The position numbers and the translations under genes were made by a program. A stretch of DNA of 64,000 nt from positions 62,001 through 126,000 of the forward strand of contig NZ_JAANOZ010000009.1 in assembly GCF_011320115.1 (NCBI RefSeq), given 5' to 3'. This DNA comes from Croceibacterium segetis (GTDB taxonomy: Bacteria > Pseudomonadota > Alphaproteobacteria > Sphingomonadales > Sphingomonadaceae). Position 1 is the stretch's first letter. Every line of letters begins with the position of its first letter. This document shows, piece after piece, positions 1-64,000 of this stretch. The notes beneath the pieces are model-generated. The model worked only from the letters and a program-made list of their open reading frames with translations, was not told where the DNA came from and searched no databases.

Positions 1-158
1 ATCACCACGTCGGGGGTGTTGTCCTTGATCCATGTCCGCACCCACTCGTAGCCGGCGAAAACCGGCGCCCAGTATTCGTCGCCCGTTTTGCCGAGGTCGA
101 TCGCCGCGCCGATCGCGGGCACGTGGCTGGTAGCGATGCCCGCCGTGATCCGCGCCAT
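1..158 (-). CDS. ligB: Protocatechuate 4,5-dioxygenase beta subunit (partial, runs off the window)
   Basis: Only the first 52 codons are inside the window; the gene continues past position 1. The visible N-terminus starts MARITAGIATSHVPAIGAA, the start expected of LigB/PmdB extradiol dioxygenases; the His in the SHVPAIG motif is a non-haem iron ligand in this family. The enzyme opens the protocatechuate (or gallate) ring between C4 and C5 in the cytoplasm, with LigA as partner. Its ATG shares one base with the TGA of ligA (TGATG), so the two are translationally coupled. Whether the substrate is protocatechuate or gallate cannot be decided from this fragment. Confidence 0.9.
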   Translation of the reverse strand, partial: MARITAGIATSHVPAIGAAIDLGKTGDEYWAPVFAGYEWVRTWIKDNTPDVV

Positions 159-559
159 CAGCCCTGGTCCCGCTTCGACTTCTGCCCCTCGGGCGAGCGC
201 CCGCCGGCGCGCATCATGGCGGCATACTCGTCGGGGGTCATCCCGGTCATCGAGCCGACCGCTTTCTGCGCGCTCCAGCCGTCGGTGTTCGAGAGCTTGA
301 CGAGGAAATAGATGTTGCCGCCGAGTTCGATCAATCCGTTGAAGTCGCGCGCGAGCACGGCCTGTTTCTGCTCCTCGGTCATCCGGAAACGGTCGAGATA
401 GGCGCGCTCGTCGGCCTTGAAGGCGTTACGATTGTCCTTGTCCATCAGCGACATGCAGAACTTGTGCAGGTGGTACGCCTGGCGGCTGCGCCGCGCGGTG
501 AACACGGTGGTGCCGGGAATGTCCTCGAGGTCTTCGAGCGGGTAGAGGCGCTGGCGCAT
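158..559 (-). CDS. ligA: Protocatechuate 4,5-dioxygenase alpha subunit
   Basis: A 133-residue protein matching LigA in length and motifs: an early DIPGTTVFT segment, a central YLDRF and VLARDFNGLIELGGN region, and the C-terminal GSMTGMTPDEYAAMMRAGGR signature. LigA is the small subunit that closes over the LigB active site. An AAAGG ribosome site lies about seven bases before the ATG. It is immediately upstream of ligB, the usual order. It places this end of the window in an aromatic (lignin-type) meta-cleavage locus that continues to the left. Confidence 0.93.
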   Translation of the reverse strand: MRQRLYPLEDLEDIPGTTVFTARRSRQAYHLHKFCMSLMDKDNRNAFKADERAYLDRFRMTEEQKQAVLARDFNGLIELGGNIYFLVKLSNTDGWSAQKAVGSMTGMTPDEYAAMMRAGGRSPEGQKSKRDQG

Positions 560-645
560 GGTTTGGCCTTTCTGGGTCCCGAGGGCGATGTCTACCAGCG
601 GCGGCCGGTGTTGTCTCGCCGGGTCTTGCCCGTTAGGGCGCGGCG

Positions 646-1215
646 GTGGAAGCCTTTCTCACCTCCGCGGCGCTCGTGGCCGTCGCCGAAATCGGCGACA
701 AGACACAGCTGCTGGCGATCGTGCTGGCGACGCGGTTCAAGCGGCCGTGGCCGATCATCGCCGGGATTTTCGTCGCCACGCTGGCGAACCACTTCCTCGC
801 CGCGCTGGTCGGCGAGCAGGCGGCGAATTTCCTCGAAGGGACCTGGTTCCGCTATCTCGTCGCCGCCTCGTTCATCGTCATGGCCGGGTGGACGCTGATC
901 CCCGACACCTTCGACGAGGACGGGCAAAAACCGGTCCGCTTCGGCGCCTTCCTGACCACGCTCGTCGCCTTCTTCCTCGTCGAGATGGGCGACAAGACCC
1001 AACTCGCCACGATCGCGCTGGCGGCCCGCTTCCACAGCGTCGTTCCGGTGATGGCCGGAACCACCCTCGGCATGCTGGTCGCCAACATTCCCGCGGTGCT
1101 ACTCGGCCACCAGGTGATCAAGCGCGTACCGCTCAAAACCGTGCGCCTGATCGCCGCGCTGATGTTCTTCGCCATCGGCCTGTGGCTGCTGGCTCAGACC
1201 GCCGGGCTGATCTAG
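646..1215 (+). CDS. UPF0016/GDT1-family membrane cation transporter (Mn2+ or Ca2+ type)
   Basis: A 189-residue integral membrane protein made of two homologous halves. Each half carries the family motif E-x-G-D-K-T-Q (AEIGDKTQ near residue 15, VEMGDKTQ near residue 110), the signature of the TMEM165/GDT1/MneA family, which exports Mn2+ or exchanges Ca2+/Mn2+ with protons. About six hydrophobic segments are visible. The start is a GTG; no strong alternative ATG exists upstream. I looked for a yybP-ykoY manganese riboswitch upstream and saw none. It runs tail to tail with the next gene. Confidence 0.9.
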   Translation: MEAFLTSAALVAVAEIGDKTQLLAIVLATRFKRPWPIIAGIFVATLANHFLAALVGEQAANFLEGTWFRYLVAASFIVMAGWTLIPDTFDEDGQKPVRFGAFLTTLVAFFLVEMGDKTQLATIALAARFHSVVPVMAGTTLGMLVANIPAVLLGHQVIKRVPLKTVRLIAALMFFAIGLWLLAQTAGLI

Positions 1216-1218
1216 CCG

Positions 1219-2085
1219 CTACTCGCCGTAGACGTTTCCTTTCGTCGCCTCGATGCTGATCGGTCCGACCAGCGAGGCGACGATTCCCGGGCGGTCGGGG
1301 GCGTCGGTGCGGCGGGCGTCCATCCGCATCTCGTTCATCGCGATATGCGCGGTGACGTGGCGGACGAACGGGACCACGCTGCCCTCGCCCCAGTCCTGAT
1401 GCTCGATGTCGAACTCGAGCGTGTCGCCGTGGATCGCGAAGTTCTCCAGAGCGCCCATCGTGTAGGGATTGTCGCATCGCCCGCAGGCGAGGCCGAACAG
1501 CTCACCGCCGTCCTGGCGGATGAGGAAATACTGCTTCTCGATCCCGACCCCGAAACCGAGCCACACGCCGACGACGTCGGCCGCGGCGAGCTGCCGCCAC
1601 GGCGCCGGCTGGTGGTACGGGGCCGGCGGTCCGCCTCCTCCACCGCCCGGACCCTTCACGATCGCCACCGGCGGCGAGCCCGGCGGCAGGCGAGCTTGCG
1701 GGTAGCCACCGGGCGTCGGCCCGCGCGGGTCCTTCACCGCGACCTGGACGAAGGTCCCGCCGCCGGGCCGCGTGCCGTGGATGACCAGCCTGCCCCCGTC
1801 GAGCTTCGCTTGCGCATGGTCCTCGCCAGCCAGCGAACCGTCGGGCGCGAGGTGGCGCACGGTGAAGGCGATGCCGGTGGTCTCGTCGAAGGTGCCGACC
1901 ACGCGCGCGAGCGTCGTCCCGTCGGCGCACGGGTCGCACTCGATGCCGCTGACCTTCGCGCCGTCGATGACGAATTCGTAGACCCGCGGGCCGATGGCCC
2001 AGCCGCCGCGGTAGTAATCGGCCGACTCGGCGCAGGCCGGAGCCGACACCCCCAGCGCCAGCAAGGCCATCAGGCTAACGCGCAT
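1219..2085 (-). CDS. Secreted protein of unknown function with two CxxC motifs
   Basis: A 288-residue protein with a clear signal peptide (cleavage probably after APACA). I do not recognise the family. Two Cys pairs of the form GIECDPC (near residue 50) and GLACGRC (near residue 200) sit in two halves separated by a Gly/Pro-rich linker, suggesting two related beta-rich domains with a metal- or disulfide-forming CxxC each. The start codon overlaps the 3' end of the upstream hydrolase by 11 bases, so the two are likely co-expressed. A role with the hydrolase in the periplasm is inferred only from that coupling. Confidence 0.75.
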   Translation of the reverse strand: MRVSLMALLALGVSAPACAESADYYRGGWAIGPRVYEFVIDGAKVSGIECDPCADGTTLARVVGTFDETTGIAFTVRHLAPDGSLAGEDHAQAKLDGGRLVIHGTRPGGGTFVQVAVKDPRGPTPGGYPQARLPPGSPPVAIVKGPGGGGGGPPAPYHQPAPWRQLAAADVVGVWLGFGVGIEKQYFLIRQDGGELFGLACGRCDNPYTMGALENFAIHGDTLEFDIEHQDWGEGSVVPFVRHVTAHIAMNEMRMDARRTDAPDRPGIVASLVGPISIEATKGNVYGE

Positions 2086-3208
2086 TCCCGTTCCCCCCGT
2101 TTTCGCGCGCCTCGCGCACGATTTGCTCGATCGCGTCGATCACCACCCGCGGCTTGGTGGCGTGGATGTAGTGCCCGGTGCCCGGGACCCGCGCGTTGAC
2201 CCCGCGCGTCGAGAGCGCCGCGAGCTCGTCGTGGCCCTGGTTCCACGCCGCTTCCTCCGCCGCGATCTCGCCTCGCGCCGTCGGCGGAAAGTCGAGCGGC
2301 GGCTGGAACTCGGTGCGGGTCAGCACCATCATCGGCATCGCGCCGTAGTTGCGCCGCGGATTGACCGTGACCTTTGAATCCCGCTCGAGCAGTTGCGGCG
2401 AACCGAAGAACATCATCGTGTCCCACGCCGCGAGGAGTTGCTCCTTGCTCGCGCCGGCGATCCGCCGGTCGAGCGCGGCGGCCAGCTCGGGCGGATAGCT
2501 CGGCGGCCACTGCGGGTGGAAGCACCCGTCGGGGTCGGGCCCTCCCGGCCGCAGAGTGCCGGCCTTCACCCCGGCCGCACAATGGCTGAACTGTTCGGTC
2601 AGCGGGTTGGGTAGCGAAAGCATGTAGCTCGCCTGCGCCGGCGCCGCCCTGGCGATGGCAGTGAGCTGGTCGGGAAACGCCGGATCGACCAGCACCATCC
2701 CGGCGACCTGCCCCGGTTCGCGGTCGGCGAAGAGCAGGCTCTCGTAGCCGCCGAGCGAATGGCCGACGAGCACGTAAGGCCCGGCGATCCCGCCGGCCTC
2801 GAGCGCCGCCTGCAGGTCGCCGACCGTCTCGTCGACCGCCTGCGGCCTGGGCGGCGGATCGCTGAAGCCGAACCCCGGCCGGTCCCACGCGCACACCCGC
2901 GTCGTCTTCGCGAGCTCCGGCTGGACCTTGCTCCAGGTCAGGCTCCAGTCGCCCGCGCCAGCGGTGAGGATCACCGTCGGGCCGCCCTGCCCCATGCAGA
3001 CCATGTGCAGCGCGCGCCCGTCGGGCAGGCGAACGGCGTCCGTGGCGTCGGCATACGGGACCAGCGAGGGGTCGGGGCTGGCGGGCAGCGGCTGCTGGGC
3101 GAGCGCGGGAGCGAAGGGGGCGGCCGCGGCCAACACAGCCGCCGAGGCGATCGCCCAGGGCCGCGCCTCGCTGCTCCCCCTTCGTCTCTCCGCCACCGCG
3201 TTTCCCAC
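2075..3208 (-). CDS. Secreted alpha/beta hydrolase
   Basis: A 377-residue alpha/beta-hydrolase-fold protein with an N-terminal export signal (hydrophobic run then FAPALAQ). The nucleophile elbow is GHSLGG, an oxyanion-type segment is AGAGDWS, and a late GTGHYIHATKP supplies the catalytic His; the acid residue is not certain. Ester or lactone hydrolysis in the periplasm is the likely activity; the substrate is unknown. It overlaps the downstream CxxC protein by 11 bases. An in-frame later ATG is possible, but the upstream start leaves a good signal sequence. Confidence 0.85.
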   Translation of the reverse strand: MGNAVAERRRGSSEARPWAIASAAVLAAAAPFAPALAQQPLPASPDPSLVPYADATDAVRLPDGRALHMVCMGQGGPTVILTAGAGDWSLTWSKVQPELAKTTRVCAWDRPGFGFSDPPPRPQAVDETVGDLQAALEAGGIAGPYVLVGHSLGGYESLLFADREPGQVAGMVLVDPAFPDQLTAIARAAPAQASYMLSLPNPLTEQFSHCAAGVKAGTLRPGGPDPDGCFHPQWPPSYPPELAAALDRRIAGASKEQLLAAWDTMMFFGSPQLLERDSKVTVNPRRNYGAMPMMVLTRTEFQPPLDFPPTARGEIAAEEAAWNQGHDELAALSTRGVNARVPGTGHYIHATKPRVVIDAIEQIVREARENGGNGNAR

Positions 3209-3353
3209 CGCCTGCTTATTTCACCGGCGGGCCGGGAGCGGAAGGGCCGTCGTGCGCTTGCCCGTCGGGGTTACAGATCGGCGATTTTCGATTCGCGAAA
3301 CCTGCCTCTGGCCGCAGTGCCTCGCGCCGCCGCCGCGACCTGCTTCCCGAATG

Positions 3354-3784
3354 CCTGAGTAGGTGCAAAAGCTCGGAATTCCGCGCTTCTCGCACGCACC
3401 CGGCGAACTTTCCGCGCTGCAGGACCGCCCGCCAGCGGCCGTCCACGAGGCGCTTGAGGAGCTCGTGATCTGTGACCTTTGCGGGTGACAGTGTCGCCCG
3501 TCTGTCGCCCGGCCCCGCTGCGGTGTCACCCGCCGCCCGGCCACCGCCAGCGCCGCGTCCCACGCCCGCGCGAACTCTTCCGCGCCGGGCTTGCGCCGCA
3601 AGCGATAAGCCGTCTCCCGCGCCATCCCGACCCGCGCCGCGGCGGCGGAGACCGATCCGGTCTCCGCCAGCACCCCGATGAACTCCGCCTGCCGCAACGC
3701 CGTCCACCCATCGGCGCGGCGCTTGAGCGGGACGGGGGTGAAGGCGGGAAGGCTTTTGGGTGGGGTGCGGGGAGAGTCGGGCAT
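3354..3784 (-). pseudogene. Frameshifted helix-turn-helix protein
   Basis: The first part, starting MPDSPRTPPKSLP at 3784, reads as a sphingomonad-type HTH protein with a DGWTALRQAEFIGVLAETGS segment and AAARVGMARETAYRLRRK as the recognition helix. After RRVTP this frame turns into low-complexity Ser/Arg. The expected continuation (KVTDHELLKRLVDGRW, then RNSELLHLLR) is in another minus-strand frame, from about 3480 down to 3354. This is a frameshift in a DNA-binding protein, a real pseudogene or a sequencing error in the GC-rich stretch near 3480-3530. Confidence 0.7.
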
Positions 3785-3878
3785 GTGTGGAACATAGGCA
3801 GAACATAGGCGTGTAGGAAAGGGGTTTTTGGTGCCTTCGAGCCACGCTTCCATCAGCGGGCCGAGTTGCCGGTCCGGC

Positions 3879-4337
3879 TCAGTCCGTTCGATTTGCCGCG
3901 CTCGTTGAAAGTGCCTGCCTCTCGGCGCCGCAACTAGCGAGCAGCTCCGCGATCCCCTCCTTGCTCAAGCTTTCGCGCAGCGTTCCGCAGGCCGTACCGT
4001 CCTCGCGCAGCATGACGACAAGCGGCAGACCCGAATTTCCGCGACCAAATCGCACCAACATCTCGCGCGCCTTCGCCAGGGAAACCTGCGTGACACCCAA
4101 TCGCGCTGCTTCAGGCGGCAAGCGTGCCGCACGATCGGTCCAGGCCAGCACCAGTCGATTGGGCGCGGCAGCGTTGGCGAGCACGGGGAGCTCACGCAAT
4201 TCAGCGACACAGGGAGCGCACCAATCCGCTCCGATCAAGATGATCATGCGTGCCGGCGCAGCCAAACCGTCGGCGGATGCATCGACCGGCATGGCCAGGA
4301 GCACCATCGCACTCGCCAAGGTTGACTTGCGCCGCAT
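3879..4337 (-). CDS. Periplasmic thioredoxin-like protein
   Basis: A 152-residue exported thioredoxin-fold protein: signal peptide ending DASA, then the active-site motif DWCAPC near residue 43, and a cis-Pro region SGLPLVV near residue 105. It probably reduces or shuffles disulfides, or acts as a TlpA-like reductant for periplasmic Cys. The ATG at 4337 is chosen because a GGTGGG ribosome site lies seven bases before it; a GTG at 4349 is the alternative. It is divergent from the TPR protein gene, with an AT-rich 90-base gap that should hold both promoters. Confidence 0.8.
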   Translation of the reverse strand: MRRKSTLASAMVLLAMPVDASADGLAAPARMIILIGADWCAPCVAELRELPVLANAAAPNRLVLAWTDRAARLPPEAARLGVTQVSLAKAREMLVRFGRGNSGLPLVVMLREDGTACGTLRESLSKEGIAELLASCGAERQALSTSAANRTD

Positions 4338-4430
4338 TATGTTACCCACCGAAACCGAAATCAGTTTGGAATTCCTCGGTAGTTAAAGCAACAACTGTCG
4401 AATTCGAAGCGGGCACTTCGGGGGAATGCC

Positions 4431-6437
4431 GTGATTCTAGCGCTCATCCTTGCTCTTGCGACCGCGAGCTCTGCCGCCGGCGCGACGCCAACCGAGGCGC
4501 CGGCCGCACAAACCGCTAACACGCTTCAACAGAAATTCGACGCGGCGACCCAAGCTGCCGTGAAGCGCGACTGCGACGAGGCGGTCAAACTTTTCGAAGC
4601 TCTCGAGCAAGGCGGAGGGGTCAGGCCGGGCAGCCTGCCGGCAGCGGCGATCGCCGTCAGGAAAGGCCAGTGCCTGATTGCACTCCGTCGCCGCGATGAG
4701 GGGAAGGAATCGATACTCAAAGGCCTTCCGGTTATCGAGGCCGCCGGCGCGAACTTCGTCAGCGACGTCTACGACGCGCAAAAGGCGCTCGGCGACGCAG
4801 CGTTCGCCGACTATGACTATGGCACCGCGCGAGCGCGCTATGAGGCGGCGCTCGCGCTGGTGGAGGGCCTCAACCGGCTGCCTGCCTTGGCCGCACTGTC
4901 GAAGAGCACCGCGTTCGACGGGACGAGCGCGCCGCTCGATTACGCGGCTGAAGGCCTGCGCATCATTGATGCGCAACCCATGCCAGACAAGGCCCTGCGC
5001 ACCGCATTCCTCACCATCCATGCCCGCGCTCTCCTTAACCAGGGTCAAGCCGGCCAAGCCTACGATGAACTGAAAGAGGCGCTGAAGCTGTCGGGTGGGC
5101 TAACCGACAAGATCACGATTACCGAGGCGACGATGCGCTCCGATCTCGCCCAGGCGGCTCTGCTCGATGGCCAACGTGACGCGGCGTATCGCTATCTTGC
5201 CTACACAGGCGCCGGACGGATCGCCGAATCTCCCTTCGCCATGGCACAAAACATGGATGTGCCCGTGTGCGGGAGCGAGACCGGCCTGCAGCCCGACGAC
5301 GACGCAGTGGTCGAGTTTTCGATCGGTCCCGATGGTTCGGTGTTCGGCGCGCAGACCGTCTACACGCGCGGCGGACCCGAGGTGGCCGCGGCTTTCGCCA
5401 AGTCGGTGCGGGAATGGTATTGGGATCCTGACCAGCTGGCGAAAATCCCGCCGTTCTACCTCCTCGCGACCCGCGTCGAACTGCGGTGCACGCGCGCCGG
5501 GGCCGACATTCCGGGAATAACCTCACCTCTCGCGGAACGCTTCTACAGCTGGGCAGCCGGGCAGATCGCCGTCCCTGCGAGCCCCGGCCAGGACATCGCG
5601 GTGGCGAGGAAGCTGCGCCAAATGCTCGCTTCTCCAGACGCCAAGGCTAACCCGGCTCGCTATGTCGCGATGGCGGGAGTGCTGAGCCAGGCCGACAGTC
5701 GCGCCGATGCCGAGACCGCGTCGTTGCTCGCCGATGCCTTGGCCACGGCCAGGAAAGCATCGTTGCCCACGGAGGTAATCGATGCCTTGCAAGTCTTTCA
5801 GGCCCTGTCGGACAGCCCCTGGACCAAGGACAAGGTCTCGCCCAAGCGCGACTTGCCGATCTTTGCGCGATCCTTGTTCCAACTGGCTGCCTCGCCGGGT
5901 CTATCGCAAGATGCGATCGCGGCCGGCACCCTTCGCCTGTCGGGAGCGAACCTGGCTCACTGGCTCGATAATCCGTCCGAAGTCACGGCCCAACTGGAGC
6001 TCGTGGCCGGCGATTCGCGCCTCAGTGAGCACCATCCCATGCGCCAGGCAGCCAATCTTCGCCTCGCCGATCTTGCCGCAGAGGCAGGCCAGACCGAAAC
6101 GGCGCGGAGTTTCTTTGAGCGAACCGGCCTCACCGAGGAGCAATGTTCGCTGCTTGGCGTCAAGCCGGCCCTGACCAAGTCTCACGCCTCGTCCAGCGAC
6201 TATCCCACAAAAGCTCTGATGTACGGGTTCGAAGGTTGGACCAAGGTCGAGTATGACGTGAAGGCCAATGGCACCACCGTGGGCGGACGCACGCTGATGG
6301 CTTATCCGCCTTTCGTATTCAGTGATGGCGCCTCGGCCATGACCAAGGATTTCGTCTTCGATAAGAGTTATCGCCCGGGGGACAGCGTTGCGTGCACCGC
6401 AGATCGGCAAAGCATCAATTTCCGGATCCCCCGCTAG
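4431..6437 (+). CDS. Secreted TPR-rich protein with TonB-C-like tail
   Basis: A 668-residue protein with a short signal peptide, GTG start preceded by GGGGGA. The first 300 residues are alpha-helical, repeat-like (TPR style: RAxxxYxxAL, AxLNQGQAGQAYDELKEAL). Around residues 290-345 there is a beta segment VEFSIGPDGSVFGAQTV, and at the very end a second one, VEYDVKANGTTVGGRTL; both resemble the TonB C-terminal fold found in sphingomonad secreted proteins. Function unknown; a periplasmic scaffold is a guess. No partner beyond the divergent thioredoxin-like gene is evident. Confidence 0.75.
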   Translation: MILALILALATASSAAGATPTEAPAAQTANTLQQKFDAATQAAVKRDCDEAVKLFEALEQGGGVRPGSLPAAAIAVRKGQCLIALRRRDEGKESILKGLPVIEAAGANFVSDVYDAQKALGDAAFADYDYGTARARYEAALALVEGLNRLPALAALSKSTAFDGTSAPLDYAAEGLRIIDAQPMPDKALRTAFLTIHARALLNQGQAGQAYDELKEALKLSGGLTDKITITEATMRSDLAQAALLDGQRDAAYRYLAYTGAGRIAESPFAMAQNMDVPVCGSETGLQPDDDAVVEFSIGPDGSVFGAQTVYTRGGPEVAAAFAKSVREWYWDPDQLAKIPPFYLLATRVELRCTRAGADIPGITSPLAERFYSWAAGQIAVPASPGQDIAVARKLRQMLASPDAKANPARYVAMAGVLSQADSRADAETASLLADALATARKASLPTEVIDALQVFQALSDSPWTKDKVSPKRDLPIFARSLFQLAASPGLSQDAIAAGTLRLSGANLAHWLDNPSEVTAQLELVAGDSRLSEHHPMRQAANLRLADLAAEAGQTETARSFFERTGLTEEQCSLLGVKPALTKSHASSSDYPTKALMYGFEGWTKVEYDVKANGTTVGGRTLMAYPPFVFSDGASAMTKDFVFDKSYRPGDSVACTADRQSINFRIPR

Positions 6438-6519
6438 CGCACGTTCCGCGTCGCCGCAGTGTGGTGGCGCAGCCGATCGTCGGCGACCGACAGTTCGAAG
6501 CCTGTTGTCGAAGACCGCG

Positions 6520-6557
6520 GCGCAAAAAGAAGAGCCGGCGGATCGCTCCGCCGGCTC
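6520..6557 (-). terminator. Rho-independent terminator of the GYYD-repeat gene
   Basis: Perfect 11-bp stem GAGCCGGCGGA / TCCGCCGGCTC with a TCGC/GCGA loop (6532-6557). On the minus strand it is followed by TTCTTTTTG, so it ends transcription coming from the gene at 6585-7919. Confidence 0.85.
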
Positions 6558-6584
6558 CCTTGTCGTAACGTTCGTTCCGCAGCT

Positions 6585-7919
6585 TTACTGCGCGCTGATG
6601 CGCAGGCGCTGGTTCAGTCGGTCGATCCTGAGCTGCAGCGTCATTTCGTCGCGCGCCGACAGGTTGCCCTGACGGTCGTGGCGCATCCGCCGTTCGGCCG
6701 TGCGGATGAGCCTCAGCTCGCGCTGGGCGCCGGCAGCTTCGCGGTAGCTTAGCGTATGCTGGGCCTGCGCGCTGCGGACGTACTGGCCGAGGCCGGTGAG
6801 CTGCGACCGGATCGCGGGGCGGTCGTCCCCGTAGTTCCCGTTCGTCGCCAGACCGGTCGCGACCCAACGGCCGCGGCTGTCGTAGTAGCCCGAGGTTTCG
6901 CCCGCATGCCAGCGGCCGGCGGTGTCGTAGTAGCCGGGCTGGCGATCGGCGATCCACATGCCGTTGGCATCGCGATGGCCGAGAGCGGTTCCTTCGATCC
7001 AGCGGCCGCGCGCGTCGTAATGGCCGATGGTCACCCCTGCGACCCAGCGGCCGCGATCGTCGTAATGGCCGCTGGCGGTGCCGGCGGTCCAATCGCCGCG
7101 CTCGTCGTAATAGCCGTTGGACGAAGCCGGGATCCAGCGGTTCTGGCTGTCGTAGCGGCCGCTGGCCGAGCCATCCTCACGCTGGGGGACCCAGTTGCGG
7201 CGCTCGTCGTAATAGCCGTTCGGCGCGCCCGCGACCCAGGTGTTGTCGCGGTCGTAATAGCCCGTGGCCCGGCCCTGCGAGACCGACATGGCGTGCCACT
7301 GGCCCTGCGTGTCGTAATAGCCGTAGGCGTCGGCGCGGCGGGCCGGCTGCGTGCTGACGCTGATGGCGATCCAGCGGCCGCGATCGTCGTAACGGCCGTT
7401 GTCCGAGCCCTGCACCCAGGTATCGTCGCGGTTGTAGTAGCCGTTGGCGGAGGCCGGCACCCATTCGCCCTGCGAACGGTAGTCACCGTAATTGTCGCCC
7501 GAACCGCTGTTCATCAGCCAGGTGTTGTTATCGCCGTAACGGCCGTTCGGTCGGCCTTCGACCCACCCGCCGTCGCGGTCGTAATAGCCGCGGGCGTCGT
7601 TCGCGGCGACACCGGTGGCGTGCCAGCGGTTGGCCTGGTCGTAATAGCCGTAGGCGTCGCGGCACTCGCGGCCCGGCCTGGCGAGCTGGTTGCCGACGAG
7701 CGCGCCGGCGGCGGCGCCGATGATGGTGCCGAGGGTCTTGTCGCCGTGGCCGGCGACGACGTTGCCGAGAACGCCGCCAACTCCGGCACCTGCGACGGTG
7801 GCGACGACGCGGGTCGAGCTCTGCTGAGCGCAAGTGGCCTGCGAGCGCGATTGGGCGCTGGCGATGGACGGGACGAGAGTGACCGCGGCGATGCTCGCCG
7901 CGAAAAGAAATTTACGCAT
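6585..7919 (-). CDS. Exported glycine-zipper protein with tandem GYYD...RW repeats
   Basis: A 444-residue exported protein: signal peptide ending ASAQ, then a glycine-zipper segment (AGAGVGGVLGNVVAG, GTIIGAAAGALVGN) of the kind that inserts into or spans membranes in outer-membrane lipoprotein-like proteins. Residues ~90-365 are a tandem array of about 15-residue units with consensus G-Y/H-Y-D-x-x-G-R-W-x-x-G. A charged helical tail (RAERRMRHDRQG... LRIDRLNQRLRISAQ) follows. The start at 7919 is chosen because the signal peptide begins there. A long open frame on the opposite strand is a shadow of the repeats. Probably cell-envelope associated; molecular role unknown. Confidence 0.85.
   Translation of the reverse strand: MRKFLFAASIAAVTLVPSIASAQSRSQATCAQQSSTRVVATVAGAGVGGVLGNVVAGHGDKTLGTIIGAAAGALVGNQLARPGRECRDAYGYYDQANRWHATGVAANDARGYYDRDGGWVEGRPNGRYGDNNTWLMNSGSGDNYGDYRSQGEWVPASANGYYNRDDTWVQGSDNGRYDDRGRWIAISVSTQPARRADAYGYYDTQGQWHAMSVSQGRATGYYDRDNTWVAGAPNGYYDERRNWVPQREDGSASGRYDSQNRWIPASSNGYYDERGDWTAGTASGHYDDRGRWVAGVTIGHYDARGRWIEGTALGHRDANGMWIADRQPGYYDTAGRWHAGETSGYYDSRGRWVATGLATNGNYGDDRPAIRSQLTGLGQYVRSAQAQHTLSYREAAGAQRELRLIRTAERRMRHDRQGNLSARDEMTLQLRIDRLNQRLRISAQ
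6865..7655 (-). repeat. Coding tandem repeat, ~45-bp units (15 residues)
   Basis: About fifteen imperfect copies of a 45-base unit (consensus GYYDxxGRWxxGxxx) inside the exported glycine-zipper protein. Five consecutive copies near 6880-7110 keep exactly 15 residues; others carry 4-5 residue insertions. Tyr, Asp and Trp positions are the most constant. Confidence 0.85.
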
Positions 7920-8221
7920 GGGGATAGGCTCCCGGAACCGGATGGCTCCTGCTTCCAAAAGCCCAAATGGCTTGTCGCGCCATTTGTTCCCATGCGAGCC
8001 GTATTATTATTAGAGTCAAGTTACGGGATTGGATATTTTTTATCTTTTTCAATCGTAAAAAAGTAGCGAGTCCCATCTTTATTTTTTACAGAACTTGGGC
8101 ATTAAGAGTCAGCCCTTGAATCGCCGGCACTTTGTTCCCATTTGGGTGCTACCGGCGCCTGCAGACGTAAGCCCCGCCGGCTGAGAGACCCGCGCGCTCC
8201 CGCTTACCACGGAGTGCCATC
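7920..8221. promoter_or_regulatory. AT-rich divergent intergenic region
   Basis: About 300 bases without a gene between the repeat-protein gene (minus) and the small protein at 8222 (plus). Positions 8000-8095 are much more AT-rich than the surroundings (runs such as GGATATTTTTTATC and ATTTTTTACAG) and contain an imperfect inverted pair GATTG...CAATC. A TTGTTCCCAT motif occurs twice (near 7985 and 8132). This is where promoters and regulator sites for both genes should lie; no specific regulator can be named. Confidence 0.45.
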
Positions 8222-8425
8222 ATGACTCGCAAGCCCGTTTCCAAAGCGCCCGCCCAGGAGTGGGAAAACGAAGGCGGCAGCGTCAAGCCGACCGTTTCGC
8301 CCGAAGAGCTCGGCGTGACTCGTGTCCTGAGCGAGACATTCGTCGTCGGCGGATATTCGTACACCAACCTGGCGGACGCCGTCGCCCAGGGGCGACGGAT
8401 GCAAAAGCAAGGTGTCGGACTGTGA
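8222..8425 (+). CDS. Small soluble hypothetical protein
   Basis: 67 residues, hydrophilic, no known domain. A GGAG ribosome site sits eight bases before the ATG. The last codons overlap the start of the next tiny gene (GTGA), which supports both as real. Sequence ends GRRMQKQGVGL. Function unknown. Confidence 0.6.
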   Translation: MTRKPVSKAPAQEWENEGGSVKPTVSPEELGVTRVLSETFVVGGYSYTNLADAVAQGRRMQKQGVGL

Positions 8426-8517
8426 GCCCGCGTGAGGCCGAGAAGCCCGCCTATTTCGCGGTGCTGGCCCCCCTGGCCGGCTTCGCGTTGCTGATCTGGT
8501 GGATGCTGGCGCGCTGA
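8422..8517 (+). CDS. 31-residue single-pass membrane peptide
   Basis: GTG start overlapping the stop of the upstream 67-residue gene (GTGA). The product begins MSPREAEKPAYFAVLAPL and then has one hydrophobic helix (AGFALLIWWMLAR), typical of small membrane proteins. Translational coupling and the membrane helix are the support; function unknown. Confidence 0.5.
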   Translation: MSPREAEKPAYFAVLAPLAGFALLIWWMLAR

Positions 8518-8523
8518 TCGCGC

Positions 8524-8559
8524 GAAACGAAAAGGGCCGACGGATCGCTCCGCCGGCCC
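8524..8559 (-). terminator. Terminator of the rplK-rplA operon
   Basis: Stem GGGCCGACGGA / TCCGCCGGCCC (one G-T pair) with a TCGC loop at 8534-8559. On the minus strand it is followed by TTTTCGTTTCG, so it terminates transcription leaving rplA. Confidence 0.8.
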
Positions 8560-8620
8560 CTCTGGTGATTTCTTGCGAGTGAAGCGGCTCCGCGCTCAAG
8601 TAGCGCGGTAGCGCAGATAA

Positions 8621-9319
8621 TTACGCCCCCTCCAGCTCCGCAGTATCGATCTTCAGGCCCGGGCCCATCGTCGAGGTCAGGGTGACCTTCTTGACGTACT
8701 TGCCCTTCGAACCGCTCGGCTTGGCCTTGACGATCGCCTGGGTCAGCGCCTCGAAGTTCTGCTTGAGCTGCGCTTCGGTGAAGCTGAGCTTGCCGATTCC
8801 CGAGTGGATGATGCCCTGCTTCTCGACGCGGAATTCGACCTGGCCGCCCTTGGCGTCCTTGACCGCCTGGGCGACATTCGGGGTCACCGTGCCGAGCTTG
8901 GGGTTCGGCATCAGGCCCTTGGGGCCGAGCACCTTACCGAGCCGGCCGACGACGCCCATCATGTCGGGCGTGGCGATGACGCGGTCGTAGTCGATGTTGC
9001 CGGCCTGCATGTCTTCCATCAGGTCCTCGGCGCCGACCTTGTCGGCCCCCGCCTTGAGCGCCTCGTCCGCCTTGTCGCCCTTGGCGAACACGGCGACCTT
9101 CATCTCCTTGCCGGTGCCGGCCGGGAGCGAGACCATGCCGCGGACCATCTGGTCGGCGTGACGCGGGTCGACGCCCAGGTTCATCGCCACCTCGACGGTC
9201 TCGTCGAACTTCTTGCTGGCCACTTCCTTGAGCGCCTTCAAGGCCTCGTCGATGCTGTAGAATGCCTCGGCATCGAACTTCTCGGCGAGCATCTTCGCCT
9301 TCTTGCTGAGCTTGGCCAT
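8621..9319 (-). CDS. rplA: 50S ribosomal protein L1
   Basis: 232 residues, normal length for bacterial L1. It carries the family signature near residues 118-150 ([23 protein letters not shown]) in pieces typical of L1, plus the N-terminal KKAKML start. L1 builds the L1 stalk that moves deacylated tRNA out of the E site, and represses translation of its own operon by binding the rplK leader. It starts three bases after the rplK stop, the usual L11-L1 operon order. Confidence 0.98.
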
Positions 9320-9322
9320 CGG

Positions 9323-9754
9323 TTAGCCCTCCACCACTTCGAGGCCCATCGCGCGGGCGGAGCCTTCGATGATGCGGGTCGCCGCGTCGAGGTCGTTGGC
9401 GTTCAGGTCCTTCATCTTCATCTCGGCGATCTCGGTCAGCTTGCTGCGCTTGATCTTGCCGGCCGAGACCTTGCCCGGCTCCTTCGAGCCCGACTTGAGG
9501 TTGGCCGCCTTCTTGATCAGGTAGCTCGCCGGCGGGGTCTTGGTGACGAAGGTGAAGCTGCGGTCGGCGTAGACCGTGATCACCGTCGGGATCGGCATCG
9601 ACTTTTCGAGATCCTGCGTGGCGGCGTTGAACGCTTTGCAGAATTCCATGATGTTGACGCCGCGCTGGCCCAGAGCCGGGCCGATGGGCGGGCTAGGGTT
9701 GGCGACGCCCGCGGGCACCTGGAGCTTGATGTAGCCCTCGATCTTCTTGGCCAT
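9323..9754 (-). CDS. rplK: 50S ribosomal protein L11
   Basis: 143 residues, full length. N-terminal domain with [19 protein letters not shown] and [10 protein letters not shown]-terminal RNA-binding domain with [10 protein letters not shown] at the end. L11 forms the GTPase-associated centre with 23S rRNA. AGGAGG lies just upstream of the ATG. It follows nusG and precedes rplA as in most bacteria. Confidence 0.98.
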
Positions 9755-9777
9755 GACTGGCCTCCTTTCTCACTGTT

Positions 9778-9796
9778 CCCCGGATCGAGTCCGGGG
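9778..9796. promoter_or_regulatory. Perfect hairpin in the rplK leader
   Basis: CCCCGGA-TCGAG-TCCGGGG, 7-bp arms, 24 bases upstream of the rplK start codon. It has no T-tract, so it is not a terminator. Either part of the L1 autoregulatory leader or a copy of a short palindromic intergenic repeat of the kind common in sphingomonads (from general knowledge, not shown here). Confidence 0.4.
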
Positions 9797-9908
9797 TCAT
9801 GGTAAGCGGTACAAGCGGCAACCGGAGCTGCCTCCCGCGTGGATTTCCCGCTCCGAGGATCGGGAAGCGGCGCCCCTAGTCGAAAGCGCCGCGATTCACA
9901 AGCCGGGC

Positions 9909-10445
9909 CTATTTGACCAGCTCGACCTCTTCGAAGCCCAGCTCGACCGGCGTGGCGCGGCCGAAGATCGAGACCGAAACCTTGACCCGCTGCTTCTCGT
10001 AGTCGAGTTCCTCGACCACGCCGTTGAAGCTGGCGAAGGGCCCCGCGTTGACCTTGACCTGGTCGCCGATCTCGTAATCGACGTGGATCTCGCGCTTGGG
10101 CTCGGCCTTGGCCGCTTCGACGCCGCCGAAGTAGCGGGCGGCCTCGCGCTCGGAGATCGGCTGCGGCTTGGCGCCCGAGCCGAGGAAGCCGGTGACCTTG
10201 GGGGTGTTCTTGATCAGGTGGTAGACGTCGTCGGTCAGCCGCAGCTTGGCGAGCACGTAGCCGGGCATGAACTTGCGCTCGACCTGGACCTTTTTGCCGC
10301 GCTTGACCTCGGTCACCGTCTCGGTCGGCACTTCGACCTGCTCGACCGCTTCGCTAAGCCCCATGCGCTGGGCCTCGGCGATGATCGAATCGCGGACCTT
10401 GTTCTCGAACCCGGAATAGGCGTGAATGATGTACCAGCGAGCCAT
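9909..10445 (-). CDS. nusG: Transcription termination/antitermination factor NusG
   Basis: 178 residues. NGN domain starts MARWYIIHAYSGFENKV and has FMPGYVLAKL; the KOW domain is visible near residue 125 (GDQVKVNAGPFASFNGVVEE). NusG binds RNA polymerase, suppresses pausing and links to Rho or ribosomal S10. Starts 38 bases after the secE stop. Confidence 0.98.
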   Translation of the reverse strand: MARWYIIHAYSGFENKVRDSIIAEAQRMGLSEAVEQVEVPTETVTEVKRGKKVQVERKFMPGYVLAKLRLTDDVYHLIKNTPKVTGFLGSGAKPQPISEREAARYFGGVEAAKAEPKREIHVDYEIGDQVKVNAGPFASFNGVVEELDYEKQRVKVSVSIFGRATPVELGFEEVELVK

Positions 10446-10483
10446 GTCAGTTGAGCTTTCCCGTGAATCCCTTGCGGCGCGCC

Positions 10484-10678
10484 TCAGGCGAGCTTGAGCA
10501 GCCAGTTGACGAGTGCGCCGAACAGCGAATCGACGCCGAGGAAGAACACCGCCAGGATCACCATCAGGATGGCGACGAAGATCGCCGTGGTCGTCGTTTC
10601 CTGGCGCGTCGGCCATACGACCTTGCGCATTTCCGCCTGCACCTGGCGGATGAATTCGCCGGGGTTCGCCTTGGCCAT
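10484..10678 (-). CDS. secE: Preprotein translocase subunit SecE
   Basis: 64 residues, short alphaproteobacterial form with one C-terminal transmembrane helix. The amphipathic segment VQAEMRKVVWPTRQET before the helix is the conserved SecE signature. Part of SecYEG. Sits in the classic order tRNA-Trp, (small gene), secE, nusG, rplK, rplA. Confidence 0.96.
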   Translation of the reverse strand: MAKANPGEFIRQVQAEMRKVVWPTRQETTTTAIFVAILMVILAVFFLGVDSLFGALVNWLLKLA

Positions 10679-10840
10679 CGTTTATCCTGCCTGTTGCGTT
10701 CGTCTAACGTGCCTTCCGCCATGGGCTCAGCGCCGCCCCGGTCGACCTTGACCGGGAGGGGCGTCTAAACTCCGATGTCGGAAGCCGCGGCCCAGATAGC
10801 GACGGGGGCGCGGCAAGGCAAGGCTTCACGGGCAAGAGAA

Positions 10841-10869
10841 GGGGGGCCGACCCTGACAGCCAGCCCCCC
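10841..10869 (-). terminator. Probable rho-independent terminator after the 49-residue gene
   Basis: Stem GGGGGGC / GCCCCCC around a 15-base loop; on the minus strand it is followed by TTCTCTT. It lies just downstream of the small gene at 10890-11039 and upstream of secE, which therefore needs its own promoter or read-through. Confidence 0.6.
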
Positions 10870-10889
10870 GCCCTGACAAACCGTAATTC

Positions 10890-11039
10890 CTAGTGGCGCC
10901 CGAACAGACGAGCCAGCAGGCCCGGCTCTTCCATCGGCTGGATCGGCCCGTGCTTCATGAAGCGAAGCGACGCGTCCTGGTGAGGCCGGGGCTGGACCCA
11001 GCCATCGGGGCGACTGCTGTGGTAACTCAAGCTCGACAT
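10890..11039 (-). CDS. 49-residue hypothetical protein
   Basis: Product starts MSSLSYHSSRPDGWVQPRP and ends GLLARLFGRH. No known domain, no membrane segment. A GAGGAGC ribosome site nine bases before the ATG, plus its own terminator downstream, support it as a gene. Function unknown. Confidence 0.55.
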   Translation of the reverse strand: MSSLSYHSSRPDGWVQPRPHQDASLRFMKHGPIQPMEEPGLLARLFGRH

Positions 11040-11236
11040 TGGCTGCTCCTCGAAGCAAATCCCATCTGCCGCGCTCAATGATCAGGGTGGCGGGGCGGTT
11101 CCTGCGTTAACCACCAATTTTGGGGGCCTGTGGCCTGGGGGCCGCAGTCGACGGCTTTCCGCCCAGCTCCAGGCCGGCCAGAGCGCAGCGCCGAAGCGAT
11201 CGGCGAACGCGCCTGGCGCCCAGCAAAGAGGGGAAA

Positions 11237-11312
11237 TGGCAGGGGTGACAGGATTCGAACCCGTGGCCCTCGGTTTTGGAGACCGATGCTCTACCAGCTG
11301 AGCTACACCCCT
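11237..11312 (-). tRNA. trnW: tRNA-Trp (CCA anticodon)
   Basis: 76 bases including an encoded 3' CCA. Acceptor stem AGGGGTG / CACCCCT, D arm GCTCAGCTGGTAGAGC, anticodon arm CGGTCTCCAAAACCG with anticodon CCA, T arm GGGTTCGAATCC. Its place upstream of secE is the common bacterial arrangement. Confidence 0.97.
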
Positions 11313-11390
11313 GCAGCGGCGCGGCCTTTAAGTCGGCCGATAGCTTATGGCAAGGCGCAGCCGTGGCGAATGTGCTATAGCCCGTAGGCC

Positions 11391-12122
11391 ATGCACGCTC
11401 CCGCGCAGCCGACGATCCCGCCCGAAATGCTGCTGCTCGCCTATCGCAGCGGTATCTTCCCGATGGCCGACGGGCGCGAGGATCCGGAGATCTTCTACGT
11501 CGAGCCGCGCCGGCGCGCGATCCTGCCGCTCGACCGCTTCCGCTGCTCGCGCTCGCTGGCCAAGCTCCTGCGCCGGGACCGCTACCGGGTGACTTGCAAC
11601 CAAGACTTCGCCGCGGTCATCGCCGCCTGCGCGGAGCCGCGGCCCGACCATCCGGAAACCTGGATCAGCCGCCGGATCGAAGCGAGCTACCGGGCAATGC
11701 ACATGGCCGGATACGCCCATTCGATCGAAGTGTGGGACGGCGAGACCCTGGTGGGCGGCCTCTACGGCGTCGGCTTCGACGGGGTGTTCTGCGGCGAAAG
11801 CATGTTCAGCCGCGCCGACAACGCCTCGAAAGTCGCGGTCGCCTGGCTGGTCGCCGCGATGAGGCGGGCGCGGATGACGCTGCTCGACTGCCAGTTCATG
11901 ACCGAGCACCTCGCCTCGCTCGGCGCGATCGAGATCGACCAGGAGGAATACTGCGAGCGGCTGGCGCGCGCTCAGGCGGCGGGCGGAGTCGGAGCGAGCG
12001 ATGGGGCCGCGCTCGGCGACGGCGCTGCGCTGGGGCTGCCCGAAGGCTTCGCGCTGCTGGTCGGCGCGGGCGACTCCTCGCCCGGGAAGCTCATCGCGCA
12101 AGATTTGACCCACACGTCGTAG
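11391..12122 (+). CDS. aat: Leucyl/phenylalanyl-tRNA-protein transferase
   Basis: 243 residues. Aat motifs: LLLAYRSGIFPMAD near the N-terminus, NQDFAAVIAACAEP, TWISRRIEASYRAMH, GGLYGVGFDGVFCGESMFS and LLDCQFMTEHLASLGA. The enzyme adds Leu or Phe to N-terminal Arg/Lys of proteins, tagging them for ClpAP through the N-end rule. The last ~50 residues are Ala/Gly-rich and end SPGKLIAQDLTHTS. This tail is encoded opposite the 3' end of the DUF2155 gene over 151 bases. Confidence 0.95.
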   Translation: MHAPAQPTIPPEMLLLAYRSGIFPMADGREDPEIFYVEPRRRAILPLDRFRCSRSLAKLLRRDRYRVTCNQDFAAVIAACAEPRPDHPETWISRRIEASYRAMHMAGYAHSIEVWDGETLVGGLYGVGFDGVFCGESMFSRADNASKVAVAWLVAAMRRARMTLLDCQFMTEHLASLGAIEIDQEEYCERLARAQAAGGVGASDGAALGDGAALGLPEGFALLVGAGDSSPGKLIAQDLTHTS

Positions 12123-12559
12123 ACCGGGTGCTCGACCACGTTGACGCTGGGTGCGTTCCTGAACAGCCAGCCGGAGAAGATCTTGTGCCAGGCGAGCGGG
12201 CTGCTGACGTCGGGCCGTTCCTGCACATAGACCTGGACGAAAGCGCCTTCCTCGGGATCGTACTCCCACGGCGCGGTCTTTTCGCAGGCCTCGAGCTTGA
12301 CGACGACGTTGCCGATCCGGCGCGATTCGCCGGGCTTCATCTTGAGGTCCCGCGAAATGTTGTTGCGCTTGTTGAGCAGGCCGAGCGTGGCCACGCGGTC
12401 CTTCATCGGCGTGCCGAGCGAGCTGCCCGCCTGGGCGACCGGCCCCGAGTTCCGGGTGAACTGTTTCGGGACCTCGGTCTCGACCGGTTTGGGCTTGGGC
12501 GGCTCGTTGTTGCAGGCGGCGAGCGCCAGGGCGAGCGGCAAGAGCGCGAGGGCCCGCAC
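11972..12559 (-). CDS. DUF2155 lipoprotein
   Basis: 195 residues from a GTG at 12559, two bases after the stop of the upstream complex I gene. Lipobox LALAAC near residue 16 marks a lipoprotein. The DUF2155 core (RRIGNVVVKLEACEKT, FVQVYVQE, FSGWLFRNAPSVNVVEHPVYDVWVKSC) is complete. After that Cys there is a Pro/Ala/Ser-rich tail of about 40 residues that exists only because the frame runs on over the aat 3' end. In alphaproteobacteria this family commonly sits next to NDUFA12 genes; its function is unknown. Confidence 0.85.
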   Translation of the reverse strand: MRALALLPLALALAACNNEPPKPKPVETEVPKQFTRNSGPVAQAGSSLGTPMKDRVATLGLLNKRNNISRDLKMKPGESRRIGNVVVKLEACEKTAPWEYDPEEGAFVQVYVQERPDVSSPLAWHKIFSGWLFRNAPSVNVVEHPVYDVWVKSCAMSFPGEESPAPTSSAKPSGSPSAAPSPSAAPSLAPTPPAA

Positions 12560-12561
12560 GA

Positions 12562-12960
12562 TCAAGAGTCCGGTGTCCAGGCTTCGTAGTCGCCGGTCGC
12601 CGCCGCGCGCCGCCCGCCGCGTTCCAGCGCACCCTGCGGGCGATAGGCGGCCGCCGTGCCGGTGACGTTCGGGGTGTGCTCGGTTTCCCAGATCTTCGCC
12701 GGCGGCAGGTGGCTTTCGGGAAGCTCGTCGTACGAATGGTGCAGCCACCCGTGCCACTCCGGCGGGACGCGGCTCGAATCGTTGGCGCCGTTGTAGATCA
12801 CCCAGCGCTTTTGGCGGCCGTCGGGCGTCTTGACGTTCGAGCGGTAGTACTTGTTGCCCTGCGCGTCAGTGCCGACCTGCTCGCCCTTGAGCGCGCTGAA
12901 CAGCGCGGTGCCGACGGTCGCGCCGTCCCACCAGGTGAAGATCTTCGAGAGGATTCCCAT
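12562..12960 (-). CDS. NDUFA12-family NADH:ubiquinone oxidoreductase accessory subunit
   Basis: 132 residues. Family motifs: start MGILSKIFTWWDGATVGT, GNKYYRSNVKTPDGRQKRWVIYNG and PPEWHGWLHH. This is the bacterial counterpart of the mitochondrial B17.2 subunit that stabilises complex I in alphaproteobacteria. Adjacent to the DUF2155 gene, two-base spacing, an alphaproteobacterial arrangement. Confidence 0.93.
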   Translation of the reverse strand: MGILSKIFTWWDGATVGTALFSALKGEQVGTDAQGNKYYRSNVKTPDGRQKRWVIYNGANDSSRVPPEWHGWLHHSYDELPESHLPPAKIWETEHTPNVTGTAAAYRPQGALERGGRRAAATGDYEAWTPDS

Positions 12961-13004
12961 GGCGGGCCGTTAGCGGTTGATGTGGGGCGGAGGCAAGCGG
13001 GCGA

Positions 13005-13511
13005 TCACCAGCTGACGCGCGCTCCGGGCATGATGCCGAGCTGCGCGGCGCGCCCGCCGTTCAATTCGAGAACGGCGATCGCCGGGCCGGACGAAGGGAT
13101 CGGGTCGAGCGAATAAGGCACCGCGTTGGCGGCGATGTTGCTGATCAGGTGATCGGGCCCGATGAACACGATGTCGAGCGGGATGACCGTGTTCTTCATC
13201 CAGAAGCTGCGCGGCTCGGGCATGTCGCTCGGGAACAGCATGCCTTCGTCCGGGCCCATCGCGGTGCGGAACATCAGGCCCTTCTGCTGCTGCTCCAAGG
13301 TGGCCGCCACCTCGACGCGGAAGGCGTGCGACTTGCCGTTCTGGCTGATCGTGAGCGGAATCACCTCAAGCCCCGAGAGCGGATGCCTGGCCGGCGTGGC
13401 GGCGGCCGTCGGCGCGGGGGCGGCCGTTTGCGAGGAGCAGGCGGCGCTGCAGGCCAGCGCCAAGAGGGCAATCGGCAGGCATAGCCTTGGGGACCAGCGC
13501 ATCGGCATCAA
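13005..13511 (-). CDS. DUF192 lipoprotein
   Basis: 168 residues. Lipobox-like LACSAAC near residue 24. The DUF192 core is clear: FRVEVAATLEQQQKGLMFRT, GMLFPSDMPEPRSFWMKNT, PLDIVFIG and VLELNGG. Family of small envelope proteins of unknown function. Its ATG overlaps the recX stop (ATGA), so it is co-translated with recX. Confidence 0.9.
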   Translation of the reverse strand: MMPMRWSPRLCLPIALLALACSAACSSQTAAPAPTAAATPARHPLSGLEVIPLTISQNGKSHAFRVEVAATLEQQQKGLMFRTAMGPDEGMLFPSDMPEPRSFWMKNTVIPLDIVFIGPDHLISNIAANAVPYSLDPIPSSGPAIAVLELNGGRAAQLGIMPGARVSW

Positions 13512-14080
13512 AGCTCCTCATCGTCATCGGCCTCGGCTGCCCATTGCTCGGCCTCGGCGGCGCTCGCCGCATCGACGATTTGCCGCGCGTTGTCGAGGGG
13601 GTGGCCGGCGCGCAACATTGCCGCGATCTGCTTTTCGCGCAACGGCTTGTCGAGCGCTTCGCTCCCGAATGGGCCGAAGCGACGGCGGCGCGCGAGCGCC
13701 AGCGCGGCACGGCGCGTCTCCCCCTCAGCCGGGCGCACCCTCTCGCGCAGTTCTTCGGCAATGCCCGCCTCGCCGAGCGCCTGGCGCACGCGCCGCTGTC
13801 CGTAGCCGCGGCGGAGCAGGCTGCCCGAGCGCGCGCGGGCGAACGCCTCGTCGTCGATGTAGCCCAATTCGACGTATCGCTCGACCAGTGCGCCGACTTG
13901 CGGCTCGCTCTCGCCGTCCCACCCGCGTTCGCGCAATTTGCGCCGCAGGTAGCGCTCGAGCTTGGCCGCGGACGTGGAAAATCGCGCGACATAGGCCAGC
14001 GCCAGGTCCCCCAGGCGCGCGGAATCGAGCGGTTTTGGCGTCCTGTCGCGCCGCCTTGAACGGGAACTTGTGTCGCTCAT
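13508..14080 (-). CDS. recX: Regulatory protein RecX
   Basis: 190 residues, made of repeating three-helix units: ALAYVARFSTSAAKLERYLRRKL, ALVERYVELGYIDDEAFARA and RGYGQRRVRQALGEAGI are diagnostic. RecX caps RecA filaments and limits recombination and SOS. The start at 14080 (MSDTSS) is preferred over a longer upstream frame, which would add a non-homologous leader. recA is not in the window. Confidence 0.88.
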   Translation of the reverse strand: MSDTSSRSRRRDRTPKPLDSARLGDLALAYVARFSTSAAKLERYLRRKLRERGWDGESEPQVGALVERYVELGYIDDEAFARARSGSLLRRGYGQRRVRQALGEAGIAEELRERVRPAEGETRRAALALARRRRFGPFGSEALDKPLREKQIAAMLRAGHPLDNARQIVDAASAAEAEQWAAEADDDEEL

Positions 14081-14224
14081 CGGCCTTATTCGTGCCACAC
14101 TCCGCCTCGAAGGGAAAAGGCCGTGTCGGGGGTAGGGGAGGTTTTCGGCCACTCATGCCCCGTTCACCCGCCGCGCAGGAAGCGCGCGACAGGACATAAC
14201 AGAACGGGTATTTGCGCGCACTCT

Positions 14225-15961
14225 ATGGATAACGACGCCGCTTTGACGCCGACGCCGAACCTTTGCGCGCTTCCGCGCCGATTTTCGGATTTCGCCACGT
14301 TCGGCGAAGCGCTCGACTATGCCGCCGAGGGCGCTCGCGGGCTCAATTTCCACGATCCGCGGGGCAATCTCACCCGCGTCTACCCATTTGCCGAACTGCG
14401 GCAGGATGCGCTGGCGATGGCGCGACGGCTGGTTGCGGCCGGCGCGAAGCCGGGCGATCGCATCGCGCTCGTCGCCCAGACGGGCCCGGAGTTCGCCGCC
14501 TTGTTCTGCGGCGCGGTCTACGCCGGCGCCTGGCCGGTGCCGCTGCCGCTGCCGACCAGCTTCGGCGGCAAGGAAAGCTACATCGAGCAGCTCGCGGTAC
14601 AGCTCGAAAGCTCCGACCCGGCGCTGCTGCTCTATCCCGAAGAGATCGCCGAAATGGCCCATGCCGCCGCCGAGCGGCAGGGCTGCGGCGGCGCGAGCTT
14701 CGAGGAGTTCGCGGACCGTCCGGCAGCCAATGGGCCGCTGCCGACGCAGAACCCCGACGACATCTGTTATCTGCAGTACTCGAGCGGCTCGACCCGCTTC
14801 CCGCACGGCGTCGCCGTCACCCACCGGGCGCTGCTCAACAACCTGCGCGGGCACGGCATCGGCATGAAGCTGGTCGACAATGACCGCTGCGTCAGCTGGC
14901 TGCCGTGGTACCACGACATGGGCCTGGTCGGTTGCCTGCTCTCGCCGATCGCCAACCAGGTCTCGACCGATTACCTGCGCACCGAGGACTTCGCCCGCCG
15001 CCCGCTGGCCTGGCTCGACCTGATCAGCCGCAACGAGGGCACCACGCTCTCCTATTCGCCCACCTTCGGCTACGACATCTGCGCCCGGCGCATCTCGAGC
15101 CAGTCGGCCGTCGCCGAGCGCTTCGATCTTTCGCGGTGGCGGCTCGCCGGCAACGGCGCCGACATGATCCGCCCCGACGTGATGCAGAGCTTCGTCAACG
15201 CCTTCGCCGCGGCGGGCTTCAAGGCCAATTCCTTCGTCCCGAGCTACGGCCTCGCCGAGGCGACGCTGGCGGTCACGCTGATGCCGCCGGGCGAAGGGAT
15301 CAGCGTCGAACTGGTCGAGGAAGAGCGCCTGTCGGGCTCTCCGCGCGATCTCAGCCGCCCGGCGCGCTATCGGGCAATCGTCAACTGCGGCAAGCCGGTG
15401 CTCGACATGGCTGTCGAGATCCGCGGCGAGGACGGCACCGCGCGCGGCGATCACATGATCGGCAAGGTCTGGTGCAAGGGCCCGAGCGTCATGCACTCGT
15501 ATTATCGCGACCCGGAGGCGACCGCGGCGTGCCTGGTCGACGGCTGGCTCGACACCGGCGACATGGGTTACATGGCCAACGGCTACCTGTTCATCGTCGG
15601 CCGGGCGAAGGACATGATCATCATCAACGGCAAGAACCACTGGCCGCAGGACATCGAGTGGGCCGTCGAGCAGCTGCCCGGCTTCCACCAGGGCGACATC
15701 GCCGCCTTCAGCGTGGAGACCGAGAACGGCGAGGAAGTGCCCGCGGTGCTGGTCCATTGCCGCGTGTCCGATCCCGAGGAGCGCGTGCGTCTCCATGACC
15801 AGATTCGCGAAAAGGTCCGCTCGATCACCGGCATGAACTGCCTCGTCGAACTGGTCCCGCCGCGCACCTTGCCACGCACCAGTTCGGGCAAGCTCAGCCG
15901 CGCCAAGGCGAAGAAGCTTTACCTGTCGGGCGAGATCGAGCCGTTCAAGCTCGCCGCCTGA
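14225..15961 (+). CDS. Fatty acyl-AMP ligase (FAAL-type adenylating enzyme)
   Basis: 578 residues, the usual length. The nucleotide-binding loop reads YLQYSSGSTRFPHGV, the FAAL variant of the ANL P-loop (SSGSTRFP rather than TSGTTGxPK). SWLPWYHDMGLVG, PSYGLAEATLAVT, GWLDTGDMGY and the C-terminal RTSSGKLSR lysine motif are all present. FAALs make acyl-adenylates and hand them to acyl carrier proteins or polyketide synthases rather than CoA. No PKS/NRPS or ACP is next to it, so the acceptor is elsewhere in the genome. Its stop touches the DUF389 stop on the other strand. Confidence 0.92.
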   Translation: MDNDAALTPTPNLCALPRRFSDFATFGEALDYAAEGARGLNFHDPRGNLTRVYPFAELRQDALAMARRLVAAGAKPGDRIALVAQTGPEFAALFCGAVYAGAWPVPLPLPTSFGGKESYIEQLAVQLESSDPALLLYPEEIAEMAHAAAERQGCGGASFEEFADRPAANGPLPTQNPDDICYLQYSSGSTRFPHGVAVTHRALLNNLRGHGIGMKLVDNDRCVSWLPWYHDMGLVGCLLSPIANQVSTDYLRTEDFARRPLAWLDLISRNEGTTLSYSPTFGYDICARRISSQSAVAERFDLSRWRLAGNGADMIRPDVMQSFVNAFAAAGFKANSFVPSYGLAEATLAVTLMPPGEGISVELVEEERLSGSPRDLSRPARYRAIVNCGKPVLDMAVEIRGEDGTARGDHMIGKVWCKGPSVMHSYYRDPEATAACLVDGWLDTGDMGYMANGYLFIVGRAKDMIIINGKNHWPQDIEWAVEQLPGFHQGDIAAFSVETENGEEVPAVLVHCRVSDPEERVRLHDQIREKVRSITGMNCLVELVPPRTLPRTSSGKLSRAKAKKLYLSGEIEPFKLAA

Positions 15962-17467
15962 TCAGGCGTCCGCCGTCCCCCAGGCGGCGATGACCGCACC
16001 GCCGCCGCCGGGCTTCTTGCGCACGGCGACCCCCTGCTTTTGCAGCGCAGTGGCAACGAAGTCGACGTCGTCGGCCGGACCGCTGAGGATGATCGGCACC
16101 GGCACGCGCTGGCCGGCCCAGGCGATCAGGTCGAGCGCCTCCGTGCCCTCATCCGTCGGCTTGCCGTCGGCAAACGCGACGCTGGGCAACGGCCGGGCGG
16201 GCGGGCGCAGACGGATCGTCCATTCGGGCTCGCCCGCCAAAATGCGGCTCTCTAGCTCGCGGTAGGCCGCGAGGCTGGCGCCATCGAGCGGGTGCGCAGC
16301 GACCGTCGCGGTACGCCGTTCGCGGTCTACCAAGACGTCGTCGGGGCCGACCCCGGCGATCAGCGCCAGGCGGTCGGCCAGCGTGTCCGCGTGGGCAAGG
16401 TCGGCCTGCTCCTTTTCGCGGGCACGGTTGAGCTGCGCCTGTTCGGCCGCGAGCGCGCTGGTGCCTACCTGGTACTGGGTAAGCGCAATCCGCACCGGCC
16501 GGCCGAGATTGCGCTCAAGCGTTCGCGTGATGACTTGTTCGGCACCGGGCCGCAGTTGCGGCGTGAGCACGGTTGCCGAGATCTGGATCGGATCTGCATG
16601 AAGCTCGGGCTCGATCTGCGACAGGCGCGCGCGCTTGTCGAAGGCATCGAGCACGGCCGCATTGATTTGCCGGGTGGCGTTCGCTTCCCAGGCGATCTGT
16701 CGCAGGGCCATCCCGAGCGGCACCGCGAGCGCGACGAAGGCGGCCACGATCAGCGTCGTCTGCAAGCGCGTCTGGTGCGGCGACAGGCTGGTGCGGAAGC
16801 CATAGAGCCGGGCCATGATCGCCGCGGTCAGCGCGATCGTCATCAGGTTGGTGAAGAACAGCAGCAACGAGCCCGAGAAGACCGTCCAGTTGAACGTCGC
16901 CAGCCCGAAGCCGACCACCGCCAGTGGCGGCATCAGCGCGGTGGCGATGGCGACCCCGACGATCGTCCCTTCGCGGCCGCGGATCATCGCGTAGGCGCCG
17001 GCGAGCGCCGAAAACAGCGCCACGCCGAGGTCGAACAGATTTGGCCGCGTGCGCGAGGCGATTTCAGGCGTGACCGTCTGCAACGGCGAGAACAGGACGA
17101 TCAGAGCGCAAAACGCAACCGAGATCAGGGTACCGACGACGAGCGAGCGGGTCGCCTGCTTCATCCACGCGAAGTCGCCGGTTGCCAGGGCAAAACCGAG
17201 CCCGATGATCGGCCCCATCAGCGGCGACAGCAGCATCGCCCCGATCACCACCGCGGGCGATGAGAGAAGCAGGCCGAGAATGGCGATCCCGGCGCTCATC
17301 GTCAGCATGAACAGGTAGCGCGCCGACAGGTCGCATTCCTCGCGCCGGCCGTTGATCACCTCTGCCTGGTTGACCGTGCCAACCACCGAGCGGGCCCACC
17401 AGTGGCGCGCGGTGGCGACGACGTCCCTGAAGTGGTGCGGGGCTTGCTCGGGCGGGACAGTATCCAT
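15962..17467 (-). CDS. DUF389 membrane protein
   Basis: 501 residues. The conserved DUF389 block is complete: LSARYLFMLTMSAGIAILGLL, VVIGAMLLSPLMGPIIGLG, GREGTIVGVAIATALMPPLAVVG. About six membrane helices in the first 270 residues, then a soluble domain. Function unknown; some members have been linked to lipid or osmotic stress. The start at 17467 (MDTVPP) is preferred over an ATG 22 codons earlier, as the extra residues look unrelated. Confidence 0.88.
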   Translation of the reverse strand: MDTVPPEQAPHHFRDVVATARHWWARSVVGTVNQAEVINGRREECDLSARYLFMLTMSAGIAILGLLLSSPAVVIGAMLLSPLMGPIIGLGFALATGDFAWMKQATRSLVVGTLISVAFCALIVLFSPLQTVTPEIASRTRPNLFDLGVALFSALAGAYAMIRGREGTIVGVAIATALMPPLAVVGFGLATFNWTVFSGSLLLFFTNLMTIALTAAIMARLYGFRTSLSPHQTRLQTTLIVAAFVALAVPLGMALRQIAWEANATRQINAAVLDAFDKRARLSQIEPELHADPIQISATVLTPQLRPGAEQVITRTLERNLGRPVRIALTQYQVGTSALAAEQAQLNRAREKEQADLAHADTLADRLALIAGVGPDDVLVDRERRTATVAAHPLDGASLAAYRELESRILAGEPEWTIRLRPPARPLPSVAFADGKPTDEGTEALDLIAWAGQRVPVPIILSGPADDVDFVATALQKQGVAVRKKPGGGGAVIAAWGTADA

Positions 17468-17561
17468 CGCGGCGGGCTTAACGACTGCCTGCGATGCGCA
17501 AAAGAACTTTGTCCCTGCCTCGCCAGCCGCCATACTGCTGGCGCTTGAACAACGTGTCTTG

Positions 17562-17580
17562 CGTCACTAATACAGTGACG
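17562..17580. promoter_or_regulatory. Perfect palindrome upstream of telA (candidate operator)
   Basis: CGTCACT-AATAC-AGTGACG, 7-bp perfect arms with a 5-base centre, 23 bases before the telA start. Size and symmetry fit a dimeric repressor site (TetR-like, for example). It should control the telA operon. No regulator gene is adjacent. Confidence 0.55.
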
Positions 17581-17603
17581 AAGCGACGGGAGTTGACGAT
17601 CCG

Positions 17604-18818
17604 ATGGCCGATACCGCACCGACTACCGCGACCAAGAGCGCGACCGACCTCAACCTGACTCCGCCCGATCCGGTGCCGACGGTCGCCCCGGAAAAGGCCG
17701 CGGGCCTGGTCCCGGTCGATGCCGAGAAGCGGAGCAAGCTCGAGGAAAAGGTCGACGGATTCATCAACGAGCTCGTCGCGCTCGACGCCAATTCGCCCGA
17801 ATTCGGCAAGAAGGTCGACCAGATCACCAACATGGGGCGCAAGGAAATCGCCCAGACCTCGGCGATGTCGAATCGCTTCCTCGACCGGCCGATCCGGGCG
17901 ATGGACAAGGACAGCGGCGTCGGCGCCAACCTCGCCGAGCTGCGCAGGACGGTCGAGGAGCTCGATCCAGGCAAGAAGGGCAAGCTCTCGACCGGGCGCA
18001 AGATCCTCGGAATCATCCCCTTCGGCAACTCGCTCAAGCGCTATTTCGAAAGCTATCAGACCGCCCAGGGCCACATCCAGTCGGTCCTCGGCCACCTCGC
18101 CAGCGGCAAGGACGAGCTGCTGATGGACAACGCCGCGATCGACGTCGAGCGCCAGAAGCTGTGGGAGGCGATGGGCAATCTCGAGCAGATGGTGGTCATC
18201 GCCAAGACGCTCGACCAGAAGCTCGAGGACACCGCCGCCGACCTTGACGCGACCGACCCCGCGAAAGCCAAGGCGATCCGCGAGACCGCGCTGTTCTACG
18301 TCCGCCAGCGGACCCAGGACCTGCTGACCCAGATGGCTGTGAGCGTGCAGGGCTACCTGGCGCTCGACCTGGTCAAGAAGAACAACGTCGAGCTGGTCAA
18401 GGGCGTCGACCGCGCCAGCACCACCACCGTGGCCGCGCTGCGTACCGCCGTGACGGTCGCCCAGGCGATGACCAACCAGCGGCTCGTGCTGCAGCAGGTC
18501 ACCGCGCTCAACCAGACGACGTCGGACATGATCGATTCGACCGGCAAGCTGCTGCGCGAACAGACCGCGAAGATTCACGAGCAGGCCGCCTCGAGCACGA
18601 TCCCGCTCGAGACGCTGCAGCGGGCGTTCCAGAACATCTACGACACCATGGACGAGGTCGACACCTTCAAGGTCAAGGCGCTCGAGAACATGAAGCAGAC
18701 GGTCGAGACGCTCGGCCAGGAGGTCGAGAAGTCGAAGGGCTACATCGCCCGCGCCGAAGGGCAGAACAAGGCGCTGGCCTCGGCCAATGAGCCTTCGCTG
18801 CTGAGCCTGGAGGGCTGA
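17604..18818 (+). CDS. TelA-family toxic anion resistance protein
   Basis: 404 residues, mostly long alpha helices. Motifs GNSLKRYFESYQTAQGHIQSVLGHLASGKDELL, LWEAMGNLEQM and VKKNNVELVKGVDRASTTTVAALRTAVTVAQAM (in parts) are TelA family hallmarks. Linked to resistance to tellurite, some toxic anions and cell-envelope agents; the mechanism is unclear. First gene of a three-gene operon, its stop overlapping the start of the next by one base, and preceded by a palindrome. Confidence 0.9.
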   Translation: MADTAPTTATKSATDLNLTPPDPVPTVAPEKAAGLVPVDAEKRSKLEEKVDGFINELVALDANSPEFGKKVDQITNMGRKEIAQTSAMSNRFLDRPIRAMDKDSGVGANLAELRRTVEELDPGKKGKLSTGRKILGIIPFGNSLKRYFESYQTAQGHIQSVLGHLASGKDELLMDNAAIDVERQKLWEAMGNLEQMVVIAKTLDQKLEDTAADLDATDPAKAKAIRETALFYVRQRTQDLLTQMAVSVQGYLALDLVKKNNVELVKGVDRASTTTVAALRTAVTVAQAMTNQRLVLQQVTALNQTTSDMIDSTGKLLREQTAKIHEQAASSTIPLETLQRAFQNIYDTMDEVDTFKVKALENMKQTVETLGQEVEKSKGYIARAEGQNKALASANEPSLLSLEG

Positions 18819-19564
18819 TGGCCGGGGAAGCGCGGAACCACGACCTGATCCTGGCCGAAGCGCGGCGCTCGCTCGCCGACCAGCGCGCAGGCGGGCGGCG
18901 GCGGCAGGCGCCGATCGGGCGCGGCTCGGCGGAGTTGCGCCAGCGCAACCTGATGATGCGCATCAAGCTGATCGGCGGTTCGCTGCTGGCGATCGTCGCC
19001 GCGGCGATGGTCACCGGCATCCTCATCAACGGGATCGGCTTCACCGGGATCATGGTCGCGTTCCTCGCGGTGGTCGCGTGCACCTTCCTGTTCTCGAACT
19101 TCCCCAAGGTGCGGGTGCCGAAACGCGCCGACCTCAACACCGGCGACGTGCGCCATATGGTTGCGCGCACCGAGCTGTGGCTCGAAAGCCAGCGGCCGGC
19201 GCTGCCGCCGCCGGCGGTGACGCTGGTCGACAAGATCGGCACCCAGCTCGACGCACTCGGGCTGCAGCTCGAGACCGTCGACCCCGGCCACCCGGCGGCA
19301 CAGGAGACGCGCAAGCTGGTCGGCGAGACACTGCCCGGGATGGTCGAGGCCTATCGGCGCATCCCCGCGCAACTGCGCCGCGAGAAGCGCGCCGGGTCGA
19401 GCCCCGACGAGCAGATCGTCGAAAGCCTCGGCAAGATCAGCACGGAGATCGACCAGGTTACGCGGCAGCTCGCCGCCGGCGCGCTCGACGACCTCGCGGT
19501 GCGCACGCGCTACCTCGACTACAAGTATGGCGACGCCGACGAGCCCGCCCCGGAGAACCGTTGA
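18818..19564 (+). CDS. Membrane protein of the telA operon
   Basis: 248 residues. Two adjacent hydrophobic helices (LLAIVAAAMVTGILING, GIMVAFLAVVACTFLF, residues ~55-90) with a cytosolic Arg-rich N-terminus and a helical C-terminal domain (KIGTQLDALGLQLETV). In other bacteria telA is paired with an XpaC-like membrane protein of similar build; that match is suggestive, not certain. Starts on the last base of telA and ends on the first base of the next gene, so it is co-translated with both. Confidence 0.75.
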   Translation: MAGEARNHDLILAEARRSLADQRAGGRRRQAPIGRGSAELRQRNLMMRIKLIGGSLLAIVAAAMVTGILINGIGFTGIMVAFLAVVACTFLFSNFPKVRVPKRADLNTGDVRHMVARTELWLESQRPALPPPAVTLVDKIGTQLDALGLQLETVDPGHPAAQETRKLVGETLPGMVEAYRRIPAQLRREKRAGSSPDEQIVESLGKISTEIDQVTRQLAAGALDDLAVRTRYLDYKYGDADEPAPENR

Positions 19565-19875
19565 TGCGTGTCGAAATCCCCCACAACCTCGACAAGGCGA
19601 CCACTCGCCAGCGCTTGCGCGCGAACAGCCACAAGATCGCCGATCAGTTCCCCGGCGGCATGGCCCAGGTCGAGACCAGCTGGCCGAACGAGGACACCAT
19701 GGCGATGCACGTGCGCGCGATGGGTCAGGAACTGAGCGGGCAGATCGAGATCGAGGAGGGCAAGATCGTCTTCAACATGACGCTGCCACCGGCCTTGTCG
19801 TTCATCGAACCGATCGTCGCCGGCGCCCTCAGGCAGCAAGGCCCCAAGTTGATCGCCGGCCCGTCGGGAAACTAG
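19564..19875 (+). CDS. Polyhydroxyalkanoic acid system family protein
   Basis: 103 residues. Begins MRVEIPHNLDKATTRQRL, with HKIADQFPGGMAQVETSW and the end FIEPIVAGALRQQGPKLI, the pattern of the small PHA granule region proteins (TIGR02610-like). Predicted mixed alpha/beta. Exact role unknown. Last gene of the telA operon, overlapping the previous stop by one base. Confidence 0.8.
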   Translation: MRVEIPHNLDKATTRQRLRANSHKIADQFPGGMAQVETSWPNEDTMAMHVRAMGQELSGQIEIEEGKIVFNMTLPPALSFIEPIVAGALRQQGPKLIAGPSGN

Positions 19876-19893
19876 GCCCAGGATCGGGGCCGG

Positions 19894-20346
19894 CTACAGC
19901 TTTCGCTCCAGCTCGAGATAAGTCTCGGGAATGCGCAGCGCCGCCGTCGCCTCGCGCGTTTCGCGCAGGAACAGCAGCAGTGCGCCGATCAACAGCGCCA
20001 GCGACGCCACGAAGGTAATCGAGACGAGCGGCTTGAGATCGACCCCGGCCATATCCTCGACGAACAGCAGCACGACCGTCACCCCCACGCACAAGCCGGC
20101 CGTCACGAGCAGCAGGAAGGCCCGGCCGATCAGGTGGATGCGGCGCGCCACCAGGCGGATTTCGCGGACGACCGCGTCATGCTCCGGTCCCGAGGTTTCC
20201 GGGTGCATCGTCTGGAGCACGCGCGAACGGTCGACGATGCGGGCGAGCCGGCTCGAGAGGATGTTCATAATATTGCCGATCGCCACGAGCATGAACACCG
20301 GCGTCAGCGCGAGCTGAATTGTCTGGACGATCAGCGGCTTGTCCAT
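19894..20346 (-). CDS. DUF2721 membrane protein
   Basis: 150 residues, three hydrophobic segments (N-terminal LALTPVFMLVAIGNIMNIL, then FLLLVTAGLCVGVTVVLLF and VASLALLIGALLLFL). The NILSSRLARIVDRSR segment after the first helix is the DUF2721 signature. Function unknown. Convergent with the telA operon. Confidence 0.85.
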   Translation of the reverse strand: MDKPLIVQTIQLALTPVFMLVAIGNIMNILSSRLARIVDRSRVLQTMHPETSGPEHDAVVREIRLVARRIHLIGRAFLLLVTAGLCVGVTVVLLFVEDMAGVDLKPLVSITFVASLALLIGALLLFLRETREATAALRIPETYLELERKL

Positions 20347-20459
20347 CGCTCTTTTTATCTCCGCGCGGAACCATCTGTCCCGTTAACCAGTTGCACGACC
20401 AACGACCCTGCGCGATAGGCGCATCGGGGTCGCGTCGCAATCTGGGGACCGGAGGGGCG

Positions 20460-20888
20460 ATGCACGCAGATTTGCAGTCAGGCGAAGGATTCGAGGCCGT
20501 GCCGGGCACCGCGATAGAGCGCGGAGTCGATCGCGTGCTGCTGGTCGAGGACAGCATGCTGATCGCTCTCGACGCCGAGGACGCGCTGGTGGCTTGCGGC
20601 GTGGGCACGGTCGTGGTGGTGGGAAATGTCGCCGCGGCGCTGGCGGCAATGGCTGACGCACTTCCCGATTTCGCCCTGCTCGACCACAATCTCGGGGATG
20701 AGACGAGCGAGCCGGTCGCTCGCGCGCTGGCAGAAGCGGGCGTGCCTTATTGCTTTGCCTCCGGCTACGGAGACGCGCTCGAGCGGACCTCGGTCGAGCC
20801 GCCCTACGGCGTGCTCAAGAAGCCCTATTCGCAAAAGGATCTGTCCGCAGTGCTGGCGCGGGTCGAGGCCGACAGGGCCGGCCAATAG
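20460..20888 (+). CDS. Single-domain response regulator
   Basis: 142 residues: receiver domain only. Acidic pocket VEDS near residue 30, phospho-acceptor Asp in FALLDHNLG near residue 74, and the conserved Lys in GVLKKPYS near residue 121. No output domain, as in the stand-alone receivers common in sphingomonads. GGAGGGG precedes the ATG. No histidine kinase is adjacent. Convergent with manC. Confidence 0.88.
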   Translation: MHADLQSGEGFEAVPGTAIERGVDRVLLVEDSMLIALDAEDALVACGVGTVVVVGNVAAALAAMADALPDFALLDHNLGDETSEPVARALAEAGVPYCFASGYGDALERTSVEPPYGVLKKPYSQKDLSAVLARVEADRAGQ

Positions 20889-20897
20889 ACCGCGATC

Positions 20898-21932
20898 CTA
20901 TTGTTTCGCCGCTCCCTCGAGCTTGCCGACCTTCTGCGCCCCCTCCATCGTCGTCACCAGCACTTCGTCGCCATCGACGATTATCGCCACGTCGGAGAGG
21001 CCGATCACCGAAATGCGCGGGCCGTCGCTGTCGACGAACACCCCGGTGCAGTCGACCAGTTCGGCGCGGCCGCGGACCGAATTGCCGTCGCGGTCGCGAT
21101 CGGTCGCGGCCCGCAGCGCGGCCCAGCTGCCGATGTCCGACCAGCCCATCGAGGCGGGGACCATCGCCGCGCGGTCGGTCTCTTCCATCACCGCATAATC
21201 GACCGACTCCGGCTCGATCGCCGCGAACGCTCCGGCGTCGGGGTGGAAGCGGTTGCCGTCCTGCTGCCCGTTCTCGACGGACTCGCGCGCCGCAGCGGCC
21301 AGCGCCGGACGGTGCCCGGCCAGCTCGGCGAGGAATTGTCCGGCGCGGAACGCGAAGATGCCCCCGTTCCAGCTGTAGCCGCCGTCGGCGAGGAACGCCT
21401 GCGCGGTCGCCAAATCGGGCTTTTCGACAAATCGCTCCACGCGATAGCCACCCTCGAGCGGCGCGCCACGCTTGATGTAGCCGTAGCCCGTCTCCGGCGC
21501 GCTGGCGGTGATCCCGAAGGCGACCAGCCAGTCTTCCTCGGCGAGCTTCGCGGCGGCGGCGGCGGCCGCGCGGAACGCCTGCTCGTCGGCGATGTGGTGA
21601 TCGCTCGGGCAGACGAGCATGACCGCGTCCGCGGGCAGCCGGGCAGCCGCGAGCGCGATCGCCGCGGCGGTGTTCTTCGCCTCGGGCTCGACGATCACGG
21701 TGGCGCCGGGCGCGGCCTTCGATTGCTCGTCGACGTGCTGCAGATGGGCGGTGCCGGTGACGATCACCGGAGGCGCGAACTGCTCCGAATCGCCGCAGCG
21801 GCCAAGCGTGGCCTCGAACATCGTCCGCTCGCCGACCAGCGGCAGGAACGGCTTGGGCTTGGTCTTGCGGCTGCGCGGCCACAGCCGGGTGCCGCTGCCG
21901 CCACAAAGGATCACGGGGACGATCTTGTTCAT
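20898..21932 (-). CDS. manC: Mannose-1-phosphate guanylyltransferase
   Basis: 344 residues, the short form with the nucleotidyltransferase domain and a left-handed helix tail but no C-terminal phosphomannose isomerase domain. Motifs: VILCGGSGTRLWPRSR with KPFLPL (catalytic loop), VEPEAKNTAAAIALAA, and FVEKPD. Makes GDP-mannose for polysaccharide or glycan synthesis. Divergent from the first PQQ dehydrogenase. Confidence 0.92.
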   Translation of the reverse strand: MNKIVPVILCGGSGTRLWPRSRKTKPKPFLPLVGERTMFEATLGRCGDSEQFAPPVIVTGTAHLQHVDEQSKAAPGATVIVEPEAKNTAAAIALAAARLPADAVMLVCPSDHHIADEQAFRAAAAAAAKLAEEDWLVAFGITASAPETGYGYIKRGAPLEGGYRVERFVEKPDLATAQAFLADGGYSWNGGIFAFRAGQFLAELAGHRPALAAAARESVENGQQDGNRFHPDAGAFAAIEPESVDYAVMEETDRAAMVPASMGWSDIGSWAALRAATDRDRDGNSVRGRAELVDCTGVFVDSDGPRISVIGLSDVAIIVDGDEVLVTTMEGAQKVGKLEGAAKQ

Positions 21933-22108
21933 GCATGCTCCGTCGGAGATTCGCTGGAAAGTGCCCTAACGCCTAAAACGCCTTCGGTTCCAGCAGTTGG
22001 TTCGCGGCGCACAAGATTGTTTATTCAGTGAACGGTTTTCGACGTGAACGATCTTGCCCGCCGCCGGACGGCCCGCTAGCCTTGCCGGCCGTTCGGAGGG
22101 AGAGATTC

Positions 22109-24049
22109 ATGCATCGCCGGCTTGCCACGATCCTGACTGCCCTGGCGCTGCCAGCCGCGGCGCTGGCGCAATCCGGCGACACGCCGGCGGGCGACTGGAC
22201 AAGCTACGCTCGTGACCTCTCGGGCGACCGCTATTCGCCGCTGACGCAGATCGACACCCGGAACGTCAAGCAGCTGCAGCCCGCGTGGAGTTTCCGCCTC
22301 CGCCCCGACGGCGGCGCGGCGGTGCTCGGCGGGACGGTGCCGATCGTCATCGATTCCGTGATGTACTTCCCCGTCGGCAACGCGGTCGTCGCGCTCGAGG
22401 CCGACAGCGGCAAGGAGCTCTGGCGCCATCCGGTCAAGGGCCTGGTCCGCCGCGCCGTCAGCTACTGGCCCGGCGACGGCAGCATGGGTCCGCGGATCTT
22501 CTATTCGACCGGTTCGGAGATCACCGCGCTGAACCCGAAGACCGGCGAGGTCGACACCAGCTACGCGGAAGACGGTGTCTCGAAGATCGACGGGACGCCT
22601 TACCCCTACCCGCCTTCGGTCTACCACAACGTCCTCGTCGTCGGCGCCGCAACGGCCGAGATGCCGCACGGTCCCTCGGGCGACAGCCGCGCCTACGACG
22701 CGCGCACCGGCAAGAAGCTGTGGCAGTTCCACACCGTGCCGCAGCCCGGCGAAGTCGGCCACGAGACCTGGCTCGATGACGGCTGGAAGGGCCGCTCGGG
22801 CACCAACATGTGGGTGTGGTACACCACCGCCGACCCGAAGACCGACACGATCTACATGACCATCGGTGGCCCCAGCCCGAACTACTACGGCGGCGACCGC
22901 CCGGGCGCGAACCTGTTCGGCAATTCGATCGTCGCGGTCGATGCCAATACCGGCAAGTACAAGTGGCACTTCCAGACGATCCACCACGACTTGTGGGACT
23001 GGGACCTGCCCGCGCCGCCGGTGCTGTTCGACGTGCACAAGGACGGCAAGACCATACCTGCGCTCGCAGAGACGGGTAAGCCGGGCTTCATGTACATCCT
23101 CAACCGCGAAACGGGCGAGCCGGTGTTCGGCGTCGTCGAGCGTCCGGTCGCTTCCGGAGACGTGCCCGGCGAATGGTACTCGCCGACCCAGCCGGTGCCG
23201 GTGAAGCCCGAGCAATTGAATCGCGGGTTCTGGAGCCCGGACGATATCGTCACCGCCAAGGACACCACGCCAGAGCACGTCGCGGCGTGCCACGCCTTGC
23301 TCGATAGCTACGGCGGCACCTTCTACAACGCCGGCAGCTTCACCCCGTTCTTCATGAAGAAGGAGGTGAACGGCAAGCCGTTCTCGTCGATCAACATGCC
23401 GCACAACGGCGGCTCGGTGTGGGGCGGCAGCGCGGCCGACCCGACCAAGGGGGTCGTCTACGTCAACACCAGCGAGGGCGGGTCGATCGGCTGGATCGAG
23501 AAGCGCGTGCCGGGCGCCAATTACGGGCGCGGGGCGGAGGAATCCGACCAGCCTTACGATCGCGGAAGCCTGATCGGCCCGGGCGCCTATTCCGGCTTCA
23601 TGGCCAGCTTCACCACGGCTGATGGCAGGAAGGCCACGCTGCCGTGCTTCAAGCCGCCGTGGGGCCGGTTGATCGCGGTCGACGGCAACACCGGCGATAT
23701 CCTCTGGGCCAGCCGCCTCGGCATCAGCGAGGACCTGCCCAAGGGCAAGCAGGAGACCGGCGCCAACAATGGTTCGGGCGGGCCGATCGTCACCGCCGGC
23801 GGCCTGGTGTTCATCGGCGCGACCTCCGACCGCTACTTCCGCGCCTTCGATGCGAAAAACGGCAAGATCCTCTGGCAGAAGCAGCTCGACTACGCGCCGC
23901 TGACGATACCGGTCAGCTACCAGGGCAAGGACGGACGGCAGTACGTCGCCGTGATGGCCGCGGGCTCGAGCCTTGCGCCGTCGAGCCGGACCCCCGAGGG
24001 TAAGCCCGCCAACAACGAATCGCTGATCGCCTTCGCGCTGCCGAAGTGA
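22109..24049 (+). CDS. PQQ-dependent dehydrogenase 1 (no haem, glucose/polyol dehydrogenase-like clade)
   Basis: 646 residues with signal peptide (ending ALAQ), so periplasmic. Eight-bladed quinoprotein propeller: repeated blades of the AxDxxTGKxxW type. The catalytic segment HHDLWDWDLP near residue 291 and PCFKPPWG near residue 513 place it near membrane glucose, quinate and polyol dehydrogenases rather than methanol dehydrogenases; the vicinal Cys pair of the latter is absent. No c-type haem of its own, so electrons must go to another carrier. GGAGGG precedes the ATG. Substrate unknown; a polyol or cyclic alcohol is likely. Followed after 28 bases by the VOC protein gene. Confidence 0.88.
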   Translation: MHRRLATILTALALPAAALAQSGDTPAGDWTSYARDLSGDRYSPLTQIDTRNVKQLQPAWSFRLRPDGGAAVLGGTVPIVIDSVMYFPVGNAVVALEADSGKELWRHPVKGLVRRAVSYWPGDGSMGPRIFYSTGSEITALNPKTGEVDTSYAEDGVSKIDGTPYPYPPSVYHNVLVVGAATAEMPHGPSGDSRAYDARTGKKLWQFHTVPQPGEVGHETWLDDGWKGRSGTNMWVWYTTADPKTDTIYMTIGGPSPNYYGGDRPGANLFGNSIVAVDANTGKYKWHFQTIHHDLWDWDLPAPPVLFDVHKDGKTIPALAETGKPGFMYILNRETGEPVFGVVERPVASGDVPGEWYSPTQPVPVKPEQLNRGFWSPDDIVTAKDTTPEHVAACHALLDSYGGTFYNAGSFTPFFMKKEVNGKPFSSINMPHNGGSVWGGSAADPTKGVVYVNTSEGGSIGWIEKRVPGANYGRGAEESDQPYDRGSLIGPGAYSGFMASFTTADGRKATLPCFKPPWGRLIAVDGNTGDILWASRLGISEDLPKGKQETGANNGSGGPIVTAGGLVFIGATSDRYFRAFDAKNGKILWQKQLDYAPLTIPVSYQGKDGRQYVAVMAAGSSLAPSSRTPEGKPANNESLIAFALPK

Positions 24050-24077
24050 TTGGGCCGAAGTGAGTGGAGAGACTGGA

Positions 24078-25085
24078 ATGGGACGCATTGCCATTGGCCT
24101 GCTCGGCGCTGCGACGCTTGCGACGGGCGCCTGCGCAGCCGCGCAGCAGACGCCGCCGCCGGGGCGGATCACCACGCCCGAAGGCGCGGTGATGAGCAGC
24201 GCCAGCGACCTCGCCTACAAGCCCGGCCAGCTGACGCAAGAACAGCTGATGAGCTCGACCGGGGACTTGTTCACCGGCCCCGCGGCGAATGTGTTCCGCC
24301 GCTATCCGCGCGACAAGACGGAAGCGATGGTCAAGTTCTATACGGGCGCGCTGGCACTCAAGTCGCTCAGCCCGATCCAGCTGACCGCCACCCAGCAGAT
24401 GCTGCTCACCGGCGTCGGCCACGGGCAGGTCAAGCTCTCCGCCGGGCAGCAGGGCAACCGCAAGTACGACCTCGAAGGCGGCTATGCCGGCGGCACCGGC
24501 ATCCGCTTCTTCGCTTTCCACTACCCCGACGAAGCGGTGGTCAAGCAGCGCTTCAGGGAGGCGGGGTTTCCGGAACCCGAATTCGCCGCTCGCCCGGATG
24601 GCTGGAGACAGGCGCTGGTCAAGGATCCCGGCGGCTTCGACATCGTGATCCTGGTCCACAAGGATGCCAAGGACCATTCCGACGACGGGGTCGGCGTGGG
24701 CATTAACGTCTCCGACCTCGAACGGAGCCGCGCCTTTTATCGCGACTTCGTCGGCCTCAAGGAATTGCCGCCGATAAAGGCCTCGCTGCTCGGAACGACG
24801 CTCTATCCGTTCGAGCGCGGCGAGACGACGCTGATGCTCTACCACCTCGGTGACAACAAGCATCCCGACAACGGCAGCGCCGGCATCCAGTACGTCGTCA
24901 GCGATTCGCCCCTGGCCGACGCGAAGGCCAAGGCGCGGCACATCGCTGTCGAAACCCCGCTCAACAAGCTCGCCGGGTTCGACCTGATCACCGTCTGGCT
25001 CAACGATCCCGACGGGGTGACCAACTACTACGCACAGGTCGGCCCCAACAGCCGCACCGCCAGGGCGGCCGCAGCGGGGAACTGA
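24078..25085 (+). CDS. Exported two-domain VOC (glyoxalase-fold) protein
   Basis: 335 residues with a signal or lipoprotein-like N-terminus (ATLATGACAAAQ). Two vicinal-oxygen-chelate-type units: the first ~60-190 (MVKFYTGALALKSLSP, LVKDPGGFDIVI), the second ~205-320 (GINVSDLERSRAFYRDFVGLKEL, VWLNDPDGVTNYY). VOC domains bind divalent metals and do dioxygenase, isomerase or resistance chemistry. Export of a VOC protein is less usual. Placed 28 bases after PQQ dehydrogenase 1, likely the same transcript. Confidence 0.8.
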   Translation: MGRIAIGLLGAATLATGACAAAQQTPPPGRITTPEGAVMSSASDLAYKPGQLTQEQLMSSTGDLFTGPAANVFRRYPRDKTEAMVKFYTGALALKSLSPIQLTATQQMLLTGVGHGQVKLSAGQQGNRKYDLEGGYAGGTGIRFFAFHYPDEAVVKQRFREAGFPEPEFAARPDGWRQALVKDPGGFDIVILVHKDAKDHSDDGVGVGINVSDLERSRAFYRDFVGLKELPPIKASLLGTTLYPFERGETTLMLYHLGDNKHPDNGSAGIQYVVSDSPLADAKAKARHIAVETPLNKLAGFDLITVWLNDPDGVTNYYAQVGPNSRTARAAAAGN

Positions 25086-25090
25086 GGCCA

Positions 25091-25126
25091 AGCAAAAGGC
25101 CCTCCCCGGCAAACCGGAAAGGGCCT
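25091..25126 (-). terminator. Terminator of the small cytochrome c gene
   Basis: AGGCCCT...AGGGCCT outer arms with an inner CCGG-CAAA-CCGG hairpin. On the minus strand it is followed by TTTTGCTT, so it serves the cytochrome c gene at 25149-25580. Confidence 0.7.
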
Positions 25127-25148
25127 CCTGGTGATCGCTTGAAAAGAC

Positions 25149-25580
25149 TTAGTGGTTCTGCTGCTCGCTCGTCGACGCGGCGGCGACGGCCGGAGCGTCC
25201 TTGTGGTTCACCGCGACGATGTAGTCGGCCAGCTTGGCGATGTCGGCCTCGTCGATCTGCCCGCCGAAGCTCGGCATCGGGCCCTGCCCGTTGGTGACCC
25301 GATTGACGATGAAATCGTGCGTCAGCTTGGGGTTGTCGAGGCTCGGCCCGACCGCGCCCGACGAGCCGGCGTCCGTCAACGTGTGGCAGGCGCTGCACGA
25401 CCAGGTGTTGAACAGTTCGCGCCCCGCTTCGACGGCGGCGGACGGCTTGGCGTCCTCGGCGTGGGCCTGGGTGGCGAAGCTGCCGATGCCCGCGGCAAGG
25501 CCGCCGACCAGCGCCAGCGCGCCGAGCGCGGGGGTGAAGACCGCCCGACGGGATTTGCCCCCAAGTACTCTCTGGCCCAC
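25149..25580 (-). CDS. Small periplasmic cytochrome c
   Basis: 143 residues from a GTG at 25580 with GGAG eight bases before it; a TTG further upstream is possible but gives a non-signal leader. Signal/anchor helix (FTPALGALALVGGLAAGIGSF) ends at THAHAE-like QAHAE. Haem motif CSACH near residue 70; distal Met in GPMPSFGGQI near residue 110. A mono-haem class I cytochrome of about 10 kDa, a probable electron acceptor for the haem-less PQQ dehydrogenases around it. Transcribed away from them. Confidence 0.85.
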   Translation of the reverse strand: MGQRVLGGKSRRAVFTPALGALALVGGLAAGIGSFATQAHAEDAKPSAAVEAGRELFNTWSCSACHTLTDAGSSGAVGPSLDNPKLTHDFIVNRVTNGQGPMPSFGGQIDEADIAKLADYIVAVNHKDAPAVAAASTSEQQNH

Positions 25581-25730
25581 TGCGTTCGCTCCGTTCGTTG
25601 ATTCTGTCCGTTCTGGCCGCGCGCCTTTGCTTGCCTGCGCGGCCGAAGTCAATAATGCACTAGTTGACGCGCCCTGAAGGTCAGTTGAATAGCCGCTTCA
25701 GGAAACAGCAGGACGATCGGCGGGAGAGGC

Positions 25731-26234
25731 ATGGTACGTCGCGGTTTGACGTTGTTCGCGCTGGCGTCGCTGCTTGCCGGTTGCGGGCGTGCCGAACCCG
25801 GCGACGATCAGCCAGCCAGCGGCGCGACGCCCTACGTCAAGGCGCACTCCCTGCAGCAGCTGATGGCCACGGTGATGGAACCCGATGCGCAGGTCTTCTG
25901 GCACTCGGCAGGGACGGTCAGCGATTCCGGGGGCACGCGCGATCTCACCCCCACCACTCCCGAGGGCTGGACCGCCGCGCAAAGCGCGGCAGCTACGGTC
26001 GCCGAAACCGGAAACCTGCTCCTGACGCCGATCTATTCGAAAGACCGCGGCCCCGACTGGATCGAGTTCGCCCAGAATCTGGTGCGCGCCGGCAAGCAGG
26101 CGGAGACGGCGACCATCGCGCGCGACGGCGAGGCGATGTTCGAAACCGGCGCCAGGCTTTCGGAGGCGTGCTCCGCCTGTCACCAGGCCTATCTGCCGCA
26201 AGAGCAGGCGGCCAAGGCGGATTCGGGGCAGTAA
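25731..26234 (+). CDS. Cytochrome c'-like lipoprotein
   Basis: 167 residues. Lipobox LLAGC at residues 14-18 predicts a lipid anchor. The body is helical, with one haem motif CSACHQAYLP near residue 147, close to the C-terminus as in four-helix cytochromes c'/c556. Likely an anchored electron carrier or gas-binding sensor. Lies 149 bases before PQQ dehydrogenase 2, same direction. Confidence 0.82.
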   Translation: MVRRGLTLFALASLLAGCGRAEPGDDQPASGATPYVKAHSLQQLMATVMEPDAQVFWHSAGTVSDSGGTRDLTPTTPEGWTAAQSAAATVAETGNLLLTPIYSKDRGPDWIEFAQNLVRAGKQAETATIARDGEAMFETGARLSEACSACHQAYLPQEQAAKADSGQ

Positions 26235-26247
26235 GGCCGGCTCGGCG

Positions 26248-26256
26248 GACAATGTC
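26248..26256. promoter_or_regulatory. GACAATGTC palindromic motif, copy 1
   Basis: GACA-A-TGTC between the cytochrome c' gene and the operon of PQQ dehydrogenase 2. The same 9-mer recurs at 36822 and 39977, all intergenic within this gene island. A candidate shared operator; the regulator is unknown. Confidence 0.35.
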
Positions 26257-26383
26257 ACGCTGGGGAGGGGCATACAGCGCGCTCCCCGGCGCCCATTTTT
26301 TCGGATATTGTCAACTTATCGCGTTTTCCACCCTTGTTGCCGCGGGCAATTCTCGGCTAGGCTTCCGGCACGGGAGAATGGGT

Positions 26384-28345
26384 GTGAAAGCAGAACTTCA
26401 GGCAAAATCGATGGATCGCCGCGTCCGCGCGGCTCGTGCTGCGTGGCTCGCGGCGCCGCTCGCCGCCGTGCTGGCAACCGCAGGGATCGCCGCTCCGGCC
26501 GCGGCCAAGTCGGCGTCGACGGCGACCAGCTTCGACTACAAGGGCTGGGACGCCTACGCCGGCGGCGCCGATTCGTCGCAGTATTCCTCGCTCGACCAGG
26601 TCAACACCGGCAACGTGAAGGACCTCCAGGTTGCCTGGACTTTCGAGACCGGCCCCGGGCCCGCGCCGCACTTCAACCCGATTCTGATCGGCGACACGCT
26701 CTACCTGATCGCCGGCGCCCGCCTCGTCGCGCTCGATCCGGTGACCGGCGCGAAGAAGTGGGACAAGGATTACGGCGGCCGCATCGGCGACCGCGGCATG
26801 AACCATTGGCAGAGCGCCGACGGCAAGGACCAGCGGCTCTACTTCCTCAAGGACGGCATGCTGACCGCGGTCAACGCCGCCAACGGCGAGGTGATCACCA
26901 GCTTCGGCACGGGCGGCCAGGTCGACATCCGCACCGGCCTCGAGGCCGACAAGATGCCCGCGCGCCCGCTGATGACCAGCAACCCGGGGCGGATCTACAA
27001 GAACACGATCATCATCTCGCTGCCGGCGGCGGCCTACGATTTCGCTTCGGCGCCGGCGGACATTCACGCCTACGACGTGCTCACCGGCAAGCTGAAATGG
27101 GTGTTCCATACGGTGCCCGAAAAGGGCGAGTTCGGCTACGACACCTGGCCGGCCAAGGATCACGAGAAGTTCGGCGGGGTCCACAACTGGTCGGAATTCA
27201 CGATCGATACCAATACCGGGATCGCCTACATCCCGACCGGGACCGCACGCTACGATTTCTACGGCGGCAACCGCGAGGGGCAGAACCTGTTCGCCAATTC
27301 GCTGCTCGCCCTCGACGCCGAGACCGGCAAGCGCATCTGGCATTACCAGGTGATCCACCACGACCTGTGGGACTTCGACATTCCGCAGTCGCCCAAGCTG
27401 ATGACGATCCACAAGGACGGCAAGGACATCCCCGTCGTCATCCAGGCGACCAAGTTCGGCTACATCTTCGTGTTCGACCGGCGCACCGGCAAACCGGTGT
27501 GGCCGATCAAGGAAACCCCGGTGCCCAAGTCCGACGTGCCCGGCGAAAAGGCCTGGCCGACGCAGCCGATACCGACCTGGCCCGAACCGTTCGCGCGGCA
27601 GGGTGTGTTCACCGAGGACATGATCAACCCGTATATCTCGGACGAGGACAAGGCCAAGCTGCACGCGCTCCTCAAGACCGTGCGCAACGAGGGCCTGTTC
27701 ACGCCGCCGAGCATCCAGGGCACGATTTCGCTGCCCGGCCACAACGGCGGCGCCAACTGGGGCACTTCGGCCGTCGATCCGGTGAAGCATCGTTACTTCG
27801 TGGTCTCGAAGCAGCTGCCGGTGAACGACAAGCTCACCCTTGACGAGCGGCCGGAATCGCAGGCGGCGATGCCCAACGGCGGCGGCGACGTGAAACCCTA
27901 CAAGTCGAACGTCGACTTCATGCTGCAGACCAACGGATTGCCGGCGATCAACCCGCCGTGGTCGCTGATCACCGCGTACGACATGGACACCGGCAAGAAG
28001 ATCTGGTCGCTGCCCAACGGCGAAGTGATGACGCTGGCCGAAAAGGGCATTCACGACACCGGCAGCACCGCGCCGCGCGGCAGCCCGGTGGCGACCGCCG
28101 GCGGCCTGGTGTTCGTCGGCACCTCGTCCGACCGCAAGGTCCGCGCGCGCGACGCGTCGACCGGCAAGGTCCTGTGGGAAAACCAGCTCGACGCCGCAAG
28201 CGAGGGCGCGCCCGCCGTCTACGAAGCGGGCGGCAAGGAATATATCGTCTTCCCGGTCGGGGGCGATGGGCTGTTCCCGCCCAAGCTGGGCCAGCCGAAG
28301 CCCGGCGCCAACCGCTACGTCGCGTTCGCGCTGCCTTCGAAATGA
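26384..28345 (+). CDS. PQQ-dependent dehydrogenase 2 (no haem), head of a 9-kb operon
   Basis: 653 residues. The GTG at 26384 has GGGAG seven bases upstream; the ATG at 26378 is only one base from that site. Signal peptide, then propeller. Catalytic-region motif HHDLWDFDIP near residue 325; NPPWSLITAYD near residue 525 aligns with the CxKPPW motif of the neighbours but lacks its Cys. No haem motif, no Cys pair. Glucose/polyol-dehydrogenase-like clade; substrate unknown. First gene of the run 26384-35530, whose members overlap or are separated by at most 26 bases. Confidence 0.87.
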   Translation: MKAELQAKSMDRRVRAARAAWLAAPLAAVLATAGIAAPAAAKSASTATSFDYKGWDAYAGGADSSQYSSLDQVNTGNVKDLQVAWTFETGPGPAPHFNPILIGDTLYLIAGARLVALDPVTGAKKWDKDYGGRIGDRGMNHWQSADGKDQRLYFLKDGMLTAVNAANGEVITSFGTGGQVDIRTGLEADKMPARPLMTSNPGRIYKNTIIISLPAAAYDFASAPADIHAYDVLTGKLKWVFHTVPEKGEFGYDTWPAKDHEKFGGVHNWSEFTIDTNTGIAYIPTGTARYDFYGGNREGQNLFANSLLALDAETGKRIWHYQVIHHDLWDFDIPQSPKLMTIHKDGKDIPVVIQATKFGYIFVFDRRTGKPVWPIKETPVPKSDVPGEKAWPTQPIPTWPEPFARQGVFTEDMINPYISDEDKAKLHALLKTVRNEGLFTPPSIQGTISLPGHNGGANWGTSAVDPVKHRYFVVSKQLPVNDKLTLDERPESQAAMPNGGGDVKPYKSNVDFMLQTNGLPAINPPWSLITAYDMDTGKKIWSLPNGEVMTLAEKGIHDTGSTAPRGSPVATAGGLVFVGTSSDRKVRARDASTGKVLWENQLDAASEGAPAVYEAGGKEYIVFPVGGDGLFPPKLGQPKPGANRYVAFALPSK

Positions 28346-29382
28346 TCCCCAAGGGCGCCCTTGCCCTGCTGCTGGGGGCCGCCTGCGTCTTCGCGGGCGG
28401 CGCCGCGGCGCTTGCGCAGGACGCGCCAAAGGACCTGACGGCAATCCCCGCGGTGCCGAAGACCTACAAGCCCAAGCTCACCGCCTGGGGCGAGCCCGAC
28501 CTGTCGGGGCTATGGCCGATCGACCACCTCAACATGACGCCGTTCCAGCGCACCGAAGCGCAGGGCAACCGCTACTACCTGACCGACGAGGAATACGCCG
28601 CGCGGCAGAAGCAGATCGACGCGGCAGCCGGGCGCTACGACCAGGAGGCGAAGGACAACAAGCTGGGGATGGGCGCCTGGATGGAGGCCGGCGCGGCCAA
28701 TCGCCGGACCTCGTTCCTGATCGATCCGGCGAATGGCCGCCTGCCCGCCAAGACCGCCGAGGGCGAGCGGCGTTCGAAGCTGATGCGCTCGAGCTATCGC
28801 CCGAACCAGGAGTTCGACTGGACGACCGACTTCGACAGCTGGGACCGCTGCATCACCCGCGGCCTTCCGGCCTCGATGTTCACCATCAACTACAACAACG
28901 GCATCCGCCTGTGGCAGGCCCCCGGGCTGGTCGCGATCCAGCTCGAGATGGTCCATGAAACGCGGATCATCCCGACCGACGGCCGCCCGGGCATTTCGAA
29001 CCGGGTGCAGAACTGGCTCGGCGAAAGCCGCGGCCACTGGGAGAACGGCAACACGCTGGTGGTCGAAACGACCAACTTCAAGCCGGGCCCCTCGGCAACC
29101 AACGTGGGGACCTGGGGCTCGCCCCCGGCCAACGATACGCCGGTGAGCACCGAGGCGAAGATGACCGAGCGCTTCACGATGACCGGGCCCGACACGATCG
29201 TCTACGAGGTGACCTGGAACGATCCGACGATCTTCACGCGCCCGTGGACCGCGCGCCTCGATTGGCGGCGCAAGAGCGACTACCAGTTCTTCGAATATGC
29301 CTGCTGGGAAGGCGACGTACAGATCCGCGGCTACATCAGCTCGTCGCGCGCGCAGCGGGCCAAGGAGCAAGCCCAGAAATGA
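28342..29382 (+). CDS. WGxPD family secreted protein A
   Basis: 346 residues, signal peptide ending ALAQD. I do not recognise a named family, but it is one of five relatives in this window. Shared core: AWGEPDLSGLWPID; DRCITRGLPASM; YNNGIRLWQAPG; VHETRIIPTDGR; WLGESRGHWENGNTLVVETT; ERFTMTGPDTIVYE; and FEYACWEGDVQIRGYIS. Two conserved Cys (in DRC and YAC) could pair. No cofactor motif. ATG overlaps the stop of PQQ dehydrogenase 2 (ATGA), so it is made with that enzyme and may be its periplasmic partner or subunit. Confidence 0.82.
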   Translation: MIPKGALALLLGAACVFAGGAAALAQDAPKDLTAIPAVPKTYKPKLTAWGEPDLSGLWPIDHLNMTPFQRTEAQGNRYYLTDEEYAARQKQIDAAAGRYDQEAKDNKLGMGAWMEAGAANRRTSFLIDPANGRLPAKTAEGERRSKLMRSSYRPNQEFDWTTDFDSWDRCITRGLPASMFTINYNNGIRLWQAPGLVAIQLEMVHETRIIPTDGRPGISNRVQNWLGESRGHWENGNTLVVETTNFKPGPSATNVGTWGSPPANDTPVSTEAKMTERFTMTGPDTIVYEVTWNDPTIFTRPWTARLDWRRKSDYQFFEYACWEGDVQIRGYISSSRAQRAKEQAQK

Positions 29383-30413
29383 CCTTCTGCAAATCGCTCT
29401 GGCTCGCCGGCCTCGCGGCCGCGCTGGTGTTGCCGGCCGCCGCCTCGGCCGAGCAGGACCTGACCAAGCTGCCGCCGGCGCAGAACGGCTTCAAGCCGAA
29501 GACGACAGCCTGGGGCGAACCTGACTTTACCGGCGGCTGGCCGATCGACAGCCTCAACGGCCGCACCCCGCTGCAGCGCGATCCCAAGTTCGGCAACCGT
29601 CAGCTGCTCACCGAGGCCGAGTTCGCCGAGCGCAACGAAATGGTGACCAAGCTCGAGAACCGCTACAACGACGAATCGAGCCAGAACAAGCTCGGCATCG
29701 GCCACTGGGCCGAGGTCGGCCCGGCCAACCGCCGCACCAGCTGGATCACCAGCCCCGCCGACGGACGCCTCCCCGCCTACACGGCCGAAGGCAAGAAGCT
29801 CTCGGACGCGATGCACTCGACCTGGCGGCGCAACCAGGACTTCGACTGGACGAGCGACTTCGACAGCTGGGATCGCTGCGTGACCCGCGGCCTGCCCGCC
29901 TCGATGTTTCCGTTCATGTACAACAACGGGATTCGCATCTTCCAGTCGCCCGGCCTCGTCGCGATTCAGCTCGAGATGATTCACGAGACCCGGCTGATCC
30001 CGACCGACGGCAGGAAGGCGATCCCGCGGCAGATCCACCAGTGGCTCGGCGAGAGCCGCGGCCACTGGGAGAACGGCCAGACGCTGGTGGTCGAGACGAC
30101 CAACTTCCATCCCGGCCCCTCCGCCACCAACATCGGCACCACCGGCTCGCCGCCGGAGAACGACACCCCGGTCAGCACCGACGCCAGGATGGTCGAGCGC
30201 TTCACCATGACCGGGCCCAATTCGATCGCTTACGAGATGACCTGGACCGACCCGGTCGTTTTCACCGCCCCGTGGTCGGCGCGGCTCGATTGGCAGCGCG
30301 ACGACAAGTACGGCATTTTCGAGTACGCTTGCACGGAAGGCGACGTGCAGATCCGCAACTACATCTCAGCATCGCGCGCCGGGCGCGCGCAAAAGAGGGA
30401 GAGCTCCCAATGA
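29379..30413 (+). CDS. WGxPD family secreted protein B
   Basis: 344 residues with signal peptide (ending ASA). Very similar to protein A along its whole length: AWGEPDFTGGWPID, DRCVTRGLPASMFPFMYNNG, WLGESRGHWENGQTLVVETT, ERFTMTGPNSIAYEMTW, FEYACTEGDVQIRNYIS. The high similarity and the ATGA overlap with A point to a tandem duplication. Function unknown; secreted and co-translated with a PQQ enzyme. Confidence 0.82.
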   Translation: MTFCKSLWLAGLAAALVLPAAASAEQDLTKLPPAQNGFKPKTTAWGEPDFTGGWPIDSLNGRTPLQRDPKFGNRQLLTEAEFAERNEMVTKLENRYNDESSQNKLGIGHWAEVGPANRRTSWITSPADGRLPAYTAEGKKLSDAMHSTWRRNQDFDWTSDFDSWDRCVTRGLPASMFPFMYNNGIRIFQSPGLVAIQLEMIHETRLIPTDGRKAIPRQIHQWLGESRGHWENGQTLVVETTNFHPGPSATNIGTTGSPPENDTPVSTDARMVERFTMTGPNSIAYEMTWTDPVVFTAPWSARLDWQRDDKYGIFEYACTEGDVQIRNYISASRAGRAQKRESSQ

Positions 30414-31615
30414 CGTTCCGTAAGACCACTCTTCGCCTGGCGGCGGCCTCGGTGCTTCTCGCCAGCGCCGGCATCGGCACCGCGCTGATGGCGCAGGACA
30501 AGGCTCCTGCCGCCGCGGCCCCGGCGGCCAAGGCGGTTGCCGATCCGACCAAACTCCTGCCGGTCCCGCAGGACTATCACCCGAAGAAGACCCAGTGGGG
30601 CGAGCCCGACTTCACCGGCACCTGGCCGATCGACAACATCGCCAGCATCTTCTTCCAGCGCAACGATCGCTACGGCAACCGCTTCTACCTGACCCAGGAG
30701 GAGCTCGACGCGCGGGAGAAGGAGCGCCAGGGCTCGCTCAAGCGCTACGAGGAAGAAGACAAGCAGGGCAAGATCGGCATGGGCCACTGGGTCGAATCCG
30801 ACGCCTCCGGCGGCCAGACCGCGCTGCTCGTCGATCCGGCCAACGGCAAGCTGCCGGCAATGACGCCGTGGGCGCAGGAGTTGTACAAGAACGGCCGCTC
30901 GAGCTGGAACCAGCATCCCTATGACTGGGTCAGCGACTTCGATACCTGGGACCGCTGCGTCACCCGCGGCTTCCCGGCCTCGATGCTGCCGTTCCGCTAC
31001 AACAACGGCATCCGTGTCAAGCAGTCCCCCGGCTACGTCGTGATCGACCTCGAGATGATCCACGATTCGCGGGTCATCCCGGTGGTGCCGAAGGCCCAGT
31101 GGGCGGCGCTGCAGAAGAAGCGCTGGCCGGCCAACGTGCGCACCTGGATGGGCCAGTCGCTCGGCTATTGGGAAGACGACAACACACTGGTCATCGAAAC
31201 GACCAACCTGAAGACCGGCGATAGCGTGATCGGCAACGGTTACGACCGCGGCCCCTCGCCGCTCAACATGGCGACCATGGGCGTGCCGCCGAACAACACC
31301 ATCCCGACCAGCGACCAGGCCAAAGTGGTCGAGCGGCTGACGATGACCGGCCCGAACTCGATCATGTACGAGATGACCTACTCGGATCCGAAGGTCTTCA
31401 CCGCGCCGTTCACCGCCCGTCTGCCGTGGACCCGCAACGAGGATTACGGCTTCTACGAGTACGCCTGCTTCGAAGGCGACGTGCAGGTCCGCAACTACAT
31501 CAACTCCTCTCGCGCCCAGCGCGGGCTCAAGACCAGCGAGATCGGCGACCCGGATCGGGTGGGCGCCGAGCCGGTCGCGGCCGCGAAACCCGCCTCCGAA
31601 GCGGTCGGGGGCTGA
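30410..31615 (+). CDS. WGxPD family secreted protein C
   Basis: 401 residues, third tandem member, starting at an ATG that overlaps the stop of B. Longer because of an insertion near residues 225-265 (VPKAQWAALQKKRWPANVR) and a C-terminal extension rich in Ala. Core retained: QWGEPDFTGTWPID, DRCVTRGFPASMLPFRYNNG, ERLTMTGPNSIMYEMTY, YEYACFEGDVQVRNYINSS. The SRGHWE box is changed to QSLGYWEDDNTLVIETT. More diverged than A and B are from each other, so it is the older copy or has a different ligand. Confidence 0.82.
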   Translation: MTFRKTTLRLAAASVLLASAGIGTALMAQDKAPAAAAPAAKAVADPTKLLPVPQDYHPKKTQWGEPDFTGTWPIDNIASIFFQRNDRYGNRFYLTQEELDAREKERQGSLKRYEEEDKQGKIGMGHWVESDASGGQTALLVDPANGKLPAMTPWAQELYKNGRSSWNQHPYDWVSDFDTWDRCVTRGFPASMLPFRYNNGIRVKQSPGYVVIDLEMIHDSRVIPVVPKAQWAALQKKRWPANVRTWMGQSLGYWEDDNTLVIETTNLKTGDSVIGNGYDRGPSPLNMATMGVPPNNTIPTSDQAKVVERLTMTGPNSIMYEMTYSDPKVFTAPFTARLPWTRNEDYGFYEYACFEGDVQVRNYINSSRAQRGLKTSEIGDPDRVGAEPVAAAKPASEAVGG

Positions 31616-31617
31616 GG

Positions 31618-33279
31618 ATGAACGCACCTCGCTTGCGGGCAACTGCGGCGGCGCTGGCTCTCGCAGCCGGCGCCACTGCCCTCGGCGGCAGCCCGGCGCT
31701 CGGCGCCGGCACCGCCGCCATGCTGCAGCCGGTCAGGACCCAGCAGGGCATGGTCCAGGGCACTACCGGCGAAGCGCCGGGCGTGACGGTGTTCAGGGGC
31801 ATACCCTTCGCCGCGGCACCGGTCGGCGAACTGCGCTTCCAGCCCGCTGCGCCGCCCAAGGCGTGGACCGGCGTGCGCGACGCGAGCAAGTGGGGCGACA
31901 CCTGCATCCAGCCTTCGGGCAAGACCCGGCCGATCGGCGTCAACCAGGCGCTCGACATGCCGGATTCGCCCAAGGCGAGCGAGGACTGCCTCAACCTCAA
32001 CGTGTGGACCCCGGCCAGGAAGGCCGGCGCCAAGCTGCCGGTAATGGTGTGGTTCTACGGCGGCGCCTACGCCGAAGGCGGCGGCTCGATGCCGTTCGCC
32101 AACGGCGCCAATCTCGCCACCAAGGGCGTGATCATCGTTTCGATGAATTACCGCGTCGGCCCGTTCGGCTTCCTCTCGACGCCCGAGCTGACCGCCTCTT
32201 CGCCGCATCACGCCTCGGGCAACCAGGCGCTGTCGGATTCGATCGCCGCGCTCAAGTGGGTCAAGGCCAACATCGCCGCGTTCGGCGGTGACCCCAACAA
32301 CGTGACGATCTTCGGCCAGTCTGCCGGCGCGTGCATCACCGCCGCGCTGGTCGGGTCGCCCGTCGCGAAGGGCCTGTTCCAGAAGGCGATCTCGGAGAGC
32401 GGCGCCTGGGCCGGCCTCACCGCCGCCAAGATGGCGACGCGCGAGGAGATGGAAAAGCGCAGCACCGAGGCGCTCGACAAGCTCGGCGTGCACAGCCTCG
32501 CCGAGCTGCAGGCGCTGCCGGCCGACCAGGTGGCCAAGCTCGGTCGCGCGCAAGGCATCATCGTCGACGGTTGGATCGTGCCCGAGGACGAGAGCATCAC
32601 TTTCGCGCAAGGGCGGCAGAACAAGGTTGCCGTGCTGCTCGGCTCGAACGGCAACGAAGGTGGCAGCTTCGGCCCTCCGGGCGGCGCCAACGTGACCGCG
32701 GAGGCGTGGAAGGCCGGTGCGGCGCAGCGCTGGAAGGACCTCGCCGATCTCGGCCTCAAGGCCTACCCGGCGGCGACGGATGCCGAGGCGAAAGCGGCCT
32801 CCTCGCGCCCGTTCACCGACGGCATCGCCTGGTTCATGCATCTCTACGCGACCGACCAGGCCAAGGTCGGCCAGCCGGCCTACCTCTACCAGTTCGTCCG
32901 CACCCCGGCCTCGGCGCCGGGCAAGACGAACGGCGGGGCGAGCCACGCGTCGGAGCTCGCCTACGTGTTCAACAACCTCGACAAGCCGCGCGAGGTGCCG
33001 GACAACAGCGACCCGGCGGTGGTCAGCAAGAGCGCGCCCGACATCAAGCTCGCCGACCAGGTCTCGAGCTACTGGACCAACTTCGCCAAGACCGGCAATC
33101 CCAACGGCAAGGGGCTGCCCAATTGGCCGCAGGTGACCAGGATGGCCCGAAACCAGGCGATGCTGCTCGACGTCGATCCCCACGTGGGTGATACGATGAC
33201 GCCAGAGCAGGTTGCGCTGTACGACGCGCTTTACGATCGCGACGTGGCCAAGCCGCTCGGGATCGCCAAGTGGAAGTAA
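31618..33279 (+). CDS. Secreted type-B carboxylesterase
   Basis: 553 residues with signal peptide. Type-B signatures: FRGIPFAAAPVGELRF, SEDCLNLNVWTP, YGGAYAEGG oxyanion loop, and nucleophile FGQSAGA near residue 240; catalytic His expected in GASHASELAYVF near residue 445. Two Cys (DTC, EDC) match the usual N-terminal disulfide. Hydrolyses esters in the periplasm. Two-base gap to protein C upstream, 26 bases to PQQ dehydrogenase 3 downstream: same operon. Its placement suggests that the oxidised substrate carries an ester, or that oxidation makes one. Confidence 0.9.
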   Translation: MNAPRLRATAAALALAAGATALGGSPALGAGTAAMLQPVRTQQGMVQGTTGEAPGVTVFRGIPFAAAPVGELRFQPAAPPKAWTGVRDASKWGDTCIQPSGKTRPIGVNQALDMPDSPKASEDCLNLNVWTPARKAGAKLPVMVWFYGGAYAEGGGSMPFANGANLATKGVIIVSMNYRVGPFGFLSTPELTASSPHHASGNQALSDSIAALKWVKANIAAFGGDPNNVTIFGQSAGACITAALVGSPVAKGLFQKAISESGAWAGLTAAKMATREEMEKRSTEALDKLGVHSLAELQALPADQVAKLGRAQGIIVDGWIVPEDESITFAQGRQNKVAVLLGSNGNEGGSFGPPGGANVTAEAWKAGAAQRWKDLADLGLKAYPAATDAEAKAASSRPFTDGIAWFMHLYATDQAKVGQPAYLYQFVRTPASAPGKTNGGASHASELAYVFNNLDKPREVPDNSDPAVVSKSAPDIKLADQVSSYWTNFAKTGNPNGKGLPNWPQVTRMARNQAMLLDVDPHVGDTMTPEQVALYDALYDRDVAKPLGIAKWK

Positions 33280-33305
33280 GCTGAATTTAGAGGGGAGGAG
33301 AAGGT

Positions 33306-35423
33306 ATGGCGCTGTCTGACAAGGGGCGGCGCTGGCCGCTCCTCCTTTCCGTCGCGGGCCTGGTCGGGCTCGGCGGCGCGGCACTGGCGCAGGGCGCCGG
33401 CGGCTTCGACGCGCAAGTCGAGATCGGGCGCGCGGCCTACGTCCAGAACTGCGCTTCCTGCCACGGCGAGAAGCTGGTGGCCGGGCAGTTCGCGCCTGCG
33501 CTGAAGGGGCCCGAGTTCCTCGGCCACTGGGGCGGCGCGCCTCTCGGCACCCTTTACGACTATATCCACACCTCGATGCCGCCGGGGAACGCCGGGACCC
33601 TGCCGGAAGACACTTATGCTTCCATCGCGGCGCTGATTCTCAAGGAGAACGGCGGTGCCGCCGGACGGGGGATCAAGGCCGGCGAGATGGACGGCATCGC
33701 ACTGCCCGCCGCCCCAGCCGGAGCACGCGGAGAGAGCGGAGTCGGCGGCCTTTCGACGCGGCTCTACCCGCTGCCGCCGGGGCCGAAGATTCCCGACCGT
33801 TTCGCGAACTTCAAGTCGGTGACCGAAGCCGAGCTCGACAATCCCGCGCCCGAGGACTGGCCCGCCTGGCGGCGCAGCCACCTCGGCCTCGGCTACTCGC
33901 CGCTCAAGCAGATCGACACCTCCAACGTCGGCAACCTCACGATCGCCTGGGCGCAAGCGCTGCCGCCGGGGATCAACATGAACGAGCCGCTGGTGCGCAA
34001 CGGCGTGCTCTACGTGTTCGGCTTCGGCGACAACGTCTTCGCTTTCGACGCCGCCAGCGGCCGTCAGCTGTGGCGTTACCAGCGCAAGCTGCCGCAAGGC
34101 GCGCAGCTCAATTCGCGCAAGACGATCGCGCTCTATGGCGACAAGCTCTACACCGCGACCTCGGACAATCACATGGTCGCGCTCGACGCCAGAACGGGCC
34201 GTCCCGTGTGGGATGTCGTGCTGACCGATCGCCCCGGCATGCGCATCCCCGGCGGTCCGCTCGCCGCCGACGGCGTCATCATGCAGGGGTTTGCGAATAA
34301 CACCGCTGGCGGCGGCCTGATCGTCGCGGTCGATGCCGATACGGGCGCAAAGCTGTGGCAGTTCGAGACGGCCGCCAAACCCGGACAGGTCGGCGGCGAC
34401 ACCTGGAACGGCCAGCCTGGCGACACCCGCAAGGGGGGCTCGGTTTGGACCTCGGGCAGCTACGATCCGGTCAACCACCTCGCGCTGTGGGGCGTCGGCA
34501 ACACCTACGACACCGGCCCGCTGCGCGACCTCAAGCCGGGGATGAACAACGACGCGCTGTTCACCGAAAGCACGCTGGCCTTCGAGCCGCGGACCGGCAA
34601 GCTCGTGTGGTTCTACCAGCACAATCGCAACGACCAGTTCGATCTCGACTGGGTGTTCGACCGGGTCATCGGCACGCTCGATGTCGGCGGCAAGCCCCAG
34701 CGGGTCGTGATCACCGGCGGCAAGAGCGGGCTGTTCGATGCGCTCGACGCGAAGACCGGCAAGTACCTCAAGACGGTCGACATGGGGTTGCAGGACTACA
34801 TCGACCGGATCGACCCGGTGACGGGCGACAAGCACGTCAAACCGGAGAAGACCCCCGGACGCGACAAGGGCCCGGTCTACATGTGCCCGCACGGCGGCGG
34901 CGGCCGCAACTGGAACCCGACCTCGTACCTGCAGTCGACGCAGACCCTGTTCGTCGCCGCCCGCGACGTTTGCACGGACCTGACGCCGGCCACCGGTCCG
35001 GGGTTCCTCAGCACCGGCGTCAACGCGGTCTATGCCCCGCAGCCCGACGGCGACAGCAACTACGGCGTGCTCCAGGCGATCGACATGCGCAGCGGCAAGG
35101 TCTTGTGGGAAACGCGCCGCCGGCAGACGCCCGACATGGGCGTGCTGACCACCGCCGGCGGCTTGTTGTTCACCGGCTGGATGGACCGCCACTTCGTCGC
35201 CTACGACCAGAGGACCGGCAAGGAGCTGTGGAGCAGCGGCGTCACCGGCGTGCCCAACGCCTCGGCGATCACCTACTCGGTCGACGGCAAGCAGTACGTC
35301 GCGATGGTTACCGGCGCCGGCAATCCGCTGTCGTCAGGCATTCCCGACGTGATCCCCGAGACGCAGATGCCGAGCGTCAACAGCTCGTCGGTCTACGTCT
35401 TCGCGCTGCCTGACCGGAAATGA
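33306..35423 (+). CDS. PQQ-dependent dehydrogenase 3 with N-terminal haem c domain
   Basis: 705 residues. Signal peptide, then a cytochrome c domain (CASCH near residue 49, Met ligand probably in TSMPPGN near residue 90), then the PQQ propeller from about residue 175. Haem in front of the propeller is the reverse of type II quinohaemoprotein alcohol dehydrogenases and recalls polyvinyl-alcohol dehydrogenases of sphingomonads. The usual catalytic segment reads HNRNDQFDLDWVFD near residue 440, unlike the HHDLWD of the haem-less neighbours. No vicinal Cys pair. Substrate unknown; a polymer or large alcohol is a possibility given the adjacent esterase. Confidence 0.87.
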   Translation: MALSDKGRRWPLLLSVAGLVGLGGAALAQGAGGFDAQVEIGRAAYVQNCASCHGEKLVAGQFAPALKGPEFLGHWGGAPLGTLYDYIHTSMPPGNAGTLPEDTYASIAALILKENGGAAGRGIKAGEMDGIALPAAPAGARGESGVGGLSTRLYPLPPGPKIPDRFANFKSVTEAELDNPAPEDWPAWRRSHLGLGYSPLKQIDTSNVGNLTIAWAQALPPGINMNEPLVRNGVLYVFGFGDNVFAFDAASGRQLWRYQRKLPQGAQLNSRKTIALYGDKLYTATSDNHMVALDARTGRPVWDVVLTDRPGMRIPGGPLAADGVIMQGFANNTAGGGLIVAVDADTGAKLWQFETAAKPGQVGGDTWNGQPGDTRKGGSVWTSGSYDPVNHLALWGVGNTYDTGPLRDLKPGMNNDALFTESTLAFEPRTGKLVWFYQHNRNDQFDLDWVFDRVIGTLDVGGKPQRVVITGGKSGLFDALDAKTGKYLKTVDMGLQDYIDRIDPVTGDKHVKPEKTPGRDKGPVYMCPHGGGGRNWNPTSYLQSTQTLFVAARDVCTDLTPATGPGFLSTGVNAVYAPQPDGDSNYGVLQAIDMRSGKVLWETRRRQTPDMGVLTTAGGLLFTGWMDRHFVAYDQRTGKELWSSGVTGVPNASAITYSVDGKQYVAMVTGAGNPLSSGIPDVIPETQMPSVNSSSVYVFALPDRK

Positions 35424-35530
35424 TCGACCCCACAGACTTTCTGCCCCTCAGGGTTCAGTTGATCCTGCTTGGCTTGGCGGTGATCCTGGTTTTGGCGATC
35501 GCCGTTCTGGTCGAAATCACGGGAAGCTGA
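35420..35530 (+). CDS. 36-residue single-pass membrane peptide
   Basis: ATG overlaps the stop of PQQ dehydrogenase 3 (ATGA). Sequence begins MIDPTDFLPLRVQ, followed by a strong hydrophobic helix (LILLGLAVILVLAIAVLV) and EITGS. Translational coupling and the single helix make it a plausible membrane tether or small subunit for the quinohaemoprotein. A terminator follows 12 bases after the stop. Confidence 0.6.
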   Translation: MIDPTDFLPLRVQLILLGLAVILVLAIAVLVEITGS

Positions 35531-35542
35531 CGGGGTGAAAGA

Positions 35543-35570
35543 AAAAGGCCGCCTCGAGGGGCGGCCTTTT
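35543..35570. terminator. Bidirectional terminator between the PQQ operon and the DUF6644 pair
   Basis: GGCCGCC / GGCGGCC stem flanked by AAAAA on the left and TTTT on the right, so it can work in both directions. Ends the plus operon (26384-35530) and the minus operon (36644-35592). Confidence 0.85.
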
Positions 35571-35591
35571 CCTTGTCGAAGTGCTTCGGAC

Positions 35592-36104
35592 TCAGCTGCC
35601 GAAGATGCCGAGCGTGAAGCCGATCGCGCGGCCGAAGAACACCACCGCGAGCCAGAACACGATCGACAGCGCCGCGGCGACCTTGACCGCCACCGGCATC
35701 GACGCATCGCGATCCCAGTGCTCGACCGTGCGCCAGGTCATGAAGTGGAAGTACATCATGTTGAGCCCGGCGAGCGCCATCATGCCCATCTTCCAGAGGA
35801 AGTAGGGATTGCCGACGTAGCTCGAGGCCTTGCTGATGAACAGCAGGCCACCCGTGATCGCCGCCAGCACGAACGCACCCCAGGTCCACGGCAGCGTATC
35901 CTTGGCAACGGCGGTGACGGCGAACTTGTTCGAGGTCCAGCCGAGCATCCGCAGGTCGACGACGAAGATCGTCCCGAGCACGGAAACCAGCGCGATGACG
36001 TGCAGCGTCTCGAGAGTCGGGAACATCCAGGTCGATTCGGCGATCGTCGTGCCGAGGCTCGAGAACTCGATCCGCTCCCAGATATTGGTTGGTGTAGGAT
36101 ACAT
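35592..36104 (-). CDS. DUF6644-like four-helix membrane protein 1
   Basis: 170 residues, about four transmembrane helices. His35 lies in the first helix (TLETLHVIALV) and His120 in the third (MMYFHFMTW), flanked by Arg and Trp. It aligns without gaps, at a constant offset of 12, with the neighbour encoded just upstream, including both His, NPxFxxKM and GxLLxIS. Paired His on membrane helices could ligate haem b, giving a quinone-linked electron step. Gap of 12 bases to the upstream partner: same operon. Confidence 0.75.
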   Translation of the reverse strand: MYPTPTNIWERIEFSSLGTTIAESTWMFPTLETLHVIALVSVLGTIFVVDLRMLGWTSNKFAVTAVAKDTLPWTWGAFVLAAITGGLLFISKASSYVGNPYFLWKMGMMALAGLNMMYFHFMTWRTVEHWDRDASMPVAVKVAAALSIVFWLAVVFFGRAIGFTLGIFGS

Positions 36105-36116
36105 CGAAATTCCCTC

Positions 36117-36644
36117 TCAAACCGGCGCGTAGGCGATCCAGCGACCGCCCAGCATGATGAGGCACCACAGGATGATGATGAGCACGGCCCCGGTCTTGAT
36201 CACCGGACCGGCCTGGCCGCCCGCGGCGAGCCGCCGCATGACCCGGCCGTGGAACCACAGGCTGGCGAGGATCGCGAGCACCACGCCCACCATCTTGACC
36301 CAGAACACCGGGTTGATGAGGTCGCGGATCGGCTCCGAGATGACCAGCAGCGACCCGCTGACGACAAGCATTACCAGCGACCACCAGATCCAGCGGATGT
36401 AGCGGCGCTCGGTCTCGGCCATCGTGCGCTCGGTGCCGGCGAGGCTGAAAAGCCGCAGGCTGACCATCAGGATCGAGCCGAACGCCGAGGCGATCGACAG
36501 GATGTGGATGCACTGCAGGATCGGGATCGCCCAGAAGTGGGTCTGCAGCCACAGGCTCACCGATGTGTCGGAGAGCCACAACGTCAGCTCGACGAGCGGC
36601 GTCGTGCGCAGCCATTCGGTGAAGTGGTATAACAAGTCGCCCAT
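36117..36644 (-). CDS. DUF6644-like four-helix membrane protein 2
   Basis: 175 residues with the same plan as its downstream partner: an amphipathic N-terminal segment, then four helices, His47 (QCIHILSIA) and His132 (SLWFHGRVM). His-to-His distance is 85 residues in both proteins. GSLLVIS and NPVFWVKM match GGLLFIS and NPYFLWKM of the partner. First gene of the two-gene operon. A homologous pair suggests a heterodimer. Electron transfer to or from the c haems of the island is inferred. Confidence 0.75.
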   Translation of the reverse strand: MGDLLYHFTEWLRTTPLVELTLWLSDTSVSLWLQTHFWAIPILQCIHILSIASAFGSILMVSLRLFSLAGTERTMAETERRYIRWIWWSLVMLVVSGSLLVISEPIRDLINPVFWVKMVGVVLAILASLWFHGRVMRRLAAGGQAGPVIKTGAVLIIILWCLIMLGGRWIAYAPV

Positions 36645-36821
36645 CAGATACTCTCTTCCCCTGTCCCTTGCCGACCTCGTCCGGTCGTTCGGGGACCGTG
36701 ACCAAAAGCGGCAGCCTTGCCGAGTTAATTACCGTAACGCCGCCAGTTACAGCCTTGGCGACGCTCTCCTCAGTGGCGAAACGCGCTAGCGGCGGAAAGC
36801 GCCCCCGCCAAGTCCAAAATT

Positions 36822-36830
36822 GACAATGTC
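36822..36830. promoter_or_regulatory. GACAATGTC palindromic motif, copy 2
   Basis: GACAATGTCCGGATTGAGAA in the 250-base gap upstream of the DUF6644 pair. The copy at 39977 shares GACAATGTCCGG and, after a one-base gap, TT and AGAA. On the minus strand the TTGTCA inside it could also be a -35 element. No other gene signal was seen in the gap 36645-36894. Confidence 0.35.
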
Positions 36831-36894
36831 CGGATTGAGAATGCGCGGATTTCGCTTTGTCGGGGGGTAGCTCCCCCACGAACAGGGCTTTTGC

Positions 36895-37923
36895 CTAGTT
36901 TTTCCGCTCCGCAGCTTCGCGCGCCGCAACCGCCGCGGCACGCTGCGCGGCGAATGCCGGATTGGTCGCCTTGATATAGGCGGTGATCAGCGTGTTTCCT
37001 TCGTGGCAGGCGTATTCGAAACTCTTGTAATTATCGTTGCGGGTCCACGGATAGGAGATCGTGAAGGGTCCGGTCAGCACTACCGGATCCTCCACATGCG
37101 CCTCGTACTGGATCGTGTTCGGCCCGGTCGGGGTGAAGCGTTCGGTCACGTGCAGCGCCGGGCTGGTCGGCACCGGCTCGTTGCTCGGACCGACGATGAC
37201 CATCGGCGATTCGCCGTTGAAGTTGGTCGTTTCGACCACCAGCGTCTGGCCTTCCCAGTGACCGCGCGAATCGCCGAGCCAGGCCTTCATCGTGCCGGGC
37301 ATTGCCGGCCGCCGGTCGAGCGGGATTATCCGCGTTTCGTGAATCAGCTCGAGGTTGAGCACGACATAGCCCGGCGCCTGAAAGATCTGCACCCCGTTGT
37401 TGTAGGGGAACGGAATCATCGAGGCCGGCATCCCGCGGGTGATGCAGCGATCGAGCGAGTTGAAGTCCTTGACGCTCGAGAACAGGTCGTTGTCCCAGCT
37501 CGAGTGGGAGGCCTTGGCCATCGTCTGGCCGCGCGGCGTCAGCGGCGGGATGCGGCCGTTCGCCGGCTCCATGATCAGCGATGTCTGCTTGAGTACGGTG
37601 CCGTACTCGAACCAATGACCGGCGCCGAGTTTGTTCGACTGGTCTTCCTGGTCGGCGCCCTGGCCCCGCGTTTGCGCGGCCTTGAGCGCGGCGGCGTATT
37701 CCGCGTCGGTGAGCCAGGCCTGGTTGCCGTATTTCGGATCGCGCTGCATTCGCGTGTTGCCGACCTCGAGCGGCCACATGCCGCGCAGATCGGGATCGCC
37801 CCATTCGGTGCGCGGGGCCTTGTAGGTGCTCGGCTGGGGAGCCTTTTGAGCCGCTGCGGGCATGGCGGCGGCGAGCGACAGGACCGAAACGACGACGGCG
37901 AACCGGGCGATGTGGCGGGTCAT
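36895..37923 (-). CDS. WGxPD family secreted protein D
   Basis: 342 residues, signal peptide ending AAAQ. Fourth member of the family: EWGDPDLRGMWPLE, DRCITRGMPASMIPFPYNNG, GYVVLNLELIHETRIIPLDRR, WLGDSRGHWEGQTLVVETTNF, ERFTPTGPNTIQYE, FEYACHEGN. Ends in an Ala/Arg helix. Transcribed divergently from PQQ dehydrogenase 4, with 131 bases between the starts holding an inverted repeat. GGGAG precedes the ATG. Again tied by position to a PQQ enzyme. Confidence 0.82.
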   Translation of the reverse strand: MTRHIARFAVVVSVLSLAAAMPAAAQKAPQPSTYKAPRTEWGDPDLRGMWPLEVGNTRMQRDPKYGNQAWLTDAEYAAALKAAQTRGQGADQEDQSNKLGAGHWFEYGTVLKQTSLIMEPANGRIPPLTPRGQTMAKASHSSWDNDLFSSVKDFNSLDRCITRGMPASMIPFPYNNGVQIFQAPGYVVLNLELIHETRIIPLDRRPAMPGTMKAWLGDSRGHWEGQTLVVETTNFNGESPMVIVGPSNEPVPTSPALHVTERFTPTGPNTIQYEAHVEDPVVLTGPFTISYPWTRNDNYKSFEYACHEGNTLITAYIKATNPAFAAQRAAAVAAREAAERKN

Positions 37924-37958
37924 GAGCTTCTCCCAATCGCAATATGGCTACTGCAGGC

Positions 37959-37972
37959 GACAAACCGTTGTC
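37959..37972. promoter_or_regulatory. Inverted repeat in a divergent promoter region
   Basis: GACAA-ACCG-TTGTC between the start codons of WGxPD protein D (minus) and PQQ dehydrogenase 4 (plus). The half-site GACAA is also the left half of the GACAATGTC motifs. A second close match, GGACAAAGTC, follows at about 37997. Candidate regulator site for the divergent pair. Confidence 0.35.
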
Positions 37973-38054
37973 AAAGCCGCCGATCCTGCCTAAACAGGAC
38001 AAAGTCAATCGAACGCGGCTGGAAGCTGCGCACTGTCTGGAAGAGGGGAACGGA

Positions 38055-39974
38055 ATGCGCAGCGCGGGACGCTTGGGACTTGCGGCACTCATGACTTTCG
38101 CCGCGCCCGTGGCGGTTCTCGCGCAGGACGCGGTCCCGGCCGGAGACTGGCTGACGATCAACCGCGATCTAGCCGCGACTCGCTATTCCCCGCTGGACGA
38201 AATCAACCGCGCGAACGTCGCCCAGCTGGCGCCGAAGTGGTCGTACGCGATGAAGGGCTTCAACACCGCGGCGCCCCTGGTGGTCGGCGGGACGATGTAT
38301 TTCCCGGTCGCCAACCGGGTCGTCGCGCTCGATGCCGACACCGGCACCGAGCTGTGGGTCTACGAGGAGCCGAAGAAGGCCGATCAGGGCCCCGGCAGCG
38401 GTGGCGGCGGCGGGATGTCCGGCCGCGGACTCGGCTACTGGCCGGGAGACGGGACGCTCGGCCCGCGCCTGCTGGTCGTGGCCGGCAAGCAGATCCTCGC
38501 CATCGACGCCGCGACGGGCAAGCTCGCGACCGGCTTCGGCAATGGCGGCAGGGTCGACATCGACCCCGCCTATGGCGGCACCCCGACGATCTACAAGAAC
38601 GTCGCGATCATCGGCGCGGCGACGCTCGAGAACCCGCAAGGGGTTCCCGGCAACCCGCGCGCCTACGACGTGCGCACCGGGCAGAAGGTGTGGGAATTCC
38701 AGACCGTGCCGCACCCGGGCCAGCTCGGCGGCGACACCTGGGGCAACGACGGCTGGAAGAACCGCTCGGGCGCCAACATGTGGGCCGCCTCCGCGCCGCT
38801 CGATGCGCAGCGCGGCATCGTCTACCTGCCGATAAGCGGGCCGGCGGCGAACTATTGGGGCGGCGACCGTCCCGGGTCCGGGCTGTTCGGGAACTCGATC
38901 GTCGCGGTCGACGCGCTGACGGGCAAGTACTTGTGGCACTTCCAGACCACCCACCACGACTTGTGGGACACGGACATGCCCAACGGCGGCCTGCTGTTCA
39001 ACGCCAGGCGCAACGGCAAGAGCGAGCCGGTGATCGCCCAGGTGCCGAAGACCGGCCTGTTCTACGAACTCGACCGGGTTACCGGCAAGCCGGCGCTGCC
39101 GATCGATGAAGTGGCCGTGCCGAAGGGCGATGTTCCGGGCGAATACTACAGTCCGACCCAGCCGGTCCCGCGGGTCACCCCGCCGCTGGCGCGCACCTCG
39201 TTCACCTATGACGACATGGTCACCGCCGAAGACACCACGCCCGAACACGCGGCCGCGTGCCGCGCGATGTGGGACAAGGCCGGCGGCTACCTCAATTACG
39301 GCCTGTTCACGCCGTTCTTCTTCCACCGCGACGGCGCACCGCCGAAGTCGACGATCCAGCTCCCCGGCGGCACCGGCGGGGTCAACTGGGGCGGCATGGC
39401 GGTGAACCCCAATACCGGCGTGGTCTTCGCCAACGTGCAGAACACGTCGCTGGTCGGCTGGGTCGAGCGCAAGAACACGACGAAGAGCTACAGCTTCGAC
39501 GCCAACGACACCAACCAGCCCTATGACCGGGCGAGCGTCGACGGGAAGGGTCCGTTCTTCTCTTTCTCCGCTCCGATCTCGGGCAAGTACGACGAGAAGA
39601 CCGGCCGCCCCGACGGCCCGACCGCGCCGTGCTACAAGCCGCCGTGGAGCACGCTGACCGCGGTCGATGCCAACACCGGCAAGGTCAAGTGGGCGGTTCC
39701 GCTCGGGCTCAACGAGGCTCTGCCGAAGGGCAAGCAGCTCACCGGCAACTCGGGCAACGCCGGGCCGACCGTCACCGCCGGCGGGCTGGTCTTCGTCGGC
39801 GCAACCAATGACAAGCGCTTCCGCGCGTTCGATGCCGATACCGGCCGCGAGCTGTGGGAGGCGCAGCTGAGCAACAGCGCCAATGCCAACCCGATCAGCT
39901 ATCGCGGTCGCAGCGGCAAGCAATACGTAGCGATCAATGCAGGCGGCACGATTGTCGCCTATGCCGTTCGCTGA
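38055..39974 (+). CDS. PQQ-dependent dehydrogenase 4 (no haem)
   Basis: 639 residues; the ATG at 38055 has GAGGGGAA before it and opens a good signal peptide (ending VLAQ). Propeller blades with DAxTGK/DTG-W repeats. HHDLWDTDMP near residue 300 and PCYKPPWSTLTAVD near residue 525 resemble enzyme 1, to which it seems closest. No haem motif, no Cys pair. Gly-rich insertion GSGGGGGMSGRG near residue 115. Downstream come WGxPD-like protein E and the DUF6152 gene in the same direction, probably one transcript. Confidence 0.87.
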   Translation: MRSAGRLGLAALMTFAAPVAVLAQDAVPAGDWLTINRDLAATRYSPLDEINRANVAQLAPKWSYAMKGFNTAAPLVVGGTMYFPVANRVVALDADTGTELWVYEEPKKADQGPGSGGGGGMSGRGLGYWPGDGTLGPRLLVVAGKQILAIDAATGKLATGFGNGGRVDIDPAYGGTPTIYKNVAIIGAATLENPQGVPGNPRAYDVRTGQKVWEFQTVPHPGQLGGDTWGNDGWKNRSGANMWAASAPLDAQRGIVYLPISGPAANYWGGDRPGSGLFGNSIVAVDALTGKYLWHFQTTHHDLWDTDMPNGGLLFNARRNGKSEPVIAQVPKTGLFYELDRVTGKPALPIDEVAVPKGDVPGEYYSPTQPVPRVTPPLARTSFTYDDMVTAEDTTPEHAAACRAMWDKAGGYLNYGLFTPFFFHRDGAPPKSTIQLPGGTGGVNWGGMAVNPNTGVVFANVQNTSLVGWVERKNTTKSYSFDANDTNQPYDRASVDGKGPFFSFSAPISGKYDEKTGRPDGPTAPCYKPPWSTLTAVDANTGKVKWAVPLGLNEALPKGKQLTGNSGNAGPTVTAGGLVFVGATNDKRFRAFDADTGRELWEAQLSNSANANPISYRGRSGKQYVAINAGGTIVAYAVR

Positions 39975-39976
39975 TA

Positions 39977-39985
39977 GACAATGTC
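39977..39985. promoter_or_regulatory. GACAATGTC palindromic motif, copy 3
   Basis: GACAATGTCCGGTTCAGAA just after the stop of PQQ dehydrogenase 4 and 27 bases before WGxPD-like protein E. Nearly the same extended sequence as the copy at 36822. Confidence 0.35.
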
Positions 39986-40011
39986 CGGTTCAGAAAAGAG
40001 GGAATCTTGGG

Positions 40012-40893
40012 ATGGGAAATTTCGGTAAACTGGCGGTCGCCGCGCTCCTGGTCACCGGGACCAGCTTCGTCGCGCAGGAGGCTTCGGCCAAGGCCGCCGC
40101 GAAAGCTCCGGCACGGGCGTCGACCGCGGCTCCGGCCACCATCGGCGGCCACCCGAACATCAACGGCGTGTGGCAGGCGCTGAGCGGCGCCGACTTCGGT
40201 CTCGAGCCGCATTCGGCGCAGACCTCGCCCGGCCCGCAGAGCGAGCGCGAGCTCGGCGCCATCGCGGCGATCCCGGCGAGCCTCGGCGTCGTCGAAGGCG
40301 GCACGATTCCCTATCTCGCCGAGGCGAAGGCGGTGCGCGACGCGAACGCCAAGGCCGGCCCGATGAAGGACCCCGAGGCGAACTGCTATCTCCCGGGCAT
40401 TCCGCGCGCGACTTACGTCACCAACATGCCGTTCCAGATCATCCAGGGCGGCGGCGACATCCTGATGGCTTACGAGTACGACTCGGCCAACCGCGTGATC
40501 GCGATGGGCCCGGTCGGCATTCCGCCGATCGATACCTGGATGGGTACCTCCTACGGCAAGTGGGAAGGCAACACGCTGGTGGTCACCACCCTCGCCCAGA
40601 ACGGCGAGACCTGGCTCGACCGCGCCGGCAACTACCTGACCAATAACGCGACGGTGGTCGAGCGGTTCACGCCGAAGGGCAAGGACCACATGGACTACGA
40701 AGTGACGATCCAGGATCCGACCGTCTATTCGAAGCCGTGGAAGATCAAGATGCCGCTGTACCGGCGCGTCGAAGACAACGCCCAGATCCTCGAGTTCAAA
40801 TGCGTCCCGTTCGCCGAGATGCACCTCTACGGCGATCTGTACGACACGATGGACGCGGCGGCCAAGGCGCGCCTCGGCCTCGATAAGAAGTGA
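40012..40893 (+). CDS. WGxPD-like family secreted protein E (divergent)
   Basis: 293 residues with signal peptide (ending EASAK). A shorter, divergent relative: GHPNINGVWQ in place of WGxPDxxGxW, CYLPGIPRATY in place of RCxTRGxPASM, IIQGGGDILMAYEYD, then SYGKWEGNTLVVTT, VVERFTPKGKDHMDYEVTIQDPTVYSKPW. The order of boxes is kept, which supports a common fold. GAGGGAA lies before the ATG. Followed by the DUF6152 gene after 51 bases. Function unknown. Confidence 0.78.
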   Translation: MGNFGKLAVAALLVTGTSFVAQEASAKAAAKAPARASTAAPATIGGHPNINGVWQALSGADFGLEPHSAQTSPGPQSERELGAIAAIPASLGVVEGGTIPYLAEAKAVRDANAKAGPMKDPEANCYLPGIPRATYVTNMPFQIIQGGGDILMAYEYDSANRVIAMGPVGIPPIDTWMGTSYGKWEGNTLVVTTLAQNGETWLDRAGNYLTNNATVVERFTPKGKDHMDYEVTIQDPTVYSKPWKIKMPLYRRVEDNAQILEFKCVPFAEMHLYGDLYDTMDAAAKARLGLDKK

Positions 40894-40944
40894 GGGATGC
40901 AACAAGCACCAAGTTGAGCAGAGTCACGAAGGAGTAGTAAGACA

Positions 40945-41364
40945 ATGCGTATCAAGACCTGGCACAAAGCCGCCATCGGCGCCGTGCTGGCTGGCGGCAT
41001 GGCGGGCGCTGCTTTCGCCCACCATTCGTTTGCGGCCGAATTCGACCGCGACAAGCCGATCAAGCTGCAAGGCGAGGTGGTCAAGTTCGAGTGGGTCAAC
41101 CCCCACTCGTGGATCCACATCAAGACCGGCGACGGCAAGGTCTGGCGCGTCGAGGGCGGTGCCCCGAGCGCGCTGCTGCGCCGCGGCTGGAACAGAAACT
41201 CGCTGCCCGCCGGCACCAAGATCATCGTCCAGGCCTTCCAGGCCCGCGACGGCGACACCCGTGCCAGCGCCGCCGAAATCAGCTTCCCGGGCGGCCGTTC
41301 GCTGTCGCTCGGCAACCCGACGACCGAAGCGGTCATCGCCGCCCAGAAACGCGCCGGGGAGTAA
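40945..41364 (+). CDS. DUF6152 protein with His-His mature N-terminus
   Basis: 139 residues. Signal peptide with a clean AFA cleavage site (residues 23-25); the mature protein then begins HHSFAAEFD. Other conserved-looking His are H54 and H58 in NPHSWIHIK. A GAPSALLRRGWNRNSLPAGTKI segment and a small beta-barrel-like pattern complete the family. Function unknown. An N-terminal His next to internal His recalls copper sites of CopC or lytic monooxygenases; that is inference. GGAG lies nine bases or so before the ATG. Last gene before a 217-base gap (41365-41581) in which I see no gene. Confidence 0.82.
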   Translation: MRIKTWHKAAIGAVLAGGMAGAAFAHHSFAAEFDRDKPIKLQGEVVKFEWVNPHSWIHIKTGDGKVWRVEGGAPSALLRRGWNRNSLPAGTKIIVQAFQARDGDTRASAAEISFPGGRSLSLGNPTTEAVIAAQKRAGE

Positions 41365-41581
41365 GCGGCTCTCCGCCGCCAGCGGATCCGTTTGACGACA
41401 CGTGGATGCCGTGGCCCCTGCGGCTGCGGCATCTGCTTGTTGGCCCGGGCGTGAAATGCTCGGGCGCGCGCCCGTCGAGGTGCGCAATGCAAGACTCGGC
41501 TGGTCCCGCTCGGGTAAGCTGGGCACAGGCGACTCGCGCCGCCGTTGCCGGCGCAGATGAAGAACGACAGGGAGCTTTCGA

Positions 41582-42460
41582 ATGCCGTTGGTCAACATGA
41601 AGCCGTTGCTGCGCGACGCGATGGACAACCACTATGCCGTCGCCGCCTTCAACCTGGTCGACTACGGCACCACCAAGGCGATGGTCCAGGCGGCCGAGGA
41701 GCTCAATGCGCCGGTCATCTGCCAGACCAGCACCAAGACCATCCAGTACTGGAGCCACAAGGAAATCGTTTCCTGGGTGCGCACCGTGGCCGAGGACTCG
41801 CCGGTGCCGGTGGTGCTCCACCTCGACCACTGCAAGGACCTGGCGATGATCGAAGCCTGCGCCAAGGCCGGCTGGACCTCGATCATGATCGATGCCTCCG
41901 AGCTGCCGTTCGAGGAGAACCTCGAGTTGAGCAAGCGGGTGCGCGAGATCGCCGAGAAGTACGGCGTCGGCATGGAAGCCGAGCTCGGCCAGATCATGGG
42001 CGTCGAAGACGACATGGTGGTCCACGCGGACGATTCGGTGCTGACCGACCCCGAGGACGCCAAACGCTTCTGCGACGCGCTCGACCTCAGCGCCTTCGCC
42101 TGCGCGGTAGGCACCGCGCACGGCTTCTATCACGGCGATCCGGTGGTCGATTTCGACCGCATCAAGCGGATCAACGAGCTGACCCACACGCCGATGGCGC
42201 TGCACGGCGGCACCGGCCTGTCCGACGAAACCTTCCGCAAGGCGATCGAGCGCGGCGCGGCCAAGGTCAACATCTCGACCAACCTCAAGCACGTGTTCGT
42301 CGAGAGCTTCGTCGATTACCACACCGCCAAGCCCAAGGACTTCGAGCCGCTGCGGCTGATCGACGCCCAGTACCAAGCGTGCAAATCGATGTTCTCGGGT
42401 TTCATCGAGAAGTTCGGCGGCAAGGATCGCGCCCAGCCTTACCTTGCCAGGGCTGCCTGA
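41582..42460 (+). CDS. fba: Class II ketose-bisphosphate aldolase
   Basis: 292 residues, cytoplasmic. Zinc-aldolase signatures: VVLHLDHCKD (catalytic Asp and Zn His near residue 82), AELGQIMGVEDD near residue 138, GTAHGFYHG with a second Zn His near residue 180, MALHGGTGLSD with the third His near residue 208, and VNISTNLK. Cleaves or forms fructose-1,6-bisphosphate, or tagatose-bisphosphate; the short GatY/KbaY-like form makes specificity uncertain. Heads the four-gene operon with HAD, dhaL and dhaK, 14 bases before the HAD start. Confidence 0.9.
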   Translation: MPLVNMKPLLRDAMDNHYAVAAFNLVDYGTTKAMVQAAEELNAPVICQTSTKTIQYWSHKEIVSWVRTVAEDSPVPVVLHLDHCKDLAMIEACAKAGWTSIMIDASELPFEENLELSKRVREIAEKYGVGMEAELGQIMGVEDDMVVHADDSVLTDPEDAKRFCDALDLSAFACAVGTAHGFYHGDPVVDFDRIKRINELTHTPMALHGGTGLSDETFRKAIERGAAKVNISTNLKHVFVESFVDYHTAKPKDFEPLRLIDAQYQACKSMFSGFIEKFGGKDRAQPYLARAA

Positions 42461-42473
42461 GGGCCGCCGCGGA

Positions 42474-43205
42474 ATGCTCAAAGCGATCATCTTCGACTGC
42501 GACGGCGTGCTGGTCGACACCGAGCGCGACGGCCACCGGGTCGGCTTCAACCGCGCGTTCAAGGAATTCGGGATCGACGCCGAATGGGACGTGCCGCTGT
42601 ACGGCAAACTGCTCCAGGTCGCCGGCGGCAAGGAGCGCATGCGTGCCTATTTCGACGAGTATGGCTGGCCCGAAGCCGCCGGCTCCGACGAGGTGAAGGA
42701 CGCGCTGATCAAGGACCTGCACAAGGCCAAGACCGAGATCACCGCCGGCCTGGTCGGCGAAGGCGCGCTGCCGCTGCGCCCGGGCATTAGCCGCATCGTC
42801 GACGAGGCTATCGCCGCCGGCGTGACGCTGGGCGTGTGCACCACCTCCAACCCGCTGTTCATCGACGCCGTGCTCGACCTGTTCGGTCCCGAGCGGAAGG
42901 CCAAGTTCGCGTTCGTCCACGCCGGCGATTGCGTGATGCGCAAGAAGCCCGACCCCGAGATCTACGAGCTGGCGAAGGTCTCGCTCGGCCTGCCGGTCGA
43001 GCAGTGCGTGGTGATCGAGGACAGCCGCAACGGGTTGCTCGCCGCCAAGGGCGCCGGGCTGCCGTGCCTGATCACCACCAGCACCTACACGGTGGACGAG
43101 GATTTCAGCGAAGCCGACCGGGTCGTGCCCGAGCTCGGCGACGCGCCCGACATCAACGTGACGCTCGCCGACCTGGGCGAGCTGGCCGCCGAATTCGCGG
43201 CTTGA
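42474..43205 (+). CDS. HAD-superfamily sugar phosphatase (CbbY/Gph-like)
   Basis: 243 residues. HAD motifs: I IIFDCDGVLVDTE at the N-terminus, II CTTSNP near residue 120, III KKPDPEIY near residue 160, IV VIEDSRNG near residue 180, with a helical cap domain after motif I. Similar to CbbY and phosphoglycolate phosphatases, which dephosphorylate small sugar phosphates. Between aldolase and DhaL, so it may remove a phosphate from an aldol product or repair a side product. A start at 42444, overlapping fba, is possible but would add 10 unlikely residues. Confidence 0.87.
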   Translation: MLKAIIFDCDGVLVDTERDGHRVGFNRAFKEFGIDAEWDVPLYGKLLQVAGGKERMRAYFDEYGWPEAAGSDEVKDALIKDLHKAKTEITAGLVGEGALPLRPGISRIVDEAIAAGVTLGVCTTSNPLFIDAVLDLFGPERKAKFAFVHAGDCVMRKKPDPEIYELAKVSLGLPVEQCVVIEDSRNGLLAAKGAGLPCLITTSTYTVDEDFSEADRVVPELGDAPDINVTLADLGELAAEFAA

Positions 43206-43217
43206 GGAGAGAGAAGA

Positions 43218-43892
43218 ATGGCCGAGATTTCGCAAGCTGACATCGAGCGGGCGATCAAGACGACATGCGCCACCGTGCTCCGCAACGAGCACTACTTCGC
43301 CGACCTCGACGGCCTCGCCGGCGACGGCGACTTCGGCACTTCGCTGGCCACCGGTTTCCGTCAGATCGAGAAGGAATGGGACGAGATTCCCAAGACCGAC
43401 ATCGGCGCGATGCTGCTCAAGATCTCGATGATCGTTTCCAAGCACGTCGGCGGCAGTTCGGGCCCGATCTGGGGCACCGGCTTCATGAAGGCGGCGATGC
43501 TGACCCGCGGCAAAAGCGAGATCGCGCTGCAGGACCTCGCCCAGATGCTCGGCTCGGCGATCGAGGGCATTCAGGCCCGCGGCGGCGCCCAGCTCGGCGA
43601 CAAGACCCTGCTCGACGCCCTGATCCCGGTGCACGAGAAGCTCACCGCGCAGGCCGCCGGCGGCGACAAGGCCGCCGCGCTCAAGGATGCCGCCGAAGCC
43701 GCCGACAACGCGGTCGACGAAACCCGCCACCTCGTCGCGCACCGCGGCCGCGCCAGCCAGGTCGGCGAGCGCAGCGCGAACACGCCCGACCCGGGCATCG
43801 TCGCCATCGCCACCATCCTGCAGGATTGGTGCAAGGACTGCGGCGTCGAGCGCACGCCGACCGCGCCCGAAGTCGTCAAAGCTACCGCCTGA
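43218..43892 (+). CDS. dhaL: Dihydroxyacetone kinase subunit DhaL
   Basis: 224 residues, all-helical nucleotide-binding subunit. Mg-ADP/ATP site GDGDFGTSLATGF near residue 33 (a His is common at the Phe position in PTS-linked DhaL), GGSSGPIWGTGFM near residue 77, GAQLGDKTLLDALIP near residue 120, and RGRASQVGERSANTPDPG near residue 180. Supplies the phosphoryl group to dihydroxyacetone bound on DhaK. No DhaM is nearby, so ATP-driven action is likely. A C4 ketose (erythrulose) kinase is the alternative. GAGGAGAGAG precedes the ATG. Confidence 0.92.
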   Translation: MAEISQADIERAIKTTCATVLRNEHYFADLDGLAGDGDFGTSLATGFRQIEKEWDEIPKTDIGAMLLKISMIVSKHVGGSSGPIWGTGFMKAAMLTRGKSEIALQDLAQMLGSAIEGIQARGGAQLGDKTLLDALIPVHEKLTAQAAGGDKAAALKDAAEAADNAVDETRHLVAHRGRASQVGERSANTPDPGIVAIATILQDWCKDCGVERTPTAPEVVKATA

Positions 43893-43920
43893 TCACCACC
43901 TTACCGGAGAGGACCAACCC

Positions 43921-44916
43921 ATGAAGAAGTTCGTCAATGATCCCGCACAGTTCGTGCCCGAGTTCATGCACGGCATCGCGCTCGCCAACCCCGACCTGCT
44001 TTCGTACACTCCCGAATTCCAGATGATCGTCCGCAAGAGCGGGCCGGACAATGCCAAGGTCTCGGTCGTCCAGGGCTCGGGCTCGGGCCACGAGCCGGCC
44101 CACGTGATGGCGGTCGGCCCGGGCATGCTCACCGGCGCCTGCCAGGGCGCGGTGTTCGCCGCTCCGGCGGTCGATTCGTGCTACGAGACGATCAAGGCCT
44201 GCGCCTCGGACGCCGGCGTGCTGGTGCTGGTCAACAACTACCAGGGCGATCGCATGGCGTGGGACATGGCCACCGAGATGGCCGTCGCCGAAGGCATCAA
44301 CGCCCGCCAGTTCTGGATCAACGACGACGTCGCGGTGAAGGACAGCCTGTACACCGTCGGCCGCCGCGGCGTGGCCGGCAACTTCTTCGTCATGAAGTGC
44401 TGCGGTGCCGCCGCCGATGCCGGCCAGAGCCTTGATGAGGTCGAGGCGATCGCCAAGAAGGTCAACGACAACGTCCGCACGATGGGCGTCGCGCTGACCA
44501 GCTGCATCCCGCCGGCCAAGGGCACGCCGATCTTCGACATCGGCGACGACGAGATGGAAGTGGGCGTCGGCATCCACGGCGAGCCGGGCCGCCGGCGCGA
44601 GAAGATCAAGAGCGCCGACGAGATCACCGCAGAGCTGTTCGAAGCGGTCGCACAGGACATCCCGTTCAACTCGGGCGACCGGGTGGCGATCATGGTCAAC
44701 GGCCTCGGCGGCACGCCGATCACCGAGCTTTACGTGATCTACGCCAAGGCCCACGAACTGGCCGAGAAGGCCGGCTACCAGGTCGTCCGCAACTACGTCG
44801 GTGAATACTGCACCAGCCTTGAGATGGCCGGCGCCTCGCTGACCATCCTGCGGCTCGACGCCGAACTCGAGAAGCTGCTCGACGCTCCGGCGGAGACCGC
44901 CGCGCGCATCTTCTAA
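43921..44916 (+). CDS. dhaK: Dihydroxyacetone kinase subunit DhaK
   Basis: 331 residues. The substrate-binding subunit: GSGSGHEPAH near residue 57, the covalent hemiaminal-forming His in VGIHGEPGRRR near residue 218, and VNGLGGTPITELY near residue 260. Binds dihydroxyacetone for phosphorylation to DHAP, the aldolase substrate made two genes upstream. Follows dhaL by 28 bases with GGAGAGG as ribosome site. The operon ends here at a terminator. Specificity could be broader (erythrulose, other short ketoses). Confidence 0.94.
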   Translation: MKKFVNDPAQFVPEFMHGIALANPDLLSYTPEFQMIVRKSGPDNAKVSVVQGSGSGHEPAHVMAVGPGMLTGACQGAVFAAPAVDSCYETIKACASDAGVLVLVNNYQGDRMAWDMATEMAVAEGINARQFWINDDVAVKDSLYTVGRRGVAGNFFVMKCCGAAADAGQSLDEVEAIAKKVNDNVRTMGVALTSCIPPAKGTPIFDIGDDEMEVGVGIHGEPGRRREKIKSADEITAELFEAVAQDIPFNSGDRVAIMVNGLGGTPITELYVIYAKAHELAEKAGYQVVRNYVGEYCTSLEMAGASLTILRLDAELEKLLDAPAETAARIF

Positions 44917-44939
44917 AGCGCGGCCCAGCCGATCAGAAA

Positions 44940-44973
44940 GGGCGCTCCGGAGCGATCCGGGGCGCCCTTTTCT
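44940..44973 (+). terminator. Rho-independent terminator of the fba-dhaK operon
   Basis: Stem GGGCGCTCC / GGGGCGCCC (one G-T pair) around a 10-base loop, followed by TTTTCTT. It lies 23 bases after the dhaK stop. Confidence 0.9.
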
Positions 44974-45117
44974 TATGCGCGGAACGCACGCTGATATCGA
45001 CGACCGTTGCGCTTCTTGCAACAGGTGCGCACTTCTTCGCACTTGCACAATTTGTTGCAGCGCACCATTTGCTCTCCTGTCCGGCGGCCTCAGCGGCTGC
45101 CAAACAGGGAAAATGCA

Positions 45118-45201
45118 ATGACTACCATTCTTACGCGTCTCGCTTCGGCCGTGATCGCGGTGTCGCTCAGCGGTGCCGTGCTCAGCATGGCCCTCGTCTG
45201 A
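45118..45201 (+). CDS. 27-residue hydrophobic peptide
   Basis: ATG at 45118 preceded by AGGGAAAA. The product, starting MTTILTRLASAVIAVSLS, is one hydrophobic helix with a positive N-terminus. It has its own terminator 30 bases downstream and stands alone between two terminators, which argues for a real short transcript. Could be a small membrane protein or a leader; function unknown. Confidence 0.45.
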   Translation: MTTILTRLASAVIAVSLSGAVLSMALV

Positions 45202-45232
45202 CAATCCACGGCTTCATGCGAGCCACATGAAA

Positions 45233-45260
45233 AGGGCGCGGTCCGCAAGGATCGCGCCCT
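45233..45260. terminator. Bidirectional terminator
   Basis: AGGGCGCGGTCC-GCAA-GGATCGCGCCCT, a long stem (one G-T pair) with a GCAA tetraloop, AAA on the left and TTTCG on the right. Serves the small plus-strand gene and the minus-strand protease gene. Confidence 0.88.
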
Positions 45261-45285
45261 TTCGTTTATGCGATCGATCTGGGCG

Positions 45286-46059
45286 TCAGGTGCGCTTGCC
45301 CGCCCTCAGCAGCCGCGCGGTTTCGATCGGCGCGGCGAAGGAGGTGCCGGTGGCAACCACTTGCGACCCGTCGGCGAGTTCGGTCGGGACCTCGACGCCG
45401 AGCTGCCAGACGTAGCGATAGCCGGTCTCGACGGCTTCGGGCCGGTTGGTGCCCTTCCAAGGCTGCCCATAAGCGTCGAGCGCGCCGACCAGCACCGTGT
45501 ACGGGTAGCCGGCCCGCGCCAGGCCGAGGTTGCCTGGCTTGTCGAGCCCGTCGTTGCCGGCGGCGAGCACCACGGTCACGCCGTGCTTGGCGGCATCGTG
45601 CACCGCATCGACGACGCGCGGGTCTTCCTTGAGATTGAGCGAGATGTTGATCACCGAAACGCCGAGCTCGGTGGCCTTGCGGATCGACTCGACGATCGGC
45701 CCGACGTCGCGCTGGCACGGCGGGTGGCTGCCTTCCGGGCAGCCGGCGAGATCGTCGATGCGAAAGGAGACGATGTCGATCGGCTCACTGGCCTCGCGCA
45801 GGAGGATCGTCGCCACCATCGTGCCATGATCGTAGCGCGGCTGGAACGCCGGCCGGCCCGGCTTCACCGCCATGTCGTATTCGGCGATCAGAGCCTTTCC
45901 GATCTCCGGCGTGCGGGCGATCCCGCTGTCGATGATCGCCACGACCGGACGCGCCGGGGCCGGCGCCTCGGTTACAGCTGCGGCGGCTCCGATCGGCTGG
46001 ACCGGAGACAGGACGAGAGCTCCCGCGGCCAGCGCGAGGAGCGACCTTTTAGACCCCAA
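45286..46059 (-). CDS. Exported subtilisin-like serine protease (S8)
   Basis: 257 residues with signal peptide and no obvious I9 propeptide. Catalytic triad visible: Asp in VVAIIDSGIA near residue 44, His in YDHGTMVAT near residue 78, Ser in GTSFAAPI near residue 240; oxyanion Asn in LAAGNDG near residue 172. The chain stops about 18 residues after the Ser, shorter than typical subtilisins, which have a further helix and strands; so it may be a trimmed form. One pair of Cys (GCPEG, PPCQR). Not clearly linked to the neighbours. Confidence 0.88.
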   Translation of the reverse strand: MGSKRSLLALAAGALVLSPVQPIGAAAAVTEAPAPARPVVAIIDSGIARTPEIGKALIAEYDMAVKPGRPAFQPRYDHGTMVATILLREASEPIDIVSFRIDDLAGCPEGSHPPCQRDVGPIVESIRKATELGVSVINISLNLKEDPRVVDAVHDAAKHGVTVVLAAGNDGLDKPGNLGLARAGYPYTVLVGALDAYGQPWKGTNRPEAVETGYRYVWQLGVEVPTELADGSQVVATGTSFAAPIETARLLRAGKRT

Positions 46060-46182
46060 AATCGACCCCCACAGTACGATTCCCTCCGGCGATCCCTGCC
46101 GGTGCGGTAAGAATAGTATAAATCGATGAATGTGGCTTTACCGCGGCGGCCACTTTCAACAGCCGGGCGAAAGGAGCGAGGT

Positions 46183-47049
46183 GTGGCAATCGAGACACGT
46201 TCGCTGGCCGCCAACGGACTGACCTTCGCCGCCGATTGCGCCGGCGAGGGTGATACGGTCACGCTGCTGCTGCACGGCTTTCCCGAGAGCCGGGCGAGTT
46301 GGCGCGAGCAATTGCCGGCGCTGGCGGCGCTCGGCTGGCGCGCCGTGGCGCCGGACTTGCGCGGCTATGGCGAGAGCTCGCGGCCGCGCGGCAAGGCGGC
46401 CTATCGCATCGAGCGCCTGGTCGAGGATGCCGCCGCGCTGTTCGAAGCTCTGGGAGCCAGGCGTCGCGTGCTCATCGGCCACGACTGGGGCGGCGCGATC
46501 GCCTGGGCTGCGGCGCTGCGAGGCGTTCCGCTCGACGGGCTGGTGATCCTCAACGCGCCGCACCCCACCGCCTTCCGCCGCGCGCTCAAGACCTGGGACC
46601 AGCGGGTTCGCTCGTGGTACATGGCGTTCTTCCTGCTGCCGTGGCTGCCCGAGCTGATGCTGACCTGGCGAGGCGGCCGCGAGCTGACCGAAGGGCTCGC
46701 CAAGCAGACGTCGAACTTCCCGCCCGAACTGCTCGAAACCATGCGCCGCAACGTCACCGCGCCGGGCGCGGCGACGGCGATGCTCAATTACTACCGCGCC
46801 AACATCCTGCGCTACGGGAAGAATGGCGGCGAGCCCGCTCCGATCGAGTGCCCGACCTTGCTGATCTGGGGCGAGGACGACATCTACCTCGGCCCCGGGC
46901 TGGCCTCGGGCAACGAGGCCTTCGCGCGAAACCTGACCCTGCGCCGCCTGCCCGGCGTATCGCACTGGGTGCAGCAGGACGCGCCGGAGGTGGTCAACGA
47001 TACGATCGCCGAATGGGCGCGCGGACAGGGTTTGACCGGGGGAAGCTGA
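46183..47049 (+). CDS. Alpha/beta hydrolase, epoxide hydrolase-like
   Basis: 288 residues from a GTG with AAGGAG six bases upstream; a longer ATG frame would add a poor leader. HGFPESRASW is the oxyanion loop typical of epoxide hydrolases, and the nucleophile elbow is GHDWGG with Asp near residue 105, as in epoxide hydrolases and dehalogenases. Late acid in LIWGEDDIYLG and His in GVSHWVQQD. Cytoplasmic (no signal). Ends three bases before the stop of the convergent PQQ gene. Substrate unknown. Confidence 0.88.
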   Translation: MAIETRSLAANGLTFAADCAGEGDTVTLLLHGFPESRASWREQLPALAALGWRAVAPDLRGYGESSRPRGKAAYRIERLVEDAAALFEALGARRRVLIGHDWGGAIAWAAALRGVPLDGLVILNAPHPTAFRRALKTWDQRVRSWYMAFFLLPWLPELMLTWRGGRELTEGLAKQTSNFPPELLETMRRNVTAPGAATAMLNYYRANILRYGKNGGEPAPIECPTLLIWGEDDIYLGPGLASGNEAFARNLTLRRLPGVSHWVQQDAPEVVNDTIAEWARGQGLTGGS

Positions 47050-47052
47050 GCC

Positions 47053-49131
47053 CTATTCGCCCCAGTCCTCGTTGGCGCGGGCGATCAGGTAGTCGTGGAT
47101 CTGCCCAGCCTGCTTGTCGCTGAGCAGGTCCTTGAAGCTGGCCATGCCCTTGTCGGTGTAGAGGCCGCCGAGGACGATGTCCTTGAACTTCGCGTGGGTC
47201 TCGGCGGTCATGTGGCGCAAGTCCTTGACCCCGCCGACCGCCTCGCGCCCGTGGCAGCCCGAGCAGGTGTCGGCGAACAGCTGCGCGCCGGCCTGGATGT
47301 CGGCCTCGCTCGCGCGCAGCGGCGGCGGCTGCGGGATGGCTTCCGCCTTAGCCAGCGGCGGCAAGGTCCTGGTGCCGCCGAGCTTGAACACCAGCAGCCG
47401 TGCCGGTGCCCGCGGCAGCTCGATACCGGCTCCGCGTTCGACTTGCGCCGCGCCGCCACCCCAGCCGGCGTTGATCGCCACGTATTGCTCGCCGTCGACC
47501 TCGTAAGTGATCCCGCCCGCGACCGGCGCGCTCTGGGTGGGGAATTCCCACAGCTGCTTGCCGGTCCGCGCATCGAAGGCGGCGAAGGTCTGCCTGGTCG
47601 TTCCTTCGAACACCAGGTCGCTCGCAGTGACGAACGCCCCGCCGTTGCCGTGGCGCGGCAGCGGCACCGACCAGGCGACCTGCTGCCTCACCGGATCGTA
47701 GGCGACCAGCATCGCCTTTTCGTCCTTGTCGGCGATCTTCTGCAGCTCGACCCGCTTCTTCAGCGCCTCGCCACTAAAGCCGCCCCAGCCGCTGTTCGAG
47801 CGGAACGGCTGCGGCGTCCAGTTCGGCTGGCGGGCGTAGACGAAGCCCGACTGGTAGGCGGGGAAATAGGCCAGCCTGGTGCGCGGGCTGTAGGCCATCG
47901 GGAACCAGTTGTGGGCCCCGCCAGGCCCCGGATAGACCAGCGCCGGCTCTTCGGTGTAGCGCGCCGCCAGGTTGATCTGTGGTCGCCCGGTCTTCGGGTC
48001 GATGCCGAGCGCCCAGTTGACCTTGACGTAGCTCTTCGCGCTGATCAGCTTCCCGGTCTTGCGGTCGAGGACGTAGAAGTACCCATCCTTCGGCGCCTGC
48101 ATCAGCACCTTGCGGGTCTTGCCGCCGATCTTGAGGTCGGCGCTGATCATCGAGCTGGTGCAAGTGTAGTCCCACTCCTCGCCGGGGACCATCTGGTAGT
48201 GCCAGGCGTAGCTGCCGTCCTCGGCATGCAGGGCGACAATCGAGCACACGAACAGGTTGTCGCCCTTGTCCGCCGAGCGGTAGAACTGGGTGTGCGGGCT
48301 CGAGTTGCCGGTGCCGACGTAGACCAGCTTGAGCGCCGGATCGTAGGCGATCGAATCGAACGGGTTGGCCCCGCCGCCGAGCTGCTTCCACATGCCTTCG
48401 TCGGACCAGGTCTTGCGAACCATCGGCATGACCGGATCGGACGCTTCGTGGTCGGGCGCATCGTTCGGGTTCGGGGTGAGGAAGAACTTCCAGCGCTTGC
48501 GGCCGCTCGCGGCATCGTAGGCGGCGACGAAGCCGCGCACGCCGAGATCGCCGCCCGAGTTGCCGATCACCACCATGTCGCCGAACACCCGCGGCGCCCC
48601 GGTGATCGTGTAGGGCATCTCGTGGCCGAACACCTGGCTCGTCCAGACCGGCGTGCCGCTGGTCTTGTCGAGCCCGATCAGCCGCCCGTCGAGCGTGGCG
48701 ATGACGATCAGGTTGTGCCACATGGCGAGGCCCCGGCTGACCGGCTCGCAACAGGCGTAACGCGCCATTTCGCGCGGGACCTTGGGGTCATAGGTCCACA
48801 GCACGCGGCCGGTCCTTGCGTCGTAGGCCTTGATCACGTTGAACGGCAGCGAGTTGTAGAGCACGCCGTCAGCGTAGATCGGCGTCGCCTCGACCCCGCG
48901 CAGGGTGTCGAGATCGTCGTACCAGGCGAGCCCGAGCTTGCTGACGTTCGAGGCGTCGATCTGGGTCAGCGGGCTGTAGCGCTGCGCGCTGTAATCGCGC
49001 CCGTCGCTCGGCCATTCGCCCGGTGCCGGATGTCCCAGCCGCGCGTCGATGCCGCCGTCGATCGCCGCCACAGTGGCGACGAGCACCAGCATCAGGGCGC
49101 CGATCAGCGCGACGGGGCTGCGGAAATGCAT
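47053..49131 (-). CDS. PQQ-dependent dehydrogenase 5 with C-terminal haem c (quinohaemoprotein)
   Basis: 692 residues. Signal-anchor N-terminus, PQQ propeller, then a cytochrome c domain at the end (CSGCH near residue 624, Met in GMASFKD near 665). Vicinal Cys pair in YACCEPVSRG near residue 128, as in alcohol dehydrogenases of the methanol/ethanol type. Catalytic segment EEWDYTCTSS near residue 320: the Asp is followed two residues later by Thr, so no lanthanide-type Asp. Start at 49131 with AGGA eight bases before it. Last gene of a five-gene operon; closest to enzyme 6. Confidence 0.9.
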   Translation of the reverse strand: MHFRSPVALIGALMLVLVATVAAIDGGIDARLGHPAPGEWPSDGRDYSAQRYSPLTQIDASNVSKLGLAWYDDLDTLRGVEATPIYADGVLYNSLPFNVIKAYDARTGRVLWTYDPKVPREMARYACCEPVSRGLAMWHNLIVIATLDGRLIGLDKTSGTPVWTSQVFGHEMPYTITGAPRVFGDMVVIGNSGGDLGVRGFVAAYDAASGRKRWKFFLTPNPNDAPDHEASDPVMPMVRKTWSDEGMWKQLGGGANPFDSIAYDPALKLVYVGTGNSSPHTQFYRSADKGDNLFVCSIVALHAEDGSYAWHYQMVPGEEWDYTCTSSMISADLKIGGKTRKVLMQAPKDGYFYVLDRKTGKLISAKSYVKVNWALGIDPKTGRPQINLAARYTEEPALVYPGPGGAHNWFPMAYSPRTRLAYFPAYQSGFVYARQPNWTPQPFRSNSGWGGFSGEALKKRVELQKIADKDEKAMLVAYDPVRQQVAWSVPLPRHGNGGAFVTASDLVFEGTTRQTFAAFDARTGKQLWEFPTQSAPVAGGITYEVDGEQYVAINAGWGGGAAQVERGAGIELPRAPARLLVFKLGGTRTLPPLAKAEAIPQPPPLRASEADIQAGAQLFADTCSGCHGREAVGGVKDLRHMTAETHAKFKDIVLGGLYTDKGMASFKDLLSDKQAGQIHDYLIARANEDWGE

Positions 49132-49135
49132 GCGG

Positions 49136-49903
49136 TCAATCCTTGGGTGGTTGGGCGATCGGCTGGGTCCCATCGGCGAGGCGGCCGACCTTGAGCGAGG
49201 CTTCCTGCTCGGGCGTGCCCGGCGGCGCCTGATAGGCGCCGACCGGCTCGACCGGGAAGGGCTTGCCGGTCACCGGATTCGGGTAGTGGAACGGCACGAT
49301 CCAGTAGGCGGGATAGGTCAGGTAAACGGTGCTCGGCGGCAGGTCGGGCGGCGGGTCGAACTTGTCGGGCCAGGTGTTGTTGAGCGCGTCGTGCCCCCAG
49401 CCCTTCCAGCTCGAGTACATCGTGAACGGCCCGCTCTCGCGCTTGAACTTCCACACGCCGTTCTCTTTGACGAACTCGTCCTCGTAGAGCGGCAGGCCCC
49501 ACCCGCCGACGCTCATCACCCACGCCCGGCTGCGCACCCAGGCGGTCTTGCCGTCGGGCGCGACGTCGACCACCGGCTGGAATTGCATGTGGTTGGCGAG
49601 CAGGCCTTCCTTCGGGCCATCCTTGCCGAACGCGGTCTGCATGTATTCGAGCACGCGCTTCTTGCCGAGGAACAGCCCCTTGCCGCCGATCTCGAGCGTG
49701 GCGTCGTCGGCGAACAGCTGGCTGAGCTCGGTCCACTGGCCCTTGTCGACGAAGTAGCCGTAGACGCGCTGGACCTTTTCGACCTGGTTCATGTCCTCGA
49801 GCCGGGTGATGCGCCGGTCGAGCGCGTCGAGGCGCTGTTCGGGACTCTCGGCGAAGGCCGGGGCGGCCAGGGCGGCGAGCAGCGCCGCGACGAAAGCGCG
49901 CAT
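49136..49903 (-). CDS. Exported SnoaL/NTF2-like protein 1
   Basis: 255 residues with signal peptide (ending AFAES). Short coiled leader (LDALDRRITRLEDMNQVEKVQRVYGYFVDKGQW in parts), then the SnoaL-type cone fold with LFADDATLEIGGKGLFLGKKRVLEYM. C-terminal NPVTGKP motif shared with the two neighbours. NTF2-like folds are often small-molecule isomerases, dehydratases or binding proteins. GGAGGAAG precedes the ATG. Four-base gap to PQQ dehydrogenase 5. Confidence 0.82.
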   Translation of the reverse strand: MRAFVAALLAALAAPAFAESPEQRLDALDRRITRLEDMNQVEKVQRVYGYFVDKGQWTELSQLFADDATLEIGGKGLFLGKKRVLEYMQTAFGKDGPKEGLLANHMQFQPVVDVAPDGKTAWVRSRAWVMSVGGWGLPLYEDEFVKENGVWKFKRESGPFTMYSSWKGWGHDALNNTWPDKFDPPPDLPPSTVYLTYPAYWIVPFHYPNPVTGKPFPVEPVGAYQAPPGTPEQEASLKVGRLADGTQPIAQPPKD

Positions 49904-49905
49904 GA

Positions 49906-50613
49906 TCACTTCCTCCCCACCACGTCGTCCGGCGGCTGCGGGATGTCGGCGAGCGACTTGCCGGTTACCGGATGCTTGTAGTCGAACGGCGGGATGTAGA
50001 CGCCGGGGAACGCGCGGTAGACCTCGCTCGGCGGCTTGTCCGGCGGGAACAGTGCGCTCGGCCCTTCCATGGGGATCGCCGACTTGGTCCAGCCGGCGTC
50101 GTAATCGGTTTCGGCGGTGACGTAGAAGTGCAGCTTGGCGATCTTCCACACGCCCTTCTGCTTGACGTACTCGTTCTCGTAGACGCCGACGCCCCAGACG
50201 CCGTTCTGGCCGGCCTGTGCGAGCATGACCATGCCCTGCCAGCGCGCCTTGGCCGAGAGGCCGTCGTCGGCGACGGTGATCACCGGTTGCAGCAACATGT
50301 GGTTGTTGAGGTGCCCGGCGGCGAGGCCTTGCGGCCCGAACAGCAGCATCGCCCGCTGGATGTGGGCCTGGCCGACGTACACGCCGCGCTGGCCGTATTC
50401 GAAGCTGCCGTTCGGAGTGAACAGCGCCGCGGCCTGGTCCCACAGGCCTTTGTCGAAATAATAGCCGTAAGTCGCCTGCAGGTCCTCGACGGCGTCCTGG
50501 TCTTCGAGCAGCTCGACGCGGTGCTTGTAGGCGGCGATGCGCTGTTCGACCGACTGGGCGTGCGCCGGTACGGCGATGGCGAGCGCCAGCACGGCGAAGA
50601 CCGCGCGCCTCAC
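49906..50613 (-). CDS. Exported SnoaL/NTF2-like protein 2
   Basis: 235 residues; GTG start overlapping the stop of the upstream paralogue (GTGA). Signal peptide ending AHAQ. Same plan as its neighbours: EDLQATYGYYFDKGLWDQ, ALFTPNGSFEYGQRGVYVGQ and the tail HPVTGKS. Tandem paralogue of proteins 1 and 3, about equally diverged from each. Function unknown; likely periplasmic partner of PQQ dehydrogenase 5. Confidence 0.82.
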   Translation of the reverse strand: MRRAVFAVLALAIAVPAHAQSVEQRIAAYKHRVELLEDQDAVEDLQATYGYYFDKGLWDQAAALFTPNGSFEYGQRGVYVGQAHIQRAMLLFGPQGLAAGHLNNHMLLQPVITVADDGLSAKARWQGMVMLAQAGQNGVWGVGVYENEYVKQKGVWKIAKLHFYVTAETDYDAGWTKSAIPMEGPSALFPPDKPPSEVYRAFPGVYIPPFDYKHPVTGKSLADIPQPPDDVVGRK

Positions 50614-51308
50614 TTTGCCGTCTCCACCCGTTTGCCGGTCACCGGATTGGGCGCCTGGAACGGCGGCACATAAGTGTTCGGAAACGGCTTGTAGCCGGCG
50701 GTCGGCGGCCGGTCGGGCGGGAAGTCCACGCTCGCTTGGCTCCGCGAAAGTCCCTCGCCGCCCTTCAGCCGGGCCCAGCCCTTCTCGTACGGCGCGACGA
50801 AGTTGACGTAGAGGTGCAGCGCCTTGATCCGCCAGATCCCGTCGGCGCCCTTTTCGTACCTGTTCTCGTAGATACCGTCGCGCCACTCGGCGTGCTTCTT
50901 GTACTGCCCGAGCATGCCGAGATCGCGCCAGCGCCCGGTGGCGCTGCCCCCGTCGGTGGCCATCGTTATCGCCGGCTGCAGCGTCACCCATTCGTTGAGC
51001 TGGCCGTAGATGAGCCCTTCCTGCCCGCCGTGAAGACGCTTGAGGTATTCGCGGATGCGGGCCTTGCCGACGTAGACGCCGTCGAGGCCGATCTCGATCG
51101 TGCCGTCGTCGGCGAACAGGTCGGCCGCCTCGCCCCACAGCCCGCGGTCGACGTAATAGCCGAACGCCCGCTGGAGGTTCTTGATCGAGCGCACCCCCTC
51201 GAGCTTGGCGACCCGCGCGGTCAGCGCGTCGATCTCGGAGTTGGCGTCGGCCAGCGCCGGGGCGGGTACGAGCAGCGCGAGCGCGGCCAGGGCAGCAAGC
51301 GCTTTCAC
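50610..51308 (-). CDS. Exported SnoaL/NTF2-like protein 3
   Basis: 232 residues, signal peptide ending ALADA. SIKNLQRAFGYYVDRGLW, LFADDGTIEIGLDGVYVGKARIREYL, and the tail NPVTGKRV. The ATG overlaps the stop of the SMP-30 gene upstream (51305-51308). One of three tandem copies; see the neighbours for the shared motifs. Confidence 0.82.
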   Translation of the reverse strand: MKALAALAALALLVPAPALADANSEIDALTARVAKLEGVRSIKNLQRAFGYYVDRGLWGEAADLFADDGTIEIGLDGVYVGKARIREYLKRLHGGQEGLIYGQLNEWVTLQPAITMATDGGSATGRWRDLGMLGQYKKHAEWRDGIYENRYEKGADGIWRIKALHLYVNFVAPYEKGWARLKGGEGLSRSQASVDFPPDRPPTAGYKPFPNTYVPPFQAPNPVTGKRVETAK

Positions 51309-52249
51309 TGATCGGCCTTCAGCGCGAAGGCGTGGATCGTGAACGGGTCGGGGCTCTTGTCCTTGAGCTTGGCGTCGAACATGTATTCGATCTTGCCTTC
51401 GAGCGCATAGGCGACGCCGTGCGACACGGTCACTCCGACCGGACCGTCGAGCCCGCTGGCGATGGGCACGATCGCCGCGCTGTCCCCGGCGACATAGACC
51501 AGCGCCACGCGCCCGCCCGGCCCTTCGCCCTGGATGAAGCGATTGCCGCCGAGCGCGCGCAGCCCGTCGGGCCCATTGAGCGGGAGCGTGGTGGCGAGCG
51601 TCGTCAGCTTGTCAAAGCTGCCGTCGGCCTTGCGCTCGACTCGCTGGAAGAGCTGCTTGCGGACGTTGTTGATGTAGATCGCCCCTTCGCCGGCGATGGC
51701 GATGCCGTCGATCCCGACGAGGTCGGCGCCCTTGGCGAACAGCTCCAACTCGTTGGCGCGCGGGCGCAGCACGAAGATCCGCCCGCCGGTGGTTTCGCTG
51801 ACCCACACCGCGCCGTCCTTGTCGATGGCGATGTCGTTGCACGCGGACGGGCCGTCGGTCGGGAAGTCGTAGGCCGCGGAAAGCCGGCCGCTCTTGAGCG
51901 AGAAGGCGCGCAGGGTCGAGGTGCCGGTTTCGCGCTTGAACAGATTGGGATTGTCGCAGGCCCACAGCAGGCCGCGCTTGTCGTCGGCGAAGACGCCGAA
52001 CAGCGAGCGCAAGCCGTTATGCGCGTCGGGCACGATCCATGGTTCGGCGGTCCTCGATCCGGCCCTGGCGCGGTAGATCGTCCCGGCATTGCTGCCGTTG
52101 TAGAGATTGCCCGCCGCATCGGACGTAATGCTTTCGGGATAGACCCGGCTGCCGTCGATCGTGACGTCCGCCGGCGCTTTGGCGCTGGCGGCCGCCGCAA
52201 GCGCCGCGCCCAGCGCAAGACCCAGCTGTAGCTTGCCGATGCGGATCAT
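51305..52249 (-). CDS. Exported SMP-30/gluconolactonase-like propeller
   Basis: 314 residues with signal peptide (ending AAASAK). Six-bladed-propeller pattern: PESITSDAAGNLYNGS, DGPSACNDIAIDKDGAVWVSET, GIDGIAIAGEGAIYINN, NGPDGLRALGGNRFI, GLDGPVGVTVSHGVAYALEG. The Asn/Asp in ACNDIAID matches metal ligands of SMP-30 lactonases. Lactone hydrolysis fits a pathway where a dehydrogenase makes a lactone. First gene of the operon SMP-30, SnoaL x3, PQQ dehydrogenase 5; divergent from enzyme 6, 175 bases between the starts. Confidence 0.82.
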   Translation of the reverse strand: MIRIGKLQLGLALGAALAAAASAKAPADVTIDGSRVYPESITSDAAGNLYNGSNAGTIYRARAGSRTAEPWIVPDAHNGLRSLFGVFADDKRGLLWACDNPNLFKRETGTSTLRAFSLKSGRLSAAYDFPTDGPSACNDIAIDKDGAVWVSETTGGRIFVLRPRANELELFAKGADLVGIDGIAIAGEGAIYINNVRKQLFQRVERKADGSFDKLTTLATTLPLNGPDGLRALGGNRFIQGEGPGGRVALVYVAGDSAAIVPIASGLDGPVGVTVSHGVAYALEGKIEYMFDAKLKDKSPDPFTIHAFALKADQ

Positions 52250-52424
52250 CGCCCTCCCTCAGGCCGTCCGCCCTCTCCCAAGGGCGCGCGCACCATAGGC
52301 AGCGCTTTCCTCGCGCGAAAGACCGCGGCGGCAAAAAATTGTCACGGTCGTTACTTTGCCTTCACAACCGCGCTGCGAGGCGGCAAGGTCCCCGCAAGCT
52401 CGGGAAGAAGGGCGGAGGGATTGG

Positions 52425-54557
52425 ATGGCGTTCGGGTTGAAGCACGCGTCGTGGGCGGCTCCGCTGCTGCTGGCCGCGATGGTCGCGGGGAACGCCAAGG
52501 CCCCGCCGAACGCCACGGACGCTCCGACGGTCGTCGACAGCCGCTCGATGCGGGCGATCGACGCCCCGGGTAACGTCGGCGACTGGATGAGCTACAGCCG
52601 CGGATGGAGCGAGCAGCGTTACAGCCCGCTCGCGCAGATCAACGATGCCAACGTCGGCCAGCTCGGTCTCGCCTGGTACGACGACCTGCAGACCTTCCGC
52701 GGTGTGCAGGCGAGCCCGCTGGTGATCGACGGGGTGCTCTACAACGAGAGCATCTACAACGTCGTCACCGCCTACGACGGCAGGACCGGGCGCAAGCTGT
52801 GGACTTACGACCCCAAGGTCGGGACCGAGTGGGCCCGGCTCGCCTGTTGCGGTCCCTCGGCGCGCGGGATCGCGGCGTGGAAGGGCAAGATCTACATCGG
52901 CGCGCTCGACGGGCGGCTGATCGCCATCGACGCCAGGACCGGCAAGGAAGTGTGGAGCGTCGCGACCTTCGATCCCAAGGACGCGCCCTATTCGATCACC
53001 GGCGCGCCGCGGGTCTATGACGGCAAGGTGGTGATCGGCAACGGCGGCGCGGACTACGGCTCGCGCGGGTTCGTGTCCGCGTGGGATGCCGAGACCGGCA
53101 AGAAAGCGTGGAAGTTCTACATCGTCCCGACCGACCCGGCGAAAGGACCCGACGGCGAGGCCTCCGATCCTGTGATGGCGATGGCCGCGAAGACCTGGTC
53201 GGGCAAGTTCTGGGAAGCCGGGGGCGGCGGCAACGCGTGGGACAGCTTCGCTTACGATCCCGAGACCAAGACGGTCATCGTCGGCACCGGCAACGGCTCT
53301 CCGCACATGTGGCACTTCCGCAGCCAGGACAAAGGCGACAACCTGTTCCTGTGCTCGATGCTCGCGCTCGACGTCGAGACCGGCCGCTACAAGTGGCATT
53401 ACCAGGAAGTGCCCGAGGAAGACTGGGACTTCACCTGCACCCAGCCGATCGTGCTCGCCGACATCACCATCGGCGGCAAGCTGCGCAAGGTGGCGATGCA
53501 GGCGCCGAAGAACGGCTTCTTCTACGTCGTCGACCGCACCAACGGGAAGCTGATCAGCGCCAAGTCCTACGTCTCGGTCAACACCTGGGCCAGCGGCGTC
53601 GACGCCAACGGCCGCCCGATCCTCGTGCCCGGCGCGCATAACGGGACCACGCCGCACCTGATGAGCCCGAGCTGGCTCGCCGCCCATACCTGGCACCCGA
53701 TGAGCTATTCGCCGAAGACCGGGCTCGTCTACCTCTCCGCGCAGGAGCAGGGATCGATTTACGCCCGCGCCGAGGACGGGCAGTACCACTACACCCCGGG
53801 TCCCGGCCGGACCAACTCGGGCCAGGCCTACGGCACCCAGCCCGAACGCCGCGCGAAGCTGCAGGCGCAAGCCAACGCGACCGAGAAGGGCTACCTCCTC
53901 GCGTGGGACCCGAAGACGCAAACCGAGAAATGGCGCGTGCCCTATCCGCACCCGGGCTCGGGCGGCGTGCTGAGCACCGCCGGCAACCTCCTCATCCAGG
54001 GCACGATCAACAAGACGCTGGCGATCTACCGCGCCGATACCGGGGCCAAGCTGTGGGAGATGGACATCGACCAGGCACCGGTCGCCGGACCGATCACCTA
54101 CATGATCGACGGGGTGCAATATATCGCCGTGAACGCCGGCTGGGGCGGCTCGCCGGTCTACAACCTCGGACCGTTCCAGACTTCGACAGCCAAGCTGCTG
54201 GTGTTCAGGCTCGGCGGAACGGCCAAGCTGCCGCCCCCGCCGCCGCAAGCCTCGATCCCGCGCCCGCCGCCGCTGCGCGCGCCCGAGGCGCAAGTCGCGC
54301 ACGGCCGCGAGCTCTACGGCGCAAACTGCTCCAAATGCCACGGCGAGAACGCCATCGGCGGGGTCAAGGACTTGCGCTTCATGACCGCCGGCACGCACGC
54401 CCAGTTCGCCGATATCGTCCTCAAGGGCATTCGCGCCGACAAGGGCATGGCGAGCTTCGCCGGCCAGCTCTCGCCCGAGGACGTGGAAGCGATCCACGCC
54501 TACCTGGTCGCGCGCGGCAACGAGGATTACGCGGACGCCGCGGCAAAGGGGAAATGA
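52425..54557 (+). CDS. PQQ-dependent dehydrogenase 6 with C-terminal haem c (quinohaemoprotein)
   Basis: 710 residues; start at 52425 after GGAGGGA. Signal peptide, PQQ propeller, then cytochrome c (CSKCH near residue 635, Met in GMASFAG near 675). Vicinal Cys pair in LACCGPSARG near residue 140. Catalytic segment EDWDFTCTQP near residue 333 with Thr two residues after Asp. Architecture as type II quinohaemoprotein alcohol dehydrogenases. Divergently placed to the enzyme 5 operon. ATGA overlap with the duplicated protein downstream. Confidence 0.9.
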   Translation: MAFGLKHASWAAPLLLAAMVAGNAKAPPNATDAPTVVDSRSMRAIDAPGNVGDWMSYSRGWSEQRYSPLAQINDANVGQLGLAWYDDLQTFRGVQASPLVIDGVLYNESIYNVVTAYDGRTGRKLWTYDPKVGTEWARLACCGPSARGIAAWKGKIYIGALDGRLIAIDARTGKEVWSVATFDPKDAPYSITGAPRVYDGKVVIGNGGADYGSRGFVSAWDAETGKKAWKFYIVPTDPAKGPDGEASDPVMAMAAKTWSGKFWEAGGGGNAWDSFAYDPETKTVIVGTGNGSPHMWHFRSQDKGDNLFLCSMLALDVETGRYKWHYQEVPEEDWDFTCTQPIVLADITIGGKLRKVAMQAPKNGFFYVVDRTNGKLISAKSYVSVNTWASGVDANGRPILVPGAHNGTTPHLMSPSWLAAHTWHPMSYSPKTGLVYLSAQEQGSIYARAEDGQYHYTPGPGRTNSGQAYGTQPERRAKLQAQANATEKGYLLAWDPKTQTEKWRVPYPHPGSGGVLSTAGNLLIQGTINKTLAIYRADTGAKLWEMDIDQAPVAGPITYMIDGVQYIAVNAGWGGSPVYNLGPFQTSTAKLLVFRLGGTAKLPPPPPQASIPRPPPLRAPEAQVAHGRELYGANCSKCHGENAIGGVKDLRFMTAGTHAQFADIVLKGIRADKGMASFAGQLSPEDVEAIHAYLVARGNEDYADAAAKGK

Positions 54558-56362
54558 GCATGCGTACCGTAACCGCCATCGTCGCCGCGGCCCTCTCGCT
54601 CGTCGCGTCGCCCGCCCTCGCCCAGGCCGCCGGCGAGGCCAGCGCCGTGATCGCCCCGAAATGCGACCACGCCTGCCTCATCGCCGCGGTCGAGGCGCAC
54701 ATGAAGGCGCTCGCCGCGCGCGATCCGGCGCAGCTCAAGCTGGCGAAGGACGTGCGTTACGCCGAGAACGACGTGCTCATCCCCGTCGGCCAGGGCCTCT
54801 GGCGCACGGTCACCGGGGTCGACGCGGCCGGCCTCACCGCCGCCGACCCGCTGACCGGCAACGCCGCCTGGTTCGGTTCGGTCAAGGAGAACGGCAACCC
54901 GGCGATCTACGCCGTGCGCGTCCACGTGGACCAGGCCGGCGCGATCGACGAGATCGAGGCCGTGGTCCACCGCAAGACCGCGCTGCCCGCGCCGTTCGGC
55001 GACGTCACGAAAATGGTCCACGACCCCGACTTCGCCCAGGTCCTCGCGCCCGAGCAGCGCCGCCCGCGCGAGCGCATGCTGTCAATCGCCGACGGCTACT
55101 TCAGCACCGTCGAATTGAACGACGGCCAGGTCCTCACCCAGTTCACCGACGACTGCGGCCGGCTCGAGAACGGCATCTCCACCACCGCGCCCCCACCCGG
55201 CGGCGGCGGCAACGCCGCGGCGATCGCCACCGGGTGCGAGAACCAGTTCAAGCTCGGTCTCTACAGGATCAACAAGCGCGTCCGCCGCGACTTCTTCATA
55301 ATCGACGAGGAGCGCGGCGTCGCCGTCGGCCGCGGCTTCTTCGACCACGCCAACGAGTTCGACCATTACCTGCTGACCAACGGGCGCGAGATGAAGACCG
55401 CGCTCAAGTGGCCGAACTCGATCACCCTGCTCGAAGCCTTTCGCATCCGCGACGGCAAGATCGCCCGCATCGAGGCGGTGTTCACCTATGTGCCCTATTT
55501 CATGCCCAACCCGTTCCGCGACGGCGTCTCGACCCCGCCGCGCCACGCGCCGCAGCCCAGGACCTGCGACGCCGCCTGCCTCACCGCACAGGCGACGCAG
55601 GTAATGCAGGCCTACGTCGGCAACCAGTGGCGCAGCGTGAACTGGGCCGACAAGGTCGGCTACGGCGAGAACTCGGTCGGCATCCGCGTCGGCGAGGGAA
55701 TCTGGGCGACGGTCGCCGCGATCGACCCGCAGCCGCTGATCGTGTCCGACGCCAACACCGGCAAATCGGTGTGGATCGGCCGGATCGAGGAGCACGGCCA
55801 GCCCGCCTGGGCGGCGATCACCGTCGGCTCGGGCGGCCAGCAGGTCGGCAGCGTCGAAGCACTGATCCGCCGCAAGGAATACGGCGTGCCCTATGCCGAG
55901 CCGGCGGCGATCCCCGCCTACGCCGAGCTGCCCAGGGCCCAACGCACCTCGTGGCTCGACATGGCCAAGCTGGTCGACGGCTTCTACGCCGCGCTCAATG
56001 CCCACGACGGCAAGCCGCCGAAGGGCCTCGACCCATCATGCCAGTGGAACGTCAACGGCCAGGCCCTCGGCGCCTGCGCCGCGCCGATCGCCGGCAACTC
56101 CCTGCAATGGATCGCCCGCTGGCGCGACCGCAAGGTCCTCGCGGTGGACGAAGCCCGCGGCCTCGTCGCCGTCCGCGTGTTCGAGGACATCCCCGCCGCC
56201 CCGCGCGAGTTCACGCGGCCGAACGGCGCTGCCATGCCCAATTCCGCTGCTTATCCGCGCTCGCTGGAGATCGTCGAGGTGTTTCGGATCGAGGGCGGCA
56301 AGATCGTGGCGCTGCGGCGGATCAGCACGGAGCTGCCGTTCGGGATGAAGCCGCATGAGTGA
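54554..56362 (+). CDS. Exported protein with internal duplication (SnoaL-like halves)
   Basis: 602 residues, signal peptide ending ALAQ. Two homologous halves: each begins with CDxACL (CDHACLIAAVEAHMKAL near 37; CDAACLTAQATQVMQAY near 337), followed by YxENxVxIxVGxGxW, and ends with the pattern EAFRIRDGKIARIEA / EVFRIEGGKIVALRR before PYFMP/PFGMK. NTF2/SnoaL-like fold is my best guess for each half. Starts in overlap with the PQQ dehydrogenase 6 stop, which makes it a likely partner of that enzyme. The double Cys in each half may form a disulfide. Confidence 0.8.
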   Translation: MSMRTVTAIVAAALSLVASPALAQAAGEASAVIAPKCDHACLIAAVEAHMKALAARDPAQLKLAKDVRYAENDVLIPVGQGLWRTVTGVDAAGLTAADPLTGNAAWFGSVKENGNPAIYAVRVHVDQAGAIDEIEAVVHRKTALPAPFGDVTKMVHDPDFAQVLAPEQRRPRERMLSIADGYFSTVELNDGQVLTQFTDDCGRLENGISTTAPPPGGGGNAAAIATGCENQFKLGLYRINKRVRRDFFIIDEERGVAVGRGFFDHANEFDHYLLTNGREMKTALKWPNSITLLEAFRIRDGKIARIEAVFTYVPYFMPNPFRDGVSTPPRHAPQPRTCDAACLTAQATQVMQAYVGNQWRSVNWADKVGYGENSVGIRVGEGIWATVAAIDPQPLIVSDANTGKSVWIGRIEEHGQPAWAAITVGSGGQQVGSVEALIRRKEYGVPYAEPAAIPAYAELPRAQRTSWLDMAKLVDGFYAALNAHDGKPPKGLDPSCQWNVNGQALGACAAPIAGNSLQWIARWRDRKVLAVDEARGLVAVRVFEDIPAAPREFTRPNGAAMPNSAAYPRSLEIVEVFRIEGGKIVALRRISTELPFGMKPHE

Positions 56363-56386
56363 GCGGGGCGCTGGACCCGCCCAGCT

Positions 56387-57304
56387 TTAGGGGTGCACGG
56401 AAATAATTGTCTTTCCCGGACGTCGTTCGGTCGGGTTGAAGGCTGCGACGGCGTCGTCGAGGCTCGAAACGGTGCCGATGTGGGTCCGCAGTCGCCCATC
56501 CCGCACGCGTTGAACGATCTCGCCCAGCTGAGCGCGATTGGATTCGACAACGAAGTCGATGGCAACGCCGTCTTCAGGCGGCGCCTCGGGCGGTCCGACA
56601 ATTGACACCAGCGTTCCTCCGTCCCGGACGAGCCGCGCGGAACGCTTCCCGATGTCGCCGCCGATAAGATCGAAGACCAGGTCGACTCGGCCCGCATCTT
56701 CCAGGGCCTCGTTGTCGAGGTCGACAAACTCGTTGGCGCCGAAGTCGAGTGCTGTTTGCCGGTCCGCGGCCCGGCCGGTGCCGATGACGTAGGCACCGAA
56801 TTCATGCGCGAGTTGCGTCACCATCGAGCCCACGGCGCCCGCAGCTCCGTGCGCGATGATGCGTTGCCCTGCCCGCAGGCGGCCGTGCTCGAACAATCCT
56901 TGCCACGCCGTGAGGCCGGAGATCGGCAGGCTCGCGCCCACGCTGAAGTCGACATCGTCTGGCAAGGGCGCAAGATTGCGCGCCTCGACCGACACCTGCT
57001 CTGCCAGCGTGCCGTCGCGATACCAGTCCGTGAGTCCGAACACCCGTTGGCCTATGGACAGCCCCGTCGTGCCGTAACCGAGCGCGGTCACCACCCCAGC
57101 CAGCTCGTGTCCCGGAATGGTCGGCGTGCGGTCACGACCTAGGCGGTCCGTCCAGGTCGAAGGCCACGCCAACTCGGTTCCGACGAAGCCCGAAGCATGA
57201 ACCTGGACGACGACGTCGTTTATCGCCGCAACCGGCTCGGGCCGTTCAAGCAACTTCATCCCGGCTGTTCCCGCAGCCCGATCGGTCACGACGATGGCCT
57301 TCAT
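56387..57304 (-). CDS. Zinc-independent quinone oxidoreductase-like MDR protein
   Basis: 305 residues. MDR fold: N-terminal GroES-like domain with IPGHELAGVV, no structural or catalytic zinc Cys; Rossmann motif AHGAAGAVGSMVTQLA near residue 150 for NAD(P)H. Similar to NADPH:quinone reductases (QOR-like). Reduces quinones or enones in the cytoplasm. GAGGAGGTG lies seven bases before the ATG. Probably stands alone between the PQQ island and the phage-derived module. Confidence 0.9.
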   Translation of the reverse strand: MKAIVVTDRAAGTAGMKLLERPEPVAAINDVVVQVHASGFVGTELAWPSTWTDRLGRDRTPTIPGHELAGVVTALGYGTTGLSIGQRVFGLTDWYRDGTLAEQVSVEARNLAPLPDDVDFSVGASLPISGLTAWQGLFEHGRLRAGQRIIAHGAAGAVGSMVTQLAHEFGAYVIGTGRAADRQTALDFGANEFVDLDNEALEDAGRVDLVFDLIGGDIGKRSARLVRDGGTLVSIVGPPEAPPEDGVAIDFVVESNRAQLGEIVQRVRDGRLRTHIGTVSSLDDAVAAFNPTERRPGKTIISVHP

Positions 57305-57844
57305 CGTTCACCTCCTCGTGTCCGGCGACCAGATACGCGCCATGTCGGCAAGTGCCGAGAAGCGGACCACAGTGATGGTTTATGGTGAATGACGCAGTCA
57401 GCGGCTAACGCGTCTTGCCGCCACTTTCCCAGTTTTTGCGGGAATCTAACGGGAAAGATGCCTCCGAGCGATATGGCGAGGGCCTCGGAGGCACCGGATT
57501 TCTGCGGCTTTCGACCGAGTTCCCGACGCACGTAACCGGGAAAACGTCTTCAGCGGTCTGGGAACGAAAGCTGCATACCCCCCTCCCTTGTCGGCGACCA
57601 AAAACCATGCCACGAAGTGATTCGCCAGGGGGAACCGGGGACGGGAAACCCTATACGATATCAAGCTGAGCCGGAGACGGTTTGAGCTTTTCCGCCGGGG
57701 ACGGCGGGCACGAGCGTTGGCAGCGCCGTCGAGCGAGAAATCCTTAGCCCCAATCACCGCGACGTCGCTCGCGGGAGTCCTCGATGCGGGGCCTGAGGTC
57801 GCGCACCGAACTCCTTGATGACGTCCAAGCTAGGACGCCCGACC
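57305..57844. other. Gene-free stretch at the left edge of the phage-derived module
   Basis: About 540 bases with several short open frames on both strands, none with a ribosome site or a recognisable product. No tRNA, no obvious direct repeat usable as an attachment site, and no strong terminator. It probably holds the boundary of the inserted module and the upstream signals of the methyltransferase gene. Confidence 0.4.
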
Positions 57845-59197
57845 ATGTCTCGACCACATGACAACGATCCAAGGAGCACGACGCTCCTCCCATACGAATT
57901 AACAGCAATTGCCGACCTGAAACCGGCCGAGCGAAACGCCCGCAAGCACAGCAAATCCCAAGTTGCCGCGCTTGCGCGGAGCCTCTCGGAATTCGGGATG
58001 GTCAGCCCCGTCATCATCGACGCCCACAATCGCATTCTTGCCGGGCATGGCCGTGTTGAGGCCGCCAAGAAGCTCGGCGAGACTACCGTGCCGACGCTTA
58101 GGGTCGATCTCACCGATGGGAAGGCGCGCCTCTACGCCCTAGCGGACAACCGGATAGCCGAACAATCGGCCTGGGATGAAGAGGCCCGCTCCGAGGAGTT
58201 TCGCGAACTTCGTATCGAGATTCCCGAACTCGATCTGACACTGTCCGGATTCGAGCACCCCGAAATCGAATGGGCCATTGCTAGCCTTGAGCAGACCGAT
58301 TGGTCTGATCTCGACTGGGCTGACGAGGATGAAGCTGGAGAACCTGTCACACGGGTCGGCGATCTGTGGGAGTTCCCAAGCGGCCACTCCCTAGGCTGCG
58401 GCGACAGCAGCGATCCGTCAACCGTCGCCGTCGTGGTCGGCGACGATCAGGTTCGCCTGGTCGAGGAGGACTTTCCGTACAACCTGAAGGCGAAGGAATA
58501 TTCCGGCAAGGGGCGCCATCGCCACGGCGACTTTCAAATGGCCGGCGGCGAGATGAGCGCCTCGGAGTTCCCATCGTTCCTTGCTCGCTCATTTGCCGCA
58601 ATCAAGCCGCACCTGGTCGATGGCGCACTCCTCTATGGCTTCATGGACTGGAAGCACATCCGCGACCTTCTCGACGCCGGTGAACGGTCGGAATTTGAGC
58701 TCAAGAATCTCGTCGTTTGGGATAAGGGAAAGGGAGGAATGGGCGCGCTTTACAGAAGCGCGCACGAACTCATCGCCGTCTTCAAGCATGGCGCCGCTCC
58801 GCACGTTAACAACGTCATGCTCGGAAAGCACGGACGCGATCGCCACAACGTTTGGCGCTACGCCGGCATGAACCGCTTTGGCGCCGGACGTGATCGAGCT
58901 CTCGCACTCCATGCCACGGTCAAACCGGTTGAGATGATCTGCGACCTGATGCTTGACGCCTCCAGACCGGGCGACGTGGTGTTCGACGGCTTCTGTGGCA
59001 GCGGCACCACACTCATTGCCGCCGAAAAGCTCGGCCGGCGAGCCCGAACAATCGAGCTCGACCCCCATTACTGCGATGTCGCTATCGAGCGCTTCAAGCG
59101 AGCGTTCGGGGAGGAACCCTTCGAACGACGTACGGGGCTCACCTTTTCTGGCCTTGCTGCTCAACGAACTGATGGGGGGACCGGGACCAATGGCTAA
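57845..59197 (+). CDS. ParB-like nuclease domain fused to a beta-class DNA methyltransferase
   Basis: 450 residues. N-terminal ParB/Srx-like domain (residues ~15-100: LKPAERNARKHSKSQVAAL, VIIDAHNRILAGHGRVEAAKKLG). From ~180 a DNA methyltransferase with motif IV before motif I: EEDFPYN near residue 208 and FDGFCGSGTTLIAAEKLGR near residue 380 (beta class, N6-adenine or N4-cytosine). Motif IV is DFPY where DPPY is expected. This fusion is common with phage terminase genes in alphaproteobacteria. A start at 57815 is possible. Overlaps the next gene by eight bases. Confidence 0.88.
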   Translation: MSRPHDNDPRSTTLLPYELTAIADLKPAERNARKHSKSQVAALARSLSEFGMVSPVIIDAHNRILAGHGRVEAAKKLGETTVPTLRVDLTDGKARLYALADNRIAEQSAWDEEARSEEFRELRIEIPELDLTLSGFEHPEIEWAIASLEQTDWSDLDWADEDEAGEPVTRVGDLWEFPSGHSLGCGDSSDPSTVAVVVGDDQVRLVEEDFPYNLKAKEYSGKGRHRHGDFQMAGGEMSASEFPSFLARSFAAIKPHLVDGALLYGFMDWKHIRDLLDAGERSEFELKNLVVWDKGKGGMGALYRSAHELIAVFKHGAAPHVNNVMLGKHGRDRHNVWRYAGMNRFGAGRDRALALHATVKPVEMICDLMLDASRPGDVVFDGFCGSGTTLIAAEKLGRRARTIELDPHYCDVAIERFKRAFGEEPFERRTGLTFSGLAAQRTDGGTGTNG

Positions 59198-59585
59198 CCG
59201 CTACAGTGATCGACCCTACAAGGTCGGCAAGGGCAAACCCCCGTTCGAGACGCAGTTTGGCAACGGGCGTCGGGGCAATACTAACGGTCGGCCCGCTGGG
59301 TCGCGGAACACCGATACCGTCGTTGCAAAGGCGCTCGCTGCCCGCCTGCCCGTCAAGGAGAACGGGCGGGACCGCAAGCTTAGCAAGATGGAAGTCGTGG
59401 TCATGCAGCTTGTAAACAAGGCTGCCGGCGGCGATCTGCGTGCCATTGAAATTGTCCTACGCATGGCCCGCGAAATTGACGGGAAGGCACAGCCTCACGA
59501 ACAACCGCGTCCGCTTTCCGACGCAGATCGGGCTGTCCTTGAGGCCTTCGCCAAGAAGGTGAGAGAGGGAGGAGGACAGCCGTGA
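59190..59585 (+). CDS. DUF5681-like small protein (possible terminase small-subunit role)
   Basis: 131 residues. N-terminal motif YKVGKGKPPFETQFGNGRRG followed by NTNGRPAGSRN matches the DUF5681 basic motif (F-x-P-G-x-S-G-N-P-x-G-R-P). Helical rest (LSKMEVVVMQLVNKAAGGDLRAIEIVLRMA). In phage modules such a gene sits right before terL, so a DNA-recognition (TerS-like) role is plausible but unproven. Starts inside the methyltransferase 3' end, and its stop overlaps the terminase GTG. Confidence 0.8.
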   Translation: MANRYSDRPYKVGKGKPPFETQFGNGRRGNTNGRPAGSRNTDTVVAKALAARLPVKENGRDRKLSKMEVVVMQLVNKAAGGDLRAIEIVLRMAREIDGKAQPHEQPRPLSDADRAVLEAFAKKVREGGGQP

Positions 59586-61177
59586 ATCTTGAACGCGATC
59601 TTCTCCGCGCTGTCCTGCAGAACGACCTTGCAAGCTTCGCCCAACGGGCGATCGCCGAGGTCCTCCCGGCACTTACGCTTGAGTGGAACTGGCATCTTGA
59701 CCTCATCGCCGACCGGCTAACCCAATTAGCCGACGGCAAGATTCAGCGGCTGTTGATCTGCGTGCCGCCTCGCAGCCTGAAGTCTCTGCTTTGCTCAGTA
59801 GTCTATCCGGCGTGGCTCCTTGCCCGGAATGATGCCGAACGCATTCTTTGTATTAGCTACTCACAACCTTTGGCGGAGGATTTCGCCCGCCTCTGCCGTC
59901 AGCTGATGGATAGCGGGTTCTATCAAGCGAGCTTCAAGACCCGGCTGTCTGCCGACCGCCGCGCAGTCGAGCAGTTCGAAACCACTGGCGGGGGCGGTCG
60001 GATCGCAAGTTCAGTCCATGGCACTGTGACCGGGCGCGGAGGCGACTTCATCATCCTCGATGATCCCATGAAGGCCGAAGACGCGCTTTCGGAGGTCACC
60101 CGAAAAGGCGTGGTGGAGTGGATGCGAAGTACGCTGTCCTCGCGTCCAAACTCTAAACGTGACGCCCGGCTCTTGGTCGTCATGCAGCGACTGCATGAGG
60201 AGGACGTAGCTGGCTACCTGATAGCGCAGGGTGGCTGGGACGCCTTATCCCTTCCGGCAATTGCCGTTGAAGCGGAGGAGCACCAGTACAGCGTCGCAGG
60301 GCGGGCAACCACCTTCCGCCGCGCACCGGGTGAGGCGCTCCACCGTGATCGAGAGCCCGTCGAGATTCTTGAGCAACTCCGGCTCGACATGGGCAATCTC
60401 GTGTTCGCCGCGCAATACCAACAGAATCCACTCCCGACCGAGGGTAATCTCGTGAAGCGGTCGTGGTTCGGCCAATATGGCGCTGTCGACCTGGTCGGAC
60501 TGGAGCGGGTGATTCAATCTTGGGATACCGGCTCCAAGACGGCGATGTCGCACGACTACAGCGTGTGTACCACGTGGGGGTTGAAGGCCGGGATGGTCTA
60601 CCTGATCGACGTCTGGCGCGGCCGGCTCGAAATGCCCGAGCTTTGCCGAAAGGTGATCGAGCTTAGCGACCGCTTCAGTCCCGAGCGGGTTCTCGTCGAG
60701 GACAAGGGTTCCGGAACCGCGCTGATGCAGGCTCTACGCGCGCAATGCTTCTACAAAGCCGTCCCGGTCCTGCCGAAGGGCGAAAAGGTCGTCAGGCTAA
60801 GTGGGGTAAGCCCGATGATGGAGGCCGGCCACGTCCGCCTTCCGGCTTCGGCGCCTTGGCTAGACGGCTATCTCTATGAGCTTTGCGGCTTTCCGGGAAC
60901 AAAGCATGATGACCAGGTGGATTCGACCTCCCAGGCCCTTCACTGGGTCCAAGATGAAGGTTCCGCGGGCGGCTTGTTCGAGTACTACCGCCGCGAACAT
61001 GAAGCCTTGGTGGCTCGTCAGACCCATCGCACGGTCCGTTTGCGGGCACCGGATGGGGTCAGCCACGTGACCACCATCGACGGAACCAAACTCACCGTAG
61101 GCCCGGATCGATCATTGTACGCGACCGAAGCAGAAGCTGGCCCGTTCATGGCCGCCGGGTTCCGCCGCATTCCATAA
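59582..61177 (+). CDS. terL: Phage terminase large subunit
   Basis: 531 residues. N-terminal ATPase: Walker A variant CVPPRSLKSLL near residue 62, Walker B FIILDDP near residue 160, coupling motif LLVVMQRLHEED. C-terminal RNase H-like nuclease: QSWDTGSK near residue 315, VEDKGSG near residue 378 and HDDQVDSTSQAL near residue 445 give the acidic residues. Cuts and pumps phage DNA into proheads. GTG start overlapping the upstream stop (GTGA). Complete and apparently intact, although no capsid genes follow. Confidence 0.94.
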   Translation: MNLERDLLRAVLQNDLASFAQRAIAEVLPALTLEWNWHLDLIADRLTQLADGKIQRLLICVPPRSLKSLLCSVVYPAWLLARNDAERILCISYSQPLAEDFARLCRQLMDSGFYQASFKTRLSADRRAVEQFETTGGGGRIASSVHGTVTGRGGDFIILDDPMKAEDALSEVTRKGVVEWMRSTLSSRPNSKRDARLLVVMQRLHEEDVAGYLIAQGGWDALSLPAIAVEAEEHQYSVAGRATTFRRAPGEALHRDREPVEILEQLRLDMGNLVFAAQYQQNPLPTEGNLVKRSWFGQYGAVDLVGLERVIQSWDTGSKTAMSHDYSVCTTWGLKAGMVYLIDVWRGRLEMPELCRKVIELSDRFSPERVLVEDKGSGTALMQALRAQCFYKAVPVLPKGEKVVRLSGVSPMMEAGHVRLPASAPWLDGYLYELCGFPGTKHDDQVDSTSQALHWVQDEGSAGGLFEYYRREHEALVARQTHRTVRLRAPDGVSHVTTIDGTKLTVGPDRSLYATEAEAGPFMAAGFRRIP

Positions 61178-61250
61178 CGAGCAGCAGCCTTCGCCTGCGG
61201 CTAATTTGGACGACTACCCCTGGGCGTTTTGTGCCCCCGCCCACTAGCGG

Positions 61251-62882
61251 CTAGGTAGCGCCAAGCCGTAGCCCCGCCAGCATTTCAATCTGGTCCTTCC
61301 AAGCGAGGGGAATTTCTCCGCTCAGAAGCTGCTCGCGTGTCACTACGGCCTCCCCGGCCAAAAGTTCGCGCTGAATGCTCGGGGCGAGCAACCCCAGGAT
61401 CATCAGCCGCCGCTGGTTCTTTTCGCGGGGCGCGCTGGCATGAGGATGCGCTTCAGGACTAAGGGGGGACAGATTATACCGCTCGAGAAGACGGTGCGCT
61501 GCCACAATCGAATTGCGCGATCGTTTCCTTGCTTGAGTTCCGGCCACCTGAGGAAATGACCATGTCGACCCGCCCCTCAGGCGCGGACCGCGGTCACAGA
61601 CCAGCCGAAGGTGCCGAGCCTCGTCGACGATCAGGCGATCCTCGGGCACATTGACGGCGAGGCGCGAGCAGGCCGCCTCTGGGGCTTCGTGAGGGTCGAG
61701 CAGCGCATCGGGTCGGAACACCAGCTGAATGCTTCCTTCGTGCAGCTGGACGGCCTTTAGAAGCGCCAGGATCGCGCTCCACTCGAGCGCCTGGCGTTCG
61801 CCAACGAGCCGCCGCACGCGCGCGGCGACGAGCTGTTCTAGCGGCGCTGCGGGAACTCGCCCGACAAATTTGCCTGCAGGCCTTGGCTCGCCTCTGAGAA
61901 GCGAGCCAGAAACGTAGTAGCAGTAGAGCCGGCCACCCCGTCCATAACTGAATGTGCAGCCCATCGGGGCTCCCATGCCGTCGTGGACGAGGCCCATGAG
62001 CTTACAGTGGCTCTCACGGGTCGGGCGAGTCCGGCGTCTGCGGCGATTGCCTTCGAGGCTCGTCTGAACGCGCTCAAAAAGTGCCCGGTCGACAATCGCT
62101 TCGTGCTGACCAGGGTACACCTGTCCACGATGCACAATCTCGCCGACGTATATGCGGTTCTCTAGGAGATAATAGAGGTTGCTGAGTAGGAACGGCTTGC
62201 CGCCATGCGGCCGGCCAGAGCGAGATATCCATTGCTTGGACATCATGCCCCGCGATCGCAGCTCGGCGATGACTGCAAGGCCCGAACGAAGCTTCGCGTA
62301 GCGCTCGAAGCAGTAGCGAACGTTCGTCGCCTCCTCGTCGTTCACGCTTAGCCCGCGCTCGCACACATCGTAACCGAGCGGCGGGCAACCTCCCATCCAT
62401 ATCCCCTTGGCCTTTGACGCGGCGACTTTTTCGCGAATTCGTTCGCCCGTCAGCTCGCGTTCGAACTGCGCAAAGGACAGGAGCACATTGAGCATTAGTC
62501 GGCCCACGCTGGTGGCCGTGTTGAACGATTGCGTCACGCTGACGAACGACGCACCTGCCGCGTCGAGCCGCTCGACGATGCGCATGAAATCCGCCAGCGA
62601 GCGCGTCAGACGATCGATCCGGTGGACCACGATCATGTCAACCACGCCGTGCTCGACATCGTCGAGGAGCTCGCGGATCGCCGGCCGATTGAGCGTCCCG
62701 CCCGAGTAGCCCCCGTCCTCGTAGATGCGCTCGGTTTCCTGCCACCCCTCCGCCGCTTGCGAGCGGATGTACGCCGCGCATGCCTCGCGCTGCGCGTCGA
62801 GCGTGTTGAAGGCCTGCCCGAGACCCTCTTCGGTCGATTTGCGCGTGTAAATGGCGCACCGCACGCTCGGGCGGGTGTTCAT
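61251..62882 (-). CDS. Large serine recombinase
   Basis: 543 residues. N-terminal resolvase domain with catalytic Ser in YTRKSTEEG near residue 16, VVHRIDRLTRS near residue 87, and SVTQSFNTATSVGRLMLNVLLSFAQFERE (E-helix region, in pieces). Then a recombinase domain (PPLGYDV, LYYLLENRIYVGEIVH) and a C-terminal helical part. A zinc-ribbon is not clear: Cys are few. Integrase of phage or ICE type, likely the enzyme that moved this module. ATGA overlap with the DUF2924 gene upstream. Confidence 0.93.
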   Translation of the reverse strand: MNTRPSVRCAIYTRKSTEEGLGQAFNTLDAQREACAAYIRSQAAEGWQETERIYEDGGYSGGTLNRPAIRELLDDVEHGVVDMIVVHRIDRLTRSLADFMRIVERLDAAGASFVSVTQSFNTATSVGRLMLNVLLSFAQFERELTGERIREKVAASKAKGIWMGGCPPLGYDVCERGLSVNDEEATNVRYCFERYAKLRSGLAVIAELRSRGMMSKQWISRSGRPHGGKPFLLSNLYYLLENRIYVGEIVHRGQVYPGQHEAIVDRALFERVQTSLEGNRRRRRTRPTRESHCKLMGLVHDGMGAPMGCTFSYGRGGRLYCYYVSGSLLRGEPRPAGKFVGRVPAAPLEQLVAARVRRLVGERQALEWSAILALLKAVQLHEGSIQLVFRPDALLDPHEAPEAACSRLAVNVPEDRLIVDEARHLRLVCDRGPRLRGGSTWSFPQVAGTQARKRSRNSIVAAHRLLERYNLSPLSPEAHPHASAPREKNQRRLMILGLLAPSIQRELLAGEAVVTREQLLSGEIPLAWKDQIEMLAGLRLGAT

Positions 62883-63331
62883 TTTGGCGACCTCTGGCGT
62901 AATCCAAAGAAGCGCGGACCGTTCCAGCGCGTACCCGTGATCGCCCGGGCGATCGCCGACAGACTGGCGTACGTGGCGCCCGCGTGAACAAAGCCCTCCT
63001 CAGTCACTTCGACCTGGTAGCGCCGTCCCTGCCACTCGCGGGTCAGGCGCGTGCCGAGCGGCAGCGGCGGCGGCTCGGCTGCGGGTTGTCGGCCTTGGAG
63101 AAGTCTGAGGAACGCCTGGTCGAGGCCGCCGAACGCATCAGCTTGCATGCGCCAGGCGAGCAGGCGGGCGAAGAGTTCGCGTGAACGGAGATGCGGCGGA
63201 GCGCCATAGCGGCACCGCCAGACCTGGCGCAGGCCTGCAAGGTTCAGAGTCGCGAGCGCCCTAACCTCGGCGGTGACGGCCTCGGCGTCTTGGCTCGAGA
63301 CTGGCTTTGGTCGCGTGCTCTTTCGGGCCAT
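62879..63331 (-). CDS. DUF2924 protein
   Basis: 150 residues. Start MARKSTRPKPVSSQDAEA, then LATLNLAGLRQVWRCRYGAPPHLRSRELFARLLAWRMQA (in pieces) which is the DUF2924 core, followed by GTRLTREWQGRRYQVEVTEEGF and ITGTRWNGPRFFGLR at the end. Usually found right before a serine recombinase in alphaproteobacteria, probably as an accessory DNA-binding factor. Stop overlaps the recombinase start. An ATG upstream is possible but the leader is unlike the family. Confidence 0.9.
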   Translation of the reverse strand: MARKSTRPKPVSSQDAEAVTAEVRALATLNLAGLRQVWRCRYGAPPHLRSRELFARLLAWRMQADAFGGLDQAFLRLLQGRQPAAEPPPLPLGTRLTREWQGRRYQVEVTEEGFVHAGATYASLSAIARAITGTRWNGPRFFGLRQRSPK

Positions 63332-63652
63332 GGTCGCCTCGCGTTCTGAGTCGCTTTCCGGGGACAATCTCGGCGAAGATCGCGGCGTCAGTGGGGCGCC
63401 GACCGCGTTCTCTCCGGACCCCGACAAGGCCGAATGAGCAGTGGCGAAGAGATCTTATGTTAAATGAGCTTCGAGTCTTATGGCCCCGTCGAGCGGCGAC
63501 AGTCTTCAGTCAACACCTGTGGAGGTCTGCTCGATCCTGGCTGTGGGTATAAAAATGGCAAGGTGCGGCTCGAATCTAACTATGTCCGTCTGGCAACTAC
63601 AAGATAGCAGTTTGCGCTCATTCCATCAGTGGCTGGCGATACGTCAGATCTG
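63332..63652. other. Gene-free stretch right of the recombinase block
   Basis: About 320 bases. Open frames here are short and lack a ribosome site. No repeat, tRNA or terminator is evident. It should carry the promoter for the DUF2924-recombinase pair (just left of 63430) and may include the right end of the module. Confidence 0.35.
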
Positions 63653-64000
63653 CTACAGTGCGAGAATTAGCCCGTTTGTCTCGTCAGGATCGAACATCCC
63701 AGGACGATCCTCTGGATCGCACCACGTTCCATACACATCGTCCATCAATCCATCGGACGTCATAACCTCAAGGGGAGCCACGGTCTTCCATCCGTCAACG
63801 AACTTGCCCAGTCGATACCGATCCGACGGATCGGGAGTGGAGACACCCGCGAGTTCGTAAGCCGTCGCTAATTCGTGGTCCCCAATCGACCGGACCGCCA
63901 GCTCCATTGATGAATGCTTGCGCAATGCAGCGTCCAGGCACTCGCTATTCAGGCAGGCGAGTTCGGCGATAAGGCGGCCTAGTAAGACTGGCTCCTCCAC
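63653..64000 (-). CDS. Unrecognised protein, probably cut by the window edge
   Basis: 115 residues visible; a GTG at 64000 reads as first codon, but the frame may continue past the edge. Mixed charged sequence with no known motif (contains DPSDRYRLGKFVDGWKTV and DDVYGTWCDPEDRPG). No signal peptide in the visible part. Less GC-rich than the chromosomal genes, in keeping with the mobile region next to it. Function unknown. Confidence 0.5.
   Translation of the reverse strand: MEEPVLLGRLIAELACLNSECLDAALRKHSSMELAVRSIGDHELATAYELAGVSTPDPSDRYRLGKFVDGWKTVAPLEVMTSDGLMDDVYGTWCDPEDRPGMFDPDETNGLILAL

Follow-up and report, generated by a model that had tools for sequence, protein, structure and literature searches.

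Among the accessory proteins of PQQ dehydrogenases, MxaJ/XoxJ belong to a solute-binding-protein family, and MxaI is a subunit of ∼8–10 kDa. Binding proteins of the lipocalin and FABP type carry a different mark, a GxW at the first strand of the barrel together with a basic residue after the last strand that packs on it. Here we compare with both systems five proteins, A–E, encoded among PQQ dehydrogenase genes in a window of 64,000 nucleotides from Croceibacterium segetis (contig NZ_JAANOZ010000009.1, positions 62,001 to 126,000). A sequence-only reading of this window had described A–E as a secreted family that shares a series of sequence boxes, is built around PQQ dehydrogenases and is being amplified at this locus.

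A gene cluster with PQQ dehydrogenases and five family members

The cluster begins with PQQ dehydrogenase 1 (22109..24049, plus strand; PF01011, E 5.1e-159), followed by a cytochrome c on the minus strand (25149..25652; PF13442, E 2.7e-16) that recurs in the same cluster of other genomes. PQQ dehydrogenase 2 (26411..28345, plus strand, with a possible start at 26378; PF01011, E 6.1e-173) precedes a run of three family members on the plus strand, A (28342..29382), B (29379..30413) and C (30410..31615), which were identified by alignment as long WGxPD proteins. The ATG of A shares an ATGA with the stop codon (TGA) of dehydrogenase 2, and the junctions between A and B and between B and C have the same form; that these genes overlap had been stated in the earlier reading. 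Downstream on the same strand lie an exported type-B carboxylesterase (31618..33279; PF00135, E 8.2e-106), an enzyme that often adjoins the tandem run, and quinohaemoprotein dehydrogenase 3 (33306..35423), which combines a cytochrome c domain (PF13442) with a PQQ domain (PF01011). The minus strand then carries two DUF6644 membrane proteins (35592..36104; PF20349, E 3.9e-7; and 36117..36644; PF20349, E 4.7e-8) and D (36895..37923), a long member placed by alignment and tree. D is divergent from PQQ dehydrogenase 4 (38091..39974, plus strand by gene call, with a possible start at 37944; PF01011, E 2.9e-160), and downstream of this enzyme lie E (40012..40893, plus strand), a short member, and an exported DUF6152 protein (40945..41364, plus strand; PF19649, E 9.7e-31). 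All five family members are open frames with signal-peptide-like starts, judged by eye, which agrees with the predicted export.

The enzymes of the cluster are of general types. The carboxylesterase matches p-nitrobenzyl esterase (7.6e-75), with fumonisin esterase also among the matches (8e-71), and dehydrogenase 2 comes closest to alcohol dehydrogenases of the quinohaemoprotein type, so neither set of relatives names a substrate.

One superfamily with two architectures

Relative to A, identity is 63–64% for B, 50–51% for C, 47% for D and 26% for E. The ordered boxes that had been described as common to all five proteins hold for A–D, with all eight literal boxes in A and B, five in C and seven in D, but not for E, which has none of the eight. 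WGxPDxxGxW, RCxTRGxPASM and YNNG occur in each of A, B, C and D and are among the boxes missing from E, for which reason we file E as a short type. A profile built from A–D alone nevertheless matches E at 67.1 bits (E 7e-20, the strong part being residues 135–265), against E 0.51 for the best of 1000 shuffles of E, and by this comparison E is a true but distant relative. A–D and E alike match the barrel profile and carry both cysteines together with Arg182 and Glu250. As judged from these shared features, A–E are one superfamily with two architectures: a long type (A–D; 342–401 aa) with a helical N-terminal part and a barrel, and a short type (E; 293 aa) that is homologous over the barrel and has a different N-terminal part. 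For counting, long and short members were separated by bit score at a convenience cut-off of 300 in the genomes of the window's taxonomic family and the locus sample, and of 200 in an acidobacterial genome (G193).

No Pfam or NCBIfam family matched A–E at E values up to 1, consistent with the earlier statement that the family has no assigned function. Against PDB sequences, both the family profile (best E 0.6) and DUF6152 (best E 0.3) gave chance-level matches only. In the library searched, no paper mentions DUF6152, DUF6644, PF19649 or PF20349, searches combining several terms returned none that looked relevant from its title and the start of its abstract, and the main text of PMC3174227, which concerns Solibacter paralogues, contains none of the terms looked for.

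A tree built from 116 long members places A, B and C in three distinct clades, all of which include proteins of other genera, and groups D with gammaproteobacterial and acidobacterial members. Recent local amplification of A–C, which the overlapping tandem arrangement had seemed to indicate, finds no support in this tree and is rejected; the three proteins are old paralogues, each closely related to proteins of other genera. In the genome of C. segetis the profile has 19 to 20 matches, spread over 12 contigs, two of the 20 being pieces of E. Among the loci compared, up to five paralogues stand in a row (L053). Three acidobacterial genomes exceed 120 matches each, with at least 128 in G193; copy numbers are lower bounds, counted among the best 26 candidates in genomes of the window's family and the best 150 in the acidobacterial ones, and complete barrel and PQQ lists were made for G193. 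A class-wide sample was too sparse to be informative: of 115 genomes, two hold the protein family, the genome of C. segetis being one of the two.

The AF2 model of mature A (pLDDT 94.3, pTM 0.92) is an antiparallel β-barrel with eight strands of at least five residues between positions 163 and 283, and with added helices. Its best Foldseek match in the PDB is CRABP-II, a weak one (E 7.7e-4, TM 0.47 on the target), and 48 of the best 50 matches listed are CRABP, CRBP, FABP or myelin P2. With VIA-align the best score is Z 7.7, for NanoLuc, followed by FABP, CRABP and CRBP rows at 6.8–7.4, with 109–129 residues aligned over the best 50 matches listed. A Foldseek E of 7.7e-4 and VIA-align scores below Z 8 may reflect no more than a common arrangement, and folds missing from the two match lists were given no weight. 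The fatty-acid-binding-protein- or lipocalin-like pocket, with a structural disulfide, is a putative feature.

Residue conservation was counted in an alignment of 130 rows, comprising 118 long and 12 E-type members. Arg182, Glu250 and Cys144 are invariant in all 130 rows and Cys295 is present in 129, the one exception being cut off by a contig end; this pattern suggests a structural pair, with a probable disulfide. Within the long type, Arg143, Arg182, Glu250 and Gln166 are strictly kept (118/118), and Asp137, Asn159 and Asn160 follow closely (117/118); the E-type rows do not conserve Arg143 or Met153, two residues of the RCxTRGxPASM box. The GxW tryptophan, W32, is Trp in 101 long members and Phe or Tyr in the other 17, with G30 in 113 and R284, the candidate basic residue after the last strand, in 109 of the 118 long rows. 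The HETR-box His stands at its place in 79 of these long members. The remaining 39 show a deletion of one residue at this point, and none of the 12 E-type rows has the His; as a conserved catalytic residue it is rejected. The earlier argument that conserved Cys, Trp, Arg and His point to a ligand-binding or catalytic protein thus survives in part: a predicted ligand-binding fold is plausible, but the His is not conserved throughout and the Cys pair looks structural.

Genomic neighbours of the long and short types

Linkage to PQQ genes was counted in three samples. The first consists of the 8 genomes, among 79 of the window's taxonomic family, that hold the barrel family; distances were measured between the midpoint of the member and the coordinate at which the other match starts, and for these genomes and G193 second fragments of the same frame and weak BamB-like rows were dropped from the PF01011 matches. 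Here a PQQ dehydrogenase (PF01011) is found within 5 kb of 17 of 38 long members, all in one cluster per genome (on two contigs in one genome), and 7 of 52 short members are near PQQ genes. For the other 21 long and 45 short members, the contig that carries them has no PF01011 match at a distance of up to 5 kb. The second sample, the 77 loci most like A–E among 572 matches listed, was scored with a home-made PQQ profile that includes one out-of-frame dehydrogenase translation, the PF01011 counts being independent of it, and in 8 of these loci the long member scores below 300 bits or is uncalled, such members being left out of the tree. A PQQ gene directly adjoins a long member in 28 of the 77 loci and is missing from 41 (40 by a frame-based count). 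In G193, the sole other lineage tested in full, a PQQ gene occurs within 5 kb of 10 of 128 listed members, compared with at most ∼9 (7.1%) expected, which is chance, and of 0 of 13 long members; at 10 kb there is a slight excess (26/128, at most ∼18 expected). The PQQ link is real in this bacterium, yet it does not define the family. The claim of a family built around PQQ dehydrogenases thus holds for one conserved sphingomonad operon, where the association is strong, but not for most members of the 8 genomes, nor at 5 kb in G193.

The E-type is regularly accompanied by DUF6152 and not by a PQQ enzyme. In the 8 genomes, DUF6152 lies within 2 kb of 49 of 52 short members and of 0 of 38 long members, so that in these genomes the partnership is shown for the E-type alone; seven DUF6152 rows from genomes without the barrel family were left out of these counts. 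Of the 79 genomes, the 8 that hold the barrel family, and no others, have DUF6152 matches above 60 bits. A link for long members is seen in other lineages, with 8 of 13 near DUF6152 in G193, where a family member stands within 2 kb of 24 of the best 25 DUF6152 genes listed out of 49. Across 17 genomes, barrel copy number follows that of DUF6152 (rho 0.93) and of PQQ genes (rho 0.92), with ancestry and genome size not controlled in either correlation. Although its gene follows E, DUF6152 is a separate exported protein, a neighbour rather than a member of the family. Its model resembles OB folds, all 14 rows that include an N-terminus have Ala-His-His-Ser where signal peptidase probably cuts, and an Asn-Pro-His is also conserved.

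A carboxylesterase directly adjoins a long member in 27 of the 77 loci. Two of these, L066 and L088, combine a long member and the esterase with an E-type member and DUF6152 but have no PQQ gene over the stretch available. In 23 loci a long member stands beside an esterase and DUF6644 is present as well. One DUF6644 protein (36117..36644) has matches to CopD (E 1.1e-4) and UPF0093 (E 0.0044), both below the Pfam cut-offs. DUF6644 is also found near DUF6152 on sphingomonad plasmids, and it lies within 5 kb of only 2 of 45 short members scoring below 150 bits.

Proposed function and comparison with known systems

We propose, with a probability of roughly 0.45, that A–E are periplasmic ligand carriers or presenters in catabolic operons, the E-type with DUF6152 as its dedicated partner. 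In the periplasm, as exported barrel proteins, they would bind hydrophobic substrates or intermediates, which they would present to or buffer for local enzymes; these enzymes in the window would be the carboxylesterase and the PQQ dehydrogenases and in some other lineages other enzymes. The OB-fold-like DUF6152 protein would serve the E-type barrel specifically. Different copies may take different ligands, a suggestion that fits old paralogues side by side and more than 100 copies in some Acidobacteriota.

Several alternatives have to be weighed against this reading. That A–E serve PQQ dehydrogenases specifically, as accessory subunits or partners acting for example in substrate delivery or electron-acceptor docking, would account for the ATGA coupling of A to dehydrogenase 2, the direct adjacency in 28 loci, the 17 long members within 5 kb of PF01011, the copy-number correlation and the slight excess at 10 kb in G193; we regard it as unlikely, given the 41 loci without a PQQ gene, the 45 E-type members with none within 5 kb, the chance-level 5-kb count in G193 with no long member in it, and the arrangement without PQQ genes at L066 and L088. 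The possibility that A–D are themselves enzymes, such as a cofactor-independent hydratase, isomerase or lyase in a calycin-type barrel, draws on the many strictly conserved polar residues of the long members, on NanoLuc, a barrel enzyme, as the best VIA-align match, and on the catabolic-looking operon. It is weakened by the loss of the HETR His from a third of the long members and all E-type rows and of Arg143 and Met153 from the E-type, and up to five paralogues in a row fit ligand variety equally well; we hold it to be rather doubtful.

A metal-centred, perhaps copper-dependent, secreted oxidative system would instead place the His-His N-terminus of DUF6152 at the center, with DUF6644 as a CopD/HemJ-like membrane partner and the barrels presenting substrate. 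The invariable position of the His-His motif, the conserved Asn-Pro-His, the weak CopD and UPF0093 matches, the 23 loci with DUF6644 and its proximity to DUF6152 on plasmids are in line with such a system, but the DUF6152 model is OB-fold-like and presumably differs from the CopC fold, the CopD and UPF0093 matches fall below their cut-offs, and DUF6644 is rarely near low-scoring short members; we think it very improbable. Little credence, too, attaches to a broader version in which the E-type and DUF6152 form a two-protein secreted unit, with a His-His metal site on the OB-fold partner, specificity set by the barrel and DUF6644 as membrane electron partner. This would be a new class of system for periplasmic oxidation or uptake, of which Acidobacteriota and some Gammaproteobacteria would carry dozens of copies per genome, and to which sphingomonads would have added the esterase and PQQ dehydrogenases.

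The superfamily is large and unnamed, there being no Pfam or NCBIfam model for A–E, and DUF6152 as regular neighbour of the E-type directs experiments to the right pair. If the ligand-carrier reading is true, it would shed light on how bacteria in the environment deal with many substrates of poor solubility outside the cytoplasm, and the Erythrobacteraceae operon, with its esterase and dehydrogenases, is a tractable place for finding a first ligand.

Like MxaJ/XoxJ and MxaI, A–E are predicted to be exported and are encoded beside PQQ dehydrogenases. Unlike them, A–E match no solute-binding family, are 293–401 aa long rather than ∼8–10 kDa in size, and are not confined to PQQ loci, with 118 of the 128 listed members of G193 having no PQQ gene within 5 kb. 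With the calycin-type barrels of FABPs, retinoid-binding proteins and lipocalins, A shares a predicted antiparallel barrel, a GxW segment before it and weak structural matches; no sequence relation to them is detectable. Where calycins have ∼135 residues, however, the family has ∼320, adding a helical N-terminal part and a C-terminal helix, and it differs further in its predicted export and its invariant cysteine pair.

The gene cluster and its two protein types

A–E are encoded within a cluster of PQQ dehydrogenases. Dehydrogenase 2, A, B, C, a carboxylesterase and dehydrogenase 3 follow one another on the plus strand; after dehydrogenase 3 come two DUF6644 (PF20349) genes and then D, all three on the minus strand, and, beyond D, dehydrogenase 4, E and then DUF6152 (PF19649) on the plus strand. 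ATGA overlaps join dehydrogenase 2, A, B and C. Judged by eye, A–E have signal-peptide-like starts and would be exported. When the Pfam and NCBIfam libraries were scanned at E up to 1, none of the five had a match.

The sequence-only reading had all five proteins sharing a series of motif boxes, such as WGxPDxxGxW and YNNG, which holds for A–D (of eight literal boxes, A and B carry all 8, C carries 5 and D carries 7) but not for E (0/8), although the computed homology does extend to E: a profile of A–D only matches it at E 7e-20, the best of 1000 shuffles reaching 0.51. Identity to A is 47–64% for B, C and D and 26% for E, and both Cys, Arg182 and Glu250 (mature A numbering) are kept in E. Since the A–D profile finds E, and E shares these residues while lacking the boxes, we place a long type (A–D) and a short type (E) in one superfamily. 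Both Cys occur in 129 of 130 aligned rows, and in the one remaining row the sequence stops at the contig end; such a pair is consistent with a disulfide, as suits a protein that is exported. Open frames of 503–671 aa with two successive short barrel matches were also seen in G193, G194, G195 and G197–G200, which suggests candidate fused double-barrel proteins.

Directly after DUF6152 comes a row of genes (41582–44916, plus strand) for a class II aldolase, a HAD hydrolase, Dak2 and Dak1, a putative dihydroxyacetone-kinase-type unit. Three adjacent minus-strand genes belonging to one blast cluster (49136–51308) are flanked by PQQ dehydrogenases at 47053–49173 and 52356–54557; the product of the last of them is SnoaL_4/NTF2-like, and its start resembles a signal peptide. 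The stretch 57815–63427 holds a DNA methylase bearing a ParB-like N-part, a serine recombinase and a frame for a putative phage large terminase, and resembles what is left of a prophage or mobile element.

Predicted fold

The AlphaFold2 model of mature A, computed from 130 aligned sequences, has a mean pLDDT of 94.3 and a pTM of 0.92, with eight strands of at least 5 residues each within residues 163–283. Foldseek returned CRABP-II as its top PDB match (E 7.7e-4), and retinoid- or fatty-acid-binding proteins made up 48 of the best 50 matches. VIA-align gave Z up to 7.7 (NanoLuc, then FABPs), and because such Z values can reflect a mere common arrangement, the calycin-type barrel predicted for A is likely rather than proven. 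Judging from where the model places its strands and from the general features of lipocalins, WGxPDxxGxW would correspond to strand one, which carries the GxW.

Linkage to PQQ and DUF6152 genes, and history

The family had been proposed to be built around PQQ enzymes. Across the eight genomes of the window's family that carry it, a PF01011 match lies within 5 kb of 17/38 long and 7/52 short members; some of the members counted are on short contigs that carry no PQQ gene at all. Chance coverage is below 8% of a genome by simple arithmetic (at most 22 matches × 10 kb in 2.8–4.1 Mb), so the long-member figure is a real excess, but a single cluster in each genome accounts for it (spread over two contigs in G127). 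The proposal is thus supported for that cluster but not for the other 21/38 long and 45/52 short members, nor at 5 kb for the acidobacterial genome G193, the one among nine non-sphingomonad genomes used for distance analysis. There, PQQ matches lie within 5 kb of 10/128 members (expected at most 7.1%, about 9) and within 10 kb of 26/128 (at most 14.3%, about 18), so that adjacency is absent at the shorter distance and slight at best at the longer one; the long members near PQQ number 0/13 and 1/13, respectively.

At least 572 relatives were found by scanning genome contigs, the best 80 of which give 77 loci, assigned by record titles to Sphingomonadales, other Alphaproteobacteria, Gammaproteobacteria and Acidobacteriota. 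Their gene maps show an operon starting with PQQ, cytochrome c and often cytochrome c'-like and HupE/UreJ proteins. A further PQQ gene and between one and five long members come next, followed by the carboxylesterase, in many cases another PQQ gene, and a pair of DUF6644 genes. A long member is directly adjoined by a PQQ gene in 28/77 loci and by a carboxylesterase in 27/77, and 41/77 (40 by frame-based count) have no PQQ gene in the stretch examined. Two of the latter, L066 (Euryhalocaulis) and L088 (Steroidobacteraceae, with PQQ genes elsewhere in its genome), carry a long member, esterase, E-type gene and DUF6152. As separate observations, 19 loci (e.g. L041:4600–5304) encode a HupE/UreJ_2 protein no more than four genes away from a long member, whereas the cluster in the window lacks it, and a TonB-dependent receptor lies at most four genes from a long member in L038, L044, L047, L048 and L097 (one representative Pfam-confirmed), as would be expected if the substrate taken up were large or poorly soluble.

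DUF6152 lies within 2 kb of 49/52 short and 0/38 long members in the eight family genomes. Its matches above 60 bits fall in exactly the 8/79 family genomes with the superfamily (6–19 superfamily matches each, the window's genome included; short members only in G190), while seven further family genomes have one weak match each (40–47 bits). In G193, a member lies within 2 kb of 24/25 DUF6152 genes, and at least 8/13 long members lie within 2 kb of DUF6152, both among the best 25 of 49. Novosphingobium, Croceibacterium and Sphingobium plasmids likewise carry short members together with DUF6152. Class-wide, 2/115 genomes have the superfamily, the window's being one. The nine non-sphingomonad genomes, picked as carriers and so no guide to frequency, hold 15–133 superfamily, 13–64 DUF6152 and 29–68 PQQ matches (the last including fragments).

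A midpoint-rooted FastTree of 116 long members, including A–D, places A with L029 and copies of L030–L033, B with L041, L030–L032, L035, L043, L045 and others, and C with L041 and L030–L032 (the latter joining at support 0.61). Because each of these three clades holds copies from other genera, the A, B and C paralogues appear to predate the genera concerned. The D clade contains L041, L088, L097 (Nevskiaceae), L101 (Gammaproteobacteria), L104 (Terriglobia, from G193) and L079 (Bryobacterales). A D-type gene adjoins an E-type gene and DUF6152 in L079, L088, L101 and L104, and in L097, which its contig truncates, DUF6152 lies about 4 kb from the D-type gene. Since the adjacency recurs in those four loci, D, E and DUF6152 appear to be a widespread core, one that in the window has dehydrogenase 4 between D and E. 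A separate clade of long members (L087, L090–L093, L100, L103) has no PQQ gene in its loci; the genes beside them are presumably those of ribosomal proteins S12 and S7 and elongation factor G.

Reading and novelty

The best-supported view is that the superfamily comprises periplasmic ligand carriers or presenters, with paralogues for different ligands. Homology, the barrel model, the Cys pair and gene linkage come out of the computations; export, a pocket, a ligand and a role for DUF6152 are what we infer here. The likeliest of three rivals is an enzymatic barrel, against which stands the HETR His, present in 79/118 long members, with a one-residue deletion at that place in the remaining 39. 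Less likely are accessory proteins specific to PQQ enzymes, given that the linkage is confined as described. Over 17 genomes, superfamily copy number correlates about equally with PQQ (rho 0.92) and with DUF6152 (rho 0.93), ancestry not being controlled. Least likely is that E and DUF6152 form a metal-centred unit. His-His-Ser follows the likely signal-peptidase site in 14/14 DUF6152 rows with an N-terminus, and the DUF6152 model (15 rows, pLDDT 82.5) matches chains that include lysyl-tRNA synthetases and IF-1, with a top hit at E 1.8e-3, in regions that we take to be OB domains.

We found no paper naming DUF6152, DUF6644 or their accessions in the literature searched. Within that literature and the libraries searched, the superfamily, its two architectures and the DUF6152 pairing appear to be undescribed; the fold class is already known.
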